Shown here: positions 1-64,000 of the stretch, in pieces
How the letters are laid out: each line of letters starts with the position of its first letter
How positions within the stretch are numbered: position 1 is the stretch's first letter
DNA from: Verrucomicrobiia bacterium
GTDB taxonomy: Bacteria > Verrucomicrobiota > Verrucomicrobiia > Limisphaerales > JADLHS01
Assembly: GCA_011525685.1 (NCBI GenBank)
Contig: WYBW01000070.1
Span: 1 to 64,000 of the forward strand
Direction: 5' to 3'
DNA length: 64,000 bases
Program-made: the position numbers and the translations under genes
Notes under the pieces: generated by a model
What the model was told of the DNA's origin: nothing
Database searches by the model: none
What the model saw: the letters and a program-made list of their open reading frames with translations, nothing else

Positions 1-353
1 CTTACCACGTTGAATCGGCCAAGCGGTTCGTGGAGCAACCGCCGTCGTTGCTTTGACCGTCGCCACGGCCGCTTCTCAAGTGGGCATCCCGCCCGCTCAT
101 CGCCGAGGGAACGCCAGCCTTTTATTTCCCCTGTGCCCGGACAGGCGGGACGCGTTGTTCGACGTGATCAGCGTCAATCATTGCGTTTCAGCGGGTTGCC
201 TGCTTGCGCCTTTGGTGCTGGTCAGTGGTTGAATTAGCCAGCGACACCTCACCCTTGGAGTCATCGGGATATCCCCCGGCCTTGGCGCGGAATATCCGCT
301 TGCGACTGTTTGCGGAACACACTACCAAGAGCACCGCGCGGTCCGCGGGAATA
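1..353. other. Window-edge region; possible end of an upstream gene
   Basis: Mostly without a convincing gene. One plus-strand frame is open from the window edge (bases 3-53) and stops with TGA at 54-56. It reads YHVESAKRFVEQPPSLL, which would suit the last residues of a gene entering from the left, but it is far too short to name. The rest is the leader of the enolase-superfamily gene at 354. I see no clear promoter or RNA structure. Confidence 0.3.
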
Positions 354-1478
354 ATGAGTGTTACCATTGCCAAGATCGAAGCCTTCCTGGTCAGCTATCC
401 GACGGTCGGTTATTTCAAATTCTTTGAAGGACCGAAAGGCCGTCTACTCGGCCGGCCAACGGTGGTGGTGAAGGTAACCACGGACAATGGCGCGGTGGGT
501 TGGGGCCAAAGCGTGCCGTCGCATCGGTGGAGTTATGAAACCCACGAAAGCGTCCTGACCACGATTGAGAATTATCTCGCGCCGGAACTGATGGGGCGCG
601 ACCCGTTCGACGAGGAGGCGATCCATGCGGCGATGAACCGGATCATCGCGCCGTCATTTTCGACGGGACAGCCGATTTGCAAAGCTGGTGTGGATCTCGC
701 GTTGTTTGATCTCACGGGCAAACTGCTCAACCAAACTGCGGCGCAACGGTGGCGAAAGAATGGTCGTGCTAACCTCACCCTCAGTTGGACGGTGAACGTG
801 CAGTCGCTGGAGGGGGTGGAAAAGGTCGTGTCCGAGGGCTTGGCACGTGGCTACCGGAATTTCAACGTCAAGGTCGCGCCCGATCCGAATTTCGATCTGG
901 AACTGTGCCGCATCGTGAAGCGGCTCGCGCCGGATGGGTTTCTCTGGGCCGACGCCAATGGCGGTTACGACGAGGCGACTGCGATGGCGGTCGCGCCGAA
1001 ATTGGCCGACCTCGGTGTGCCGGTGCTGGAGCAACCTTTGCCGGCCAATCGGCTCACGGGCTATCAGCGGTTAAAGCGTCAGGGCGCGCTGCCTGTCATC
1101 ATGGACGAAGGCATCGTGTCCTGCGTGGAGCTGGATGAATTCATCAAGCTTGGCCTGTTGGACGGTGTGGCGATGAAGCCAGGTCGTTGCGGCGGGATCA
1201 CGGAGGCGCGCCGGCAGATCGAGATGCTGCAGAACGCCGGGCTGATGTTTCTGGGTAGCGGCCTGAGCGACCCGGATATTTCGCTGGCGGCGTCGCTGGT
1301 GTTGTATGGCGCGTACGATTTGAAATATCCGGCGGCGTTGAACGGGCCGCAGTTTCTCCAAGGGAGCATTTTGAAGTCGCCCATCCGAGTGGTGAATGGC
1401 GAGGTCGCGGTGCCGCGCGGTATCGGCCTCGGCGTGGAGGTGGACGAAGCGAAAGTGAGGGAGGGACGGCAGGATTGA
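354..1478 (+). CDS. Mandelate racemase/muconate lactonizing enzyme family protein (enolase superfamily)
   Basis: A 374-residue protein with the length and layout of the family: an N-terminal capping domain to about residue 125, then the TIM barrel. Visible catalytic features are a lysine at 173 (first catalytic strand, reading NVKVAP, so the usual KxK is only half present), metal ligands Asp200 (WADANGG), Glu226 (LEQPLP) and Asp251 (IMDEG), and Lys275 (MKPGRCGG) as the second base typical of the MLE/dipeptide-epimerase side. The family abstracts a proton alpha to a carboxylate; the substrate cannot be read here. The open frame extends upstream to 204, but those 50 residues are Ser/Arg-rich and unlike the family, so ATG 354 was chosen. 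A TrpB2-like gene follows in the same direction 173 bp later. Confidence 0.85.
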   Translation: MSVTIAKIEAFLVSYPTVGYFKFFEGPKGRLLGRPTVVVKVTTDNGAVGWGQSVPSHRWSYETHESVLTTIENYLAPELMGRDPFDEEAIHAAMNRIIAPSFSTGQPICKAGVDLALFDLTGKLLNQTAAQRWRKNGRANLTLSWTVNVQSLEGVEKVVSEGLARGYRNFNVKVAPDPNFDLELCRIVKRLAPDGFLWADANGGYDEATAMAVAPKLADLGVPVLEQPLPANRLTGYQRLKRQGALPVIMDEGIVSCVELDEFIKLGLLDGVAMKPGRCGGITEARRQIEMLQNAGLMFLGSGLSDPDISLAASLVLYGAYDLKYPAALNGPQFLQGSILKSPIRVVNGEVAVPRGIGLGVEVDEAKVREGRQD

Positions 1479-1651
1479 CGGCCGCAGGAGACCAAATGGC
1501 CGCGCCTGACCGCTTTGTCAAAGTTGCCTGACAAGCCTGCTTGATCCAATTCCCGCAGCCAATGCTCCATTCTACTTTCCGCCGGCTCTTTTCATGACTC
1601 AAGTCAAGGCCCGGTTCGGCCCGCCCCGGTTCAATTCAAACGTTTCAAACC

Positions 1652-2953
1652 ATGCAAACTCGATTCGATCTGACGCAGGCGGACATCCCGCGGCAATGGT
1701 ACAACCTGCTGGCTGATTTTCCCGAGCCGCTGCCACCACCGTTGCATCCGGGGACCAAGCAGCCCATTCCGCCGGAGGCTCTGCTGGCGATTTTTCCGGA
1801 GAACCTGGTGCAGCAGGAGATGTGTCCGCATCGGCACGTCGAGATTCCCGAAGAAGTCCGGGAGATTTACGCGCTCTGGCGGCCCACGCCGTTGTTGCGG
1901 GCGGTCCGCTTTGAGAAAGCGCTGCAAACGCCGGCGCACATTTACTACAAGTACGAAGGGGCGAGTCCCGCCGGCAGTCACAAGGTCAACACCTCGGTTG
2001 CCCAGGCCTATTACAACAAGGTGGCCGGCACGAAACGGCTGGCCACGGAAACCGGTGCGGGGCAATGGGGCGCGTCGCTGGCGCTGGCCTGCAAACTCTT
2101 TGGCCTGGAGTGCAACGTCTATATGGTCAAGGTGAGCTACCAGCAGAAGCCCTACCGGCGGATGTTGATGCACACCTGGGGCGCAACGGTGCATCCCAGC
2201 CCGAGCGACCAGACCGACTATGGCCGCAAGCTTATGGCCGAGGATCCGCATTGCCAGGGCAGCCTGGGCATCGCCATCAGCGAAGCGATCGAGGATACGG
2301 TCAAGCATCCGGACACGAAGTATTCCCTGGGCAGCGTGCTGAATCACGTCTGCCTTCACCAGACGGTGATCGGGTTGGAGACGCTGCGCCAGATGGAAAT
2401 GGCTGGCGAGGAACCGGACGCCATCATCGGCTGCTGCGGCGGCGGGAGCAACTTTGCCGGGCTGGCGTTTCCGTTCCTCCAGAAGAAGATCACCGAGAAA
2501 AAGGGTTATCGCATCGTCGGCGTCGAACCTTCGGCCTGTCCCACGTTGACCCAGGGCGATTTGCGCTATGACTTCGGCGACACGGCGGAAATGACGCCGC
2601 TGCTGATGATGTACACTTTGGGCCACAAGTTCATGCCGCCATCCATTCATGCGGGCGGCCTTCGTTATCACGGCATGTCGCCAATGGTCAGTCACGCGCT
2701 GAAGCTTGGTCTCATCGAGGCGGAGGCGTATCACCAGACCAAAGTGTTCGAGCAGGCGACGCTGTTTGCGCGCAGCGAAGGCATCGTGCCGGCGCCGGAA
2801 TCGGCCCATGCCATCGCGGCCGTGGCGGAGGAGGCCGTCAAAGCCCGTGAGGCGGGCCGCAAACGGGTGATCTTGTTCAACCTCTCGGGTCACGGATTGC
2901 TCGACCTGAGCGCCTACGAGACTTACCTGAGCGGCAAATTGCAGGATGTTTGA
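1652..2953 (+). CDS. trpB: Tryptophan synthase beta chain, TrpB2 type
   Basis: A 433-residue fold-type II PLP enzyme. The extended N-terminus with RPTPL near residues 77-81 and the length fit TrpB2 rather than the shorter TrpB1. The PLP lysine is Lys111 in GSHKVN, and the phosphate-binding glycine loop CCGGGSN follows near residue 262. The reaction is indole plus serine to tryptophan. TrpB2 enzymes often lack the partner alpha chain beside them, and no trpA or other trp gene is present here, so it may act as a salvage or serine-deaminating enzyme. It lies 24 bp upstream of the outer-membrane MetA-like gene and may be co-transcribed with it. Confidence 0.9.
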
Positions 2954-2977
2954 AGCAACCCTCAACCCCGAACTCTC

Positions 2978-3880
2978 ATGTTGAAACTCAAGCTCGCTTC
3001 GTTGTTGTTCGTCGCGGCGCTCCTCGTGTTGGCGCCCCGAGTTCAAGCCCAACCCTCAGCCCACTACGTTCCCGGTGTGGAAGGCATCAAGGGCGCGACC
3101 CTGCCCCCGCCGGGCGTTTATCTGCGCGACTACAATGTGTTCTACTGGGCAAACCAAGTGAACGACGACCGGGGCAAGGAAATCAAACCGGCGGACCCGG
3201 AGGTGTTCATCTACGCGAATGTCCCGCGTCTGGTCTGGATCACCGAGGTCCAAGTGCTGGGCGGATTCCTTGGGGTGGATGCCTTGTTGCCGCTGCAATA
3301 CACCAGCGTGGAGGCCAACACCCCGGGCGGCCCCTTCGACGACTCGACCTTCGGCATCGGCGATTTGTTTGCCGAGGGAACGATCTCCTGGCACCTGACG
3401 CAGTTTGACTTTTCGGTTGGCGCCGGCGTGTGGATGCCGACGGGCGACTCGGCCGACCCGCCCACCACCCGGGCTGGGTTGGGTTATTGGACGCCCATGC
3501 TGACCGCCGGTGTCACCTGGCATCTGGATGAGGCAAAGAAGTGGTCGCTTTCGGCCTTGAGCCGTTACGAATTCAACACCGAGCATCGTGATACGGACAT
3601 CACGCCCGGCCAGGCCTACACCTTGGAATGGGGGGCCAGTTATGCGTTGCGTCCGACGATTGATCTCGGGGTGGCGGGTTATTATCAGCGCCAGACCACT
3701 TCTGACAGCGGCAGCGGCTCCAGTTCGGACAAGGACTGGGTGTGGGGCGTTGGCCCGGAGATCAACATGATTTGTCCGAAGCTGGGTTTGATCACCTCAA
3801 TACGTTACGTGCGCGAAATCGAGGCAGAAAACCGCTTGCAGGGCAACACCGTCACGGTGACGTTGACGCGACGGTTTTGA
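2978..3880 (+). CDS. Outer-membrane MetA-pathway (phenol degradation)-like transporter
   Basis: A 300-residue exported protein. An N-terminal signal peptide (hydrophobic LLFVAALLVLA, cleavage near VQA-QP) precedes repeated amphipathic beta strands with alternating aromatic residues, and the chain ends in a terminal Arg-Phe as outer-membrane barrels commonly do. The pattern resembles the Phenol_MetA_deg family of putative porin-like transporters for hydrophobic compounds; the solute is unknown. The last 217 bp are repeated at 16756-16972 with about 95 percent identity and mainly synonymous differences. This copy is complete. A hairpin follows at 3934-3960. Confidence 0.7.
   Translation: MLKLKLASLLFVAALLVLAPRVQAQPSAHYVPGVEGIKGATLPPPGVYLRDYNVFYWANQVNDDRGKEIKPADPEVFIYANVPRLVWITEVQVLGGFLGVDALLPLQYTSVEANTPGGPFDDSTFGIGDLFAEGTISWHLTQFDFSVGAGVWMPTGDSADPPTTRAGLGYWTPMLTAGVTWHLDEAKKWSLSALSRYEFNTEHRDTDITPGQAYTLEWGASYALRPTIDLGVAGYYQRQTTSDSGSGSSSDKDWVWGVGPEINMICPKLGLITSIRYVREIEAENRLQGNTVTVTLTRRF
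3664..3880 (+). repeat. Direct repeat, left copy (3' end of MetA-like gene)
   Basis: The last 217 bp of the MetA-like gene up to its stop codon match 16756-16972 in the same orientation with about eleven differences. Similarity begins at TCTCGG and ends exactly at the stop codon. The two copies bracket the 12.9-kb accessory segment. Confidence 0.9.
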
Positions 3881-3933
3881 ACGACTCTGCGCCTGGTGGC
3901 TGTCACGAGAAATAATGCCGCGCTCTTAAGCAC

Positions 3934-3960
3934 ACGGGGGGTTGCGCCAAGCCCCCCCGT
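3934..3960. terminator. GC-rich hairpin between convergent genes
   Basis: ACGGGGGG pairs with CCCCCCGT around an 11-base loop. It sits between the convergent ends of the MetA-like gene and the secreted-protein gene that ends at 3974, where a bidirectional terminator is expected. There is no clear T tract, so the role is inferred from position. Confidence 0.4.
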
Positions 3961-3973
3961 CCGAACGCCGGCT

Positions 3974-4918
3974 TCAATACCGAATCGTGCCGCTGCCGGT
4001 GTAGCTGTAGTCTGCGTGGAAGACCGGGAACTCGCCTTCCCACTCCACCGTCAGATTTTCTGTCATGTCCCCCACGGCGGCTTCGAACCGGTCCGTGCCA
4101 CCGGCGAAATGAACAACGCAGGTCGCTCCCCCTCCACCCACCAAGTCCGCCGTGCCGGTCACCACCCAGAACACTTCATCCTTGCTGGCTGTGGTCAGTC
4201 GCCCATAGCCACTGATGCGGCCCGTCGCCATGTCCAGGAGTCCGATCCCGGTATTCGCGGAACGCCCGAAGTGCGTTCCCACCCCGACATCGCTGAGGAG
4301 GTTGAACGTCCCCATCGCTCCTGGCGTACCTGAGGGTAGAAGGATTCCCGGGTGAATCACGAATTCCTCGGTACGCGAAGCCCGCCACTTCATCGGGCGA
4401 TCGCCCGGCTTGCCTTTCGCCTCGATGATATAGCCAGTCCCCATGAGGGGTTCGCCGGCAGGCGCGTCGGTCGCGGTGAAATCCCAGCGCGCTTCGAGGC
4501 CCGCGTAACCGCCTCGTCCGACGCCCACCGCGGTCACGCTCGTGATGAAGTGCCCATCCTGAAGGGTGAGTGATCCTTGCCAATACGCTTCCCAGGACCC
4601 GCCCATATTCTCGATCTGGAAGGTTCCCCACATCGCACCGGTCCCGGTCGCCACGTCCTGGATGACGGAAACCCCGATGCGGGCGTTCCCGGAAACCCGT
4701 GGATCGGTGGCTGTTTCTACCGCGCTCATGATATTGCCCAGGATGAAAACGCTTTCACCATCGGTAAGCGTGGTTCCCTGCTCGACCATGCCAGTGATGG
4801 TTTCAACCGTGGTGAACGGGGTCTTCTTGGCTGCTGCCCCGGCGGTCAGTGAGGCCGCCAAGACCATTATGGAGATGTAGCCGAGGGCCGCAGCCCGCGG
4901 AGTTGTTACTATTTTCAT
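3974..4918 (-). CDS. Secreted protein of unknown function, paralog A of a sigma-linked family
   Basis: A 314-residue protein with a signal peptide (MKIVTTPRAAALGYISIMVL, cleavage near AGA-AAKK). I do not recognise the fold. It is clearly paralogous to the product of 11518-12462. Both start MKxVTT and share EAKGxPGxRPxK, GRSxNxGIxLxDxxTGxIxGxG, HFxGGTxRFxAxVG and the C-terminal GTIRY. The mature part is rich in glycine and beta-type sequence, suggesting an extracellular beta-sandwich or barrel. An AAAGGC ribosome-binding-like leader precedes ATG 4918 and is conserved in genes 11242 and 12462. Upstream at 5024-5050 lies the shared GTAAC-N16-CGTTG element, so expression probably depends on the ECF sigma factor at 15952-16704. 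Confidence 0.75.
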   Translation of the reverse strand: MKIVTTPRAAALGYISIMVLAASLTAGAAAKKTPFTTVETITGMVEQGTTLTDGESVFILGNIMSAVETATDPRVSGNARIGVSVIQDVATGTGAMWGTFQIENMGGSWEAYWQGSLTLQDGHFITSVTAVGVGRGGYAGLEARWDFTATDAPAGEPLMGTGYIIEAKGKPGDRPMKWRASRTEEFVIHPGILLPSGTPGAMGTFNLLSDVGVGTHFGRSANTGIGLLDMATGRISGYGRLTTASKDEVFWVVTGTADLVGGGGATCVVHFAGGTDRFEAAVGDMTENLTVEWEGEFPVFHADYSYTGSGTIRY

Positions 4919-5023
4919 GCTGTCTTGCCTTTCATTGGTTCGTTTTGTGGCCGGTCGGGCGCGTCCGACGATGCCTTACCCGAGGCGACGGAGCGGGACA
5001 GGCAGGACCGAACCCACCCGTTA

Positions 5024-5050
5024 CAACGGGAAAACTTGCGAAGGGTTACA
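5024..5050 (-). promoter_or_regulatory. Putative ECF-sigma promoter A
   Basis: On the minus strand TGTAAC (5045-5050) is followed after 16 bases by CGTTG (5024-5028), with TTTTCC directly before CGTTG. The same boxes with identical 16-base spacing occur at 11388-11414, 12610-12636 and 15915-15941. It lies about 105 bp upstream of the gene starting at 4918, giving a leader of roughly 100 nt. Confidence 0.7.
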
Positions 5051-5134
5051 TGGCTGCGACGGTATCTCTTCGGGCTTCGGCAGTGACTGGCGGAGTTGAC
5101 CCGAGGCAGCCCTCTCCTCGTGACGCTGGCGGAA

Positions 5135-5173
5135 GATGAGCGCGCGGTCCCGCTTTGGGACCAGGCGCTCATC
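5135..5173. other. Strong inverted repeat (hairpin)
   Basis: GATGAGCGC pairs perfectly with GCGCTCATC, and inside it GGTCCC pairs with GGGACC around a five-base loop, with a two-base mismatch between the stems. It lies downstream of the small gene pair (5830 to 5372, minus strand) and upstream of promoter A. It could end transcription of the pair, but no T tract follows. The rest of the 4919-5371 gap shows no supportable gene. Confidence 0.45.
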
Positions 5174-5371
5174 CGCCAGCAACTGGCGACCCTGAATCTC
5201 GATGGGTCTTCCCCGAAGCCAGGGCGACCCAAGCCGACCGACTCCCGCAGGTGCCAGTAGGTGATCGTGCCGCTGCCTTCAATGTTCGCACGTGTAGAGC
5301 AGCGGGCCGTCCCACATCGCCTTGGTTATCCACGATTGCGCGCCTCAATCCCTTGCGAGGGTCACTCTGCT

Positions 5372-5617
5372 TCAGACAACCTCGTCGCCGGTCGGAGCTT
5401 GACCGGGCAAGAGGAACGTTTTGACCAACTCGCCTTCCCCGCAGACGGTCAATTCAGGAAACCGCTTGAACCACCTCCGGTTTGGAACTTCGGGGTGAGT
5501 GTCCATCCACCGCACCATAAGCCGGAGCTGTTGGGCCGAAATACTACGCTGCTGAACGCGGTCCAGCCAATGCGCGTAGAGCCGCCGCGGCAGGTTCTGG
5601 CGGCGAATCTTGGGCAC
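5372..5617 (-). CDS. Small protein of unknown function, second gene of a two-gene unit
   Basis: An 81-residue basic protein starting MPKIRRQNLPRRLYAHWLDR and containing the compact motifs MVRWMDTHPEVP and CGEGELVKTFLLPGQ. It has no signal peptide or membrane segment. It begins three bases after the stop of the upstream gene at 5621-5830, so the two are surely co-translated. Size, charge and coupling resemble toxin-antitoxin modules, and pairs like this seem familiar from PVC genomes, but I cannot assign a known toxin family and see no nuclease motif. Function is left open. Confidence 0.6.
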   Translation of the reverse strand: MPKIRRQNLPRRLYAHWLDRVQQRSISAQQLRLMVRWMDTHPEVPNRRWFKRFPELTVCGEGELVKTFLLPGQAPTGDEVV

Positions 5618-5620
5618 AAA

Positions 5621-5830
5621 TCACTCGCCGTAAAATCCGCCCGTCATCGCGGACCTCAATCGAATGATCTCTGCCGGGTCACTGGAGTTTTCGAGGCGCT
5701 CGGCCAAGTCGCCGAGTTCATCCGCGCTGAGTTGCCGGCGGCGGGCCAACTCGAAGGCGTGCTGAATCACCTTGGTCTGCTCGTCCGGCGCCAGGCCATC
5801 CATTGCCTCAATCACTTTCGCCGCTGTCAT
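5621..5830 (-). CDS. Small helical protein of unknown function, first gene of a two-gene unit
   Basis: A 69-residue protein starting MTAAKVIEAMDGLAPDEQTK, with a Glu/Arg-rich helical middle (HAFELARRRQLSADELGDLA) and the ending AMTGGFYGE. The open frame continues upstream to 6094, but those residues are unlike the rest and ATG 5830 gives a compact protein. The acidic, helical, short character would suit the antitoxin half of an addiction module with the basic 81-residue partner behind it; this is inference only. It lies inside the accessory segment between the repeated MetA-like ends, where addiction modules are common. Confidence 0.55.
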   Translation of the reverse strand: MTAAKVIEAMDGLAPDEQTKVIQHAFELARRRQLSADELGDLAERLENSSDPAEIIRLRSAMTGGFYGE

Positions 5831-6000
5831 GCGTTCACATTTAGGCTCAGATTCACGGCTTGCCAAGCCAAAGCGCGAGGTCCGCCCTGAGCGCTTTTGT
5901 CCACCCGCCGTGGCCCAGTTGGCCTGCCAGACCTTCAGATCGGTCGAAGTCTCCACTGTCACAGCCTGCCCGGCGAGCGGCCTCGGTTCTACGAAAGCAG

Positions 6001-6747
6001 TTATGGTTTGGGATGAGCGAACAGCCAGTCGATGACGAGCGGCGAAAACTCCGCCGAGAGTGTCGGAATGTGGCCGCCACCATTGATCGTCCACAGTTCA
6101 ACGGCGCCGCCAGGCGGGCAGTTGGCGTAGCGTGTGACGGCCGTGTCAAGCCCCGGCCGATCGGTAGTAAGGTCCAGCGTGGGCACCGGGTCGGTCACCG
6201 GGCCGCTGGCGCCGTTGTGGCCGGCCCAGAGTTGGATCGTTTGGAGTGCACCGGGAAATTGAGGCGTATTCGCCCGAATGAGACCACCAAACATGCCGAT
6301 GATATCGGCGCCACCAGAGTAAGACAACTCGTCCGCGGTGCCGCAGATGTGGAGGATATTGACGGGTTGAACAGGTTGGCAACGGGAGGGATCCAGGAAG
6401 GTCATCCCGGCGAAGCTCGCGATACCGGCGATGAGCTCGGCCGACTGACACGCCATGCGATAGGCCATGAAACCCCCGTTGGAATGGCCTATCAGAAAGA
6501 TTCGCTTGCGGTCCACGGCAAAGCGCTGGGCGATTTGCTCGATCAGGGCCCGGAGGTAGCCGGCATCATCGACGCCAGTGTTCCCAAAATCCCCAACGGC
6601 GTCGGTGGCGTTCCAGAAAGGTTGGCCCCACTGGTCTCTAGTGCAGTGTCTCTGAAGTGTCTTTCGTAATGTGGGGTGAAGATGCCAGGGCCTTCCGGGC
6701 GCGGCGGATCTTTTCAAGAATCGCCTGTCCTTCTGCGCGCCATTCAT
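6001..6747 (-). pseudogene. C-terminal half of Calx-beta/esterase gene, cut off by IS630
   Basis: Host sequence runs from 6001 to 6640; the open frame beyond 6640 lies inside the IS. The fragment encodes the second half of an LpqC/PHB-depolymerase-type alpha/beta hydrolase: WGQPFWNATDA, the nucleophile elbow GHSNGG, the CGTADE region with an acid residue, and GGGHIP carrying the catalytic histidine, ending WLFAHPKP. Removing the IS and one TA joins it in frame to the fragment at 7807-8216 and recreates the junction CHPDGTRDQWGQPF, which is the expected family sequence. No start codon or promoter of its own is evident. Confidence 0.85.
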
Positions 6748-7747
6748 AGCGCTGCGGCTTGAGGTTGCGCTCGTGCAGATAGGCCCAGATGGCCTCGGAC
6801 AGTTCCCCGACGCTGGTAAAGCTGCCGGACAGGACCACGTCCTGACTCAAATCGCGGAAGAAGCGCTCCACCAGATTCAGCCACGATGCGCTCGTGGGCG
6901 TGAAATGGAGATGGAAGCGCGGGCGCTGGGCCAGCCAGCGCAGCACTTTCGGGTGTTTGTGCGTCGCGTAGTTGTCCAGGATCAGATGAATGTCCACCTC
7001 CGGCGGGGCCGCTGTTTCGATCGCCTTGAGAAACTTCAGCCACTCTTGATGGCGATGCCGGGGCGCCCGTTCCGCCAGAATCTTTCCATTGAGATAGTTC
7101 AGCGCGGCAAAGAGTGTCACCGTGCCGTGCCGGTAGTAATCGTGGGTGCGCGTAGCGATGTGCCCTTGGCCCAATGGCAGGCCTGGTTGCGTGCGTTCCA
7201 GCGCCTGGCATTGGCTCTTTTCATCGCAGCAGAGCACCAGTGCTCGCGTCGGCGGATCCAGATACAGCCCGACAATGTCCCAGAACTTCACTTCAAACTG
7301 CGGGTCGTTGGACAGCTTGAAGGTGCGCGTGCGGTGCGGTTTCAGATCGTTGGCGGCCCACAACCGCTGCACGGCCGAGCGGGACAACCCGCTGTGCCGG
7401 GCCATGCTTCGACAACTCCAGCGGGCTCGGCCTTTGGGCGGTCGCACGACTTCGCTCAATACGGTTTGCACCTTGTGCGCAGGCAGGGTTTGCGGGCGGC
7501 CGGGCCGGGGCGCTTCTTGCAGTCCGGCCAAGCCCAAATCCAGCACCCGCTGCCGCCATTGGCCGACTGTCACGTGACTGGTCTGGACTTCCGCCGCGAT
7601 TTGTTGGTTGTCTTTGCCCTCGGCGGCCAGCAGGGCAATCCGGGCACGGCGCACAATCTTCTGCGGCGTGTTGGGAGCTTTGACCAGGCGTTGAAGTTCA
7701 GTCCGCTGTTCGGCGGACAGGTGCAGCGGCAGTTTCGGGCGAGCCAT
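6638..7747 (-). CDS. IS630 family transposase
   Basis: A 369-residue DDE transposase. Residues 1-120 form helix-turn-helix/winged-helix DNA-binding domains (QQIAAEVQTSHVTVGQWRQR). The catalytic acids are visible in CCDEKSQ, LILDNYATH and WLNLVERFF, in the family order Asp-Asp-Glu. The start MARPKLPLHLS at 7747 was preferred; a start at 7771 adds eight residues. The stop codon TAG lies outside the element: T and A come from the duplicated target and G from the interrupted host gene. The gene is intact and could be active. Confidence 0.93.
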   Translation of the reverse strand: MARPKLPLHLSAEQRTELQRLVKAPNTPQKIVRRARIALLAAEGKDNQQIAAEVQTSHVTVGQWRQRVLDLGLAGLQEAPRPGRPQTLPAHKVQTVLSEVVRPPKGRARWSCRSMARHSGLSRSAVQRLWAANDLKPHRTRTFKLSNDPQFEVKFWDIVGLYLDPPTRALVLCCDEKSQCQALERTQPGLPLGQGHIATRTHDYYRHGTVTLFAALNYLNGKILAERAPRHRHQEWLKFLKAIETAAPPEVDIHLILDNYATHKHPKVLRWLAQRPRFHLHFTPTSASWLNLVERFFRDLSQDVVLSGSFTSVGELSEAIWAYLHERNLKPQRYEWRAEGQAILEKIRRARKALASSPHITKDTSETLH

Positions 7748-7804
7748 GCCGGGAGCTTGGCATTGCCTCATTCACTTAGTAAAGTCTTTTATGAGACACT
7801 GCAC
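6641..7804 (-). mobile_element. IS630-family insertion sequence, 1164 bp
   Basis: The ends are imperfect inverted repeats beginning GTGCAGTGTCTC on each side, with further partial match inward. The element is flanked by a duplicated TA (6639-6640 and 7805-7806), the target duplication of IS630/Tc1/mariner elements. It carries one transposase gene that fills almost the whole length. It interrupts a Calx-beta/esterase gene, whose frame is restored exactly when the element and one TA are removed, so the insertion looks recent. Confidence 0.93.
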
Positions 7805-8216
7805 TAGTCCCGTCCGGGTGGCAGTAGAGGAAGCCGCGACTTTCCGCCAAGGGTTGGAGGTGCATGAAGTTGTTTTCTATCCAAGTCCCGTCGAGAGAAT
7901 ACCCGTGAAGCGCGATCACCAAAGGTATGGGTGTTTTCCCGTCGTAGCTCGAAGGCACGTAGAGGTTGACGGGCCGAGGGCTTGTCACCCGATAGAACGA
8001 TGCCGGAATCGGAGGTTGGACGTTCCAAGGGCTCGTGGGGGCCGCCAACGTCTGCCAAGGTCCCGTCACGCGGTCGGCTCTTTGCACTTGTCCGCCTCCG
8101 GTCCAAGTCACGACACTTACGCCGTGATCGCGCCGGATGGCCAGCTTGGAATCGAACGGCGGGGCCACCGTGCAATAGTTCTTCTGGATGGTCACGGTGG
8201 TGGTGGCGGTCCCCAA
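7776..8216 (-). pseudogene. Middle piece of Calx-beta/esterase gene (end of Calx-beta, linker, start of hydrolase)
   Basis: Host sequence ends at 7806; the last residues of the open frame are read into the IS. The piece begins with the tail of a Calx-beta domain (GTATTTVTI), then a linker of the type common in verrucomicrobial secreted proteins (VTWTGGGQVQRADRVTGPWQ), then the N-terminal half of the hydrolase (VNLYVPSSYDG, PLVIALHGYS, GFLYCHPDGT). It is separated from the Calx-beta part upstream by a one-base frameshift in a run of seven G at 8222-8228 and from the rest of the hydrolase by the IS630 insertion. Confidence 0.85.
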
Positions 8217-9625
8217 AGTGGCCCCCCCGTCGGATTGCTCAACCTTACTTGGAAGTCGCCAGTGCGAAGCGCGGCCGGCAGGAGCGCAATGGTGAGGCTC
8301 TGCACGGTTTCGTTGGCCTCGAACTGCAAAGTTCCGGACGTCGCTTGGTAGTCTTGCCCGGCGTGGGCCGTGCCATCAGCCGTGGCATAGGCAACGGCGA
8401 CGGGGCCCAAGGCGCCGTCGTCGCCGCGCAAGACCGTGAGTTTGATCTCGCCGGCTCCCTGCCAGATGGAATACCTCGAGAGTTCAAAGCCCAGCCCCGG
8501 ATCGTTATCTTGAATCGAGACTGTGGTAGTCGCGCGGGGGCCGAGTACCGCTCCGCCGGTGGGATTGCTCAGCCTGACGAGAAAAGCTTTGCTGCCGTCA
8601 GCGACCCCGTCGTTGACAATCGGGATGGGCACCACCTTCACCTTGTCTCCGGGCCCGAGCGTCAGCGTGTTGGTCACACCGATATAATCGAGTCCATTGG
8701 TGGCCGTTCCGTCGGCGGTGGCACACTCCACCGTAATAGTGCCGCTCGTGTCATCGGTCCCGCGCAGCACACGAACCAGCGCCGCGCCCGCGTCTTCGCC
8801 AACCGTGTATTTGGCCGACTCGAACTGAAAACCCTGGTCGTCATCGACGATCGTGATCGTGGTCGTTTTCGACTGGCCAAGCGAGGCGCCGACGGCGTTG
8901 CTCAAAGTGACTCGGAAGCTCCGGTTCGATTCCCTGAGGCCGTTATTGAGGATGGGTATGGCCACCGTCATCAATCGCTCGTTGGGGGCAAACATGAGGT
9001 TGGTCGTGGCACCCGTGTAGTCCTGCCCGCTGAGAGCGGTTAAATCGCTGGTGGTCAGATCGACCGTCACAGGCAGGTTGCCATCATCACCTCGCACGAT
9101 ATCGATCAACACCGCGCCTGCACCTTCGACCACGGAATAACTGGTGAACCGAAAACTCACTCCCCGATCGTTGTCCGTGATGGAGACGGTGGCGTTCGTG
9201 CGGGTGCCGAGAACCGCCCTGCCAGCCGGGTTGCTCAGTGACACCGTGAACCTCTTGCTGCCCTCGACGAAGCCGTCGTTGAGGATGGGCACGACGATCC
9301 ATTGGTTGGTTATACCGGTGGCGAAGGCCACCGTCCCGTTGGTTGCGGTATACTTCACTCCGTTTGTGGCCGTGCCGTCGGTCGTGGCGTAATTGACACT
9401 CACCGCCGCGCTCAGGTCTCCCAGGCGTTGGACTCCGAGCGTTGCTGCGCCCTGGCTTTCGGGCACGCTGTAGGTGCTGGCGCTGAACTGGAGGAGGGGT
9501 TGGCCCAAACCAGCGGTGACCGTGGCGAGAGAGAGTGCGCCTGTGAGGAGCACCTCGACGCTCAAGCACCGAATGCTGGATCTCCATCTAGGGATGCTTT
9601 GCGTTTTCATGATTCTTGTTTTCAT
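8192..9625 (-). CDS. Secreted Calx-beta repeat protein, truncated by frameshift (5' part of a broken gene)
   Basis: A 477-residue product with a signal-like N-terminus (VLLTGALSLATVTAGLGQP). Four Calx-beta-type repeats of about 105-110 residues follow. Each shows the pattern YxVxEGxG...YxTxDGTA...DYxxxxGTL...ILNDG...LSNPxGGAxLG...TVxIxDND. The fourth ends abruptly as PLWGPPPPP because one G is missing in a G run. Adding one G restores GGATLGTATTTVTI, the usual repeat ending, and continues into 7776-8216. The intact ancestor (about 820 residues) would be a secreted Ca-binding adhesive array fused to an LpqC/PHB-depolymerase-like esterase. Starts at 9625 or 9610 are possible. The shared sigma element was not found upstream of this gene. 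Confidence 0.8.
   Translation of the reverse strand: MKTRIMKTQSIPRWRSSIRCLSVEVLLTGALSLATVTAGLGQPLLQFSASTYSVPESQGAATLGVQRLGDLSAAVSVNYATTDGTATNGVKYTATNGTVAFATGITNQWIVVPILNDGFVEGSKRFTVSLSNPAGRAVLGTRTNATVSITDNDRGVSFRFTSYSVVEGAGAVLIDIVRGDDGNLPVTVDLTTSDLTALSGQDYTGATTNLMFAPNERLMTVAIPILNNGLRESNRSFRVTLSNAVGASLGQSKTTTITIVDDDQGFQFESAKYTVGEDAGAALVRVLRGTDDTSGTITVECATADGTATNGLDYIGVTNTLTLGPGDKVKVVPIPIVNDGVADGSKAFLVRLSNPTGGAVLGPRATTTVSIQDNDPGLGFELSRYSIWQGAGEIKLTVLRGDDGALGPVAVAYATADGTAHAGQDYQATSGTLQFEANETVQSLTIALLPAALRTGDFQVRLSNPTGGPLWGPPPPP
8222..8228 (-). other. Frameshift site in homopolymer run
   Basis: Seven consecutive G on the coding strand. Eight would keep the Calx-beta frame through to the hydrolase. 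It may be a real indel, tolerated because the gene is already broken by the IS, a slippery tract, or a sequencing error; the sequence alone cannot tell. Confidence 0.75.
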
Positions 9626-9841
9626 CGCTTGGGTCTATTGACAGGAGAACTCATGGCAACCCGGGCCGCTTGGCCGGCCGGTGGTCTTTTTCATAGTCGC
9701 TCACCCTGCCGTGGTGCATTTCACGACCGCTTCGTGTTTCGCTTCTCAGAGGTTGCTCGCGTTGAATCCCCGGACTCAGCGGCAAGACGCCGCCGGGATC
9801 CGCGGGTGTGGACGCCAGAACCACCTGTTTGCGGAGACCGG

Positions 9842-11242
9842 CTAAGGAGCAATGTTGTCCTTGCTGGTCGTGGCGTGGTTCTTCGTGATGACAGTCGAGT
9901 CGTCAAAAGTGAAGTTACCCAGCCAGAAGACACCGCCGCCGATGCCCTGACCACCGGGGCCGCCGCCCAAGGCCAGGTTCTGGGTCACCGTCGCGCCCTC
10001 GAGGGACAGCGAGCCATACCAGGTCGCGCAGCCGCCACCCACGCCGTCGCCGCCGGTGCCGCCGGCGCGACCGGTACCGCCCTGGGCGCGGTTGTGAGCC
10101 ACGGTGGTGTTGATCACAGTGAGCGCCCCTTCGGACTCGCTCCGCAGTCCGCCGCCTCCCGCACCTCCGCCGTTGCCGCCAAGCCCGCCCGGGCCGCCCT
10201 GGGCCAAGTTGTGTTCCACGGTGGATTCGCTGATGGTCACGCTCGACACCCCGCTGACGTTTATGGCACCGCCCAATCCCCAGGCGCCCACTCCGCTTGG
10301 GACTCCGGCACCGCCGATGGCAGCATTGTGGTCGAACACGCAACCGCTGATACTGCCGTTTCCGTTGAGGAATTGGATGGCGCCGCCAACGCCCCAGGAG
10401 GTGCCTGGCGGAGCGCCGTCGCCGCCGATGGCCTGGTTGTGGTCCAAACGGCTGTCCCGGAGTTCCAGCCACCCCGGGCCCAGGCCCATGTCGCCCGTCC
10501 AAATGGCGCCGCCCACGCAACTGCCGGCTCCCATGGCGCCGCTGTTGTTATGGCCACCCAGGGCCTGGTTATGGCTGAACTTACTGCCGGTAATGCTCAG
10601 GACACCGACGTTTCCGATGGCCCCGGCGGCAGCGTGACCAGCGTAGAAGCCGTCGCCGCCATCGCCGCCGCGGGCGAGGTTGCGGCTGAATGAAGTGGTG
10701 GCAACGCGAAGGATTCCAAAATTGAAGACGCCTCCGGCTGACCCTATGCCAGGGCCGAACGGGCTCAGGCCGCTTTCGCCGAGGGCCTGGTTGTCGCACA
10801 CAATGTCGTTCACCAGCGTTAGGCTGCTGAAGTTGAGGATTCCACCGCCGGTGCAGGGCATGATGGGGGAGTTTCCGTCAGCCAAGCCGTCGCGGATCGT
10901 TGCCCCGGAGATCGTTGCCGCGCCGCCCGCGATGACGAAAACCCGGCTGGCGTTGTTGCCGCTGATCTTGAGCTTGTGAGAGCCCGGCCCTTGGATATCG
11001 AGGTCTTGCGTGATCATCAATGCGCCGCTGGTCAGCCTGATGGTGCCTTGCACGCCAAAGGTGATCGTGTCGCCTGCGGCAGCAGTGGCGATGGCTTCGC
11101 GGAGAGAGCCGGGGCCACTGTCGTTGAGCGTGGTCACCGTGAGGGTGTCTGCCCGGGCGCTGGCCAGTGCGGACGCCAAGGCGAGGGCAGCGATGCAGCC
11201 AATGGCCGCACGCCGTAGCATTATAGTTGTCACTGCTTTCAT
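9842..11242 (-). CDS. Secreted right-handed beta-helix (polymorphic-outer-membrane-repeat-like) protein
   Basis: A 466-residue exported protein. A signal peptide (MKAVTTIMLRRAAIGCIAAL, cleavage near SARA-DT) precedes LTVTTLNDSGPGSLREAI, the usual opening of bacterial parallel beta-helix surface proteins. About a dozen glycine-rich coils follow with recurring FSxNxAxGGxGG, LDHNQAIGGDG and VEHNLAQGGPGG motifs. It ends TKNHATTSKDNIAP with no sorting tail visible. The promoter and signal-peptide region is nearly the same as that of the gene at 11518-12462, although the mature proteins are unrelated. It is a likely ECF-sigma target through the element at 11388-11414. Confidence 0.8.
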   Translation of the reverse strand: MKAVTTIMLRRAAIGCIAALALASALASARADTLTVTTLNDSGPGSLREAIATAAAGDTITFGVQGTIRLTSGALMITQDLDIQGPGSHKLKISGNNASRVFVIAGGAATISGATIRDGLADGNSPIMPCTGGGILNFSSLTLVNDIVCDNQALGESGLSPFGPGIGSAGGVFNFGILRVATTSFSRNLARGGDGGDGFYAGHAAAGAIGNVGVLSITGSKFSHNQALGGHNNSGAMGAGSCVGGAIWTGDMGLGPGWLELRDSRLDHNQAIGGDGAPPGTSWGVGGAIQFLNGNGSISGCVFDHNAAIGGAGVPSGVGAWGLGGAINVSGVSSVTISESTVEHNLAQGGPGGLGGNGGGAGGGGLRSESEGALTVINTTVAHNRAQGGTGRAGGTGGDGVGGGCATWYGSLSLEGATVTQNLALGGGPGGQGIGGGVFWLGNFTFDDSTVITKNHATTSKDNIAP

Positions 11243-11414
11243 GTTGTTCTGCCTTTCGTTTGTTGGTTTCAGGCCGGTTCGTGTCTCGCCTGCCAGAGGC
11301 TGTTGGAACTGAATGGCGCTTTTTGGCGCACATTCCGCCCGGCACTCCCCGTGTTCTCAGGTACAACACCCGGCCGTCACCTTGTTGCAACGGGAAAACT
11401 TGCGGAAGGTTACA
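11171..11414 (-). repeat. Duplicated promoter/leader/signal-peptide module, copy 1
   Basis: About 244 bp running from the promoter boxes through the untranslated leader and the signal-peptide codons are closely similar to 12391-12636. Similarity fades where the mature protein begins, so the same export and expression cassette is joined to two unrelated mature proteins. Confidence 0.8.
11388..11414 (-). promoter_or_regulatory. Putative ECF-sigma promoter B
   Basis: TGTAAC (11409-11414, minus strand), 16 bases, CGTTG (11388-11392). It shares AGTTTTCCCGTTG with the copies upstream of 4918 and 12462. It lies about 146 bp upstream of the start at 11242. Confidence 0.7.
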
Positions 11415-11517
11415 GGACCGGGACCGGCATGAAGTCATTTGTCCTTGCACCATCTATGTTTTGGTTTCTTTCTTTCAGCCAGCCGCACGCTCCCGCGATC
11501 AACGGACATCCACTCAA

Positions 11518-12462
11518 TCAATAGCGGATCGTGCCGATCCCGCGGTAGCACATCTCCATCACCCACGGATCGTCGGTCGGGACGGGGCCGGAGGTGATCT
11601 CGATCTCGACCATGCCCACCACCGCGTCAAACCGGCCAGTACCGCCGCAGAAGTGGATATGCCCCTCCGGCACGCCTGTCGGGCCGTGAATGCCGTCGAA
11701 CACCCAGAAGAGTGTGTCCCCGTTCGCAGCTATGGCTGTTCCTGTGCCGGTAATGGCGCCAGTCACCGGGTCAACCAGGGAGATGCCTTCGTTGCTCGAC
11801 CGTCCCGCGTGCGTGGCCTGAGCCACCTCACTCACAATGTCGGCCTTGAGAACCATCGCAGGTCTCGGCGGGTCAAACGGCGCCGGTGGCCAGGAGGCTG
11901 GATCTAGCTCGAGGCAAGGCAGCAGTTGCCACCGCTCCGCACGGCAGGCGGTGATCTTAAGTGGCCGCTCGCCCGGCCCGCCCTTGGCTTCCACGATGTA
12001 GCCCGAGATCGCGAGCGTGTGGGGTTGCGGGCCTTCCGTATAGGTCAGGCGGGCGACCAAGCCGGCGTATTCGCCGCTGCCAGTGAGGGTCATGTGAAGG
12101 GTCGTGCCAAGGGACATGGTGCCGGTGAAATATCCTGTCCATTCGCCGCCGCCCTGGTCGGGCACGATACGGCCCCAGCCCCAGAACTTGCCCGCCACGG
12201 CATCCACCGCGTAGGTCCAACTGCCCAGGCCTTTGAGGCGCGGATCGGTGATGTCCTCGTCGGCGTCGCACGCGCGCCGGAACGCGACGAGATTCGCGCC
12301 GTCACCAAACCACTGTCCCGGCTCAAGGACGTAGTTCCCTTCGACCCCGGTGAAGTAAGTCTTCTTGGCGGCCGATTCGGCGGTCAGCACGGACGCCAAG
12401 GTGAGTGCGGCAACGACGCCAATAGCCGTGCGCCTCAGCACTGTGGTTGTCACTGCTTTCAT
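11518..12462 (-). CDS. Secreted protein of unknown function, paralog C of a sigma-linked family
   Basis: A 314-residue exported protein with signal peptide MKAVTTTVLRRTAIGVVAAL and cleavage near AES-AAKK. It is paralogous to the product of 3974-4918, sharing YIVEAKGGPGERPLK, HAGRSSNEGISLVDPVTGAI, HFCGGTGRFDAVVG and a C-terminal GTIRY. I cannot name the family. The frame is open to 12552, but ATG 12462 is preferred: it begins the recognisable signal peptide and is preceded by the conserved AAAGGC leader. The promoter element lies at 12610-12636. The 5' part is duplicated in the beta-helix gene next door. Confidence 0.75.
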   Translation of the reverse strand: MKAVTTTVLRRTAIGVVAALTLASVLTAESAAKKTYFTGVEGNYVLEPGQWFGDGANLVAFRRACDADEDITDPRLKGLGSWTYAVDAVAGKFWGWGRIVPDQGGGEWTGYFTGTMSLGTTLHMTLTGSGEYAGLVARLTYTEGPQPHTLAISGYIVEAKGGPGERPLKITACRAERWQLLPCLELDPASWPPAPFDPPRPAMVLKADIVSEVAQATHAGRSSNEGISLVDPVTGAITGTGTAIAANGDTLFWVFDGIHGPTGVPEGHIHFCGGTGRFDAVVGMVEIEITSGPVPTDDPWVMEMCYRGIGTIRY

Positions 12463-12636
12463 GTTGTTCTGCCTTTCGCTTGTTGGTTTCGCGGCCGGTT
12501 CGTGTCTCGCCTGCCTGGGACTGCTGGAACTGAATGGCGCTCGTTGGCGCACATTTCGCCCGGCGATCCCCGCGTTCTCAGTTGAAACACCCGACCGTCA
12601 CTTTCCTTCCAACGGGAAAACTACCGCAGGGTTACA
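12391..12636 (-). repeat. Duplicated promoter/leader/signal-peptide module, copy 2
   Basis: The counterpart of 11171-11414 in the same orientation. The signal-peptide codons, the CGAAAGGCAGAACAAC leader before ATG and the upstream boxes are conserved; small indels lie between the boxes and the start codon. Confidence 0.8.
12610..12636 (-). promoter_or_regulatory. Putative ECF-sigma promoter C
   Basis: TGTAAC (12631-12636, minus strand), 16 bases, CGTTG (12610-12614), with TTTTCC before CGTTG. It lies about 148 bp upstream of the start at 12462. Confidence 0.7.
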
Positions 12637-12755
12637 CTACTTCGGTGGGGATGTTCTGGCCTTTGCCACGGCGGACCATCAACGACCGATCGCGTTCAGA
12701 CTGTTGTTTCAGCCGGTTTCGAAGGTGGGCCAAGAACCGCCGCTTTCGAGATGGG

Positions 12756-15700
12756 TCAGTGCCAGTCCAGGTTGATCGCGGCCAACTGCCGACGAATCAG
12801 CGCCAGGTCCCACAGCAGAAGCGTCCGCTCATCCTCGGCGAGCGTGACGAGGCGCTGGCCGTCGGGGCTGAAGCCGAGCGGGATGCCGGCTTCCAGCGTG
12901 CCCAACTCCTGGCCGTCCGCGACGGCGTAAAGTTTCACCTGAGAGTCGCGCTGGTGGACCACGGCCAGGAGAGTGCCAGTGGGCGCGAACGCCATGGCTC
13001 CCACGTAATCGCCGGCCAATTCGCGCGGCAGTGACCGCTCCGCCTGCCACGAGCGGGTATTCCAGAAGCGATACTCGGCGGGCGAACCCGTCAGAAGCCA
13101 TCGGCCGTCCGGGCTGTAGGCGACATTGACGTTCTGGCCCACGGGTAACTCAGTGATCACCTGGCCGGACTCGAGATCCCTGACGCACACACCCCGGCCT
13201 TTCCAATTGCCCGAAGCGAATTGGCGTCCGTCGGGGCTTACGCTGACCCAGGTGCTGGGGCGGTGGCCCTTCAACCGCCGCGGTGGTGCGGCGTCACTCA
13301 GATGGATTACCAGCGCATCTGCGTCCGGTGACTGCAGTCCGACGACCACCAATCTTTGGCCGTCGGGCGTCAGGGCCGCATGCTCCGCCACACCCGACCA
13401 CAGCACGGCCGGCGGGCCGGGTTCGAGTGTTTCCAACACAGAATCCCACACCAGCGGCCAGCGCTGTACCCCTGAGATGCCGCTGGTGATCAATACGCCG
13501 TCGGGCAGAAAGATCGCCGAACGACTATCACCGGTCGGGACGATGCCGAGTGTCTGGCCAGTGGCGAGGCTCCAAAGCCGCACGCCCTCGCGCCCGGCCA
13601 CCGCCAGCAGACGTTGGTCAGGGCTGAAGGCCGCGGCGTTGCCAGGCACCGCCAGACCCAGGCGGCCCAGCCGGCGGCACTCGGGTGCGGAACTCACCCG
13701 CCAAAGCCCCGCCGCAGTCGCATACGGAGTTAACCTGATGAACCCGAGCATCGCGTCATCCGCGTTGAACGCCGAGGCATATCGTCCGGGGAGACTGAAC
13801 AACGGGCGGGCCAGGATCGGGTCCCAGAACCAGGTCTTGCCATCCCATCCTCCCGAAACCAGCAGGTCCGCCTGATGATTGAAAAGAACCCCGGTCACGG
13901 CTCCGGCATGTCCCTCGAAAACCGCCACACGTTTGCTGGTCGTCACATTCCACAGATAGACGCGTTCGTCGTTCCCTGCGCAGGCCAAGTGCTGGCCCCT
14001 CTGGCTCCAAGCCAGGGCTTGAATGCCGGAAGGATGCGGCAGCGATTGGATGAGCTCACCGGAAGCCAGATCGAACACGCGCACGATCCTGTCCAACTCG
14101 CTGCAAACGGCCAGCCGGGTGATTTGCGGATTGAAACGGAGTTCGTTGGGCGGGTGCGGTACGGAGATCGTTCGAAGCTCCGCGCCCAAGGCCAGATCAT
14201 ATTGATGAATTGTTCCGTTGGTTTCCGCGATGGCAAGACGTTGGTTGTCCGGCGAGAACTGGACCACGAACTGATGGATTGCGAGGGGTGGTTGCAGGAC
14301 CACTTTTCGCTGGCTGAGGTCCCAAACTTGGAAGTGATTCGTTCGGCGACCATACCTCTTCGCTGCCAGTAACCGACCGTCAGGGCTGAAACGGAGTCGG
14401 ACAGTTTCCGGCGTCTCAGGGCCGATGGCGCGGAGGCGTAACAGTTCGGCCCCGTCACTAACCCGGCGAATCACGATCTCACCATCCAGTTCGGTTCGGG
14501 CGTAGCGTTCGAGCCGCGCATCAAAGTCAAAACCATGTCCTGGCGAAAGTGACCATTCGCGGAAAGGCTGGGCGTCGGGCAAGGTCAGACAGGCGATCGC
14601 TTCATTGCGCAATTCGCGGGACGGACGAATCGCCGCGGCACGGGCAAGCGCGGCGAGGCTGTCAAAGCGCTGCCCGGCGCGTCCACTCCAACGGTTTGCC
14701 CGGGCCTGAGCCAGATAGGAGTGCCACAGGTTCTCAACCGCCTGCCGACGCGCCGTCTCGGCATGACGCCATTGCCACAGCACGCCGGTCAAACCGAGCG
14801 CGAACACCAGTACCAAACCAGCGGTGAGGCATGCGAGCCGTGGATTGCGCCGGCACCAGCGCGCAGCTTTGGCCGGCGTGCCTACCGGTCGAGCCAGTAG
14901 TGGCTTGGCGTCCAAATAGCGACCCAGTTCCTCGGCCAGCATCTGCGCGGTGGCGTAGCGTCGGGCGGGTTCTTTTTCCAGGCACTTCAGACAGATGGTT
15001 TCCAGGTCGCGCGGCAGCCGGGGATTGAGCAACCGCAGCGCCACCGGCTCGGTTTCGGCGACGAGCTTGAGGGTTTCCAAGGCGGTGTCGGCCTTGAACG
15101 GCGGTCGGCCGCTCAACAATTCGTAGAGGATCGCTCCCAACGCATAGATATCGGCGCGCGCGTCCACGGCGCGGTTGTGTCCAGCGGCCTGTTCGGGCGC
15201 CATGTAGCTCGGACTGCCGAACACTTGTCCGCTAAACGTCATCTCGGAACCGCTCCCCAACAGCTTGGCGAGCCCGAAGTCGGTCACGTGCGGTGTCTCA
15301 TCGGCGTCAATCAGGATATTTGACGGTTTGAGATCGCGGTGCAGCACGCCGTGTTCGTGTGCATGGTGGACGGCCTCGGCGATCATCTTCACGCAGGCAG
15401 CGGCCCGGTAGGGCGCCAAGGGATGTTCCCTGACCACCGCCGCCAGGCTGCGGCCGGCGACGTAATCCATCGCGTAAAAGTGCTGGCCTTCGATTTCCCC
15501 TGCTTCGTGAATTGCCACAATGTGGGGATGCTGCAACCGGGCGGCGGCGGTGGCTTCCCGGTGAAAGCGCTCCACGTCTTGGGGACGGGCCAGGTGTTCG
15601 GCGCGGATCATCTTGACGGCGACCAAGCGGTCGAGGTTGCGCTGACGGGCCTTAAAGACGACGCCCATACCGCCCTCGGCGATCAGTTCGAGCAGATCAT

Positions 15701-15908
15701 AGTCACCGAAGGAGCGCGGCAGTGACGCGTAGGAAGTGACAGGTGGTACGCCTACAAAATCCGATCCGGCCGCGGGTTCGTCGTCCTTCGCTTCACCGAG
15801 GCCCATTCGGTACAGGCAACGCGGACACATCGCTTTCGGGGCGTCTGGTGGGAGCGCCATGCCGCAACTCGGACAAGTGTTGTTCTCGGATGTCGCCATT
15901 GTCTTCAT
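12756..15908 (-). CDS. Membrane serine/threonine protein kinase with WD40-like repeat sensor region
   Basis: A 1050-residue protein. A zinc-ribbon-like CxxC pair (Cys12/15 and Cys28/31) precedes a PknB-type kinase at about residues 68-330: glycine loop AEGGMG, Lys99, HRDLKPSN at 190-197, DFGLAK at 210-215 and APE at 237-239. One transmembrane helix lies at about 359-378. Roughly 650 residues of WD40-like blades follow (FSPDGRLLA, SVSPDGRQFA, YSPDGRWLL), presumably outside the membrane. All catalytic residues are present. The ECF sigma gene lies 43 bp upstream, and a copy of the shared promoter element sits right before this start. If that element is used, transcription begins at about the ATG at 15908, so MATSENN at 15899 or a leaderless mRNA is likely. 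It probably controls or reports to the sigma factor. Confidence 0.92.
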   Translation of the reverse strand: MKTMATSENNTCPSCGMALPPDAPKAMCPRCLYRMGLGEAKDDEPAAGSDFVGVPPVTSYASLPRSFGDYDLLELIAEGGMGVVFKARQRNLDRLVAVKMIRAEHLARPQDVERFHREATAAARLQHPHIVAIHEAGEIEGQHFYAMDYVAGRSLAAVVREHPLAPYRAAACVKMIAEAVHHAHEHGVLHRDLKPSNILIDADETPHVTDFGLAKLLGSGSEMTFSGQVFGSPSYMAPEQAAGHNRAVDARADIYALGAILYELLSGRPPFKADTALETLKLVAETEPVALRLLNPRLPRDLETICLKCLEKEPARRYATAQMLAEELGRYLDAKPLLARPVGTPAKAARWCRRNPRLACLTAGLVLVFALGLTGVLWQWRHAETARRQAVENLWHSYLAQARANRWSGRAGQRFDSLAALARAAAIRPSRELRNEAIACLTLPDAQPFREWSLSPGHGFDFDARLERYARTELDGEIVIRRVSDGAELLRLRAIGPETPETVRLRFSPDGRLLAAKRYGRRTNHFQVWDLSQRKVVLQPPLAIHQFVVQFSPDNQRLAIAETNGTIHQYDLALGAELRTISVPHPPNELRFNPQITRLAVCSELDRIVRVFDLASGELIQSLPHPSGIQALAWSQRGQHLACAGNDERVYLWNVTTSKRVAVFEGHAGAVTGVLFNHQADLLVSGGWDGKTWFWDPILARPLFSLPGRYASAFNADDAMLGFIRLTPYATAAGLWRVSSAPECRRLGRLGLAVPGNAAAFSPDQRLLAVAGREGVRLWSLATGQTLGIVPTGDSRSAIFLPDGVLITSGISGVQRWPLVWDSVLETLEPGPPAVLWSGVAEHAALTPDGQRLVVVGLQSPDADALVIHLSDAAPPRRLKGHRPSTWVSVSPDGRQFASGNWKGRGVCVRDLESGQVITELPVGQNVNVAYSPDGRWLLTGSPAEYRFWNTRSWQAERSLPRELAGDYVGAMAFAPTGTLLAVVHQRDSQVKLYAVADGQELGTLEAGIPLGFSPDGQRLVTLAEDERTLLLWDLALIRRQLAAINLDWH

Positions 15909-15914
15909 TCATTC

Positions 15915-15941
15915 CAACGGGAATGGACCACACAAGTTACG
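15915..15941 (-). promoter_or_regulatory. Putative ECF-sigma promoter of the kinase gene
   Basis: CGTAAC (15936-15941, minus strand), 16 bases, CGTTG (15915-15919), with TTCC before CGTTG. Only the boxes match promoters A-C; the spacer is otherwise different, so this copy is not explained by recent duplication. It lies in the 43-bp gap between the sigma and kinase genes, and the CGTTG box ends only six bases before the ATG at 15908. Confidence 0.65.
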
Positions 15942-15951
15942 CGCCGCGAGT

Positions 15952-16704
15952 TCAGCGGCTGACAACCATAAACAAGTAACGCATTTCTTCCTCAATTTCT
16001 TCGGGATGCGTTACGGTGTGGGCAATCTCCTCGCGCAGCAGTGCGCGATACCGACGTCGCAGTCGGTGGACCTTCACTTTCACGGACGTTTCGCTCAAGC
16101 ACAACCGGGATCCCAGTTGGGCATAGGTCTCCGCGCCCCAATCGCCCAAAAGGCAGCCTTGGAGTTGATCAAAAACAGCTACGCGATCGGCAATCACGGC
16201 TTCCTGGCGCAGCCGGTCCAGCACTCGGTCCAACAGGTCCAAGGCCCAACGGCGATCGTAGAGGCTTTCAGCATTGGCTTCGACTCGTGCGTCCAGCCCG
16301 TAGCGTTGCTCAGCCTGGTTCCAATTCAGCCGCAATTCAGGACAATCCCCGCCGCGTTTAGCCGTGCGTGACTTCTCCCATTGGTCTGCAAGAAAGTGTT
16401 TGAGACACGCCAGCAGGAAAGAGCGAAATCTTCCTTTCTCCGGCCCCACGGCGTGCAGGAAATCCTTTCCCAGCAGGTGCGCGAAGAAGCTCTGGGTCAG
16501 GTCTTGCGCGTCGGTCGCCGAATACCCGCGCCGCCGCACGTAGGCGTAGAGGGGATACCAGTAAGCGCGACAGAGCTTTTCCAGCGCCTCATCCGCCTGT
16601 GGAGACTCGCCGCTCCCCGCTTGCAGCACCACGGTCCAGTGCGTGGTCGCAAACAGTCCCGCCGGCTTCGAGGAAGAGGCAACTCCATCGCTGGAATTAC
16701 TCAT
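15952..16704 (-). CDS. ECF-type RNA polymerase sigma factor
   Basis: A 250-residue sigma-70-family ECF factor. Region 2 lies at about residues 35-105 (YVRRRGYSATDAQDLTQSFF, FRSFLLACLKHFLADQ) and region 4 at about 180-235 (AQLGSRLCLSETSVKVKVHRLRRRYRALL, a helix-turn-helix). The product is longer than most ECF factors, as in groups coupled to serine/threonine kinases in Planctomycetota and Verrucomicrobiota. A kinase with WD40-like repeats is directly downstream. The GTAAC-N16-CGTTG element was not found upstream of this gene itself. I infer that it drives the kinase and the three secreted-protein genes. Confidence 0.9.
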   Translation of the reverse strand: MSNSSDGVASSSKPAGLFATTHWTVVLQAGSGESPQADEALEKLCRAYWYPLYAYVRRRGYSATDAQDLTQSFFAHLLGKDFLHAVGPEKGRFRSFLLACLKHFLADQWEKSRTAKRGGDCPELRLNWNQAEQRYGLDARVEANAESLYDRRWALDLLDRVLDRLRQEAVIADRVAVFDQLQGCLLGDWGAETYAQLGSRLCLSETSVKVKVHRLRRRYRALLREEIAHTVTHPEEIEEEMRYLFMVVSR

Positions 16705-16755
16705 GGCTGAAGGCTAGCGTCCCGGAACAGTATTGAAAAGCTCATCTTGGCGTCG

Positions 16756-16972
16756 TCTCGGGATGGCGGGTTATTACCAGCGTCAAACCACCTCCGACAT
16801 TGGCAGCGGCTCCAGTTCGGACAAGGACTGGGTGTGGGGCGTTGGCCCGGAGATCAACCTGATTTGTCCGAAACTGGGTTTGATCACCTCAATACGTTAC
16901 GTGCGCGAAATCGAGGCGGAAAACCGCTTGCAGGGCAACACCGTCACGGTGACGTTGACGCGACGGTTTTGA
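16756..16972 (+). pseudogene. Truncated second copy of MetA-like gene (direct repeat, right copy)
   Basis: The last 217 bp of a MetA-like gene, matching 3664-3880 in the same orientation. The frame runs from about 16763 to the stop at 16972 and encodes GYYQRQTTSDIGSGSSSDK through to VTLTRRF. Seven of the nine differing codons after the first are synonymous, so the copy appears to descend from a gene that was under selection. Everything before TCTCGG is missing: no signal peptide and less than a quarter of the barrel remain. The upstream neighbour is the sigma factor gene, transcribed away from it. Confidence 0.85.
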
Positions 16973-17049
16973 AGTTCGCCACTTGTTGGTGGCAGGGGAA
17001 TGCGTCGTCACCAGTTCGTCACTTCCACTGTGTGACAAACTCTCGTTGT

Positions 17050-18030
17050 TCAATCCTCCGCTTTCGATTCCCGGGCCGTCAGGTCCTGCACCGCCTGCCG
17101 CACGTCCTTGCCGTCGTAAAGCATGGCGTAAACTTCCTCCATGATCGGGGTTTCGACTTTGTGGCGGCGCGCCAGTTCGCGCGCGGAGCGCGCTGTCGGA
17201 TACCCTTCAGCCACGGCCGTCATGCTCGCGACAATCGCCTCGGCCTTCTCGCCCTTGCCGAGGCGCTCGCCAAACCCGCGATTGCGGCTCAGGCGCGAAA
17301 AACAGGTCACCATCAAGTCGCCCAAGCCGCTCAGGCCGGTGAAGGTGTCGGCCTGCGCGCCGCACGCCACTCCCAGCCGCCGCATCTCGGCAATCGCCCG
17401 TGTCACCAGGGCCGCCTTGGAGTTGTCGCCAAAGCCCAACCCGTCGCACACGCCCGCGCCGATGGCGATGACGTTCTTGAGCGCGCCGCCCAGTTCCACG
17501 CCGTGAATGTCGGTGCTCGTGTAAACGCGGAAGGCCGGACTGTGAAACAAGGCCTGTACGATCTGAGCCGCTGCTTCGTCCTCACTGGCGGCGACGATGG
17601 CTGTTGGAACACCCCGGGCTACTTCCATGGCCAGTGTCGGTCCCGACATGGCGACGATGCGGGCGCGAGGCGAGTTCTCCTCGAGGATATCCGACATGGT
17701 GTGACCGGTTTCAAACTCGATGCCCTTGGTCACGCTGACGACGACTCCCGTGAAGTCGCGCAGACATTCAGTCGCTTTGCGGAAGCCTCTCGAGACGCTG
17801 GCCACCACAACCAGTTCCGCACCGGCCACGGCCCGGGCGGCGTCCGGTTCAGCCACGAGTCCGGCAGGCAGTTCAATACCCGGCAGATAACGCTCGTTGC
17901 GGCCGGACTGGCGAATGGCCTCGATCGTCTCCGGGAAGTAGTCCCAGAGGGTGACCTCGTTGTTGCGCGCGGCCAACATGCGGGCCAGCGCCGTTCCCCA
18001 GGCACCCGCGCCAAGCACGGTGATTTTCAT
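17050..18030 (-). CDS. gpsA: Glycerol-3-phosphate dehydrogenase [NAD(P)+]
   Basis: A 326-residue cytosolic enzyme that makes sn-glycerol-3-phosphate from dihydroxyacetone phosphate for phospholipid synthesis. The N-terminal dinucleotide fold has GAGAWGTA at residues 7-14. The family segments VTKGIE, MSGPTLAMEVARG, GGALKNVIAIGAG (catalytic lysine), GLSGLGDLMVTC and NRGFG are all present, and the length is normal. The ATG at 18030 overlaps the stop of plsY by four bases; the longer open frame to 18402 is an artefact inside plsY. Together the two genes supply and acylate glycerol-3-phosphate. Confidence 0.97.
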   Translation of the reverse strand: MKITVLGAGAWGTALARMLAARNNEVTLWDYFPETIEAIRQSGRNERYLPGIELPAGLVAEPDAARAVAGAELVVVASVSRGFRKATECLRDFTGVVVSVTKGIEFETGHTMSDILEENSPRARIVAMSGPTLAMEVARGVPTAIVAASEDEAAAQIVQALFHSPAFRVYTSTDIHGVELGGALKNVIAIGAGVCDGLGFGDNSKAALVTRAIAEMRRLGVACGAQADTFTGLSGLGDLMVTCFSRLSRNRGFGERLGKGEKAEAIVASMTAVAEGYPTARSARELARRHKVETPIMEEVYAMLYDGKDVRQAVQDLTARESKAED

Positions 18031-18701
18031 CGAAGTTCTTCCTTCTTCTTCTTGAAATGGATGCGGCTCTCTGTGCCGGCCAGCAGCCGCTGGATGTTGC
18101 TTTTGTGTTTGTAAATCGCCATGAGGCCCAGCCCCGTCGTCACGAGGCCCAACGCGATGCTCTCTTCCGTGAACCAAACCGCCGTGGGCAGGGCCACCGC
18201 TGCCGCGATGGAGGCCAGTGAAACGTAGCGCGTGATCACGAACAGAAGAATCCACGCGGCGAGAGCGAGGCCCACCGCCACCGGCGCCAGCGCCAGGTAC
18301 ACGCCCGCCGAGGTGGCGATGCCTTTGCCGCCTTTGAACCGCAGCCAGCAGGTATAGTTGTGGCCAAGAATCGCCGCGATGCCGGCGACGATCCCCAGCC
18401 ACTCGCGGGTGCTCGCGTCCGGCTGGCCGTCCCGGCCGAACATCACTGGCGCGGCGTCATGGAGTTCGGGATGGAAATTCACGACCAACGCCACTGCGGC
18501 GAAGCCCTTGAGCGCGTCCATGAAAAGCACAAAAATTCCCGCCGGCTTGCCCAGGAATCGGAACACATTCGTCGCCCCGATGTTGCCGCTGCCGACGCTG
18601 CGAATGTCCACCCCCTTGGCCCGGCCCACGAGGTAACCCGTCGGAATCGAGCCGAGCAAATAGGCCGCGAGCGCGGTCAGGATGTAAGCGAGAATCGGCA
18701 C
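18027..18701 (-). CDS. plsY: Glycerol-3-phosphate acyltransferase PlsY
   Basis: A 224-residue inner-membrane enzyme that transfers acyl from acyl-phosphate to glycerol-3-phosphate. The three family motifs are visible: GSIPTGYLVGR and SVGSGNIGATN near the N-terminus, LKGFAA and the GHNYTCWLRFKGGKGIATS loop in the middle. About five membrane helices are apparent. It is the first gene of a two-gene unit with gpsA (four-base overlap) and is divergent from the phosphonate operon across a 117-bp gap. Confidence 0.96.
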   Translation of the reverse strand: MPILAYILTALAAYLLGSIPTGYLVGRAKGVDIRSVGSGNIGATNVFRFLGKPAGIFVLFMDALKGFAAVALVVNFHPELHDAAPVMFGRDGQPDASTREWLGIVAGIAAILGHNYTCWLRFKGGKGIATSAGVYLALAPVAVGLALAAWILLFVITRYVSLASIAAAVALPTAVWFTEESIALGLVTTGLGLMAIYKHKSNIQRLLAGTESRIHFKKKKEELR

Positions 18702-18818
18702 TGGCCGAGTCTATGAGTTGAAGGTTGAAGGTTGAAAGTTGAAAGTGCGGTCGCGAATCTTTGCCCAGCTTCGCAGGTTGAGCGTGCAAAACGAATCCGA
18801 TCTCCCTAGATTCGGCGC

Positions 18819-19988
18819 GTGAACAACTCCGCCTCAGAAACGGACTCAACCCAGCGTCAGATGCCCCTGCCTCCGGCAAGGGACAAATTGCTTTTCACCC
18901 CCGGCCCGCTGACCACGAGTCTGAGCGTGAAGCAGGCCATGCTTCACGATGCGGGCTCGTGGCACTTCGAGTTCAATGCGCTGGTCGCCAGCGTGCGCGA
19001 CCGGTTGTTGAAGCTGGCAGGCGTTTCGCGGGAGAGCGGATGGGAGACCGTGCTGCTCCAGGGCAGCGGCACGTTCGGCGTCGAAGCGGTGTTTCAAACC
19101 TGCGTGCCGCCGGACGGCAAAGTGGCCGTGCTCACCAATGGCGCTTACGGCGACCGCATCATCCAGATGCTCAAGCATGCGAAGATCGAACACGCCGTTT
19201 TGAGAACGGCAGAAGACCGGCCGGCCGACCCCGCCGCGCTGGAGGCCCTGCTCTCGACCGACAAGGCTGTGACCCACGTCGCGGTCGTGCATTGCGAAAC
19301 CACCACGGGCATTCTGAATCCGATTGCAACCTTGGGCGAGGTCTGCCGCAAACACGGGAAAGTCAACATCGTGGACGCGATGAGCAGTTTTGGGGCGATC
19401 CCGATTGACCTGGAGGCGTGCGGCATTGATTTCCTGATTTCATCCGCCAACAAATGTGTCGAGGGCGTTCCGGGTTTCTCGTTCGTCCTCTGCCGCCGCG
19501 CCGTGCTGCTGGCCTGCGATGGTTATGCACGGAGTTTGAGCCTCGACCTTCTGGGCCAGCTCAAGGGCTTCGAGAAGAACGGGCAATTCCGTTACACGCC
19601 GCCGACGCACTCGATTCTCGCCTTCGATCAGGCCCTTCGCGAACTGGACGCGGAAGGCGGCATTGGGGCGCGTGGCGCACGCTACCGTCGCAATCACGAG
19701 GCGTTGGTGGAAGGGATGAAAAAGCTGGGCTTCCGCGTTTATCTCGATCCGTCAGTCCAAAGCTGCATCATTACTTCGTTCTATTTTCCCGACGATCCCA
19801 AGTTCACCTTTGAGCAATTCTATCGCCGCCTGAGCGACAAGGGATTCATCGTTTACCCCGGCAAAATCAGCCAGGCGGACACCTTCCGAATTGGTTCGAT
19901 TGGGCGATTGTTTGAAGCCGACATGCGCGCCCTGCTGCTGGCCATCGGCGAAACGGTGAAGGAAATGGGCATTCAACTGAACAAATGA
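18819..19988 (+). CDS. phnW: 2-aminoethylphosphonate:pyruvate aminotransferase
   Basis: A 389-residue fold-type I class V aminotransferase that converts 2-aminoethylphosphonate and pyruvate to phosphonoacetaldehyde and alanine. The opening LLFTPGPLTTS, the QGSGTFGVEA segment, VDAMSSFGAIP and the PLP lysine Lys212 in SSANKCVEGVPGF are characteristic of PhnW; the last separates it from alanine-glyoxylate aminotransferases. It is the first gene of a five-gene operon, and its stop codon overlaps the next start (ATGA). The downstream phnA and phnY genes confirm the pathway. Confidence 0.94.
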   Translation: MNNSASETDSTQRQMPLPPARDKLLFTPGPLTTSLSVKQAMLHDAGSWHFEFNALVASVRDRLLKLAGVSRESGWETVLLQGSGTFGVEAVFQTCVPPDGKVAVLTNGAYGDRIIQMLKHAKIEHAVLRTAEDRPADPAALEALLSTDKAVTHVAVVHCETTTGILNPIATLGEVCRKHGKVNIVDAMSSFGAIPIDLEACGIDFLISSANKCVEGVPGFSFVLCRRAVLLACDGYARSLSLDLLGQLKGFEKNGQFRYTPPTHSILAFDQALRELDAEGGIGARGARYRRNHEALVEGMKKLGFRVYLDPSVQSCIITSFYFPDDPKFTFEQFYRRLSDKGFIVYPGKISQADTFRIGSIGRLFEADMRALLLAIGETVKEMGIQLNK

Positions 19989-21289
19989 AAGCCGGCTACC
20001 GCGAGCGCGCGCTGCGAGCGTTTCCCGCCGGCTCGAACGGCGAGTATGGAATTCCGGCCGAACTTGTGCCTGTCTTGCAGCGCGGCCACGGCTGCCGGGT
20101 GTGGGACACCGAGGGCCGCGAGTTTCTGGACATGACCATGGCCTGGGGCGCGGCGCTCGTTGGCCACGCCCATCCCCAAGTGATTGAAGCTGCCGCGCGC
20201 CAGGCCCGCGACGGAGCCAATTTCGCGGCGGTCAACACACGCTCCGTTGAACTCGCTGAGCGCATCCAGTCCATCAGTCCGTGCGCGGAAAGAGTCCGCT
20301 TCGTCGCGTCCGGCACCGAGGCGACTATGCTTTGCCTGCGAATTGCCCAGGGCGCGACGGGCCGGCCCAAGGTTTTGAAGTTCGAGGGCGCCTATCACGG
20401 CCAACATCCCGTCGGCGTCACCAGCATGTTGAACGGCAAGCCCACCGCGCTGCCCGGGTCGGATCCCTCGGGCGCCGGCGCAACCTGGGTTGAACGCGAT
20501 GTGTTGATCGCGCCGTTCAATGACCTTGCTACGACCGAGAGCATCATTGCCAGTCACGCCGCCGAGCTTGCCGCCGTAATCGTCGAACCGCTGCACCGCT
20601 GCATTGCCCCTGCCCATGGCTTCTTGGCCGGCCTTCGGGCCGTGACGCAAAGGCACGGTGTGGTGTTGATTTTCGATGAAGTGGTCACCGGCTTCCGGTT
20701 GGCCTTGGGCGGCGCGCAGGAGTTTTACGGCGTGAAGCCGGACTTGGTCGCTTACGGCAAGGCTTTGGGTGGCGGTTTCCCCATCGGCGCGTATGCCGGA
20801 CGCGCGGATTTGATGGAGGTGGTGGCGGAGCATCGTTTGCCTGGACCGAACTACGTTTGGTCGGCATCCACGGGTGGCGGCAATCCGGTTTCCGCCGCCG
20901 CCGCGCTCGCGACCATTGAAGTCCTTTCGGAGCGTGACGTTTATCCGGGGCTTCACGAAGCCGGCGCGCAGTTGCGCCAGCAAATGGCGGACGCTTTGAA
21001 GTCGCAGGAGGAAGTCGCGCAAGTTCTCGGCGACGGCCCGCTGGCGCAGGTCGCGTTTTCCCGGCAGCCGGTCACGGATCAGCGAAGCTGGCTGGCCTCT
21101 GACCGCGCGCATGGCCGGGCCGTGATGCTGGCGTTGTTGAAGGCCGGTGTTTTTCTCAATCCCATGGGCACGAAACTCTATCTCTCGCTGGCACATGACA
21201 CCAAGGCCATCGAGGAATTTGTCGGGCACTTCGCCGAGGCCTTGAGCGCCACCCGAAAATCCCGCCCGATTGAAATGGTATCCGCATGA
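19985..21289 (+). CDS. Class III PLP-dependent enzyme of the glutamate-1-semialdehyde aminomutase type, phosphonate-operon associated
   Basis: A 434-residue fold-type I enzyme. FDEVVTGFR (Asp231) and the PLP lysine Lys259 in AYGKALGGGFPIG are intact, as are SGTEATMLCLR and EGAYHGQ. It resembles the GSA-aminomutase branch of class III, but the operon contains no tetrapyrrole genes. It overlaps phnW and phnA by four bases on each side, so it is translated with them. It may be an aminotransferase or lyase for another aminophosphonate, or a backup for PhnW; the known PhnWAY pathway has no step for it. It is distinct from the PbfA-like enzyme at 24041. Confidence 0.8.
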   Translation: MKAGYRERALRAFPAGSNGEYGIPAELVPVLQRGHGCRVWDTEGREFLDMTMAWGAALVGHAHPQVIEAAARQARDGANFAAVNTRSVELAERIQSISPCAERVRFVASGTEATMLCLRIAQGATGRPKVLKFEGAYHGQHPVGVTSMLNGKPTALPGSDPSGAGATWVERDVLIAPFNDLATTESIIASHAAELAAVIVEPLHRCIAPAHGFLAGLRAVTQRHGVVLIFDEVVTGFRLALGGAQEFYGVKPDLVAYGKALGGGFPIGAYAGRADLMEVVAEHRLPGPNYVWSASTGGGNPVSAAAALATIEVLSERDVYPGLHEAGAQLRQQMADALKSQEEVAQVLGDGPLAQVAFSRQPVTDQRSWLASDRAHGRAVMLALLKAGVFLNPMGTKLYLSLAHDTKAIEEFVGHFAEALSATRKSRPIEMVSA

Positions 21290-22581
21290 TTGCTCCTGCC
21301 ATAAATCCCTTTTCCGTCAACGGGCGAACCTACGCACCACCCGCGCGACCCATCGTCGTCATCTGCCTCGACGGTTCGGCGGATGAGTACTTCGACGCCA
21401 CCCTGGCGCGAGGCCGGATGCCGAATCTTCAGCGCCTGGCCGTGCGGGGCCATCGTGGACTCGCGCGCGGTGCGCTGCCCTCCTTCACCAACGTCAACAA
21501 TGCCTCCATCGTCACCGGTGTGCCGCCCTCGGTTCACGGCATCGGCGGCAACTTTTTTTACGACGTCGCGACCGGCCAGGAAGTAATGATGAACTCGGCG
21601 AAGTATCTTCGCGCCGAAACCATTCTGGCCGCGGCGGCCGCGGCGGGACGGAAAGTCGGCGTCATCACGGCCAAGGAAAAGCTGCGCGACATTTTCAGTC
21701 ATAACCTGAAGGGAATCGCCTTTTCCTCCGAGAAAGCCAACCAGGCGAAGCCGGAGACTCATGGCATCGCGGAGGTGGAAAAAATCGTTGGCCGTCCGAC
21801 CCCGCAGATTTACAGCGGTGATGCCAGCCTTTACGTGTTCTGGGCCGGCGCGGCTCTGCTGGAGCAGGGCCTGGCGGATTTTCTTTACCTCTCCACCACC
21901 GACTACATGCAGCACGCGTACCCGCCGGAGTCGCCCGAGTCGCTGGATTTTTACGCCGCGATTGACCACGAACTGGGCCGGTTGCTGGACCTCGGCGCCA
22001 TCGTTGCCCTCACCGCCGACCATGGCATGAACGCCAAGCAAAAACCCGATGGTTCGCCCAATGTGATTTATCTCGAATCGCAACTCACGGAAAAGTTTGG
22101 CCCCGGCTTCCGCGTCATCCTGCCAATCACCGATCCCTACGTCGTGCATCACGGGGCGCTGGGCTCGTTCGCCGTCGTTCATTTGCCTGCTTTGAACTCC
22201 TCCCCTTCTCCCGCATCGGGGGAGAGGGTTGGGGTGAGGGGGCAGGCTTTGCGGGAAAGCGTCCGCACCTGGCTCATGGACCTGCCCGGCATCACCGAAG
22301 TTTATGATCGCGAGACCGCCGCGCGGAAACTCGAACTGCCCGCAGATCGTCTCGGCGAACTCATCGTCCTTTCAGGGCGAAACGTTGTCCTCGGCCGCAC
22401 GCCCGAGTATCACGACCTGAAGGCGCTGCATGGCGGGCTGCGTTCGCACGGTGGACGCTACGAGGAAATGGTGCCCTTGATTCTCTCCGAACCACTCAAG
22501 CCTGAATACGCCGCCAAAGCCGCCGGCGATCCGCGCAATTTCGACATCTTCGATTTTGCCATCAACGGCATCAAAACCTGA
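21286..22581 (+). CDS. phnA: Phosphonoacetate hydrolase
   Basis: A 431-residue alkaline-phosphatase-superfamily enzyme that cleaves phosphonoacetate to acetate and phosphate. Asp29 (VVICLDGSADEY) and the nucleophile Thr68 (LPSFTNVNNASIVTG) are in place, followed by STTDYMQHAYPP, LTADHGMN and VVHHGALGSF, which supply the two-metal ligands. Residues about 304-320 (NSSPSPASGERVGVRGQ) are encoded by a palindromic dispersed repeat inserted in frame. They fall after the catalytic core, in the last third, so activity may be kept. It overlaps the upstream class III gene by four bases. Confidence 0.92.
   Translation: MIAPAINPFSVNGRTYAPPARPIVVICLDGSADEYFDATLARGRMPNLQRLAVRGHRGLARGALPSFTNVNNASIVTGVPPSVHGIGGNFFYDVATGQEVMMNSAKYLRAETILAAAAAAGRKVGVITAKEKLRDIFSHNLKGIAFSSEKANQAKPETHGIAEVEKIVGRPTPQIYSGDASLYVFWAGAALLEQGLADFLYLSTTDYMQHAYPPESPESLDFYAAIDHELGRLLDLGAIVALTADHGMNAKQKPDGSPNVIYLESQLTEKFGPGFRVILPITDPYVVHHGALGSFAVVHLPALNSSPSPASGERVGVRGQALRESVRTWLMDLPGITEVYDRETAARKLELPADRLGELIVLSGRNVVLGRTPEYHDLKALHGGLRSHGGRYEEMVPLILSEPLKPEYAAKAAGDPRNFDIFDFAINGIKT
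22199..22242. repeat. Palindromic REP-like repeat inside phnA
   Basis: The 44-bp stretch contains CTCCCGCATCGGGGGAG, a hairpin, followed by AGGGTTGGGGTGAGGGG. This is a repeat type usually found between genes in many bacteria. Here it lies inside a coding sequence, keeps the frame and contains no stop. Confidence 0.75.
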
Positions 22582-22605
22582 TCACCACCAACTCAAGCTC
22601 GTTTG

Positions 22606-24036
22606 ATGAACACACTACCGGTCCAGGACCTGGCCTGTTACGTCGCCGGCAAAAAAGTCACCGGCTCGAAAAAACTTTCCATCCACCACCCGTACGATGG
22701 CCGGTTGGTCGGCTCGGTCGCGCTCGCCAGCCGCGCCGACACCGAGGCTGCCATTCAGGCGGCGCTTTCCCATCGCCAAACGCTCACCCGATATCAGCGG
22801 TCCATGATCCTGGAAAAGACCCGGCAGTTGCTCGAGGAGCGAAGGGAGGAGTTTGCCCAGATCATCACGGCGGAAGCCGGCCTTTGCATTCGTGAAACCC
22901 GCTACGAAACGGGACGCGCCAGCGACGTGTTGCGTTTTGCCGCCATGGAGGCACTGCGCGATGACGGACAGATCTTTTCGTGTGACATCTCCGCGCAGGG
23001 CAAGGCGCGAAAAATCTTCACCCTCCGCGAGCCATTGGCATTGATCGCTGCCATCACGCCGTTCAATCATCCGTTGAACCAGGTCGCGCACAAAGTCGCG
23101 CCGGCCGTTGCCGTCGGCGCGCCGGTGATCCTCAAGCCGGCCACCGTCACGCCGCTGACGGCCATCCGCTTCGTCGAATTGATGTACGAGGCCGGCCTCC
23201 CGCCGCAGATGCTCAGTGTGTTGCTTGGTCCGACCGACGAGGTCGCGGACTTCCTGGTGCGCGATCCGCGCGTCGAACTCGTCACCTTCACCGGCGGCGA
23301 AACCGTGGGCAAAAAGATCGCGCAGAACGCCGGCTACAAGAAGCTGGTCCTGGAACTCGGCGGCAACGACCCGCTCATCATTCTGGATGACGCCGACCTC
23401 GACCTCGCTGTCACGCTCGCGGCTGAAGGTTCCTTCCGCAATTCCGGCCAACGTTGCACGGCGGTTAAGAGAATTCTCGTCGAGCAAGGCATTGTGAAAC
23501 CATTTACCGAGCGCTTCGTCGAGAAAGCCCGCGAGTACAAATGCGGCGATCCAACCGATCCCGAAACGCGTGTCGGCACGGTCATCAACGAAGCCGCTGC
23601 GGTGCATCTGGAGTCGGTCGTCAAGAAAGCCGTGGCTGCCGGCGCGAAAGTCCTGCTCGGTGGCGAACGCAAAGGCGCGTTGCTCGCGCCGACGGTCATT
23701 GCCGATGTGCCGCGCGACGCCGAGATGGTCGTATGCGAATCCTTTGGTCCGCTGGCGCCGATCATGGCCGTTCGCGATCTTGATGACGCCGTCGAACTCG
23801 CCAACTCGACGGCGTACGGTTTGTCTTCCGGCGTCGTCACCACCAATCTGAATCGCGCCATCGAAATCGTGAAGCGTCTCAAGACCGGCACGGTCAACAT
23901 CAACGAAGTGCCCGGTTACCGCCTGGAAAGCTCGCCCTTCGGCGGCGTGAAAGATTCCGGCCTTGGCATCAAGGAAGGCGTCATCGAAGCCATGAAGTGC
24001 ATGACCACCGTGAAAACGTTTTCGTTGCCGTGGTGA
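22606..24036 (+). CDS. phnY: Phosphonoacetaldehyde dehydrogenase
   Basis: A 476-residue aldehyde dehydrogenase. The NAD-binding FNHPLN and KPATVTP segments, Glu250 in LELGGND and the nucleophile Cys284 in NSGQRCTAVKR are intact. In this operon it should oxidise phosphonoacetaldehyde to phosphonoacetate, the substrate of PhnA. The start is ATG 22606; an in-frame TTG lies just before it. It follows phnA by 24 bp and precedes the PbfA-like gene by four bases. Confidence 0.93.
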   Translation: MNTLPVQDLACYVAGKKVTGSKKLSIHHPYDGRLVGSVALASRADTEAAIQAALSHRQTLTRYQRSMILEKTRQLLEERREEFAQIITAEAGLCIRETRYETGRASDVLRFAAMEALRDDGQIFSCDISAQGKARKIFTLREPLALIAAITPFNHPLNQVAHKVAPAVAVGAPVILKPATVTPLTAIRFVELMYEAGLPPQMLSVLLGPTDEVADFLVRDPRVELVTFTGGETVGKKIAQNAGYKKLVLELGGNDPLIILDDADLDLAVTLAAEGSFRNSGQRCTAVKRILVEQGIVKPFTERFVEKAREYKCGDPTDPETRVGTVINEAAAVHLESVVKKAVAAGAKVLLGGERKGALLAPTVIADVPRDAEMVVCESFGPLAPIMAVRDLDDAVELANSTAYGLSSGVVTTNLNRAIEIVKRLKTGTVNINEVPGYRLESSPFGGVKDSGLGIKEGVIEAMKCMTTVKTFSLPW

Positions 24037-24040
24037 ACCC

Positions 24041-25390
24041 ATGAGCGCCACGCCCGACCATTTCAAATCCGAGGGCGACCTGAACCTCTCGCCGCGCCGC
24101 ACGCAATGGCTGGCGGAGAAAATTAATTCCGAGGCAAAAGCCTGGCTGGACGAGGACGCGAAATATTTTCTGCATCAATCCTTGTCCACGCCCTGCCTGA
24201 ACGTGTTCAAGGGCTGCGACGGAATCTACGTCGAAGACCTTCAGGGGCGGCGCTACATGGATTTTCATGGCAACAACGTCCACCAGGTCGGCTTCCGCAA
24301 TCGCCGCGTCGTTGATGCCATCAAGGCGCAACTTGACGAACTGCCATTCTGCACGCGGCGTTACACGAACATCCCGGCGATCAAGCTGGCGAAGAAACTG
24401 GCCGAACTCGCGCCCGGCCATTTGAACAAGGTTCTTTTCGCGCCTGGCGGCACGAGCGCCATCGGCATGGCGCTGAAACTGGCCCGCGCCGCCACGGGCC
24501 GGTTCAAGACGATCTCCATGTGGGACTCCTTCCACGGAGCTTCGCTCGATGCCATTTCCGTAGGCGGCGAAGCGATTTTCCGACAAGGCATCGGCCCGCT
24601 GCTGCCTGGCACCGAACACGTGCCGCCGCCCGATCCCTCGCAATGCCCGTTCAAGTGCGGCGCGCAATGCTCGCTCCAATGCGCCGAGTACGTGGAATAC
24701 GTCCTCAAGAAGGAAGGGGATGTGGCCGCCGTGGTTGCCGAAACCGTGCGCAGCGTTCCCTTCATTCCGCCGCCCGAATACTGGAAAATCATCCGCGCGG
24801 CGTGCGACAAGCACGGCGCGTTGTTGATTCTGGACGAAATCCCGCATGGTCTCGGGCGCACCGGAAAGATGTTCACCTGCGAACATTACGGCATCGTGCC
24901 GGACATGCTCGTCATCGGCAAAGGGCTGGGCGGCGGTGTGTTCCCGCTCGCGGCGCTGCTTGCGCGCGAAGACCTGAACGTGATGCCCGACCGAGCGCTC
25001 GGACATTACACGCATGAGAAGAACCCCGTCGCTTGCGCCGCCGGCCTGGCGACGATCGAGTGCATTGAGGCCGATGGTCTGCTGGAAAACGCCCGCGCGC
25101 TGGGCGAACACGCCTTGCGCCGCATTGAACGGATGAAGGAAAAATATCCGCTCGTGGCCGGTGGCCGCGGACTGGGCCTGTTACTGGGAATTGAACTCGT
25201 CAAAGACCTTCAGACCCGCGAGCCGGCCAGCGACGCCGCCGAGCGCGTGATGTATCGCGCCCTGGAAAAAGGAGTGAGTTTCAAAGTCAGCATGGGCAAC
25301 ATCCTCACGCTCACCCCGCCGCTCACCATCACGCGCGAGGAGATGGATCGGGCGCTGGATATCATCGAGGAGTGTCTCGCGGAACTTTGA
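24041..25390 (+). CDS. pbfA: PbfA-like class III PLP enzyme, probable (R)-1-hydroxy-2-aminoethylphosphonate ammonia-lyase
   Basis: A 449-residue fold-type I class III enzyme: LILDEIPHGLGRTGK (Asp265) and PLP lysine Lys294 in IGKGLGGGVFPL. The segment GRRYMDFHGNNVHQVGF resembles the PbfA group, which eliminates ammonia from (R)-1-hydroxy-2-aminoethylphosphonate to give phosphonoacetaldehyde and often sits beside phnWAY. That assignment rests on context and remembered family features. An unusual four-cysteine run, Cys202/206/210/214 spaced every four residues, lies before the active-site half. It is the last gene of the operon, and its stop codon sits in the loop of a perfect hairpin. Confidence 0.75.
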   Translation: MSATPDHFKSEGDLNLSPRRTQWLAEKINSEAKAWLDEDAKYFLHQSLSTPCLNVFKGCDGIYVEDLQGRRYMDFHGNNVHQVGFRNRRVVDAIKAQLDELPFCTRRYTNIPAIKLAKKLAELAPGHLNKVLFAPGGTSAIGMALKLARAATGRFKTISMWDSFHGASLDAISVGGEAIFRQGIGPLLPGTEHVPPPDPSQCPFKCGAQCSLQCAEYVEYVLKKEGDVAAVVAETVRSVPFIPPPEYWKIIRAACDKHGALLILDEIPHGLGRTGKMFTCEHYGIVPDMLVIGKGLGGGVFPLAALLAREDLNVMPDRALGHYTHEKNPVACAAGLATIECIEADGLLENARALGEHALRRIERMKEKYPLVAGGRGLGLLLGIELVKDLQTREPASDAAERVMYRALEKGVSFKVSMGNILTLTPPLTITREEMDRALDIIEECLAEL

Positions 25391-25402
25391 GCCGCGAGAC
25401 AC
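25372..25402 (+). terminator. Perfect 11-bp inverted repeat across the pbfA stop codon
   Basis: GTGTCTCGCGG and CCGCGAGACAC pair perfectly around a nine-base loop that holds the last codons and the TGA. A T7 tract lies about 24 bases further on (near 25427-25433). It probably marks the 3' end of the phosphonate operon transcript, although the T run is too distant for a standard intrinsic terminator. Confidence 0.5.
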
Positions 25403-25479
25403 CGCAGGAAATCCACTTCGACGACTTTTTTTCATCGGAGTGGGAAGCCCGGCAGACGGAGCAGGTGGGATTGTCTGAC

Positions 25480-26136
25480 TTACAACAAGTCTTCCGGACG
25501 GGCCGCGCCGGGCGTGGCTTTGATGTCGAGCTTGAGCACCACGTTGTCGCGGATGAGGTCGTTGGGCCGGCCGGGATAATTGATGTTGAAGTCCTTCCGG
25601 TTGATGGCGAACTCGGCCTTCAAAGTCACGGCGTCGTCGCTGATCTGGAGGTCCGCCGGGAACGAGATGCTCTTGGTGACGCCGTGCAGGTCCAGGTTGC
25701 CGGTGACGGTGTGCTGGGCGCCGGCCGATTCGATGGAGGTGACGGTGAAGGTGGAGATCGGATGGTTGGCCACGTCAAAGAAGTCCGCGCTCTTAAGGTG
25801 CCCCGTCAACTTCTCGTTGTCGCTCCACGTTGAGTTCAAGTCTATTTTGATTTCGGGCGAGCCGGTGATCTTGCCGCCCGCCACGTTGAGCTTGCCGGCA
25901 AACTTCTTGAATCCGCCATCATGGCTGCCGGTCACCTTCGAGCCGACGAAGCCGATGGTGGACTCGGCGCGAATGACGTATTCCTTGCCCGCGGTCGCGC
26001 CCCCGGCGGCTTGTTGCGGGTCGGCGCCGGCGGTTTTGTGGACTTTGTCGGAAGGATCGGAGCAGCCGGCAATCAAACAGGCGGTCACGGCGACGGCCAG
26101 GCTGGCGAGAACAGGATTCTTGGTGATGGATTTCAT
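25480..26136 (-). CDS. YceI family lipoprotein
   Basis: A 218-residue protein. A lipoprotein signal ends in LIAGC (Cys24), followed by a YceI domain at about residues 50-210 with typical IRAESTIGFVGSKVTGSHDGGF, NSTWSDNEKLTGHLKSADFF and FPADLQISDD segments. YceI proteins form a lipocalin-like barrel that binds polyisoprenoid-type lipids. It is convergent with the phosphonate operon and divergent from the intradiol dioxygenase gene. Confidence 0.92.
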   Translation of the reverse strand: MKSITKNPVLASLAVAVTACLIAGCSDPSDKVHKTAGADPQQAAGGATAGKEYVIRAESTIGFVGSKVTGSHDGGFKKFAGKLNVAGGKITGSPEIKIDLNSTWSDNEKLTGHLKSADFFDVANHPISTFTVTSIESAGAQHTVTGNLDLHGVTKSISFPADLQISDDAVTLKAEFAINRKDFNINYPGRPNDLIRDNVVLKLDIKATPGAARPEDLL

Positions 26137-26492
26137 GGATTCAATGTTTGGTTGGTGGATTAAAAGGCGAATGACAGCGCCGGAAAGGCCTCAGGCATTT
26201 CCGGTCCAGTGCAAACTGGCTTGGCATTGAGTGAACATGCTCGCTGGATTCGAGGCACAGCTTGGCAGTTCCCGCGGTCTTTGACAACTGAAAGGTTGAT
26301 CCCGGGCAGGAGCGCTCCGTGCGCTTGACTTGAGAGCGTCGCCCAGCCTCAAGCCTTGCAAAGACGGCATTTTCGCTGAGTCCGGTGACGAAAAGGCGCG
26401 GCAGAGCGGAACATTGGTGCCGTCCGAAGCGGCCGGCAACCGGTCCAAGAAAAGGCTCGAAACCGCCGCCGGCCTGGTGCATCGTCTCCGCC
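26137..26492. other. Divergent intergenic region
   Basis: A 356-bp gap between the divergent YceI and dioxygenase genes. It must hold both promoters, but I see no convincing boxes, repeats or conserved RNA structure. An open frame from 26385 into the dioxygenase gene has non-protein-like composition before Met 26493. Confidence 0.4.
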
Positions 26493-27176
26493 ATGAACCC
26501 GAAAGATGTTGCCGGAACGGTTTGTACTGACGCCCGAACTCGCCGTCATTTTCTCTCACGTCTCGCGCTCGGCACGATGTTCTTCACCGTGCCCGGAGCC
26601 TTTGCGGAGGCATTGACGCATACACCCCGCCAGACTGAGGGACCGTTCTATCCCGACCGCCTGCCGCTCGACACCGACAACGACCTCATCGTGATCAACG
26701 ATGGACTGACCCCGGCCGTGGGTGAGATCACCTGGCTGAACGGACGGATTCTCGACGCACGCGGTGAACCGGTGCGCAACGCGCTGGTGGAAATCTGGCA
26801 GTGCGACGCCCGGGGCGTTTACCTGCACAGCGGCAGCGCGAACAAAGCGAAGCACGACTCGAACTTCCAGGGCTTCGGCCGGTTTCTCACCGGTTCGACC
26901 GGCGAATATCTGTTTCGCACCATCAAGCCCGTGCCTTATCCCGGCCGCACGCCGCACATTCATTACAAGGTCAAGCGCCACGGAAAGGAACTGCTGACGA
27001 CGCAGTGCTACATCAAGGGCGAACCGCAGAATGACCGCGACGGCGTGCTGCGCGGCATCCGCGACGAGAAAGCGCGGGCATCGGTGATCGTGCCGTTCAT
27101 CCCATTGAAGGATTCACGGGCCGGCGAACTGGCTGCGCGGTTCGACATCGTGCTCGGCCTGACGCCGGAGGCGTGA
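26493..27176 (+). CDS. Intradiol ring-cleavage dioxygenase family protein, exported
   Basis: A 227-residue protein of the protocatechuate 3,4-dioxygenase family. The N-terminus TRRHFLSRLALGTMFF looks like a Tat or related export signal. The non-haem Fe(III) ligands are visible: Tyr110 (ARGVYLH), Tyr149 (VPYPGR), His155 and His157 (PHIHYK). The opening QTEGPFYPD is typical. It should cleave a catechol-type ring between the hydroxyls, here probably outside the cytoplasm. A dienelactone hydrolase gene follows 87 bp later, a pairing that suggests ring-cleavage chemistry, but no cycloisomerase is present. Confidence 0.88.
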   Translation: MNPKDVAGTVCTDARTRRHFLSRLALGTMFFTVPGAFAEALTHTPRQTEGPFYPDRLPLDTDNDLIVINDGLTPAVGEITWLNGRILDARGEPVRNALVEIWQCDARGVYLHSGSANKAKHDSNFQGFGRFLTGSTGEYLFRTIKPVPYPGRTPHIHYKVKRHGKELLTTQCYIKGEPQNDRDGVLRGIRDEKARASVIVPFIPLKDSRAGELAARFDIVLGLTPEA

Positions 27177-27263
27177 GCAGTCTCTGGCCCTGGCGCACTG
27201 AGCGACCGAGTCCCAGCATCACCGGCAGTTCGACCACCTGACCACTCAACGAAAGGAATATCC

Positions 27264-28064
27264 ATGAAAAGCAGACTGCTGTTCCTCGCCGCCATGCTGT
27301 TGGCGGTGCTTCCGGCCACTTCGCAGGACTGGGCCAAAGCGAGACTCGAAAACTCTCCCCGCCATCTCGAGTGGGTGAAGGTCAAGCACGGCAATCGCGA
27401 GGTGAATTGTTTCATCGCTTACCCGGAGGTGAAGGACAAGGCCACGGCGGTGGTCGTGATCCACGAAATCTTTGGCCTTACCGATTGGGTGCGCGGCGTG
27501 GCCGACCAACTGGCCGAGGCCGGTTACATCGCCATCGCGCCGGACCTGCTTTCGGGCGCCGCCCCGGGCGGCGGCGGAACGGCGGAATTGGGCAGCGGCG
27601 ACGCCGTGCGCAAGGCCATCCAGTCGCTGACCCCGGACCAGATCACGGCGGATTTGAACGCGGTGGTGGACAAGGTCGCCGCCGACCCGGCCTGCAACGG
27701 CAAAGTCGTCGTAAGCGGCTTTTGCTGGGGCGGCACGCAGTCATTCCGATTTGCGACCCAAAACCCGAAGATCAAGGCGTCATTTCCCTTCTACGGTTCC
27801 GGACCGGACCAACCGGAGGAAATCGCTCGGATCAACTGCCCCGTCCATGGGTTCTATGGCGGCAACGACGCCCGGGTGAACGCCACCATCCCGACCTCCA
27901 CCGAGCTGATGAAGCGGGCGGGCAAGACCTACGAGCCGGTGATTTACGATGGGGCGGGGCATGGTTTCATGCGTGCTGGAGAAGCGCCGGACGCCAGCGA
28001 AGCCAACCGCAAAGGCCGCGAGGCAGCCTGGAAACGCTGGAAAGAATTGTTGAAGAAAATCTGA
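27264..28064 (+). CDS. Dienelactone hydrolase family protein, exported
   Basis: A 266-residue alpha/beta hydrolase with a signal peptide (MKSRLLFLAAMLLAVLPATS-QD). The catalytic triad of the family is visible: Cys154 in GFCWGG, Asp202 in GGNDARV and His233 in GAGHGF. Enzymes of this family open lactone rings from catechol degradation, but many members have other esterase roles. Together with the exported dioxygenase just upstream it suggests a periplasmic aromatic-processing pair. Confidence 0.9.
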   Translation: MKSRLLFLAAMLLAVLPATSQDWAKARLENSPRHLEWVKVKHGNREVNCFIAYPEVKDKATAVVVIHEIFGLTDWVRGVADQLAEAGYIAIAPDLLSGAAPGGGGTAELGSGDAVRKAIQSLTPDQITADLNAVVDKVAADPACNGKVVVSGFCWGGTQSFRFATQNPKIKASFPFYGSGPDQPEEIARINCPVHGFYGGNDARVNATIPTSTELMKRAGKTYEPVIYDGAGHGFMRAGEAPDASEANRKGREAAWKRWKELLKKI

Positions 28065-28171
28065 CCGGCTTCGTCAGGAGATGAGTCCCGAATGAAATCA
28101 ACCTCCGCTTGCCCGCTCCGCCGGCCAGCGGCCGAGAGTTTACACGAGCAAACCAACCCAAAATTGAACCC

Positions 28172-29647
28172 ATGAGAACCTTGCCTTCCACCTGCGCACT
28201 TCTCGCGCTTGCCCTGGCCTCTTCTGCTGCCTGGGCGGCGGCCCAATCGGACGAAGCCCGCCGTCACTGGCCGCAATGGCGCGGACCACTTGCCAACGGC
28301 GTCGCGCCGGAAGCCGACCCGCCTCTGGAATGGAGCGAAACCAGGAATGTGAAGTGGAAAGTCAAAGTCCCCGGCTTCGGCACCTCCACGCCCATCATTT
28401 GGGGGGACAAGGTTTTTATTCTTACGGCCGTCAAACTGGCCAGGTCCGCCGAGTCGCCCTCCCCGGAATCTTCGTCCTTGGAAACCGATCAATGGTTCGC
28501 GCGGCGCGAGCGGGAGCGAGCGGCGGGGTATGGTTCGGAAGGACCGGTGCAACTGGCGCAGGCACCGCCGGCGGAGGGCCGGCCTCGCGGCGGTTTTCGT
28601 CCTGGTGGTGGCGGTGGCGGCTTCGGCCGATCCGAAAGGCCCTCGGAGGTCCACCAGTTCAAGGTCCTTTGCTATGATCGTAAAACCGGCCAGCCGCTTT
28701 GGCAAAAGACCGCCCGCGAGGAGGTGCCGCACGAAGGCCATCATCGCGATCACGGTTATGCCTCGGCTTCACCTGTCACCGACGGCCAGTTGGTACTCGC
28801 CTATTTCGGCTCTCGCGGTCTGCATTGCTATGACCTGGACGGAAACCTGAAGTGGTCCAAGGACTTCGGCAACATGCAGACGCGAAACGGTTTCGGCGAA
28901 GGCGCCTCACCGGTGCTGCACGGAAACACGGTCGTCGTGAATTGGGACGACGAAACCGACAACGATTTTATCGTGGCGCTGGACAAACGCACCGGGAAAG
29001 AACTCTGGCGCACGCCGCGCAGCGATGACACTTCGTGGTCCACACCGCTCGTGGTCGAGCACAACAAGAAGTTGCAGGTGGTTGTGAACTCGACCCGCAA
29101 AGTGCGCAGTTACGACCTGGAAACCGGCGAGGAACTTTGGTCCTGCGCGGGCCAGACCGCCAATGCCATTCCCAGTCCGGTGGCCGACCGGGACACGGTT
29201 TATGTTACCAGCGGCTTCCGCGGAAGTGCGTTGTTCGCGTTCGCCCTCGGGCACACCGGCGATTTGGGCGGCACGCCCGCCGTCCGCTGGAGTTACCATC
29301 GCAACACACCTTACGTCCCATCGCCATTGCTGGTGAACGGCCAGCTCTATCTGGTCAAAGGCAACGAACAAATTTTCTCGTCGTTCGATGCAAAGACCGG
29401 CAAGCCGCACTTCGAGGAGGAGCGGCTGGCAGGGTTGAACGGCATCTACGCCTCGCCCGTCTCGGCGAATGGCCGGGTTTATGTGCTTGGACGCAACGGC
29501 GCCTGCGCCGTGCTGAAGCAAGGACCGAAACTGGAAATGCTGGCCACCAATTCGCTGGATGACCGCACGGACGCCTCCATCGCGCTCGTGGGCAAGGAAC
29601 TGTTCATCCGCGGCCACGAGAACCTCTATTGCATCGTGGCCAACTGA
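28172..29647 (+). CDS. Exported PQQ-like beta-propeller protein
   Basis: A 491-residue protein with a signal peptide (LLALALASSAAWA-AA) and then WPQWRGPLANGVAPEADPPLEW, the standard opening of the PQQ-like WD propellers common in Planctomycetota and Verrucomicrobiota. Blades repeat YDRKTGQPLWQK, CYDLDGNLKWSK, LDKRTGKELWRT, YDLETGEELWSC and FDAKTGKPHFEE. A glycine/arginine-rich insert (residues about 145-175) is unusual. No quinoprotein dehydrogenase catalytic residues can be identified, so it may be structural or binding rather than enzymatic. Confidence 0.88.
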   Translation: MRTLPSTCALLALALASSAAWAAAQSDEARRHWPQWRGPLANGVAPEADPPLEWSETRNVKWKVKVPGFGTSTPIIWGDKVFILTAVKLARSAESPSPESSSLETDQWFARRERERAAGYGSEGPVQLAQAPPAEGRPRGGFRPGGGGGGFGRSERPSEVHQFKVLCYDRKTGQPLWQKTAREEVPHEGHHRDHGYASASPVTDGQLVLAYFGSRGLHCYDLDGNLKWSKDFGNMQTRNGFGEGASPVLHGNTVVVNWDDETDNDFIVALDKRTGKELWRTPRSDDTSWSTPLVVEHNKKLQVVVNSTRKVRSYDLETGEELWSCAGQTANAIPSPVADRDTVYVTSGFRGSALFAFALGHTGDLGGTPAVRWSYHRNTPYVPSPLLVNGQLYLVKGNEQIFSSFDAKTGKPHFEEERLAGLNGIYASPVSANGRVYVLGRNGACAVLKQGPKLEMLATNSLDDRTDASIALVGKELFIRGHENLYCIVAN

Positions 29648-30120
29648 GGACGCTGGGTGCGCCGGCATCCCGGCCGGCCTGCTCCGTGGTGGGGGATTTC
29701 GCAGCGCGAAAGCCGACGACGTTCGTGCGGCGGCGCAAGTCTGTAAGGCACACGGCCGCCGGACTCGATTGGTGCCGCCCGCTGATGCGCGGGCGGAATC
29801 TTCTCAGCGCAGAGGTTTCCAACACCGCCGCAAGGACGACGTGGGCGCATCTCATTTTCTTGCAGGGGGCGCCGAGGCGATGCCGTAGCGCAGACTTCCA
29901 GTCTGCCGGGGCGCGGATTTCCAATCCGCAAACGCGGCGAATTCCGGGCCTGCCACGCCGTGCCTGGGCCCGCCGACTGGAAGTCGGCGATACCGCAGGT
30001 GGGGAAACCTGCGCTACGCCAGGAATGCCTGCCTGCAATGAACTGAGATGCGCCCGGACGACGTTCCCGGCAACCTTTTGCATTGAAGCGTTCGCCGGAC
30101 TTTTCCACAGTGGCACTCAC
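29648..30120. repeat. Composite palindromic repeat region
   Basis: A 473-bp gap with nested inverted repeats. The outer arms are GACGACGTGGGCGCATCTCA (from about 29854) and its inverse around 30050-30066. The inner element 29884-30017 begins GTAGCGCAGACTTCCAGTC and ends GGGGAAACCTGCGCTAC. A further GC stem CCGCCCGCTGATGCGCGGGCGG lies near 29777. No protein-like frame is supported apart from the YebC start at 30121. Related palindromes occur at 35781 and 60186. Confidence 0.7.
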
Positions 30121-30843
30121 ATGGGCGCACAATGGAAACAAGCCGGACGCGAAGCCAGCGCGCAGAAAAAGGGTCAGATGACTGCCAAGCTGGTCCGCGA
30201 AATCATGGTCGCCGCCAAACTTGGCGGCGCTGATCCTGACCTGAACCCCCGCCTCTTCGCCGCGGTCGAAAAGGCCAAGAAGGCTTCCGTCTATAAGGAC
30301 ACCATCGAGCGCGCCATTAAGAAGGGCGCAGGTCTTACCGACGAAAAAATTACTTACGAACTCGTCACTTATGAGGGATTCGCGCCGCACAAGGTCCCGA
30401 TCATCGTCGAGTGCCTCACGGACAATCGTAACCGCACGGCGCCGGAAATCCGCAATCTGTTCAAGGCTGGTTCGCTAGGGCAGCCTGGCAGCGTCGGATT
30501 CTTTTTCAATCACCTGGGTGTGGTCGAAGCCACTCATCCCGACGCAAACCGTGACGCGGAGGGCGACGCCATCGAATGTGGCGCACAAGAGATTGAACCC
30601 TTGGAGGCCGAAGAAACTCCCGCCGGCCAGAAGGGAGCGCGCTTCCTGACCGAGATCAAAGACCTTGATGCGGTTTCGAAGGCTTTGAAAGCTGCGGGCT
30701 GGAATGTCATTGCTGCGGAAATTCGTTATCTGGCCAAGGAGCTTCGCGAGGTCGCCGAACCTGCCCGCAAGGAAGTCGTGGATTTTCTCAATGCCTTGGA
30801 CGACCACGACGACGTGCATCGCGTCTATGCCGCTCTCAAGTGA
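30121..30843 (+). CDS. YebC/PmpR family protein
   Basis: A 240-residue cytosolic protein with the family core: KLVREIMVAAKLGGADPDLNPRL, AVEKAKKASVYKDTIERAIKKG and YEGFAPHKVPIIVECLTDNRNRT, then GSLGQPGSVGFFF. YebC proteins have been reported as transcriptional regulators and, more recently, as ribosome-associated factors helping translation through proline stretches; the role here is not evident. The open frame extends to 29629, but MGAQWKQAGREA at 30121 is the usual start in this phylum. The next gene's GTG start overlaps the stop. Confidence 0.95.
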   Translation: MGAQWKQAGREASAQKKGQMTAKLVREIMVAAKLGGADPDLNPRLFAAVEKAKKASVYKDTIERAIKKGAGLTDEKITYELVTYEGFAPHKVPIIVECLTDNRNRTAPEIRNLFKAGSLGQPGSVGFFFNHLGVVEATHPDANRDAEGDAIECGAQEIEPLEAEETPAGQKGARFLTEIKDLDAVSKALKAAGWNVIAAEIRYLAKELREVAEPARKEVVDFLNALDDHDDVHRVYAALK

Positions 30844-31817
30844 ACAGTCTCCCGCGACCATGGGTGATCCGGGTGCGACTCCTTCTGGCTTCGGTCTTAT
30901 GCTCCGGCGTTGCGGCAGCGGCACTGGCGCAGCCCTTGACGCCACAAATTGCCGGCGAGTGGTGGCCGGTCGCGGGCAACCCGGACCTCGGCGATTACAC
31001 CAGCGACAAACAGCAGCCCGTGGATTTCGCCGTCTGGCAGGCCGCTGACGCCACCTGGCAGATCTGGTCGTGCATTCGCCACACGAAATGCGGCGGCCAC
31101 ACGCGGCTCTTTCATCGTTGGGAAGGCCGGCGGCTCACCGATTCAAACTGGACGCCGATGGGGATTGCGATGGAAGCCGACACCGCGCTGGGCGAAACCA
31201 AGGGCGGGTTGCAAGCGCCTCACGTCTTCAAGGAAAAGGGCCTCTACTACATGGTCTATGGCGACTGGCAGCGGATTTGTCTGGCAACCAGCAAGGATGG
31301 AAAGACCTTCACGCGTGTGTTGAATGACCGCGGCCAGCCCGTTCTCTTTTCCGGCCCTCACGAAAACAGCCGCGACCCGATGATGCTCAAGGTGGGCAAT
31401 CTGTTTTACTGCTACTACATGGGCCACAAGAAGGGCGCGGAATATCAATCGGCCATCTTCTGTCGCACCTCATCCGACCTGAAGCATTGGAGCGAACCGA
31501 TGATGGTTTCGGCCGGCGGCATCGCCGCGGCGCATACGAATTGGTTCGGCGGCGACGCTGAATGTCCCTTTGTCGTGGCGAAAGATGGGATGTTTTACCT
31601 CTTTCGCAACCAGCGCTACGGTCGCGACCATCTCAACACCCAATACGCCTCGCCCAATCCGCTGAGTTTCGGCGTGGGTGACGACCGTTACCGTATCGGC
31701 ACGCTGCCGGTGGCCGCGCCGGAAATCGTATTTCACCAGGGACGTTGGTACATCGCGGCGCTGAATCCCGGGCTGGACGGAATCCGCATCGCGCGGCTGC
31801 GATGGGTCAGGAACTGA
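30840..31817 (+). CDS. Exported five-bladed beta-propeller glycosidase-like protein (GH43/GH32-type fold)
   Basis: A 325-residue protein read from GTG 30840, overlapping the YebC stop. The signal peptide is LLLASVLCSGVAAAALAQP. Recurring motifs such as APHVFKEKGLYYMVYGDW, SRDPMMLKVGNLFYCYYMG, AECPFVVAKDGMFYLFRNQ and APEIVFHQGRWYIAAL are those of GH43/GH32/GH130-type propellers. The strict catalytic acids cannot be placed with confidence, so the activity (if any) on a plant or polysaccharide glycan is inferred. The SGNH/PVC fusion follows 56 bp later. Confidence 0.7.
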   Translation: MNSLPRPWVIRVRLLLASVLCSGVAAAALAQPLTPQIAGEWWPVAGNPDLGDYTSDKQQPVDFAVWQAADATWQIWSCIRHTKCGGHTRLFHRWEGRRLTDSNWTPMGIAMEADTALGETKGGLQAPHVFKEKGLYYMVYGDWQRICLATSKDGKTFTRVLNDRGQPVLFSGPHENSRDPMMLKVGNLFYCYYMGHKKGAEYQSAIFCRTSSDLKHWSEPMMVSAGGIAAAHTNWFGGDAECPFVVAKDGMFYLFRNQRYGRDHLNTQYASPNPLSFGVGDDRYRIGTLPVAAPEIVFHQGRWYIAALNPGLDGIRIARLRWVRN

Positions 31818-31873
31818 GGAGTTGCGCAAGTTTTCTGTTGCGGAGCGGCGCGTTTCTTCTGAGCCTCAAAATA

Positions 31874-34543
31874 ATGAAGCCATTGTGTTTGACGGTCAGT
31901 TTCGTTTTGTCTGTCGCGGTTCTGCTCCCGGAACGCGGCCACGGTGCCGCGCTGGAACTCAAGCCGGGCGACCACGTCGTCTTCCTCGGTCATGCGCTGG
32001 CCGACCGGATGCAGCATCACGGCTGGCTGGAAACGCTCATTCACGCGAAGTTCCCCGGGCACGAACTGGTTTTCCGCAACCTCGCGGTCGCCGGCGATGA
32101 AGTCGCCACGTGGCATCGCTCGGAAAACTTCGGCTCACGCGACGAGTGGCTGACCCGGACCAAGGCGGACGTCATCTTCGCCTTCTACGGATTCAACGAA
32201 TCATTCGCGGGCGACGCCGGCCTGGACAAGTTCAGGAAAGACCTCGACAAATTTCTCAAGGACACGAAGGCCAAAAACTACAGCGGCAAAGGCGCGCCGC
32301 GGATCGTGCTGTTTTCTCCCATCGCCAACGAGAAGCTCCAGGACCCGAACCAACCCGATCCCTCGGCCAACAACGCCAACCTGAAAAAGTACACCGCCGC
32401 CATGGCCGAGATCGCGAAGGCCAACGGCGTGCCTTTCTTGAACTTGTTCAGCCTTTCGCAGCGGCTTTTCGCACCGGCGGCGAAGCCGGGAGGTGCGCTC
32501 ACGTTCAACACCTTTCTCCTGACCGAAGCCGGCGACCAGGCGCTCGCGCCGGAGATTTTTCAGGAGTTGTTCGGAGACAAGCCGCCGTCCGGCAATCTCG
32601 AAAAACTACGCGCCGCCGTGCTGGACAAAAACGCCGAATGGCACGCGCGCTACCGGACGGTGGACGGCTACAACGTTTATGGCGGGCGCTCGGCGCTGGC
32701 CTACGAACCGGGCAAGGGCAAGTTCATCACCGTCCGCCATCCCGCGCCGCCCTATGTTTCCAATTACAAAATCATGCAGCAGGAAATGTCGCAGCGCGAC
32801 GTGAAGACCGCCAACCGTGACCGGCGCGTCTGGGCCGTGGCCAAAGGCGGCGACCTGAAGGTGGACGACTCAAACCTCCCTCCGGTCGAAACCGTCGCGC
32901 CCAACAAAACGGACGTGCAGCCCTACTTGAGCGGCGAGGCGGCCATCCAGCACATGACCCTGGCCAAAGGTTGCAAGGTCAGTTTGTTCGCGAGCGAAGC
33001 GGAATTCCCCGAACTCGTCAACCCGGTGCAGATGGCGTTCGACACCAAGGGCCGATTGTGGGTGGCGGCGTGGCCCAGTTATCCCGAGCGCACGCCCACC
33101 AGCCAGACCGGCGACAGCCTGTTGATCTTCGAGGACACCAACAACGACGGCCAGGCGGACAAGGTTACGAAGTTCCTCGACGACTTGAACTGCCCGACGG
33201 GTTTCCAGTTTTTCAAGGACGGCGTCCTGGTCGTGCAGGCGCCCGACCTGTGGTTCGTGCGCGACACGAACGGCGATGGCAAAGCGGACTGGAAGGAGCG
33301 CGTGTTGATGGGTCTGGACTCGGCGGACTCGCATCACACCGCGAATTCGCTCGTGCTCGAACCCGGTGGCGCAATTTATCTGAGCGACGGCGTCTTCCAC
33401 CGCACGCAGGTCGAAACCGCGACTGGTCCGGTGCGCAACAACGATGGCTGCATCTACCGTTACGAGCCGCTCACGCACAAGTTCGAGCGCTATGTTCCCT
33501 ACGGCTTCGCCAATCCGCACGGGCGCGTGTTCGATTACTGGGGCAACGACCTCATCACCGACGCCACCGGCAACGAGAATTATTTCGGCCCGGCCTTCAG
33601 CGGTTTTCTGGAGTATCCGGACAAGCATCCCAACATGCGGCGCTTTTGGAAGCAACCGTCGCGGCCTTGTCCCGGCACGGCCATTCTTTCCAGCCGGCAC
33701 TTCCCCGAGGAGTTCCAGGGCAATTTCCTGAATCTGAACGTCATTGGTTTCCTGGGCATCTTCCGCGTCAAGGTCACCGAGGACGGCTCGGGCTTGAAAG
33801 GCGAAACGTTGGAGGACCTGATCAAATCCAGCGACCCCAATTTCCGTCCCACGGCGGCTGGCGTGGCGCCGGACGGCTCGATTTACGTGCTCGATTGGGC
33901 GCAACAACTGATCGGCCACATGCAGCATCATCTCCGCGATCCGAACCGCGACCACAAACACGGACGAATCTATCGCATCACCTACGAGGGGCGGCCGCTG
34001 CTCCAGCCGGCGAAGATTGACGGGGAACCAATGGAGAAGTTGCTGGCTCTTCTGAAAGAGCCGGAAGACGACGTGCGCACCCGCGCGAAGATCGAACTCG
34101 GCAAACACGACAGCGCCAAGGTCATCACCGCGGTGAAGCAATGGAGCGCAAAGCTGGATCCGAAGGAAAAGGACTACGTACACCACATGACGGAGGCGCT
34201 CTGGGTGCATCAATGGCACAACGTGGTGGACGAGGCCTTGCTCAAGCGGATGCTGCGTTCGCCCGATCACCGCGCCCGCGCCGCCGCCACGCGTGTCCTG
34301 TGCTACTGGCGCGACCGCGTCAAAGACCCGCTGGCGCTGCTCGAAGTGCAGGCGCAGGACGATCATCCGCGCGTCCGCCTCGAAGCCGTGCGCGCGTGCA
34401 GCTTCTTCAAGACCTCGAAGGCGGCGGAAGTCGCCCTGACCGTGCTCGAGAAGGAAGCCGATCCCAACCAGCCGGACTACTACATCAAGTATTGCCTCGA
34501 CCAGACCATGAAGGCGCTGGACAAGTACTTGAATGTGCCGTGA
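31874..34543 (+). CDS. SGNH/GDSL hydrolase fused to PVC-type membrane-bound dehydrogenase domain
   Basis: An 889-residue exported protein (signal VSFVLSVAVLLPERGHG). Residues about 30-260 look like an SGNH/GDSL hydrolase (GDHVVFLGHAL, RNLAVAGDEV, FYGFNESF); the usual first serine is not clear. Residues about 350-715 carry the PVC-type putative membrane-bound dehydrogenase propeller (MAFDTKGRLWVAAWPSYP, LIFEDTNNDGQADK, DGVFHRTQVET, GVAPDGSIYVLDW). Residues about 720-885 are HEAT-like. Many relatives end with a cytochrome c CxxCH; this one ends at DKYLNVP with no haem motif. It may oxidise a sugar or alcohol or simply bind one; the substrate is unknown. Confidence 0.82.
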   Translation: MKPLCLTVSFVLSVAVLLPERGHGAALELKPGDHVVFLGHALADRMQHHGWLETLIHAKFPGHELVFRNLAVAGDEVATWHRSENFGSRDEWLTRTKADVIFAFYGFNESFAGDAGLDKFRKDLDKFLKDTKAKNYSGKGAPRIVLFSPIANEKLQDPNQPDPSANNANLKKYTAAMAEIAKANGVPFLNLFSLSQRLFAPAAKPGGALTFNTFLLTEAGDQALAPEIFQELFGDKPPSGNLEKLRAAVLDKNAEWHARYRTVDGYNVYGGRSALAYEPGKGKFITVRHPAPPYVSNYKIMQQEMSQRDVKTANRDRRVWAVAKGGDLKVDDSNLPPVETVAPNKTDVQPYLSGEAAIQHMTLAKGCKVSLFASEAEFPELVNPVQMAFDTKGRLWVAAWPSYPERTPTSQTGDSLLIFEDTNNDGQADKVTKFLDDLNCPTGFQFFKDGVLVVQAPDLWFVRDTNGDGKADWKERVLMGLDSADSHHTANSLVLEPGGAIYLSDGVFHRTQVETATGPVRNNDGCIYRYEPLTHKFERYVPYGFANPHGRVFDYWGNDLITDATGNENYFGPAFSGFLEYPDKHPNMRRFWKQPSRPCPGTAILSSRHFPEEFQGNFLNLNVIGFLGIFRVKVTEDGSGLKGETLEDLIKSSDPNFRPTAAGVAPDGSIYVLDWAQQLIGHMQHHLRDPNRDHKHGRIYRITYEGRPLLQPAKIDGEPMEKLLALLKEPEDDVRTRAKIELGKHDSAKVITAVKQWSAKLDPKEKDYVHHMTEALWVHQWHNVVDEALLKRMLRSPDHRARAAATRVLCYWRDRVKDPLALLEVQAQDDHPRVRLEAVRACSFFKTSKAAEVALTVLEKEADPNQPDYYIKYCLDQTMKALDKYLNVP

Positions 34544-34704
34544 GAAACAGTCCGCGCTCGACGGATCACTGTTTCGTTCTCGACTCCTGCGAAGCCAGCG
34601 GCCTCATTGAGTTTGCTTTCTTCCGTCATCCTGAAGTCACCAGGGTTGCTGCTGCGGAGGACTTTTTCCTTTTGCGCGGCCCCGATTTCGTCTTGGCTTG
34701 ACGC

Positions 34705-35661
34705 GTGGCTGGCTTGCGAATCGTCTTCATGGGCACGCCCGCGCTGGCGCGGGTGTGCCTCGAGGCCTTGTTGAAGGAACCCGGGTTTCAAATCGTCGGC
34801 GTGGTCACGCAACCGGACCGGCCCAAAGGGCGTGACCTCAAATTGCAGCCCTCGCCTGTGAAGGAAGCGGCCGTCCACGCGGGTCTGCCGGTGCTCCAGC
34901 CGGCCAAGGCGCGCGATCCGGAGTTTCTGGCCGCGTTGCGCGCCCTGCAGCCCGATCTGATCGCGGTGGCGGCCTTCGGCCAGATTCTGCCCGGCGACAT
35001 TCTGGAACTGCCGCAGCACGGCTGTCTGAATGTTCACACCTCGCTCCTGCCAAAGTACCGCGGTGCGGCCCCGATCCAATGGGCCATCCTCAACGGCGAC
35101 CGCGAGACGGGCGTGACCATCATGCGCATGGACGCCGGGCTGGACACCGGCGACATTCTCACCCAACGCGCCACGCCGATCGAGCCGGCGGACAACGCGC
35201 AAACGCTCCACGACCGGCTGGCGCAATTGGGCGCGGAATTGCTCGTGCGAACCATCCCGGATTACGTGGCCGGCAAACTTTCTCCGCAGCCGCAACCGAC
35301 TGAAGGTGTGAGCCGTGCTCCCAAACTCAAGAAGGAGGACGGGCGCGTTGACTGGCATCTGCCCGCCCGCGCCATCTGGAATCGCGTGCGCGCCTTCACA
35401 CCGTGGCCGGGCGCGTTCACGTTTCTGCCCGGTCAACCTCACGCGAAGCTTCTGAAACTCTGGGAGGCGCAGGTGGAAAGCGACGCCGGAAAACCGGGCG
35501 AGATTCTTCGGGCAGATGGAAACGGCATCCTGATCGGCTGCGGCGCGGAGTCCCTTTGTGTCCGGTCGCTGCAACGCGAAGGGGGCCGGCGACTGTCCGC
35601 TGCCGAATTTCTCGCCGGCCATCCGCTCAAGGCGGGAGACAAACTGGGCGGCGACATTTGA
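34705..35661 (+). CDS. fmt: Methionyl-tRNA formyltransferase
   Basis: A 318-residue cytosolic enzyme that formylates initiator Met-tRNA. The N-terminal domain opens RIVFMGTPALARVCLEAL; the signature NVHTSLLPKYRGAAPIQWAI holds the catalytic Asn and His, and MDAGLDTGDIL supplies the Asp. The C-terminal OB-like domain (VDWHLPARAIWNRVRAFTPWPGAF) is complete. The start is GTG 34705. No def gene is beside it. A palindromic repeat follows at 35781. Confidence 0.96.
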   Translation: MAGLRIVFMGTPALARVCLEALLKEPGFQIVGVVTQPDRPKGRDLKLQPSPVKEAAVHAGLPVLQPAKARDPEFLAALRALQPDLIAVAAFGQILPGDILELPQHGCLNVHTSLLPKYRGAAPIQWAILNGDRETGVTIMRMDAGLDTGDILTQRATPIEPADNAQTLHDRLAQLGAELLVRTIPDYVAGKLSPQPQPTEGVSRAPKLKKEDGRVDWHLPARAIWNRVRAFTPWPGAFTFLPGQPHAKLLKLWEAQVESDAGKPGEILRADGNGILIGCGAESLCVRSLQREGGRRLSAAEFLAGHPLKAGDKLGGDI

Positions 35662-35780
35662 AACCGGACGAGGCAGGCAAGCGGTGATGAGCGTGAGATC
35701 GCCGCTTCGCCACATCTGTGGGGGCGCTGTCCCTGTTGTTGGTCCGGGGCTTCACGCAGCCCCGCATAAACCGGCGGCCC

Positions 35781-35835
35781 GTAACGCCGACGTTCCAGTC
35801 GGCTCGCTGCGCGCCGGTTGGAAAAGCGGTGTTAC
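35781..35835. repeat. Palindromic dispersed repeat, copy 1
   Basis: A 55-bp element beginning GTAACGCCGACGTTCCAGTC and ending CGGTGTTAC, with internal GCCGGTTGGAAAA. The same element occurs in inverted orientation at 60186-60236, and a relative (GTAGCGCAGACTTCCAGTC) at 29884. It lies between fmt and the sigma-54 activator gene, which converge, so its hairpin could also end transcription. Confidence 0.8.
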
Positions 35836-35900
35836 GCTTTTGCGGCTCACGGGCCGTGGACAGGTCCGTTGGGGTCGGCCGCTTTCCGGCCACAGCGATT

Positions 35901-37820
35901 CTACGCGCGTTTGATTCCCAGCGCCTTGATCCGGGAATTGAGCGTGGACGGTTTCATGCCCAACAAACTCGCGGCGCCGCCCTCGCCGGCCACGCGGCCG
36001 CCGGCGGCCGCCAGGGCGCGACGGATGTTCTCGCGTTCCAACTCCTCGAGTTCGCGTACCGTGCGGATGTTCGGTTCGGGGAGCGCGGCGGACGCCACCG
36101 GCGGCGCGGAAACCGTGTCCGCCTCCGGCAGGGCGCGGTCGAGATTCAACCGCCCGTTCTGGGCCGTGATAACGGCGCGTTCGATCACGTTTTCCAGCTC
36201 CCGCACGTTGCCCGGCCAGGCGCAGGCTTGCAGCCGGCGCAGGCAATCGGGCGTGAGCGATGCCAGCCGGCGGCCCATGCGCCGGCCGAAGCGTTTGGCA
36301 AACGCCTCCGCCAGAATCGGAATGTCCTCCACCCGCTCGCGCAACGGCGGCAGGCGGAGCGGAAAAACGTTCAGCCGATAATAAAGGTCTTCACGAAAGC
36401 GCCCCTCCCTCACCTCCTGTCGCAGGTCGCGGTTGGTCGCGGCCACCACGCGCACATCCGCCTTTCTCGTGACGGAACTGCCCACCGGCTCGAATGTGCC
36501 CTCCTGCAACACCCGCAAGAGTTTGCCCTGAAGATCCAGCGGCAGTTCGCCCACCTCGTCGAGGAACAACGTGCCGCCGTTCGCGAGAGCGAAGCGTCCC
36601 TCGCGTCGCGAGGTGGCGCCGGTGAACGCGCCCTTCTCGTGTCCGAAGAATTCGCTTTCCATCAGCGTGGCGGGGATGGCCGCGCAATTGACCGTGACCA
36701 GGGGTCGGTCACGCCGCGCGCTGGCCGCGTGAATGGCCCGGGCGAACAATTCCTTGCCCGTGCCCGTCTCGCCCTGAATCAACACCACCGCGTCCGTCGG
36801 CGCGACCTGTTGCACGTCCTCCAGCACCCGCCGCAGCGCCGCGCTCTGGCCGAGGATTTCGTCGAAATTGTGCAGCGCCTTGATCTCCTCGCGCAGGTAT
36901 TCGGCCTGGGCCGTCAGGGCATCAATCTGCCGCTCGGCTTCGAGCCGGTCGTTTACGTTGCGCAGGATCAGCGTGTGAAAGGTGCGGCCGCGATTCTCGA
37001 ACCGGGACAGCGAGGCCTCCGCCGGAAAGGTCGTGCGATCCCACCGGCAGGCCGTGAGGTTTTGCGGAATCCACAGCCGCCGCTGCCCGGTGGGACGGCT
37101 GTCCAGTTCGCGCACGAATGTTTCGAGGTGCGCGACACTCTCCGCGGCGAGAAAATCCCGCAGGTTTTCACCGAGCAAATCCTCCTTCGTGCAGCCGAAC
37201 AACCGTTCCGCCGCCGGGTTCACGCGGGTGATGCCGCCGTTCGCATCCAACACCACCACTGCGTCCATCGCGCTCTCGAGCAGCGCCGAAAGCTCCTCCT
37301 CGCGGGCGCGAACCTCCGCCTCCTCGCGCAAGCGGCGTTGTTCCGCCGCCGCGCGCGCCGCAAAAATCTCGAACAGCGAGATCAACCGCGGGTCGGCCGG
37401 CAACGGTTTGTCGTCCAGCACGGACAGGTGGCCCATGACCTCGCCCTGCAGATCGAGCAACGGCACACCCAGGTAACTGACGGCGTGAATGGGGATCAAG
37501 TCGGGGTCGCCGGGATACAACTCGATCATCCGGTCGGGAATGTGGATGAGTTTCTTGGATTCCACCACCGGGGCACAGGCCGTGCCGGCGATGGCATATT
37601 CGAAGTTTTCCACGAACTCGCCCTTCATCCAGAACGCCAGGGCTCGCAGCCGTTTCTGCTCGGGTTGGTATTCCGTGACCCAGGCACCGATGGTGTCCAT
37701 CACGGTGGCAAGGTTCTTCACCAGCGCGCGGAAAAACGCCGGGCCCGTTTCCGCCACCGTGCCTTCGACCACCAGACGCAGCGCCGCTGCGTCGTCAATT
37801 TGCTTTCGGATGCCAATCAT
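35901..37820 (-). CDS. Sigma-54-dependent transcriptional activator with GAF and PAS domains
   Basis: A 639-residue regulator. A GAF-like sensor lies at about residues 15-165, a PAS domain at about 175-310 ([30 protein letters not shown]), the AAA+ domain at about 335-570 with Walker A GETGTGKE, the sigma-54 contact loop GAFTGA and Walker [14 protein letters not shown], and a C-terminal Fis-type helix-turn-helix ([20 protein letters not shown]). There is no receiver domain, so it probably senses a small molecule or redox signal directly. The start MIGIRKQ at 37820 was chosen; 37859 adds 13 residues. Targets are unknown, and I found no convincing -24/-12 promoter nearby. Confidence 0.92.
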
Positions 37821-37896
37821 GGGTTGCCGAAGCATAGGCCTTGAGGCCGGCAACCTCAACCTCCGGCGACTGGAACTTTTGGTGAGGCGCTCTCTG

Positions 37897-38781
37897 TTAT
37901 CGGTCTGGCGAGGCAGGAGCGCCGGACACGCTGGGATGCAGGGCTATGCCCAGCGCGTTGGCCACGGCGCGCTCACGACCGTCCGTGGGTGCGTTGAGGA
38001 TTTGGTAACCTCCATGGGTGTCGCGCACGGCCATCAGGGAACTGCCACCGCCGTCGAGGTTCAACGCCTCATGGCAGCCCAAGCGGATCAGTTCGGCGGC
38101 CAGTTCGTCGTAATTCATGCCCACCGCCACGCCGGGCTTGCGGCCGTCCACCACCAGCACAATCAGCCGGGTGGCGTTGGCATCGAGGCCCACGGCGGTG
38201 CGCGGGTGACGGACTTTGTTTTGAGCCGGCAGCGCTTGTCCGTCCCGGACCAGCATCGTATTCCCCGCCACGACCTCCCAATCCTCCGGGCCGGGTTGGG
38301 CCAGCGTCCGGAAGGCAGCCTTGCCTTCGCGGCTGACGACCAGACACGGCACCGGTCGCGAACTCACCGACCAAGTTTTGCCCTGGCTCGCCGCCGGTCC
38401 GCTCACCGCGGTCCAGGTGGCGGCGCGGAGAACGGTGTTGGTGCGCACCGGATCGTCCGCCGCAGGTACGCGGAAGAAGTCTCCGTTGACGACCAACGCC
38501 AGACCGTCCCGCGCGGCGATGTCGGTGGGCCGCATCAGGGTGGTTTGCCAGGGGCCGTCGCCATCGGGGTCGGGGCCGCCCGGCGATACCCGGAGGTCCA
38601 GGCCGGGTCGCGTCAGATCAATGATGGCCACGAACAGCCGGTTGGGCGGTTCGACTCGGGTTTCCGAGAACCACTCGATGCCGGGCCAGGGACGATTCGT
38701 GGCGGAGACTTCGCCGCGCGCGGCGTTTCCAGGCAGCAGAGGCAACAGCGAGAAAGCCAATAGCCAGCGGCCAGCGCTCAT
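37897..38781 (-). CDS. Phosphodiester glycosidase family protein (NAGPA domain), exported
   Basis: A 294-residue protein with a signal peptide from MSAGRWLLAFSLLPLLPG. The NAGPA-type domain is shown by LALVVNGDFFR, HPRTAVGLD, VVDGRKPGVAVGMNYDELAAELIRLGCHEALNLDGGGSS and a final NALGI. The family removes GlcNAc from phosphodiester-linked glycans or acts on cell-surface polymers; the bacterial substrate is not known here. Starts at 38781 or 38826 are possible; the first gives a normal signal peptide. Confidence 0.88.
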   Translation of the reverse strand: MSAGRWLLAFSLLPLLPGNAARGEVSATNRPWPGIEWFSETRVEPPNRLFVAIIDLTRPGLDLRVSPGGPDPDGDGPWQTTLMRPTDIAARDGLALVVNGDFFRVPAADDPVRTNTVLRAATWTAVSGPAASQGKTWSVSSRPVPCLVVSREGKAAFRTLAQPGPEDWEVVAGNTMLVRDGQALPAQNKVRHPRTAVGLDANATRLIVLVVDGRKPGVAVGMNYDELAAELIRLGCHEALNLDGGGSSLMAVRDTHGGYQILNAPTDGRERAVANALGIALHPSVSGAPASPDR

Positions 38782-38891
38782 GCGAGCAACCGAGCCGTCC
38801 TGCGCTTGCCTGTCAGCCAAATGCATCGGCTCAGACTATCGGTGAAAAAAGCCGGTGACAGCGAGCACGAAGTTTGCGCGACAACAACTGC

Positions 38892-41800
38892 TCACGGATC
38901 TCGAAACTCGAACTTGAGCCGGTAGTAACGTTGCGGCAGCAAGGGCGAGTCCTCGAAGACCGGTTCAGTGGATGGCCATTGTTCCGGTGGGGGCACGGGC
39001 AGCCAGGTGGCATCATCGAGTTGATCCTTGAATTCGACGGTGTAGCCGATGCCGGGCGGCAACACACCCACGCTCAGGCTGAATCCGGCCGGCCCAACGG
39101 TGGGTTCGGTGATGGCCGGTGGCGGCAACACGTTCAACTGCACCGTGCCAGTGTCGGATGCGCCCGCGCTATCCGTGGCGCGGAAGGAGAACAAGTCCGC
39201 ACCGACAAAGCCGAGGTTCGGCGTGTAGAACAATCCGTTCGCATCGGCCGAGGCGCTGCCGTTGGCCGGTTGCGTCACGATGCCGAACGTGATGGTGTCG
39301 CCGGTATCGGGATCGAACACCGCCGGGACAATCGGACCGCGTTGGCCCGGTCCGAGGGCCACGGTCACCACGCTCTGCACCTGCGGGGGATCATTCACCG
39401 GTTTGACCTGAAGCGTAACCGAACCCGGTGCGGCCAGCATCAGACCGTATTGATCGGTCACCTGGTAGGTGAAGCTGTCGTTGCCGACGAAGTTGGTGCC
39501 GGGCTGATAAACAAATCCCGCCGGCGTCAATGTCAATTGCCCGCGTCGTGTTGTGTTCACGATGGAGAACGTGTGCGAGTCGCCGGGGTCAGCATCGGTA
39601 ACCACCGGGAAAAACGGCGCGGTGGAAGTATCCTCGTCGAGCACTTTGATCAACGGAGTCACGGAGGGTGGCGCGGCCGCGACGAAGGTGGCGGTCACAA
39701 CGCGGTTGCTGATCAGCGAGACGTGGGTCACGCCGCCCGTTGAACTGTCCGAGCCGGTCCAACCGGCGAACCGCCAACCGGTGTTGGGCGTGGCTGCGAG
39801 GGTCACCGTGTCGGTGTCAATGTAGGTCGTCACGTTGCCGGCCACGCTGGCGCCGACCGGCTCAAGGGCCACATTGCCCTGGCCGGTGACATTCACCGTC
39901 ACCGTGTTGGTGAGCGGTGGATCAATGCGGCGCACGAACAAATGCGACCGGCCCGCACCGTAAGGACTGGTGTAGGTCTGCGTGGTGACCCACCACGCCG
40001 AACGGCCATCGGGCGTGAGGCCGCCGTCGGTCACAGCCGCGGCGCTGACGAGGTTGCTGGCAATCCAGTTGGGCGCGGGCGGATTGAGCGCGAGGATGCC
40101 GGGTGAACCCGCCGTGCCCACGAACACGTCGGCGACACCGTTGGCATCACCGGTTACGAGATTGGTGTGGACACTGGCCCAGGCGAGTTTGTTGTTGAAG
40201 AACGCCGCGGGCCGGCGGTCGGACGTGACCATGACGCGGACGGGCAGGGCATTGACCGGCACAGATGATTGTGCCCCGGCCACGCCGCGACTCTGCCACG
40301 CGATCACGCGATTGCTGATGCTGGCCGTGCCGAAGCGTTCGCCGATGGAGGAGTAGATGTCGAGGCCCGTGCTCTCCGAGTTGTTGTCGCCCGAGAACTG
40401 CACGTTGGAGCGGGAAACGAAGATTACGGTGTCGCCATCCGGCGCGAGGCTGGCGTCCTCGACCCCGTTGGCGAGGGTGCCGCCCCCGCCGCCGACTTGG
40501 GCGCGATTGACCACATACATCGAGCGGTTGGCGACGTTCAATGTGCCGTCGTGCGCGTTGCCGGCGAACTTCATCAACAGCGCATCGCGATTGAATCCAT
40601 TCAAGGCGAGGTCCGGCGTGATGTCGGTCGCCTGGGTGATGAACAACAGATATCGCCCATCGCCGCTCACGCTCGGCGTGCGCGATTCCTGATTGCCGGT
40701 GGTGGTTGGATTGAACGTGCTGATGGCGACCGTGACATAGTTGTTATCGAAATAATTACCGTTGGCGTCGGGATCGAGATCCACCATGTAGATGTCGCGC
40801 CCGGTGTTGTTATCTTCGAGCCCGTTCACATAGGACGCGTTCTGCGCGGAGAAAAAGACATAGCGCCCGTTGTAAGTGGGCGCGGTTTCAAATGTGCCCC
40901 CCGCCCGGTTGATGGGCGCGCCATTGAAGTGACGCGAGATGACCGCGATTTCACCGCTGGAAAGGTCCTTCACATACAGATTGTTGTTTGATGTGCCGGC
41001 CATGAGGTTGGTTGCGCCACTGCGAAAGTATGCATACCGGCCATCACCTGAAATCGCCGCGCTGTCGCTGAGACCGCCCAGCGCTTGCTGGCCCGCGCTG
41101 CCGGTGCTCACGCGGGTGATCTTGCCGTTCTCCGTCAGGAACACATCGCTGCGATTGTTGTTGTCGCCATAGACGAAGCCGTTGCCGGTGGAACTGAACA
41201 AAAACCGCCGGCCATCGTGCGAAACGGCCACGCCGGAAATCGTGCCCACCGTGAAGTTGGTCGGGTTGCCCGCTTCGTCGTAATAAAGACTGTTCACATC
41301 ATCAATGCGTGGGGTGAGCATCTGCAATACGGTGGTTTCCCACGCCGGCGGTTGGCCGTAATCCACGAGCAGCGCGACGCTGGAGAGGTTGCCATAGACA
41401 TCCTGGCAAACGACCTGCACGAGATTGCTGCCGGGGAAGAGCGTGAGGGAATTGGTGAACCGCGCGTAGATGCCGGCGGTCTGCTCGAAGCCGAAGGCGT
41501 CGCCGGTCGCCGTCTCTCCGGTCTGCAAATTCTGGAAGGTCACCACCGGCGGCAGATAGGCGCTGCTGTTCGGCTCGCGCACGTCCACCTTCAACACGAC
41601 CCGGTTTGTGAACACCCGCACGCCGGGCGCGGCGGGCAGGCTGCCGACCGCGATCAAGTTGGTCAGGGTCGGGCCGGTGAAATCGAAATACGCCTCAAAG
41701 TTGGTGGCGGCTACATTGCCGACGAGGTCCGTGGCGGTTGCTTGAAACGTGATAAAGCCGCCGACGAATTCCTTGCCGCCTGGTGCGGCGCGGATTTGGT

Positions 41801-44360
41801 CAATGATGTCCGTGTCGCCGAGGCGGAAGGTGCTCCCGGCAGCAAACGTGGTGTTGCTGAAACCAATCACGGACACACTTCCTTGCGCGCCGCCGGATTC
41901 GAGGTCCTCGGCGCGATACTGCAACACGGTGGCTGGCCCGACCCGCCAGCCGATGGCGCCGACTTCCAATCCGGTGAACGAATGTTCCGGCGGCGTATTG
42001 TCCACGAACACGCGCAAGGTCTGCACCGGCCCGCGCCGCTCGACTCCGAGAACCTCGGTGTATGGCTGGAAGGTGAGTGTGTTCAAACCGTCGGCCAGAC
42101 CTGCGAGGGTGAGAAACAACGCGTTTACGTTCGTGCGCGTGATGCGCGAAGAGAGCGACGGATCATTCCATGAGAAATCCACCGCACCTACCTTGTCAAA
42201 CACCGCCACGAGGGCCTTGTCCGCTTGATTGCGAATCAGCCAATCCGGCTCGGGGGCGCTCCGGATCCCCACGACGTCCGCCGCGCGATGCGCAAGTCCT
42301 TCCAGGAAAGTGGAGCGCCGCGCCAGTCCGCCGCGCAGCCGGCGCGGGTCGCGCTTCACGATTTGGCTGCTCAACCCCAGCATGTCGGTGCTGGCCACGA
42401 TGGGCGGGTCGCCCACCGGCACCAGCGTGGCGGCGCGGATCATTTCGCGGCCGCCGTGCAAGTTGACCGCGCGCCACTGGATTTCCACCGTCTGATTCAG
42501 CAGACTGTGCGCGGCGAGGGCGTTCGAGAGCGAACGTGAGTTGCCCAGGTTCATCGTCTCCCACGGCGTGGGTTGCGGATCGCTCGCGAAGGCGGGCAGG
42601 AAACGATATTGATGATACGCTGGCTGGACGTGCAAGGTCTCGCCTTGAACGCTGGCGGTGAAGTTGGAGGATTGAAATGAAAACGTGGAGTCCGTGGACA
42701 CCATAAAAATCCGCTGGGAGTCCGAATAGGTGCTGACCGTACCATTCAGGTACAAGGTGGTCGGTGGCGCGAGCAGAACGGAAAACCAGTTTGTGGCAAG
42801 CAGATCGAAGCGCGTCGTCATGCCACCGTGGTTGGCATGATAGAACCCGCCGAGTTGATAGCGCGGGCCGAAAGCGTCCGTAGCGGTCAGGATCTGCGCG
42901 CTGGGCACCGCCACATACTCGTCACTCACCTGGCCGGTCTGGCCGGCGGGGTCGGTGAGCAGGTTCGGATTGGCCGCCACCGCGGCGATCCCGGCGGTGG
43001 GCCAGACCAGATTGTAGTACTGGAACTCCGTGCCGATGTTCACGTACTGGGCGGCGTTGGTAGAATTCCGATAGTTCAGCAGAAAATTCACGCCGCCCTG
43101 CGGGGTCAGGTCCACGTCCGCCGTCGGGAACGCGGGAATCCCGAACGCCGCCGTGAGGGCCGGGCGCAGCGCATTGATCACCCCGGCGATCAGGTTGCCG
43201 ATCCCGGCCGGCGCCGTGCCGGGTGGAGCGTTCGCAATATCCTGCAGGGCGTAAGCCTCGATGGTGAAGACATTGAGCAGCTCCAGATTGTTTTTGACCA
43301 GGGGCAGTTGCGATTCCAACGCGGAAACATCCGCGCCGAACGGGTCACCGAGGGTTTGCAGAAAGGCGCGCAGCAGATCGCCGAGGCGCGGGTTGGGTTT
43401 GTCCACACTCACAATCAACCCCTCCCGCACGCCGGTCCAAGCCTGGGCCAGCCAGGGATTGGCGAGCTGCGGGCGGGTGAAGATGGGCGGGTCGTAAATC
43501 ATCTTCAAGAGTTCCGCCAACGAACAGCCGGCGAAGGGCGGGGCGTTGTAGATGACGTTGGCCACGTATTCGCCGTCTGCGCGGGACGCGGCCTCCGCTT
43601 TGTGCAGGAGCGCGCGGGTCACGAGCGAACCTTTGGAGTGGGTGAGAACGTTCACCTGCCGATACGCCGCCAGGCGACCGCCCGGCTCGCGTTCGTTCCG
43701 CAGCAGGTCGAGCAAGTCGGTGGCGTGATCGTCCACGCGCCCACTGTCGTTGTAATTGTTCACGTTGGCGGTCAGGCCGAGATAAAATGTTTTGCGCCCG
43801 GCCCACCGTACCGCTGGCGGAAGCTCCAACGGCGCCCAACTCGCCTCCAGCGCCGCCTCGAACGGCGCGTAAGCGGGGATCAACACGTTCATATTTGGGG
43901 TGGACCGGACGTCCATTAAACTCGGCCGGGCGCGGCTGTGCAGCGCCCGCGTGCCGCCAATCCAGTCGGTCTCCCGACGCAATTGCTCCTCATCGGCCAG
44001 AAAGGCGAAACCGGTGGCGGCGGTGGCATACGGATCGGAGAAGGCGTTCGGAGTGGCCGCCGACCATTGCACCGCGTAACTCGGCATGCCGTAGGCGGCA
44101 AACAAACGAATGTTGGTGTTGGTGTTGTTCTGGTAGCGGTTGCGGAAAGTGGTGAGTAGTTGGAAGGAGCCGGCCTCGGAACTGAGATCACCCAGGCCCC
44201 ACGAGCCGCCGTCGTCATTGAATCCATGCGTGTAGAGCACGGCCATCTGCTGCGGGCCATCGGGTGGAATGGGAAACGGTTTGGCTGCGGTTTGAAACGT
44301 GAAAAGCAGCAGTCCGGTCCAAGGCAGAACACTTCGAGTCCAGAGGCGTGTGGCTTCCAT
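38892..44360 (-). CDS. Giant secreted multidomain protein with N-terminal lipase-like hydrolase
   Basis: An 1822-residue exported protein (signal VLPWTGLLLFTFQTAAK). Residues about 35-330 look like an alpha/beta hydrolase: VLYTHGFNDDGGSW forms the oxyanion strand and VLTHSKGSLVTRAL the nucleophile elbow with Ser242. The middle holds beta-rich Ig-like parts, then TolB/PD40-like blades (VAVSHDGRRFLFSS, AAISGDGRYAYFRS, PSVSGDGRYLLFIT, GGLTPDGRSAWWVT) at about 1050-1500. An InlB/Listeria-type repeat follows (TGQGNVALEP, NTGWRFAGWTG), then two cadherin/VCBS-like repeats (VYQPGTNFVGNDSFTYQVTD, FYTPNLGFVGADLFSFRATD). The C-terminus carries a typical verrucomicrobial tail domain. No sorting signal is seen. 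Probable extracellular lipase or esterase attached to surface polymers; no hydrolase partner is nearby. Confidence 0.75.
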   Translation of the reverse strand: MEATRLWTRSVLPWTGLLLFTFQTAAKPFPIPPDGPQQMAVLYTHGFNDDGGSWGLGDLSSEAGSFQLLTTFRNRYQNNTNTNIRLFAAYGMPSYAVQWSAATPNAFSDPYATAATGFAFLADEEQLRRETDWIGGTRALHSRARPSLMDVRSTPNMNVLIPAYAPFEAALEASWAPLELPPAVRWAGRKTFYLGLTANVNNYNDSGRVDDHATDLLDLLRNEREPGGRLAAYRQVNVLTHSKGSLVTRALLHKAEAASRADGEYVANVIYNAPPFAGCSLAELLKMIYDPPIFTRPQLANPWLAQAWTGVREGLIVSVDKPNPRLGDLLRAFLQTLGDPFGADVSALESQLPLVKNNLELLNVFTIEAYALQDIANAPPGTAPAGIGNLIAGVINALRPALTAAFGIPAFPTADVDLTPQGGVNFLLNYRNSTNAAQYVNIGTEFQYYNLVWPTAGIAAVAANPNLLTDPAGQTGQVSDEYVAVPSAQILTATDAFGPRYQLGGFYHANHGGMTTRFDLLATNWFSVLLAPPTTLYLNGTVSTYSDSQRIFMVSTDSTFSFQSSNFTASVQGETLHVQPAYHQYRFLPAFASDPQPTPWETMNLGNSRSLSNALAAHSLLNQTVEIQWRAVNLHGGREMIRAATLVPVGDPPIVASTDMLGLSSQIVKRDPRRLRGGLARRSTFLEGLAHRAADVVGIRSAPEPDWLIRNQADKALVAVFDKVGAVDFSWNDPSLSSRITRTNVNALFLTLAGLADGLNTLTFQPYTEVLGVERRGPVQTLRVFVDNTPPEHSFTGLEVGAIGWRVGPATVLQYRAEDLESGGAQGSVSVIGFSNTTFAAGSTFRLGDTDIIDQIRAAPGGKEFVGGFITFQATATDLVGNVAATNFEAYFDFTGPTLTNLIAVGSLPAAPGVRVFTNRVVLKVDVREPNSSAYLPPVVTFQNLQTGETATGDAFGFEQTAGIYARFTNSLTLFPGSNLVQVVCQDVYGNLSSVALLVDYGQPPAWETTVLQMLTPRIDDVNSLYYDEAGNPTNFTVGTISGVAVSHDGRRFLFSSTGNGFVYGDNNNRSDVFLTENGKITRVSTGSAGQQALGGLSDSAAISGDGRYAYFRSGATNLMAGTSNNNLYVKDLSSGEIAVISRHFNGAPINRAGGTFETAPTYNGRYVFFSAQNASYVNGLEDNNTGRDIYMVDLDPDANGNYFDNNYVTVAISTFNPTTTGNQESRTPSVSGDGRYLLFITQATDITPDLALNGFNRDALLMKFAGNAHDGTLNVANRSMYVVNRAQVGGGGGTLANGVEDASLAPDGDTVIFVSRSNVQFSGDNNSESTGLDIYSSIGERFGTASISNRVIAWQSRGVAGAQSSVPVNALPVRVMVTSDRRPAAFFNNKLAWASVHTNLVTGDANGVADVFVGTAGSPGILALNPPAPNWIASNLVSAAAVTDGGLTPDGRSAWWVTTQTYTSPYGAGRSHLFVRRIDPPLTNTVTVNVTGQGNVALEPVGASVAGNVTTYIDTDTVTLAATPNTGWRFAGWTGSDSSTGGVTHVSLISNRVVTATFVAAAPPSVTPLIKVLDEDTSTAPFFPVVTDADPGDSHTFSIVNTTRRGQLTLTPAGFVYQPGTNFVGNDSFTYQVTDQYGLMLAAPGSVTLQVKPVNDPPQVQSVVTVALGPGQRGPIVPAVFDPDTGDTITFGIVTQPANGSASADANGLFYTPNLGFVGADLFSFRATDSAGASDTGTVQLNVLPPPAITEPTVGPAGFSLSVGVLPPGIGYTVEFKDQLDDATWLPVPPPEQWPSTEPVFEDSPLLPQRYYRLKFEFRDP

Positions 44361-44752
44361 GAGATGCGCGCACCGTAGCCATCCGCGCTGACAGATGAAA
44401 GCTCAAATGCCCGCTGGCTGGCAGTTTTTCCGGTCGGCGGACAGACACGCCATCCATGCGTGAGGAACTTAATCCAGCCCGGTCAGTTCAACACAGGCCC
44501 GGCTGCCTCTGTGGCGGCCAGCCGTCACGGGTGGTTTGGGAGGTGGCCGGGCCTTTGGATCGCAAACTGGTCATGAGCAGTCACGACTACGAAGCTGTGG
44601 ACGCCTCGGGCCTGAGGATTCATGGCGCGCTGAGGTGTTAATCTGAACTCGAGAAGGTTTCCCCTGCGTTGTTCATATTTGTCTGGCGATCGGGTTTAGG
44701 CCGGATTGAAATTGCGGTGACGGTCGCCGTCTGGCATAACCCGGCGTTCAAG
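44361..44752. other. Divergent intergenic region
   Basis: A 392-bp gap between the giant protein gene and the lipoprotein gene. Short open frames on both strands have no protein-like composition. No clear promoter boxes or repeats were recognised. Confidence 0.4.
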
Positions 44753-46390
44753 ATGCAAACCAAATTGACTGTTCTCGCGTTTTTGGCGGCCTTGATAATC
44801 ACGTTGGGCTGCGGCTGCGAGAAGACCAACTCCGCTCCTTCGACCGTTGCCGATCCCGCAGCTCCGTCATCACCTCCGACGACCATCACGGTCGAGGCCT
44901 GCGCGCGTATTCATTGGCTGGGCATGAAACGGCTGGCGGCTGAAACCAATGCGGCCTCGTTCGTCGAGGTGTGGAATCTCCCTGAGAGTGAACGGTTGGT
45001 TGCCCAAACTCTCGACAAACTCGCCACGGCACCCTGGCGGCTGTTGAAAGAGGGGACGGCGACCAACGATGCGCCAGTTGCCCTGTTGCGACCGCTGCTT
45101 GAGGACTTGGTGCAGGAAGAGTCCTATCTCGAAATGAGATCGCCCACCAACGCAGCTTGGGAGGGCATTTTTGCCATCCGCCTGAACGTGGAGCGGGCAG
45201 GTATTTGGAGCACGAATCTTAAGGCCACGTTGGAATCGCTGACAGCAGGAGTAAGCAGTCCCACCGAAACCGGCTGGCGCTTGAAGGGTGATACCACGCC
45301 GAAGTTGATTGAGTTGTCCCGCACGGGCGAATGGACTCTGGTAAGATTCGCAAACGAACAAAACGGTCTTATGGCTGAGACTTTCGCCCGTGTCGAGAAA
45401 GGAGGGTCGCCTTACCAGCCGCAGACGACGAACTTCTGGCTGACACTCATGCTCGATCTGCCGCGTTTAACCTCCGCGTTTTCGGCGAATTCCGAGTCTG
45501 AATCCAATCTGCCACGGATCGCCTTGTCCATGATCGGTGACGGCGCCAACGTGTTAACGCGCGGGGAATTGCACTATCTGAAGCCGCTGGGCATCGAGTT
45601 GGACCCATGGAATGTCCCGACCAATCTGGTCCATGAACCTTTGATCAGCTTTACGGCGGTTCGTGGTATCAAACCGTGGCTCTCGTCGCAAAAACTGTGG
45701 AGTAACCTTGGGCTGGGTGAAGCGCCCAATCAGTTTTACCTTTGGGGCTTGGGCGCGACGCCGTTTCAGACTTACTTCGCCGCGCCGAGTGCCAGCGCCA
45801 GCAATCAGGTGTCCAAATTGTCCAACTGGATGTTGAATGAGGGCAACCTCTGGCTCACGGCCAATGCCATCGGAAGTCTTGTCAAGTTGGCGGAAGAGAA
45901 CGGAGTCGCCTGGTCTGGTGTGCCATTCATGCGGCCCACCTTGAAGTCGGTTGGTTCAGGCGATCTTGCTTTCCTCCATGGCAGCTTTTTCCCAGCCGCT
46001 GGCTCGAACCGGCCCATGCCTGTTGAGCTTTTGTATTCTGTTCAGAGCCGGACCAATCTCGTTGCGTATGACTGGGAGATCACCGCGCCGCGTTTCGACG
46101 GGTGGACGGGCATTGGGCAATCGTTGCGGATCAGCTTGGGTCGGGGGCGGATGCCGGCAGACTCGGCGGGAATTACTTGGCTTCGAGCTATCAAGCCTAG
46201 ACTGGGCAACTCCACGACCGGCTTGCTCATGACCGGCCCGGATGAACTTCTCATGGTCCGCAACTCCACAGTTGGGCTGACGGCAGTGGAACTGCACCTC
46301 TTGGCTGATTGGTTGGAGTCTCCCCACTTCCCCAAAGGCCTGCACACGCTCTACGCTCCTTCCGATTTGCGGGGACTCAAGAGCCGCTGA
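44753..46390 (+). CDS. Lipoprotein of unknown function
   Basis: A 545-residue protein with a lipoprotein signal (VLAFLAALIITLGCGCEK, lipobox LGC). The rest is a soluble, mixed alpha/beta, serine/threonine-rich sequence without a motif I recognise. Segments such as ETNAASFVEVWNLPES and TNLVHEPLISFTAVRGIKPWL suggest a secreted substrate- or polymer-binding role, but nothing supports an enzyme. The open frame starts at 44669; ATG 44753 begins the signal peptide. It is followed by a distinct promoter and two small exported proteins, so it is probably a separate unit. Confidence 0.7.
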   Translation: MQTKLTVLAFLAALIITLGCGCEKTNSAPSTVADPAAPSSPPTTITVEACARIHWLGMKRLAAETNAASFVEVWNLPESERLVAQTLDKLATAPWRLLKEGTATNDAPVALLRPLLEDLVQEESYLEMRSPTNAAWEGIFAIRLNVERAGIWSTNLKATLESLTAGVSSPTETGWRLKGDTTPKLIELSRTGEWTLVRFANEQNGLMAETFARVEKGGSPYQPQTTNFWLTLMLDLPRLTSAFSANSESESNLPRIALSMIGDGANVLTRGELHYLKPLGIELDPWNVPTNLVHEPLISFTAVRGIKPWLSSQKLWSNLGLGEAPNQFYLWGLGATPFQTYFAAPSASASNQVSKLSNWMLNEGNLWLTANAIGSLVKLAEENGVAWSGVPFMRPTLKSVGSGDLAFLHGSFFPAAGSNRPMPVELLYSVQSRTNLVAYDWEITAPRFDGWTGIGQSLRISLGRGRMPADSAGITWLRAIKPRLGNSTTGLLMTGPDELLMVRNSTVGLTAVELHLLADWLESPHFPKGLHTLYAPSDLRGLKSR

Positions 46391-46697
46391 AATCGCCAGC
46401 TTGGTCACTTGAGTTGAAGGTTGGACACACTCCACACCGGTGATGCTTTCATCGGTTGTACGGCGAATCCGACAGCCGGATTGCGGAGCATTCAGATACG
46501 GAAAAGTACGGATACCGGACTTGTCGAAATTCCTGTCCCCACAACTGGGGACAAGCAAATCAGCGCCGGCCAGGCCATGAACCCTGCGTAACGCGAGTAT
46601 TAAGGAGTTGCCAGTTCAGTCGTAACATGTTTGACCATAAATAATTAAGACGATTGGATCATGATCAAAAAATGTTCAAAAAAAAAGCAAAAAATCG

Positions 46698-46726
46698 TTG
46701 ACACCCATTGGGAAGTTTGGGATAGT
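46698..46726 (+). promoter_or_regulatory. Sigma-70-like promoter
   Basis: TTGACA (46698-46703), 17 bases, GATAGT (46721-46726), in an AT-rich stretch 34 bp upstream of the start at 46760. The rest of the 46391-46759 gap holds no supportable gene. Confidence 0.6.
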
Positions 46727-46759
46727 GCCAACACACACGGTAACAACAAACTACCAAAT

Positions 46760-47422
46760 ATGAGAACAAAACTACTCGCAGCGGCAGCGATTCTCGCCGC
46801 AGGTGTCGCCTCCTCCATGGCGCAAAACGTTTATTCACTGAACGTTGTTGGTTATGTCAACAAGGCGTTCGTGGGTGGCGGTTTTACCGCTGCTGCCAAT
46901 CCGCTGAATGCTACCAACAACTCGTTGAACACGATTATGAAAGGCGCGCAAGTGCCCGACAACACAACCGTGTTCTTCTGGGATGCCGCAACCCAAGACT
47001 TCTCTCCGATTTTGCCAACATATAACGCTGGGTCGCAGAGTTGGGTGCCTGATGCAACGTTGAATCCGGGGACGGGAGTTTTTGTTTTTGCTCCCTCCGC
47101 TTTTACCAACACCTTTGTTGGTGAAGTGAAGCAAGGACTTACCAGTATTCCGATTCCTGCCTCGTTCTCTGCCATTGCTTCTCCCGTGCCTATTGGTGGT
47201 GATGTGTCGGTCGTTTTGGCGCAATTGCCCGCAGGCGACAACGACACTGCCTTCAAGTGGGGGACTACTGAGCAGGACTTCACTGAACTCTCCAGTTTCA
47301 ACGCGGGCTCAGGTCAGTGGATACCTCCTGTGAACTTCCAGCCAGCGGATGGGATTCTCTACTTCCGCGCTGGCAGTGCCACCACATGGAACCGTAATTA
47401 CACCGTTCCTGCAGTTCCGTAA
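46760..47422 (+). CDS. Small secreted protein of a verrucomicrobial family (YSLNVVGYVN motif)
   Basis: A 220-residue exported protein. The signal peptide MRTKLLAAAAILAAGVASSM (cleavage at MA-QN) is followed by VYSLNVVGYVNKAF, a motif typical of abundant secreted proteins in Verrucomicrobiota. Two related halves can be seen (FFWDAATQDFSPILPTYNAG and AFKWGTTEQDFTELSSFNAG), indicating an internal duplication. Function is unknown. ATG 46760 is preferred over 46661, whose extra residues are lysine-rich and overlap the promoter. A PEP-CTERM gene follows 62 bp later. Confidence 0.8.
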   Translation: MRTKLLAAAAILAAGVASSMAQNVYSLNVVGYVNKAFVGGGFTAAANPLNATNNSLNTIMKGAQVPDNTTVFFWDAATQDFSPILPTYNAGSQSWVPDATLNPGTGVFVFAPSAFTNTFVGEVKQGLTSIPIPASFSAIASPVPIGGDVSVVLAQLPAGDNDTAFKWGTTEQDFTELSSFNAGSGQWIPPVNFQPADGILYFRAGSATTWNRNYTVPAVP

Positions 47423-47484
47423 ACTTCCAAGACAACAACCAACTGAGAAACCAAACTCCAAATCACTCAGAAATAAAGACAACT

Positions 47485-48096
47485 ATGAAAAAAACAATGG
47501 CAATACTGGCAGCCTGTGCGGTAGCGACCGGCGCATTTGCCCAGGGCAAGGTGACATTCGGTAATGATGCAAACCATCTCATCGTGTTCACGACTGATGT
47601 CGGCTCGCTGACCTCAGCCTCCGGGACAAGCTTCGCCTCACTTGCCGGTTTGGCTTTGCCACAGTTGGGCACTGCCCAAAATACAGCGAACCTGTTCACT
47701 GCACAGTTGTTCGCAGGGACGACGGTAGGCAATGTGAACACGCTTGTCGCGACGCAGTCGCCAGTTGGAATCGCTGGTAATCCTGATGGTCGGTTGGCGA
47801 ATCAAACCGTCACACTTCCAAACGGATTCCCGGCTTCCGTCGCAACATTCTTCCAGATTTACGTTTGGGAGACTTCAGCTGGGAGCTATGCCAATGCGTT
47901 GAGTGGTGGGTACATCGCCGGTGCTACCGATGTATTCTCCGCCACGCCTGGTAGTTTCGCTTACAACTTCCTGACCACCTCGCCCGACTGGGTTGGGCCG
48001 ATTACTCTGACTGGCGGAATTATTCCAGAGCCTTCGACGTTTGTGTTGGCCGGTTTGGGTGTCGCTTCGCTGCTGCTGTTCCGCCGGCGCAAGTAA
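47485..48096 (+). CDS. PEP-CTERM sorting domain protein
   Basis: A 203-residue exported protein. It has a signal peptide (MKKTMAILAACAVATGAFA-QG), a beta-rich middle, and a C-terminal sorting tail made of PEPSTFVLAGLGVASLLLF and the basic RRRK. The tail is the substrate signal for an exosortase, consistent with the exosortase gene at 60362. A rho-independent terminator follows at 48122. Confidence 0.92.
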   Translation: MKKTMAILAACAVATGAFAQGKVTFGNDANHLIVFTTDVGSLTSASGTSFASLAGLALPQLGTAQNTANLFTAQLFAGTTVGNVNTLVATQSPVGIAGNPDGRLANQTVTLPNGFPASVATFFQIYVWETSAGSYANALSGGYIAGATDVFSATPGSFAYNFLTTSPDWVGPITLTGGIIPEPSTFVLAGLGVASLLLFRRRK

Positions 48097-48121
48097 GCCG
48101 TTAGGTCAATCTCAAGTTTCA

Positions 48122-48151
48122 AAGGCCGCTCTTCGGGGCGGCCTATTTTTT
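48122..48151 (+). terminator. Rho-independent terminator
   Basis: AGGCCGC pairs with GCGGCCT around an eight-base loop and is followed by a seven-T run. It ends the two-gene unit of small exported proteins. Confidence 0.85.
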
Positions 48152-48441
48152 TCTCGAATTGGCAATTCCACCGATGAGAGAGAGGCTTGATACAAGACCA
48201 TTCGCTAAATTCGCTCCTCCAGACATTCGAAGTGGCACATGAATATGCTCACTCCGCACGGCAGTATCGGTCTTCAGCAGTTGCGATTCAGCCGTCTGTA
48301 TCCGCAACAAAAGCAGAAGTCAGGTGTTACATTTGAACGCGCTGGTTTAACGATGGCCAAGCATTTGCCCTTCGCCAGAGGGCGGGTCTAGCCGCCAGAT
48401 TTCGTTGTTTCAAGACGGCGGATAGCGATTATATTGAAAAC
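48152..48441. other. Intergenic region
   Basis: A 290-bp gap with no convincing open frame. A weak TATATT box about 15 bp before the start at 48442 might belong to a promoter, but no clear -35 partner is present. Confidence 0.4.
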
Positions 48442-49269
48442 ATGAAAAGCGACAGGTCGGATCGGCTCGGGAGACTCGTGATCCTTTGTGCGTTCACACT
48501 GGTTGCGTCAATGGCCGTTGCAAACACCGATGCGGCGAACCCTTACGCGGACACCATCGTTGGCCGCAACGTGTTCAGTCTAAAATCACCGCCACCACCG
48601 CCAAATCCGGAGGACCTCATAAAGAAGGATCCGCCTCCCAAAATTCTTTTGCAGGGCCTGACAACCATTCTTGGTCGCCGCCAGGTGTTGTTCAAGGTGC
48701 AAGTTCCCGCCAAGCCCGGTCAACCGGCCAAGGAGGAGTCTTTTGTCATGACCGAAGGGGAACGGCAGGGGGAGATTGAAGTCTTGGAGATCAATGAAAA
48801 AGTCGAGCCGGCGGTGGTCAAGTTCAACAATCACGGCACGATCGAGCCGTTGAACATGAAGGAACACGTTGCGAAAGCTCCCGCTGGTGCGCCTGCTCCC
48901 CAACCTGTGTTGCCCCAGCCGGGTCGCCCAGTGCTACCCGGGATGCCCTCCCCGACTGCGGCAGTGACCCCGAGCTCGGGCGGTGCGGGAGTTGTGACCA
49001 CATTTGGCGGTGGAGACAGAGGAATTCCAACTCGTACGCTGCGCACTCCTTCGACCGTGGCCGGGGGCGTGCCGGGAGCGGTCGTTCAACAGCCGCAGCC
49101 CAACGTACAGCAGCTTGATCCTGAAGCCTCCGCGGTTCTGTATGAAGTGAACCGGTTGAGGAATGAGGATCAGACGCAGGCCGGATTGCGGCCCAAGCTT
49201 CCGGAGCATCCGTTTTTCTCCGGCGCCATCAAAAGACTCCAGGAACAGAACGCTCAGAAGTCTCCTTGA
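48442..49269 (+). CDS. Exported proline-rich protein of unknown function
   Basis: A 275-residue protein with a signal peptide (VILCAFTLVASMAVA-NT). Then comes NPYADTIVGRNVFSLKSPPPPP and a short beta domain (PKILLQGLTTILGRRQVLFKVQ, EGEIEVLEINEKVEPAVVKFNNHGT). This resembles the periplasmic HR-type domains of type II secretion/pilus assembly proteins (GspC/PilP), but the match is weak. A long proline/glycine/alanine linker and a short helical C-terminus (ALRNEDQ-type) follow. No secretion genes adjoin it, so the role remains open. Confidence 0.6.
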   Translation: MKSDRSDRLGRLVILCAFTLVASMAVANTDAANPYADTIVGRNVFSLKSPPPPPNPEDLIKKDPPPKILLQGLTTILGRRQVLFKVQVPAKPGQPAKEESFVMTEGERQGEIEVLEINEKVEPAVVKFNNHGTIEPLNMKEHVAKAPAGAPAPQPVLPQPGRPVLPGMPSPTAAVTPSSGGAGVVTTFGGGDRGIPTRTLRTPSTVAGGVPGAVVQQPQPNVQQLDPEASAVLYEVNRLRNEDQTQAGLRPKLPEHPFFSGAIKRLQEQNAQKSP

Positions 49270-49353
49270 ACCTGGCTCAAGCGGGCATCTGAAGTGTCTC
49301 TTGGCAGACGCGGATCCTGTTGCCTGGCTCAATGCCGGGCATGGATGCCGCAC

Positions 49354-51420
49354 TCACCGTAGAATGGGAAGAATGCTTGAGTAATCGTCGGTCCAGAGCA
49401 GCGGTGCTCGCGGCGAATTGCCGGACAAGCTCAATCGCGTAAGCAGATTCGGTCGCTCAAAGAACTCCCGTTTTCGCGACAAGACCATCCACACGGAAGG
49501 CAGTTTCCCTTCGCGAGGATCCACGAGTGGCGGAGGCGCCAGCGCCGCAGTCATGCCCTGCTTTTCCGCCAGAGCGCGAACGACTGGCTCCAAATCCAGG
49601 TGCATGTTGGAGATGTTAAAGACGATCACTCCATCAGGTTTAACATGGCGCGTGTAAATGCGCATGGCCTCTTCCGTGAGCAGGTGCATCGGCACTGAGT
49701 CTCCCGCAAAGGCGTCCAGCAACAGCAGGTCGAATCGCTGGTCCGGCTCCCGCTCCAACGAGAGCCTGCCGTCTCCCAGAATCACCTCCACACGGGCCGC
49801 CGAATTGCTCAGGTAAGTAAAATGGGTTTCCGCAATCCGGACCACGTCCGGGTTGATCTCGTAATAGCGGATGCGATCACCGGCCCGTCCATAACTCGCC
49901 ACCGTGCCCGCGCCCAGCCCCAGCACGCCGATGTGGCGGTTGGTCAAACCGGCCAGCTCGGAAAGCACGAGCGCCAGACCGCCCTCCTCGCAAAAATAGG
50001 CGGTGGGGATTCGTTGAGCCTCCGGAGCCGTAAATTGCAGACCGTGGTAGATCTGGCCGGAGAGCAACACCCGCGCGTTGCCGTGTGTCAGTGGGTAGTT
50101 GACTCCTTCCAGCAACAGGGTTGGCCCTTCCTTCACACGATAAGCACCGTAGAAACTTCGAGTGAAATGGATGGAATCCTTGCGAACATTCAACACCCCA
50201 TAGCCGAGCCCAACTGCCAGAGCCGCCGTTCCCAACAACGCCACGGCTCCCGCCGGTATGGCCAACGGCCACTCCGGTTTTTCGCGCCAGATGATAAACG
50301 TGACCAATCCTGCCATCGCCAGGGCGATGATCGGCGTTTCCAGAAAGGTTTTGAACACTGCCGGCGCCAGCAGTGCCACGAACATGCCGCCCAGTGCGCC
50401 ACCAAGCGAAATCGAGAGATAATAAACCGTCAACCGTTCCGGGCGAGGGCGCAGCCGGTAAAGTTCACCGTGACAGACCATGCAACCGAAGAACAGCGCG
50501 GCCAGATAACCGCTCACTTGCAGCCAGAACCCATGCAAGTAACCCTCATCCAACAACCACGCCAGCAGGCCGAGGGCTAGAAAGCTGCCGGGAATGAAGA
50601 TGCCGCGCTTGTAAGAGCGCGGTCCTTCGAAGCACAGGATGAACGTCAGCAGATAAACCGCCATCGGAATGACCCACAGTAAAGGCATCGGGGCTACGTC
50701 CTGGGAAATCTGATTGGTCAGCGCGAGCAGGAGCCCGGTCCCGCAGGCGGGGAGCGCCACCCAGAGCCAGGCCGGACACCGCCCCGCTAGCGGACCCGCG
50801 GGCGCGCTGGTTCGCGGGGCGACTTTCCACGCTCCGGTGTGGGCTTTGCGTGAACTCCAGGCGACGACCGCGCAAAGGATTAGAAAAACACCCATGCCGC
50901 CTGCCCAGAGCCACGCTTGGGTGTGTCGGGCAAACGTCGGTTCCAGCAGGAACGGATACGACAGCAACGCCAGCAACGAGCCGGCGTTGGAGCACGCATA
51001 AAGCCGGTCATGGGAACGGCCTGGAAACGCATGGCGAAACCATTCCATGAGCAGTGGCGCGGTGGCGGACAGCGCAAAAAACGGCACTCCTACTGACGTC
51101 AGCAGGCTGTACAACAACTCCCAAACTGGCGTGCCGGCCGTGTTGGCCGCCATTTTGACCGCCGGTACGGGTGGCAGGAACAACAACGCCAAGACCAACA
51201 ATCCCAGGTGCGTGCCGCGTTGCGCCATCGGACTGAGTTTCGTGCGCAGCAAATGGGCGTAGGTATAGCCCCCGAGGAGCAGCGTCTGAAAAAACACCAG
51301 GCACGTGCTCCAAACCGCCGCGGTCCCTCCGAAAGAGGGCAGGAGAAACTTGGCCACCAACGGCTGCACCGCAAACAACAGGAACGCGCTGACAAACACC
51401 GCGACCGCGAATATGAGCAT
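49354..51420 (-). CDS. Fused membrane domain / spermidine synthase-like protein
   Basis: A 688-residue protein. About 10-12 hydrophobic helices fill residues 1-400. The C-terminal third carries a spermidine-synthase-like methyltransferase fold: HIGVLGLGAGTVASYGRAGD, YYEINPDVVRIAE, ILGDGRLSLE and LLLLDAFAGDSVPMHLLTEEA. This fused type is widespread but its product is generally unproven; polyamine synthase activity should not be assumed. It is convergent with the proline-rich protein gene. The nearest neighbour upstream is tRNA-Glu. Confidence 0.85.
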   Translation of the reverse strand: MLIFAVAVFVSAFLLFAVQPLVAKFLLPSFGGTAAVWSTCLVFFQTLLLGGYTYAHLLRTKLSPMAQRGTHLGLLVLALLFLPPVPAVKMAANTAGTPVWELLYSLLTSVGVPFFALSATAPLLMEWFRHAFPGRSHDRLYACSNAGSLLALLSYPFLLEPTFARHTQAWLWAGGMGVFLILCAVVAWSSRKAHTGAWKVAPRTSAPAGPLAGRCPAWLWVALPACGTGLLLALTNQISQDVAPMPLLWVIPMAVYLLTFILCFEGPRSYKRGIFIPGSFLALGLLAWLLDEGYLHGFWLQVSGYLAALFFGCMVCHGELYRLRPRPERLTVYYLSISLGGALGGMFVALLAPAVFKTFLETPIIALAMAGLVTFIIWREKPEWPLAIPAGAVALLGTAALAVGLGYGVLNVRKDSIHFTRSFYGAYRVKEGPTLLLEGVNYPLTHGNARVLLSGQIYHGLQFTAPEAQRIPTAYFCEEGGLALVLSELAGLTNRHIGVLGLGAGTVASYGRAGDRIRYYEINPDVVRIAETHFTYLSNSAARVEVILGDGRLSLEREPDQRFDLLLLDAFAGDSVPMHLLTEEAMRIYTRHVKPDGVIVFNISNMHLDLEPVVRALAEKQGMTAALAPPPLVDPREGKLPSVWMVLSRKREFFERPNLLTRLSLSGNSPRAPLLWTDDYSSILPILR

Positions 51421-51614
51421 ACAAGTTGGTTCTGTGCCTGGTTAAATCCGGGCCGGCATAAGCCCGCCTCGATAGGGCCGCGAGAGTATCAGCAGTCACA
51501 ACCGAACGTGTCAAACCTCGATGCAGCATTACCCGGCGACCGGGAGCTTGCGTCGAGGCGTGTCGAGGCGTTGACTTTCAATCTCCCGCAGTTACCATTC
51601 GCTTGGTGCCGGTT
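51421..51614. other. Upstream intergenic region of tRNA-Glu
   Basis: Part of a 501-bp gap (51421-51921) whose only supported content is the tRNA gene at 51615. No other gene or repeat was recognised, and the rest after the tRNA (51691-51921) is equally featureless. Confidence 0.4.
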
Positions 51615-51690
51615 GGCGCGTTCGTCTATCGGTTCAGGACACGGCCCTCTCAAGGCTGAAAGACGGGTTCGATTCCCGTACGCGCTACCA
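51615..51690 (+). tRNA. tRNA-Glu (anticodon CTC), CCA encoded
   Basis: The cloverleaf folds from the sequence: acceptor GGCGCGT/ACGCGCT (one G-T pair), D arm with GGTTC loop, anticodon stem CGGCC/GGCTG with loop CTCTCAA (anticodon CTC, codon GAG) and T arm ACGGG-TTCGATT-CCCGT. The discriminator is A at 51687 and CCA is encoded at 51688-51690. Confidence 0.95.
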
Positions 51691-51921
51691 TCGAACATGA
51701 TTCAATCGCATCACTTCCATCGCCGGCTGAGTTGATGCGGGGGAGTGGAACTCAGCGGGTTGTGGTGGCCTTGTTCAGCGGAAGTGCGAGCTTGAGTGGC
51801 AAGGCCGTTACCCTGCTGCAACCGGTGCCACGATACGCCACGCGAGCAGTTCTACCTCCCGGAAGTCAGAGTCGTTTTCCTGAGCATTGCCCTTCGATGC
51901 AGCGGCTGGTAATCTCGGTGC

Positions 51922-52806
51922 ATGGGCAAAGGCCGCAAGCATCACAAACCGCAACCGGGGTCCGCTCCAACGCCACCGCGGTCGTCGTCGCAACCTTTCA
52001 ACCCAGTCTGTTCCCCGGCCACGAAGGGGGTCCTGCTGCGCCGGTTGGGGCTGCAATTGGCGGCGTTGCTGGGCTTGAGCGCGGCGTTGGGATTCACCTT
52101 CAACGCCGCCAATCCAATCGGCATTCGCTTTGGCCAGACTCGTGCCGCTTCCACTCCGCTGTCGAACGATGGCGAAATCGCCGGGACTGCTGCTAGTATT
52201 GTGGCTGTGCCCGAAGTGCAGTTAACTCCGTCCGCACCCGCCGCGCTTCTGCCCCAAACGCTGCCACCACCCCCGGAGCCCGCGCTGCTGACGAAGGCGC
52301 AACCCGTGCCGAAGCCGCCGCTGCCACAGTTGCCAACGGCGTCCCCTCCACATGTTCACAATCCGGTAATTTTGCCTCCGGCTTCGCCGGCGGCTGGTCC
52401 GCCGGCGACAGTTGTTGCTCCTCAGCCTCAAACGCAGTTGAATCCCACACCCATCCATTGGCGCGAGGCCAAGGCGCTATTGGCAAAGAACGGGACTCTG
52501 CTGGTGGACGTGCGGATGAAACCGGCCTATGACGCCGGCCACATCCCTGGCGCTCTTTCGCTGCCCGAATCGAGCACGCCCGAGGAGTATGCCGCGTTCG
52601 TTCAGGCCTATCCCACCAACATGGTGTTGATCTTCTATTGCAGCAGCACCAGTTGCTCGCAGTCCATGCGGGTGGCCAACCGGTTCGTGACGGAGTTTCA
52701 TTATCCGATCGTGAAGTACATGACGGGCGGCTATCTCGAGTATCAACAGGAGGAACTGGCCCGGTCGCAGCCGGCGGCCAATCCACCGCAGCCTGCCAGC
52801 CCATGA
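51922..52806 (+). CDS. Membrane-anchored rhodanese-like domain protein
   Basis: A 294-residue protein. One transmembrane helix lies at about residues 41-62 (LGLQLAALLGLSAALGF), then a proline/alanine-rich linker at about 95-175, then a rhodanese domain at about 178-285 (TLLVDVRMKPAYDAGHIPGA, LIFYCSSTSC with Cys240 as the candidate sulfur-carrying cysteine). The domain faces the periplasm if the helix is a signal anchor. The next gene (MauE-like) starts within its stop codon, so the two act together, probably in periplasmic thiol or sulfur handling. Confidence 0.88.
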   Translation: MGKGRKHHKPQPGSAPTPPRSSSQPFNPVCSPATKGVLLRRLGLQLAALLGLSAALGFTFNAANPIGIRFGQTRAASTPLSNDGEIAGTAASIVAVPEVQLTPSAPAALLPQTLPPPPEPALLTKAQPVPKPPLPQLPTASPPHVHNPVILPPASPAAGPPATVVAPQPQTQLNPTPIHWREAKALLAKNGTLLVDVRMKPAYDAGHIPGALSLPESSTPEEYAAFVQAYPTNMVLIFYCSSTSCSQSMRVANRFVTEFHYPIVKYMTGGYLEYQQEELARSQPAANPPQPASP

Positions 52807-53303
52807 AGCTGGAACTCCCGAACCCGTGCTGGCCCGTCCTGCGCTGCCTGCTCGGTGTGCTCTTGCTCTGGGCGGCGGTGTCGAAACTGGCCCAACCGAC
52901 GGATTTTCTCGCTTCGATTTACGCTTACGATTTGCCGCTGCCGCGCTCGTGGCTGCAACTGGTGGCCGTGGTGTTGCCCTGGCTGGAATTGCTTTGCGGT
53001 TTGCTGCTCCTGGCCAACGTGTGGACCGAAACCGCGCTGGCAGCGATCCTGGCTTTGCTCGGGGTGTTTGCGCTGGCAACGGGGCAGGCGTGGGCGCGCG
53101 GGTTGGACATCTCCTGCGGTTGTTTCAACTTGAAACTCTTCGGCGTGGACGCTTCGGCTGGATTCGTGAAGTTCATCGAGTCCCCGGGCTTCGCGTTTTT
53201 CCGAAATCTCCTCCTGGTGCTGCTGGCGTCTGCGCTGTTGCGAAGGCGGCTGGCAGAAGTTGCTGGAGATGGTGCGAACGCGCCATCAGCCTCCAAGTCC
53301 TAA
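52803..53303 (+). CDS. MauE/DoxX-like membrane protein
   Basis: A 166-residue protein with about four transmembrane helices (VLRCLLGVLLLWAAVSKLA, LVAVVLPWLELLCGLLLLA, ALAAILALLGVFALATG and a C-terminal helix). The CxC-type ISCGCFNLKLFG near the third helix is typical of the MauE group. MauE homologues are linked to thiol-disulfide systems and DsbD-like electron transfer. Its ATG overlaps the stop of the rhodanese gene (ATGA). A large inverted repeat follows at 53389. Confidence 0.8.
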   Translation: MKLELPNPCWPVLRCLLGVLLLWAAVSKLAQPTDFLASIYAYDLPLPRSWLQLVAVVLPWLELLCGLLLLANVWTETALAAILALLGVFALATGQAWARGLDISCGCFNLKLFGVDASAGFVKFIESPGFAFFRNLLLVLLASALLRRRLAEVAGDGANAPSASKS

Positions 53304-53388
53304 TCTTGCCCTTGTTCTTGATCTGACACTGCCCGGTGCGCGCGGGCGAAGAGATCAAGATGAGGATTTCGATTAAGATGGAGCCCTA

Positions 53389-53563
53389 ATTCCGAAGTTG
53401 GGGAGCACGCCCGCCCCGGGCGTCGCTGGGCGCGCCTCGCGGCCAGCACCTTGCGCGCGACACTGGCACGAACCCTTGAAACTTTCAGTGCGTCCGGGTT
53501 TTCCGCGGGGGCGCGGAAAACCACGCCCGGGGCGTGCGCGCTCCCCGTTCTATTTCGGAATTC
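53389..53563. repeat. Large imperfect inverted repeat (175 bp)
   Basis: The arms begin ATTCCGAAGTTGGGGAGCAC and end with the inverse GCTCCCCGTTCTATTTCGGAAT. They enclose CGCCCCGGGCGT and its inverse ACGCCCGGGGCG. The centre holds a further stem (GGGTTTTCCGCGGGGGCGCGGAAAACC). No protein frame is supported. It could be a non-autonomous mobile element; its ends show no identified target duplication. Confidence 0.7.
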
Positions 53564-53588
53564 GGGTGAAGAAATCAGCCGCTGCTGT

Positions 53589-54905
53589 TCAGAGCTGCCA
53601 GCCTTTGCGATATTGATGCTGGATGAACTGGTTGGCTTCGGGACAGTTTTTAGCCCGCAGATTTTTTGAATCCCATTCGAGGCGTTGCCTGGCGCGATAG
53701 GCGACGTTGCCCAGCAAAGCGGCCTCAGTCAGCGGACCGGAATAGGCGAAATCTGAACTGGCCGGTTTGCCCGTCTTCACGCATTGAATCCATTCGCGGT
53801 GATGTCTGGTGAAATCGCTGCTGATGGATTTGGGCACGGCGTAATCCTTGAAATCGCGTTCCCGCATCACGACATGGCGCGTGTAATCGGCCAGAAGCGT
53901 CCCGGTTTCCCCCAGGAACAACACTCCGCTCGCCCACTGGCCCGCGATGTCGGATGGCAGCAACGCAGGCTTCTTTCCACCGTGATACCAGGTGAGTTTG
54001 AGCGGGGACTTTGCGGCAGCGCCCGGCGGTCGAGCCACGGTCGAGGCGGGGTATTCATAGCGCACGATCAGCCACGGGGGCGTGGAGTCGGCATGAACCG
54101 GCGGGCCTTCCACCACTTCGGCACTCGACGGCGCGGTCAGTGCCAGCGCCCAGTGCGGCAAGTCCATGAAATGACAGCCGAAATCCGCGAGCGCGCCGCC
54201 GCCGAAGGCCCACCAGTGCCGCCACCAGCGCGGAACGATGTCCGGATGATACGGCCTCGCGGGCACCGGCCCGAGCCAGAGGTCGTAGTCCAAGTGCGCC
54301 GGAATTGGGGGCCTTTCGGCAGGCCAATCCTTCCCGCCATAAGTCGCGTTGACCCAGACGTGGACTTCGTTCACCGGGCCAATCGTGCCTTGCTGGATCA
54401 GGTCAACCACAAGGTGATAGTTCTCCCCTGAGTGAATCTGCGTCCCAATCTGAGTGATGAGCTTGTGCTTGCGTGCCAGTTCCGTGACGACACGACATTC
54501 GGAAATCGTGCGTGTGAGCGGCTTTTCACAATAGACGTGGCGTCCGCTGCGCAATGCTGCCGCCGTTGCCACGGCATGCGTGTGGTCCGGCGTGGCAACG
54601 ACGACCGCGTCAAGGTCCGGCTGGTCAAGCAGTCGGCGGAAATCACGATAGGTCTTTGCGGCGGGAAACTTCTTTGCTGCCGCTGACAGGAAGTTTTCGT
54701 CCACGTCGCACAGCGCCACGATGTTTTCACCGGCGACGCTGTTCAGGTTGTAGCTGCCCTGGTTCGCCACGCCAATGATGCCAATGCCCAGCTTCTCGTT
54801 GGCGGAGATTCGGCGCGGCGACGCCCGGCAGCCGGCGACCCACAACCCTGCCGTGGCGAGGGCCGTTTGCGTGAGAAACTCCCGGCGAGTTCTGCGCGTG
54901 CTCAT
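53589..54905 (-). CDS. Gfo/Idh/MocA family oxidoreductase, Tat-exported
   Basis: A 438-residue protein. A Tat signal (TRRTRREFLTQTALATAGLW) is followed by the Rossmann domain with GIIGVANQG, CDVDENF and the characteristic YCEKPLTRTISE, whose lysine is the usual catalytic residue. The C-terminal domain is of the trihelical/beta family type. These enzymes oxidise or isomerise sugars or inositol-like substrates with NAD(P), but the substrate is unknown. It is the last of three genes in a minus-strand operon; ATG 54905 opens the Tat signal. Confidence 0.92.
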   Translation of the reverse strand: MSTRRTRREFLTQTALATAGLWVAGCRASPRRISANEKLGIGIIGVANQGSYNLNSVAGENIVALCDVDENFLSAAAKKFPAAKTYRDFRRLLDQPDLDAVVVATPDHTHAVATAAALRSGRHVYCEKPLTRTISECRVVTELARKHKLITQIGTQIHSGENYHLVVDLIQQGTIGPVNEVHVWVNATYGGKDWPAERPPIPAHLDYDLWLGPVPARPYHPDIVPRWWRHWWAFGGGALADFGCHFMDLPHWALALTAPSSAEVVEGPPVHADSTPPWLIVRYEYPASTVARPPGAAAKSPLKLTWYHGGKKPALLPSDIAGQWASGVLFLGETGTLLADYTRHVVMRERDFKDYAVPKSISSDFTRHHREWIQCVKTGKPASSDFAYSGPLTEAALLGNVAYRARQRLEWDSKNLRAKNCPEANQFIQHQYRKGWQL

Positions 54906-54931
54906 GTCTTCCCCTTCCCTTGTGGCGGACA

Positions 54932-56263
54932 TCAAAGTCCCTCGACTTCCCAGCCTTTGCGATAAGAGCGACGGACGTATTGGTTGGCGTCGGAAAGATT
55001 CGTGAACTTCAGGCTCTTCACATTCCATTGCAACGTCGCCTTCGGGAAGCGCGTCGCGAGGCTGCCCAGCAGGATCGTCTCCGTCAGCGGCCCGGAGTAA
55101 TCGAAGCCGGCGGCGGTCTGGCCGTTGCCGCGGCAGGCTTCCACGAATTGCTGCCAGTGATCGTTCTCCGTCACCTTGGGCCGCTGCCAGTTCTCGAAAT
55201 CTTTTTCCGGGAACAATTGCGCGCGCGCAATGTGCGGCAACATCATCACGCCTTTCGTGCCGATGAAGATCGAACCTTGACCGGGAAGTTTTTCATCCAC
55301 CAGCAGCGCTTGCACGTCCTTGGGCGGACGCTCCTCGCCGTCATACCAGATGACTTTCACGGTCTTTTCCGCAGTGAAGGCGGTGCCGGGAAACACGTAT
55401 TCGATGCGGGCGTTGATGGCCCAGTTCCACTGGTTCGGCGCCGGGCCGTCCGAGCGCAATGAAATCGGCGCGGTCAGTTCGAGCGCCTTGAACACCGGAT
55501 CGTAGATGTGGCAACCCATGTCGCCAAACGTGCCGGTGCCGAAGTCGAGCCGCTTGCGCCAGTTGCCGGGATGATAATAACCCTCCCCGATGAAGGGTCG
55601 CGCGGCGGCGGTGCCAAGCCAGGCATCCCAATCGAGGTCCGCCGGAACGGGGTCGGTGCGGTTGGGCAGCGGCGAGGGATCGCCCCAGGCCTTGTTGCTC
55701 CAGGTGTGAACCTCCTTCACCTTGCCGATGGTGCCGTCCTGGATGATGCGCACCGCCTCGCGGTAAATGCCGCTCGAGTGAATCTGGATGCCCATCTGGG
55801 TGACAAGCTTGCGGCGGCGGGCGAACTCTGTGAGTTGGCGCGCTTCGTAAACGTCGTGCGTGAGCGGCTTCTGGCAGTAAACGTGTTTGCCGAGTTGCAT
55901 CGCCGCCATCGCCATCGGCGCGTGCATGTGATCGGGCACGGTCACGTTCACCGAATCAATGGTCTTCTCCTTGTCGAGCAACTCGCGCCAATCCTGATAA
56001 ATCCTGATCTCGGGAAACTCCTTCTTGAGCGCGCGGGCCTTGGCGAGGTCCACGTCGGCAACGGCGACCAGCTTGGCGCGGCCCCGGGTGATACCCTCGA
56101 TGTCGCTGCGGGCCATGCCGCTGGCGCCGAAGCTGGCGTGCAGCAGCGTGTCGTTGGGTGAAGCGGCTCGCAATCCGGTGGTGACGTACGGCGCGGCACA
56201 GAGTCCGGCGGCCGTCCAGGCCGCGCGGCGGAGAAATTCGCGTCGGGAAAAGGTTTTGTTCAT
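54932..56263 (-). CDS. Gfo/Idh/MocA family oxidoreductase, Tat-exported (second)
   Basis: A 443-residue protein paralogous to its neighbour. A Tat signal (SRREFLRRAAWTAAGLC) precedes the Rossmann domain with FGASGMARSDIEG, VADVDLAKA and HVYCQKPLTHDVYEARQL. In the motif the usual Glu is replaced by Gln (CQKPL instead of CEKPL), common in the secreted forms of this phylum; the lysine is present. The longer open frame to 56470 is not protein-like. Eleven bp separate its start from the upstream DUF1080 gene and 26 bp its end from the next gene. Confidence 0.92.
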   Translation of the reverse strand: MNKTFSRREFLRRAAWTAAGLCAAPYVTTGLRAASPNDTLLHASFGASGMARSDIEGITRGRAKLVAVADVDLAKARALKKEFPEIRIYQDWRELLDKEKTIDSVNVTVPDHMHAPMAMAAMQLGKHVYCQKPLTHDVYEARQLTEFARRRKLVTQMGIQIHSSGIYREAVRIIQDGTIGKVKEVHTWSNKAWGDPSPLPNRTDPVPADLDWDAWLGTAAARPFIGEGYYHPGNWRKRLDFGTGTFGDMGCHIYDPVFKALELTAPISLRSDGPAPNQWNWAINARIEYVFPGTAFTAEKTVKVIWYDGEERPPKDVQALLVDEKLPGQGSIFIGTKGVMMLPHIARAQLFPEKDFENWQRPKVTENDHWQQFVEACRGNGQTAAGFDYSGPLTETILLGSLATRFPKATLQWNVKSLKFTNLSDANQYVRRSYRKGWEVEGL

Positions 56264-56274
56264 GGCGTTGGATT

Positions 56275-57621
56275 TCACGGCAGTTCGCGGAGGTAAATGT
56301 TCTTGAACCAAAGCGCGTCGCCGTGACTTTGGAGTTCGATCTGGCCGGTGGGAAAGATGGGTTGGGCACGGTCCCAATAGTTCTCCATGACCGTGTCGTT
56401 GGTGACAAGTTCGCCGTTGAGGAACACATGCACGCGCTCGCCAACCATCAGGATGCGGAACTGGTTCCATTCGCCGATGGGCTTGTCCGCGACCTTGAGC
56501 GGTTTGCTGGGATGCTTCTGGTTGTTGTAGAACCCGCCCGAGCCGACTTCGCTGCCGGCTTTCGTGGGTTGGGTGTGCGGGTCCCAGATTTGCACCTGGG
56601 GCGAGCCACGCAAATAGATGCCGCTGTCGCCGCGCGGCGTCAGCTTCCAGTCCACGAGCAGTTCAAAGTTCGCGTAATCCTTCGCCGTACACAGGCTGCG
56701 GCCCTTGCCGTCAAAGGCGAGCGCGCCATTCTCGACCTTCCAGTGGGCCCGCATGTTGTCGTCCGCCTCTTGCTGCGCGGCGGCCAGTTGCTCGGGTGTC
56801 AGGGCGGCGCGCTTGATGGGATTGTCGTTTGGCCCTTTGAGCAGACCTTTCCAACCGGTGAGGTCTTTGCCATTGAAAAGGGCGGTGAAACCGTCCGGAG
56901 GCGTGTTGTCCTGTTCCTGACGGGGGAGTTCCTTGACACGGATGTTGCGGAACTCGAGGTAATCGTTGTGCCCGAGGAAGCCGAGGTGCCCGCGGTCGCG
57001 GAACAAGCCGGGGTGTTTGCGGATGACTGCCGCGTCGGTGACCTGATTCAGGTCCGCGTCCAGGATGGTGGTGCCGTTGAGAACCACTTTGATGCGCCGG
57101 CCGAGGGCGCTGATCTCCTGGCTGTTCCATTCACCGGGCGGTTTCAGCGCGCCCTTTTTGGCGGGGATCACGTCGTAGATCGAGCCGTGATACTGGGCCG
57201 GGCGCAGCTTGCCCCATTTGCCGCGGTCAGCGGCGCCTTCCTCGAGAATCTGGAGTTCCATGCCCATGTAGGCCGCGTCGCCCTCCAGCGGGGCGCGAAT
57301 GCCCACGCCGTTGTTCGAGCCGTCCTCCAGCTTGAACTCAAAGCGCAGGATGAAATCGCTGTATTCCTTCTCGGTCAACAGATTCCCGCCGCCGCCCCTG
57401 GCGCAGTAAATCACGCCGTCCTTCACGCCGTAACCCTCGCCGGTTTTGCCGATGAGTTTCCAGCCATTGAGCGTCCGGCCGTCGAACAGCGACGTGAAGC
57501 CTGGTTCCACCTGGGCGGTCGCGCCGTTGGTCAGGAGGCCAAAGCCCGCCACGAGAGTGAGAAGGCCGCTTGTTCTTGGTCTTCCGAAATGTGAGAGGGA
57601 GTCGAAGAGGTGCTTGTTCAT
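56275..57621 (-). CDS. Exported protein with two DUF1080 (3-keto-disaccharide hydrolase-type) domains
   Basis: A 448-residue protein. A signal peptide ([19 protein letters not shown]) is followed by DUF1080 domain 1 at about residues 38-225 ([44 protein letters not shown]) and domain 2 at about 245-445 ([38 protein letters not shown]). The family is linked to 3-keto-glycoside hydrolysis and to concanavalin-like binding. As first gene of an operon with two exported Gfo/Idh/MocA oxidoreductases, it suggests an extracytoplasmic pathway that oxidises and then splits a sugar. The start MNKHLF at 57621 begins a standard signal peptide. Confidence 0.92.
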
Positions 57622-57732
57622 GATGCTGCTGCCCGGTTTACCAGTTTTGGTAAGACGAGCGTTTGCCAATTCGCGCGGCCTGTCAAGCGGAGGTTTGGGA
57701 TGCGGCCCCGCGAAAAAAACTCAAAATAATGC

Positions 57733-57761
57733 TTGATGCATCAGGCTTGGTGTCCTACAAA
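57733..57761 (+). promoter_or_regulatory. Possible sigma-70 promoter of PEP-CTERM gene
   Basis: TTGATG (57733-57738), 17 bases, TACAAA (57756-57761), on the strand of the gene starting at 57890. It lies in the 268-bp divergent gap. Agreement with the consensus is only moderate. Confidence 0.4.
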
Positions 57762-57889
57762 CGCTTCAGAAAGTTCGTTCGGGGTTGTTCCGTGCAATCT
57801 GAGCAAAGCCGCCAGAGTCAGCAGGAAAGTTGGGATCGAACAGCACGGAATAACGGCTTGCCCCGGGGGGATTCAATGAAAGGCAACCA

Positions 57890-58627
57890 ATGAAACTGAA
57901 ATCACTCCAAGGACTGATCACCGCCACCGCTCTCTGCGCCAGCGTGTCACTCGCCGGCGCCCAGAGCATGTTTGATAACTTCGACTCCTACACTTTGGGA
58001 TCCATCCATGGCCAGGGCGGCTGGGAGGGATGGACCGGTATTGCAGGAGCCGCCGGCATCGTTTCTACCGATCAGGCCTCCAGCGGTGCCCAGTCTCTGC
58101 GACTTGTGGCAGGCCACGATACCGTTCGACCGTTCTCCGGCGTGACCTCCGGCCTATGGACCTTGAGCCTCCAGCAGTATATCCCCTCGATCTCATCGGG
58201 CAGTACGTGGGTGATTTTGATGAATGGCTATCCGGTGAACTTAAACTGGAGTGTCCAGGTCCTCGCGGATTTTGATAACAACTTGATCGGTGTTTTCGAC
58301 GGAGGGGGCACATTACAGGGCACACCCCTCGCTCTGCTAAAGGATCAGTGGGTGGACATGCGGTTCGAAATCAATCTGGACGCGAACTCGGTGAGTTCCT
58401 TCTACAACAATACCTTGCTGGGCACCCATGCCTGGCAGTCAGGCGGATTCAACGAACTGGCGGCGTTGGATTTGTACCCGGACGAGGACACTGCCGGTGG
58501 CACGGCTCAGGTTGGACCGGTTTTCTACGACAACGTCCAGCTTGCGCTGGTACCGGAACCTTCGACTCTCGGCCTGCTGTTGCTGGGCGGGTTGGCGGTT
58601 CTGTACCGTTTCCGCAAACGGGCCTGA
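57890..58627 (+). CDS. PEP-CTERM sorting domain protein with concanavalin-like middle
   Basis: A 245-residue exported protein. The signal peptide is MKLKSLQGLITATALCASVSLAGA-QS. The mature part (FDNFDSYTLGSIHGQGGWEGW, QSLRLVAGHDTVRPF) is a jelly-roll/LamG-like fold common in this phylum. The tail is VPEPSTLGLLLLGGLAVLYRFRKRA, the PEP-CTERM signal for exosortase. It lies directly upstream of the exosortase locus at 59112-64000, and a terminator follows at 58658. Confidence 0.92.
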   Translation: MKLKSLQGLITATALCASVSLAGAQSMFDNFDSYTLGSIHGQGGWEGWTGIAGAAGIVSTDQASSGAQSLRLVAGHDTVRPFSGVTSGLWTLSLQQYIPSISSGSTWVILMNGYPVNLNWSVQVLADFDNNLIGVFDGGGTLQGTPLALLKDQWVDMRFEINLDANSVSSFYNNTLLGTHAWQSGGFNELAALDLYPDEDTAGGTAQVGPVFYDNVQLALVPEPSTLGLLLLGGLAVLYRFRKRA

Positions 58628-58657
58628 TGGCTTCGCAAGCCTGAACTTTCCAATATC

Positions 58658-58695
58658 AACCGCCCTTCCGGCCTCCGGAGGGGCGGTTCGGTTTC
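58658..58695 (+). terminator. Hairpin terminator after PEP-CTERM gene
   Basis: AACCGCCC pairs with GGGCGGTT, enclosing a second short stem (CCGG...CCGG). A weak T-containing tail follows (CGGTTTCT). Confidence 0.65.
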
Positions 58696-59111
58696 TGGCG
58701 GGTGGCTTTTCGCGCAACGCGGTGTTGTCCGACATTCAGGCTGTGTGTGATTGTCCGATGGCTCAAAGCAAAAGCCTCAACCAGCGTCACCGCCGGAGAT
58801 TGGCTTCGGTGCTGCGGTCAAGCTGGGCACATCTCACTTTCTTCCGGCCGGGGCTGGTTGCCATTGACCTGGTTGTCGGGCTGCATGTAGGAGAGGCGGC
58901 CTGCCCAGCCGCCTGGCCCACTGAGCTGCTGGTAAGCCGTCCCTCCAGCCGTCCGGCGGGCCCGCAAAACACTGAACTGTGCCTTGGTCAAGGTCATGGG
59001 AAAGAATTTGCTTGAACCAGGTGGGCGGGCCGTTTGTGCTGGCGGTGGAACGCCGGGTGGCGGTCGCGGTCCCGGCGGGATGCTCGCGTCACCACCGTCT
59101 CAGCCAGACAC
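58696..59111. other. Intergenic region before the polysaccharide locus
   Basis: About 416 bp with no supportable gene. It holds fragments of the dispersed repeat type seen near 29850 (GGGCACATCTCACTTTCTTCC resembles GGGCGCATCTCATTTTCTTGC) and short GC-rich stems. The promoter of the glycosyltransferase gene should lie here but was not recognised. Confidence 0.4.
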
Positions 59112-59882
59112 ATGCAGACATGCCACGTCCTCGACACCCCGTTGCTGGTGACGGACTACGATCAGTTGGCTGCCCGGTGTCTGGATTGGGCGCGCGCGCC
59201 GCGGGTCGTGGCGCTGGAATTCGCCAACACGCACATCGTTGCCCTGCGCCGGCATGACCCGGGTTTCCGGGAAGAAACCAGCGCCTACGATCACTTCGTT
59301 CCCGATGGCATGCCGTTGATCTGGTGCTTGAACCGGGCCGGCGCGGGTCTGCGCGACCGGGTGTACGGGCCGACATTCATGCGGCGGTTTTTGGAAGCCG
59401 CACCTTCCGGGTCCGCTCACTACCTGCTGGGCGGTTCGGAAGAATGTGGCCGGCGGTTGCGTGAAAGCTTCACGCGACGGAATCCGGGTCTGAAATTCCT
59501 CGGCGGCTTTCATGGACGCTGCGGGGAGGACGGAGTGCTGGAAAGCGCGGCCGAAAGCGAAGTCATCGCCGAAATCAACCGGCTCTCTCCGGAGTTTATC
59601 TGGGTGGGCTTTGGCACACCCAAACAGCAACGCTGGCTGCAACGGCACAAGCCGTTGATTCAGCGGGGCGTGATTCTGACGGTGGGATTCGCTTTCGACG
59701 CGAACGCCGGCATGAAACCGGATGCCCCGCCGCGGATGCAACGGGCGGGACTGACCTGGTTGCATCGGCTCGCCTCCGAGCCGCGGCGATTGGCGCCGCG
59801 GTACTTAAAGTGGAACTCGCTGTTCCTGTTTTACCTGATTCGCGACGGGTTGCGGGGCCGCGCGTGGGGGAAGATGCGGTGA
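59112..59882 (+). CDS. WecG/TagA/CpsF family glycosyltransferase
   Basis: A 256-residue GT26-type glycosyltransferase that adds a hexosamine or related sugar to a lipid-linked intermediate. The family segments ALEFANTHIVAL, HFVPDGMPLIWCLN (acid residue), YLLGGSEE and EFIWVGFGTPKQQRWLQRH are present. The open frame extends upstream to 59034, but MQTCHVLD at 59112 is the better start. With the WcaJ-like and epimerase genes it belongs to an exopolysaccharide assembly locus. Confidence 0.92.
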   Translation: MQTCHVLDTPLLVTDYDQLAARCLDWARAPRVVALEFANTHIVALRRHDPGFREETSAYDHFVPDGMPLIWCLNRAGAGLRDRVYGPTFMRRFLEAAPSGSAHYLLGGSEECGRRLRESFTRRNPGLKFLGGFHGRCGEDGVLESAAESEVIAEINRLSPEFIWVGFGTPKQQRWLQRHKPLIQRGVILTVGFAFDANAGMKPDAPPRMQRAGLTWLHRLASEPRRLAPRYLKWNSLFLFYLIRDGLRGRAWGKMR

Positions 59883-60361
59883 GGAGGGGAAGCCTTGCCG
59901 CAGGCGAAGGAATAACGTTCGTCGAGAAAGGGGCGCGGCAGGACGCTTACCTCCGAACTGGTCGCGTAGTCAATGTTCGTGAGATTGCCGGGTGCGATTG
60001 AACGTGGTGGTCTCTGGGGTGGAACAGCTTGCGCTGCGAGCCGTGCCGCCGCGTGCGGCGTCGCAATCCTTACGGCGCGTTCCGCCCGCTCTGCGCGGGC
60101 GGAGTGCCCGCAGCGCGAGCACTGCCACCACGCAAATGGACTGTCACTTTCGATGACAGCCAAGGTGGTCAACCGGGTTGCGAGGGTAACGCCGGTTTTC
60201 CAACCGGCGCGGTGCCGACTGGAACGTCGGCGTTACGGCGGGCGGTGAGCAACCGGGGACTGCAGCGGCTGATCGCCCGAAGGCTGTTTCTGCCGGGCGG
60301 ACGAATTTGTTTGAGCAAAAACCGGTGATTCGGTATCAATCAGACTGGAACGGACGCGCGC
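59883..60361. other. Repeat-bearing intergenic region
   Basis: A 479-bp gap. Near 60085-60110 a stem CCGCCCGCTCTGCGCGGGCGG resembles one near 29777, and the palindromic repeat 60186-60236 lies here. No protein-like frame is supported. Confidence 0.5.
60186..60236. repeat. Palindromic dispersed repeat, copy 2 (inverted)
   Basis: A 51-bp element from GTAACGCCGGTTTTCCAACC to GTCGGCGTTAC. Its reverse complement begins GTAACGCCGACGTTCCAGTC and matches 35781-35835, which lies in the opposite orientation. Confidence 0.8.
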
Positions 60362-61354
60362 ATGGATTCTCAGAAAAGCAAAAGTCTGGTGGCGGATTTC
60401 AGCAGCGAATTTGTCTCGTGCTGGCGGCAGTTGCCGGACAAGGGACTTTTTTTTCTGCTGCTGGCCGCCTGGTTGGCCCTGTTCCAGTTCCTCGGGAACT
60501 CCACCTTTGGCTACATTGATACTCCGTCGCTGTACTATTGGATGTGGAACGCCTACAACATGAAGCATCCCGCGGCGGATGATGGTCATGGGAATTTGAT
60601 TCCGTTCGTGGTGCTGGGATTGTTCTGGTGGAAACGCAAGGAGTTGCTGGCCCAACCGCTGCGTTCGTGGCCGACGGCGCTCGTGTTGGTGGCAGTCGCC
60701 CTCGCCCTGCACATCGTGGGCTATCTGGTGCAGCAACCGCGGTTGTCCATCGTGGGCTTGTTCGTGGGCATCTACGGTTTGATGGGCCTGGTGTGGGGGC
60801 CACAATTCCTGCGGGCCAGCTTTTTTCCGTTCTTCCTGTTCGGGTTCATGATGCCGCTGGGTTCGCTGACCGAGCCGGTGACGTTTCCGCTGCGACTGTT
60901 GGTAAGCAAGCTGGTGGCGTTCATCTGCAACGACGTCCTTGGGATCAGCGTGATTGCCGCGGGCACGCAGTTGTTCAACGGGTTGGGCACCTATCAGTAT
61001 GAAGTCGCGGCGGCGTGCAGCGGCATCCGGAGCATGGTGGCGATTGCCGTGCTTTCGATCATTTACGCCTTCGTCGTGTTCCCGAATGGCTGGCATCGGG
61101 TGCTGCTGATCGCGAGCGCCGCGCCGCTGGCCTTGATTGGGAACACGTTTCGGATGCTCATCATTGTCTTTGCCGCCGAGTTTGCCGGCGGGCAGGAGGC
61201 GGGGGCGGCGGCCCATGATCACTGGTTCTGGAGTTTGCTGCCGTACGTGCCGGCGATTGGCGGCCTGCTGCTGATCGGCCGGTGGCTGGAGCGGCGGAAT
61301 CCCGAAACCGCCGGGTTCGCCGGCGCGCCACGCCAACAACCTACGACCGTATGA
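60362..61354 (+). CDS. Exosortase
   Basis: A 330-residue integral membrane protein with about eight helices. It cleaves and attaches PEP-CTERM substrates at the cell envelope. The catalytic residues of the exosortase/archaeosortase family can be placed: Cys219 in ACSGIRSM, Arg264 in NTFRML and a His at 285 or 287 (AHDHWFW). Two PEP-CTERM proteins in this window (47485 and 57890) are candidate substrates. The next gene (EpsI-like) overlaps its stop by four bases (ATGA), the usual exosortase/EpsI coupling. Confidence 0.93.
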   Translation: MDSQKSKSLVADFSSEFVSCWRQLPDKGLFFLLLAAWLALFQFLGNSTFGYIDTPSLYYWMWNAYNMKHPAADDGHGNLIPFVVLGLFWWKRKELLAQPLRSWPTALVLVAVALALHIVGYLVQQPRLSIVGLFVGIYGLMGLVWGPQFLRASFFPFFLFGFMMPLGSLTEPVTFPLRLLVSKLVAFICNDVLGISVIAAGTQLFNGLGTYQYEVAAACSGIRSMVAIAVLSIIYAFVVFPNGWHRVLLIASAAPLALIGNTFRMLIIVFAAEFAGGQEAGAAAHDHWFWSLLPYVPAIGGLLLIGRWLERRNPETAGFAGAPRQQPTTV

Positions 61355-62121
61355 AGATGAACGCGCGAAAGTTGATCCTGGGGCTGGTGACTCTCCTTTT
61401 GGTGGGCGGCACGGCTGGCGTGCTGGTGCGGGTCAAAGCCAAGCAGACCCTCGGACTGCCCGGGGTGGCCACCCGGCCGTTGCCCGACAGCCAGAATCTG
61501 GAGGTGGTGCTCCCCGAGTTCGTGCTGGATTACACTTCGGAGATCATCGAGCAGGACAAGCTGGCGGTGGAGGTGCTGCCGGCGGACACGAGTTACGGCC
61601 AACGACGCTATACCGCGTCCGATGGATTCTGGGTGCAGGTGAACGTGGTGTTGATGGGCAGCGACCGCACCAGTCATCACAAGCCGCAGTATTGCCTGGA
61701 GGGCGCCGGCTGGCGCATTGATGCGCCAGCCTCAAGCCGGGAGACGATTCGCATCGAACGACCACACGAATACGATCTGCCGGTGATGCGAATCGTGGTG
61801 AGCCGGCAGGTAACGCACAACGGCCAGCCGCTGAACCTGCGCGGGGTTTATGTCTATTGGTTCGTGGCCGACAATGCGTTGAGCGGCGACCCGACGGGCG
61901 TCGAGCGGATGTGGTGGATGGCGCGTGAGCTCCTGACGACCGGCGTGTTGCAGCGCTGGGCTTACGTGACCTATTTCGCGGTCTGCCTGCCCGGCCAGGA
62001 AGAGGCCACTTATGAGCGGCTCAAGAAACTGATCGCATTCTCGGTGCCGGAGTTTCAGTTGACGCCGAAACCGCGGGCCGACGTTGCCGCGGCCCAGCCC
62101 CGGGACGGTGTCGCTCATTGA
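61351..62121 (+). CDS. EpsI-like exosortase-associated protein
   Basis: A 256-residue protein. An N-terminal signal anchor (LILGLVTLLLVGGTAGVLV) is followed by a beta-rich domain with the EpsI-type segments TSHHKPQYCLEGAGWRI, NLRGVYVYWFVADNAL and WAYVTYFAVCLPGQEEA. It is directly linked to the exosortase (four-base overlap) and is thought to help exosortase function or exopolysaccharide export. ATG 61351 was chosen because of that overlap. Confidence 0.88.
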   Translation: MKMNARKLILGLVTLLLVGGTAGVLVRVKAKQTLGLPGVATRPLPDSQNLEVVLPEFVLDYTSEIIEQDKLAVEVLPADTSYGQRRYTASDGFWVQVNVVLMGSDRTSHHKPQYCLEGAGWRIDAPASSRETIRIERPHEYDLPVMRIVVSRQVTHNGQPLNLRGVYVYWFVADNALSGDPTGVERMWWMARELLTTGVLQRWAYVTYFAVCLPGQEEATYERLKKLIAFSVPEFQLTPKPRADVAAAQPRDGVAH

Positions 62122-62206
62122 CCCGACAAAGGCTCGGGCCGCAAGCCCGGTTGCGGCGGGAGAACTTTTTTGGTAGAAGGACCGAACTTGAAATCGAAAT
62201 AGACTC

Positions 62207-63604
62207 ATGCTGCGTCGCGATCGCCAAAAGCGGATGCAAATCCACCAACTGCTCGACGCGTGTCTCTTCGCGGTGAGCTTCTGGATGGCTTACGAGCTGC
62301 GGTTCGATCCGGTGGTGATCGAGTGGTTCAATCTACCGGCCCCGCCACCGGAGCTGGCATCGTTCTACTGGTTTTACCTGTTGCTCATTCCGGCCGCGCC
62401 GCTGGTGCTGGAGTCCCAGGGGTTTTACGAACGTCCGCTCCTTGGCTCGCGACGGGCCGTCCTCTGGCCTCTGTTCAGAGGTTGTTTCTTCATCACGGTC
62501 GGCCTGATCCTGGCGTTCTTCTTTCTCAAACTGAACGTGGCGCGCTCCATGATCATCTGGTTTGGCTGCATCAGCTTCGTGCTGGTGTCGTTGAAGGAAG
62601 AAATGTTGCGCTGGGTGTTTCAGAGTGAATTGGGCAGGTCGCACTACCGGCGGCGGTTCCTCCTGGTGGGCACGGGTTTCGAGACAACGCGCATGTGCCG
62701 CGATCTGAAGGCCCGGCCCGATTCCGGCATTGAGATCGTGGCGGAACTGGACCTGAACACCACTCCCGTGGATCAACTGGTGCGGTTGTTGCACGAACAT
62801 TCCGTCAACGGCGTGATCCTCAGCGCGCGCCACGCCTACTTCGAGCAGGCCGAGGCCATCATCAAGGCTTGTGAAGTCGAGGGCGTCGAGGCGTGGCTGG
62901 TGGCGGACTTCTTCGCCACGCAAATTTCGCGCACGACCTTCGACGACTTCTACGGCCGCCCGGTGATGGTGTTCCGTTCCACACCGGAGGCCGCGTCCTG
63001 GCAAAGCGCGTTGAAGCTGGTGGTGGACCTGGTCGGGGCCGGGTTGTTGCTCGTTCTGTTGGCGGTGCCGCTGGCGATCGTGGCGCTGTTGATCAAACTG
63101 ACCTCCCCCGGCCCGGTGATGTTCCGGCAGTTGCGGTCGGGACTCAATGGCGAGCCGTTCACCATTTACAAGTTCCGCACCATGGTGACCAACGCCGAAC
63201 AACTCAAACATGAGCTGGAGGCGATGAACGAAATGCGCGGTCCGGTCTTCAAGGTCACCGGGGATCCTCGCATCACGCCGATTGGAAAAATCCTGCGCCG
63301 GTTCAGCATTGATGAACTGCCGCAACTGCTCAACGTGCTGCGCGGCGAGATGAGCCTGGTCGGTCCGCGCCCGTTGCCGGTGGACGAGGTGCGACGCTTT
63401 CACGATTTGGCCCATCGCCGGCGGTTGAGCGTCAAGCCGGGCATCACCTGTCTGTGGCAGATCAGTGGCCGCAATCAGATCGCCGAGTTTCGCGAGTGGG
63501 TGCGCCTGGACCTTGAGTACATTGACAACTGGTCGTTGTGGCTGGACTTCAAGATCCTGCTCCGGACCATCCCGGCCGTGCTGGTCGGCACGGGAGCGAA
63601 GTGA
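62207..63604 (+). CDS. Undecaprenyl-phosphate sugar phosphotransferase (WcaJ-type priming transferase)
   Basis: A 465-residue membrane protein. About four or five N-terminal helices ([43 protein letters not shown]) precede a Rossmann-like middle domain and a C-terminal sugar transferase domain at about 265-465 ([72 protein letters not shown]). It starts exopolysaccharide repeat units on undecaprenyl phosphate, usually with glucose or galactose; the sugar cannot be read here. Confidence 0.94.
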
Positions 63605-63737
63605 TGCGTCACCCGCGTGCCCGATTCAACCGGACGGAACGCCTTGCCTTTGCCTTTGCCTCTGCCAAAGCGGGCAGGTTGGCCCCAGTGCTGAAGTGAC
63701 GAAACGCGGCCAAGCGCTGCCCAGAACCTGAATCATC

Positions 63738-64000
63738 ATGCCATCACGAACACGCTCATCCACCTCGGTTCCCACCAGTGTGGTCACCGGCGCCGCCGGC
63801 TTTCTCGGCTCGCATCTCACCGACCTGCTGCTGGCGCGCGGCCACCGGGTCATTGGCATAGACAACTTCATCACCGGGACGGTGGACAACATCGCGCACC
63901 TGGCCGGCAATCGGAATTTCAAATTCATCGAGCAGGACGTGACCGAATTCCTGTTCCTCGACGGGCCGGTGGACTTCGTCTGGCACTTTGCCTCGCCCGC
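63738..64000 (+). CDS. NAD-dependent UDP-sugar epimerase/decarboxylase, 5' part (runs past the window)
   Basis: The first 87 residues are visible and run off the end of the window. The N-terminal Rossmann signature [18 protein letters not shown] (GxxGxxG) is followed by [17 protein letters not shown] and [10 protein letters not shown], typical of UDP-glucuronate decarboxylases and related nucleotide-sugar epimerases of the short-chain dehydrogenase superfamily. The catalytic YxxxK lies beyond the window. It would supply UDP-xylose or a similar sugar to the polysaccharide locus. Confidence 0.9.

Follow-up and report, generated by a model that had tools for sequence, protein, structure and literature searches.

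The two similar stretches that precede unrelated secreted-protein genes in this window, a 64,000-nucleotide contig of a 6.7-Mb genome, are quite probably copies of the 5′ region of a local regulon governed by an ECF sigma factor and a kinase, and recombination among such copies would supply newly arrived cargo genes with both a promoter and an export signal. The sigma factor gene and a WD40 kinase gene lie upstream of the first of these secreted-protein genes, AC1, and are read in the same direction. The features of the locus, in coordinates of the window, are:

15952–16704, minus strand: ECF-type sigma factor, predicted regulator of the boxes (TIGR02937 and Pfam Sigma70_r2, both below cut-off; clade support 100/99)
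15915–15941, minus strand: diverged box (GTAAC...TTCCCGTT, spacing unchanged) directly upstream of the kinase gene, also found in three other genomes
12756–15908, minus strand: WD40-repeat serine/threonine protein kinase, presumed partner of the ECF (Pfam Pkinase 9e-51, WD40 8e-35)
12610–12636, minus strand: AC1 promoter box, TGTAACCCTGCGGTAGTTTTCCCGTTG
12382–12609, minus strand: cassette copy 1, AC1 leader and signal-peptide codons
11518–12462, minus strand: AC1, secreted protein of 314 aa, low-confidence model of two β-barrels
11388–11414, minus strand: BH promoter box, TGTAACCTTCCGCAAGTTTTCCCGTTG
11162–11387, minus strand: cassette copy 2, BH leader and signal-peptide codons
9842–11242, minus strand: BH, secreted β-helix protein of 466 aa
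8192–9625, minus strand: Calx-beta protein (Pfam Calx-beta 1e-86)
5024–5050, minus strand: AC2 promoter box, TGTAACCCTTCGCAAGTTTTCCCGTTG
3974–4918, minus strand: AC2, paralogue of AC1 (39–40%)
5021–5328, plus strand: segment 90% identical to the Calx-beta box and upstream region of the sister species

When the stretch 11171–11414 was compared with the whole genome by BLASTN, it matched itself, 12391–12636 (84%, E = 7e-69) and 31 bp at 5020–5050 (90%), and there were no further matches. The full similar stretch is slightly longer, running from 11162 to 11414 and from 12382 to 12636 (83%). Read on the minus strand, it consists of the box, a ~145-nt leader, a GAAAGGC ribosome-binding region, the start ATGAAAGCAGTGAC and ~25 signal-peptide codons, and the two copies precede AC1 (12462–11518) and BH (11242–9842), which are unrelated secreted proteins. 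Measured against shuffles, the leaders of AC1 and BH are similar at z = 33 and their first 25 codons at z = 16, while codons 33–60 give z = −0.1; the similarity ends at the end of the signal peptide. A preliminary description made from the sequence had already noted that the two stretches are alike through promoter, leader and signal-peptide codons and that the mature proteins behind them differ, and both observations hold. It also reported a third gene (start 4918) that keeps the box and an AAAGGC leader, and AC2 does retain a 27-bp box, a shorter leader and GAAAGGC. AC2 is related to AC1, and BH is unrelated to both. Strong likeness of the signal-peptide codons is confined to AC1 and BH, most other members sharing promoter and leader only. 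A search of window positions 1–20000 returned no Rfam match for an RNA element in the leader.

The locus has several further features. A 218-bp direct repeat (3664–3881 and 16756–16973, 95% identical) brackets everything from the ECF gene to AC2; its sequence is the 3′-terminal part of a gene for an outer-membrane protein (2978–3880), and the second copy, upstream of the ECF gene, ends ~50 bp from the start of that gene. This copy is nearer to the window's own gene than to the sister's (79%), and a recent rearrangement is therefore indicated. No clean empty site for the repeat was found in the sister, where the neighbours of the corresponding gene differ. An IS630-like element at ~6638–7806 (transposase 7771–6638), with inverted ends TGCAGTGTCTC and GAGACACTGCA between copies of CTAG, sits inside an alpha/beta-hydrolase gene that is uninterrupted in the sister genome. 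The Calx-beta ORF overlaps the next hydrolase ORF in a different frame at a C-rich run (8192–8216), which resembles a frameshift within a possible single long gene. At 5372–5830, a pair of short ORFs on the minus strand (81 and 68 aa) might be toxin-antitoxin-like; the 68-aa ORF has no Pfam match, and the stretch is missing from the corresponding place in the sister.

The box has the form TGTAACC-N8-GTTTTCCCGTTG, which in ECF-sigma terms reads AAC-N16-CGT; AAC and CGT boxes are a general hallmark of ECF promoters (PMC8103513). With AAC at −35, CGT at −10 and the spacing of ECF promoters, it stands upstream of three genes of the window and in five other genomes. Allowing up to two mismatches, it occurs three times in the 6.7-Mb genome, always in the ECF/WD40-kinase locus, and a reversed control pattern occurs nowhere in it. 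Among 146 genomes (this one and its relatives), the box was present only here and in the sister species (G001), which has six. A looser pattern run against one genome per species for 84,980 species gave 11 loci in five metagenome-assembled genomes (MAGs), and all box-carrying MAGs are of the Limisphaerales/Pedosphaerales type. There are more than two copies, with three here, six in the sister and more in four other genomes. All of the genomes named here are MAGs; the AC1–BH arrangement is alike in two separate assemblies, which argues against a chimera. Carriage by phage or plasmid was considered and rejected, since viral contigs contain no box and three plasmids have only partial BH-like matches.

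Is the ECF sigma factor of the locus the regulator that reads these boxes? The protein matches the sigma70-ECF superfamily (TIGR02937) at E = 5e-9, below the curated cut-off, and its Pfam Sigma70_r2 score is just below the cut-off. Its gene adjoins a Ser/Thr kinase gene, the arrangement that marks an ECF-kinase regulon. The box-linked ECF of each MAG is 63–71% identical to that of the window, and the other sampled ECFs reach at most 53%. The six motif-linked ECFs, from six of six genomes, form a single clade (support 100/99; 0 of 500 shuffles). In the sister, linkage of box and ECF was examined for the boxes other than C7 and C64. From this co-occurrence of box and ECF clade we infer that the ECF probably reads the boxes, with the kinase as its activator. 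In four of the six genomes the kinase gene has a diverged, identically spaced box upstream of it; no box lies upstream of the ECF genes themselves, and no box of this form was found at the expected places of the genome's other ECF loci. At other ECF-kinase loci (L037, L042 and L043), large genes resembling those for secreted proteins lie directly behind the kinase and have no box. In the known case of EcfP, the uncharged, phosphorylatable residues STTA take the place of the DAED motif of region 2.2 as a phosphorylation switch (PMC8999054). The ECFs of all six genomes keep an acidic motif there, DAQD or DARD and then LT, and an EcfP-type phospho-switch therefore cannot be assumed. Within the clade, the ECF of the window (15952–16704) does not group with that of the sister (L034, 6134–6886). 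This, together with a C-terminal remnant of a kinase gene beside AC2, is why the ECF-kinase unit may itself have been exchanged, or different copies of it lost.

The genes behind the boxes vary widely. In the window they are AC1, BH and AC2; in the sister, orthologues of these three along with two Calx-beta proteins and an RCC1-repeat protein; in FR_27, BH, AC1 and two AC-like genes; and in H5_VER1, AC1, an AC relative and a truncated BH. The remaining two genomes have an Ig-domain protein and a carbon-nitrogen-hydrolase (nitrilase-fold) protein. With AC-family, β-helix, Calx-beta, RCC1, Ig and nitrilase-fold proteins behind it, one promoter serves several unrelated and mostly secreted proteins. 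The AC1-then-BH pair with both of its cassettes is also present in the sister genome. The Calx-beta gene of the window has no box of its own, and its sister orthologue has one. Neither AC1 nor BH has a Pfam or NCBIfam match. The top PDB matches of the BH model are a tailspike and polysaccharide lyases, all β-helix proteins and in keeping with the β-helix label given to BH at the outset, with weak scores. A dirigent- or allene oxide cyclase-like barrel was considered for AC1 and set aside on weak matches and a low-confidence model.

Full-length BH was found in only 3 of 196 genomes, which belong to two families. FR_27 belongs to another family than the genome of the window, and the mature parts of the two BH proteins are 86% identical. 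Their 5′ ends are unrelated: between the two BH genes the leader gives z = 1.0 and the signal peptide z = 0.4, with z = 11 for codons 33–60, whereas between BH and AC1 of the window the leader gives z = 33 and the signal peptide z = 16. The leader and signal peptide of BH thus appear to have been replaced with those of AC1 in the genus of the window. AC1 is the likely donor because its signal peptide can be recognised in four species. As FR_27 is the sole outgroup with a full-length BH, the direction of the swap was deduced by parsimony, with the truncated BH of H5_VER1 as a second reference.

Comparison with the sister species indicates recombination among the promoter regions as well. In a quartet of the AC1 and BH cassettes from the window and the sister, 11 of 16 informative sites group the cassettes by genome, three group them by orthologue and two are crossed (bootstrap 0.98; one-sided p = 0.029 for 11 against 3). 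Sites beyond the signal peptide, 61 to 0 of the orthologue type, were excluded from this evidence because AC1 and BH are non-homologous there. The grouping by genome could reflect gene conversion or two independent captures; both are possible because the signal-peptide junctions differ slightly between the window and the sister. The promoter of AC2 is mosaic: upstream (5021–5328) it shares 90% identity with the stretch that precedes the Calx-beta gene of the sister, and downstream it corresponds to the sister's AC2. The same segment includes, on the plus strand, the C-terminal remnant of a WD40 kinase gene.

Judging from their codons and from the few genomes with a full-length BH, the cargo genes themselves were probably transferred between lineages after these had separated. 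The excess of codon identity over the expectation from codon usage is 0.46–0.73 for AC1, AC2 and BH and 0.94 for Calx-beta, against 0.06–0.25 in a small background of three ordinary genes and 0.02–0.13 for the ECF and kinase; it is this distance of the cargo above the background that points to movement.

An ordinary ECF regulon could account for some of these observations, if AC1 and BH have shared their 5′ region since an old duplication, were joined to their mature parts long ago and undergo no current swapping. The sister's AC1–BH pair, with both cassettes kept, may be as old as the genus, and the box alone would suffice to conserve the promoter cores. We regard this explanation as unlikely, given that the BH of FR_27 combines a closely related mature part with an unrelated leader and signal peptide, that the cassettes group by genome and not by orthologue, and that the AC2 promoter is a mosaic.

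Two further explanations invoke dedicated or mobile machinery, and we consider each of them very improbable. In phase variation or antigen switching, a recombinase would shuffle one expressed 5′ end among silent mature genes; the conserved promoter and signal-peptide part in front of differing mature proteins would suit such a system, as would a Calx-beta gene that has lost its box. The three boxed genes, however, each have their own box and start, no set of silent promoterless partners is present, and of those proteins of the locus that were scanned, the IS630-like transposase alone was recognised as a recombinase. The shared segment might instead be a mobile or repeat element, such as a transposon end or a phage-borne promoter, inserted upstream of several genes. 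Horizontal movement of the regulon genes, the IS630-like element within the locus and the direct repeat that flanks it would fit such an element, but the box is absent from viral contigs and from every sampled genome that lacks this ECF clade, and the cassette ends within coding sequence, at the signal-peptide boundary.

Under the preferred reading, that of a recombining 5′ region in an ECF-kinase regulon, the kinase would presumably sense something and activate the ECF, and the ECF would then start transcription at the AAC-N16-CGT boxes before the secreted-protein genes and, in four genomes, before the kinase gene as well. The copies of box and leader could act as patches of homology, because every gene carries its own near-copy. 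Recombination or gene conversion between them would homogenise the cassettes within a genome and provide an incoming gene for a secreted protein with a functional promoter and an export signal; BH in the genus of the window would have taken the 5′ end of AC1 in this way, presumably by homologous recombination. The idea of a cassette that captures surface proteins, put forward in the preliminary description, is supported as far as the BH 5′ end appears replaced, the cassettes recombined and the cargo exchanged, but no dedicated capture mechanism is visible. That account was right about a cassette shared by unrelated cargos; it missed the likely ECF/kinase promoter, and the signal peptide is strongly shared only by AC1 and BH. 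The boxes resemble the promoter of the adjacent ECF/kinase pair, which explains much of the sharing.

More tentatively, the locus may be a natural plug-in system, in which the ECF-kinase pair sets an adapter of promoter, leader and signal peptide that horizontally arriving secreted-protein genes repeatedly gain by recombination; we would sooner offer this as a possibility than defend it. If true, the output of the regulon would change fast under constant control. The case bears on how new genes come under regulation and have their products exported, since here one short exchangeable piece can bring both. It permits direct comparison of a likely donor (AC1), a recipient (BH) and an unaltered outgroup (the BH of FR_27). 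A further outcome is the prediction of a promoter and its targets for a clade of kinase-linked ECFs that is known here only from uncultured Verrucomicrobiota genomes. A limited literature search of incomplete coverage found no paper in which promoter and signal peptide are exchanged like an adapter within an ECF regulon.

ECF sigma factors linked to kinases are known from groups ECF43, ECF59, ECF61 and ECF62, and from EcfP-PknT of Vibrio and EcfK-PknS of Xanthomonas (PMC8103513, PMC8999054). The locus described here resembles them in the adjoining ECF and kinase genes, the AAC/CGT boxes and the nearby targets (PMC8103513, PMC8999054), a likeness of architecture. It differs in the acidic DAQD/DARD of the ECF in place of STTA, in the WD40 kinase and in the changing secreted-protein targets. 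The vpma, vsp and vsa loci of mycoplasmas likewise place a conserved 5′ part before differing surface proteins and involve recombination, with Xer1 switching expression by inversion (PMC2268961); here, in contrast, each boxed gene has its own promoter and the changes are evolutionary, between species. As in gene families that evolve in concert by gene conversion, the copies of one genome resemble each other more closely than they do their orthologues; here, however, homogenisation is confined to promoter, leader and signal peptide, a tract joined to mature proteins that are not homologous.
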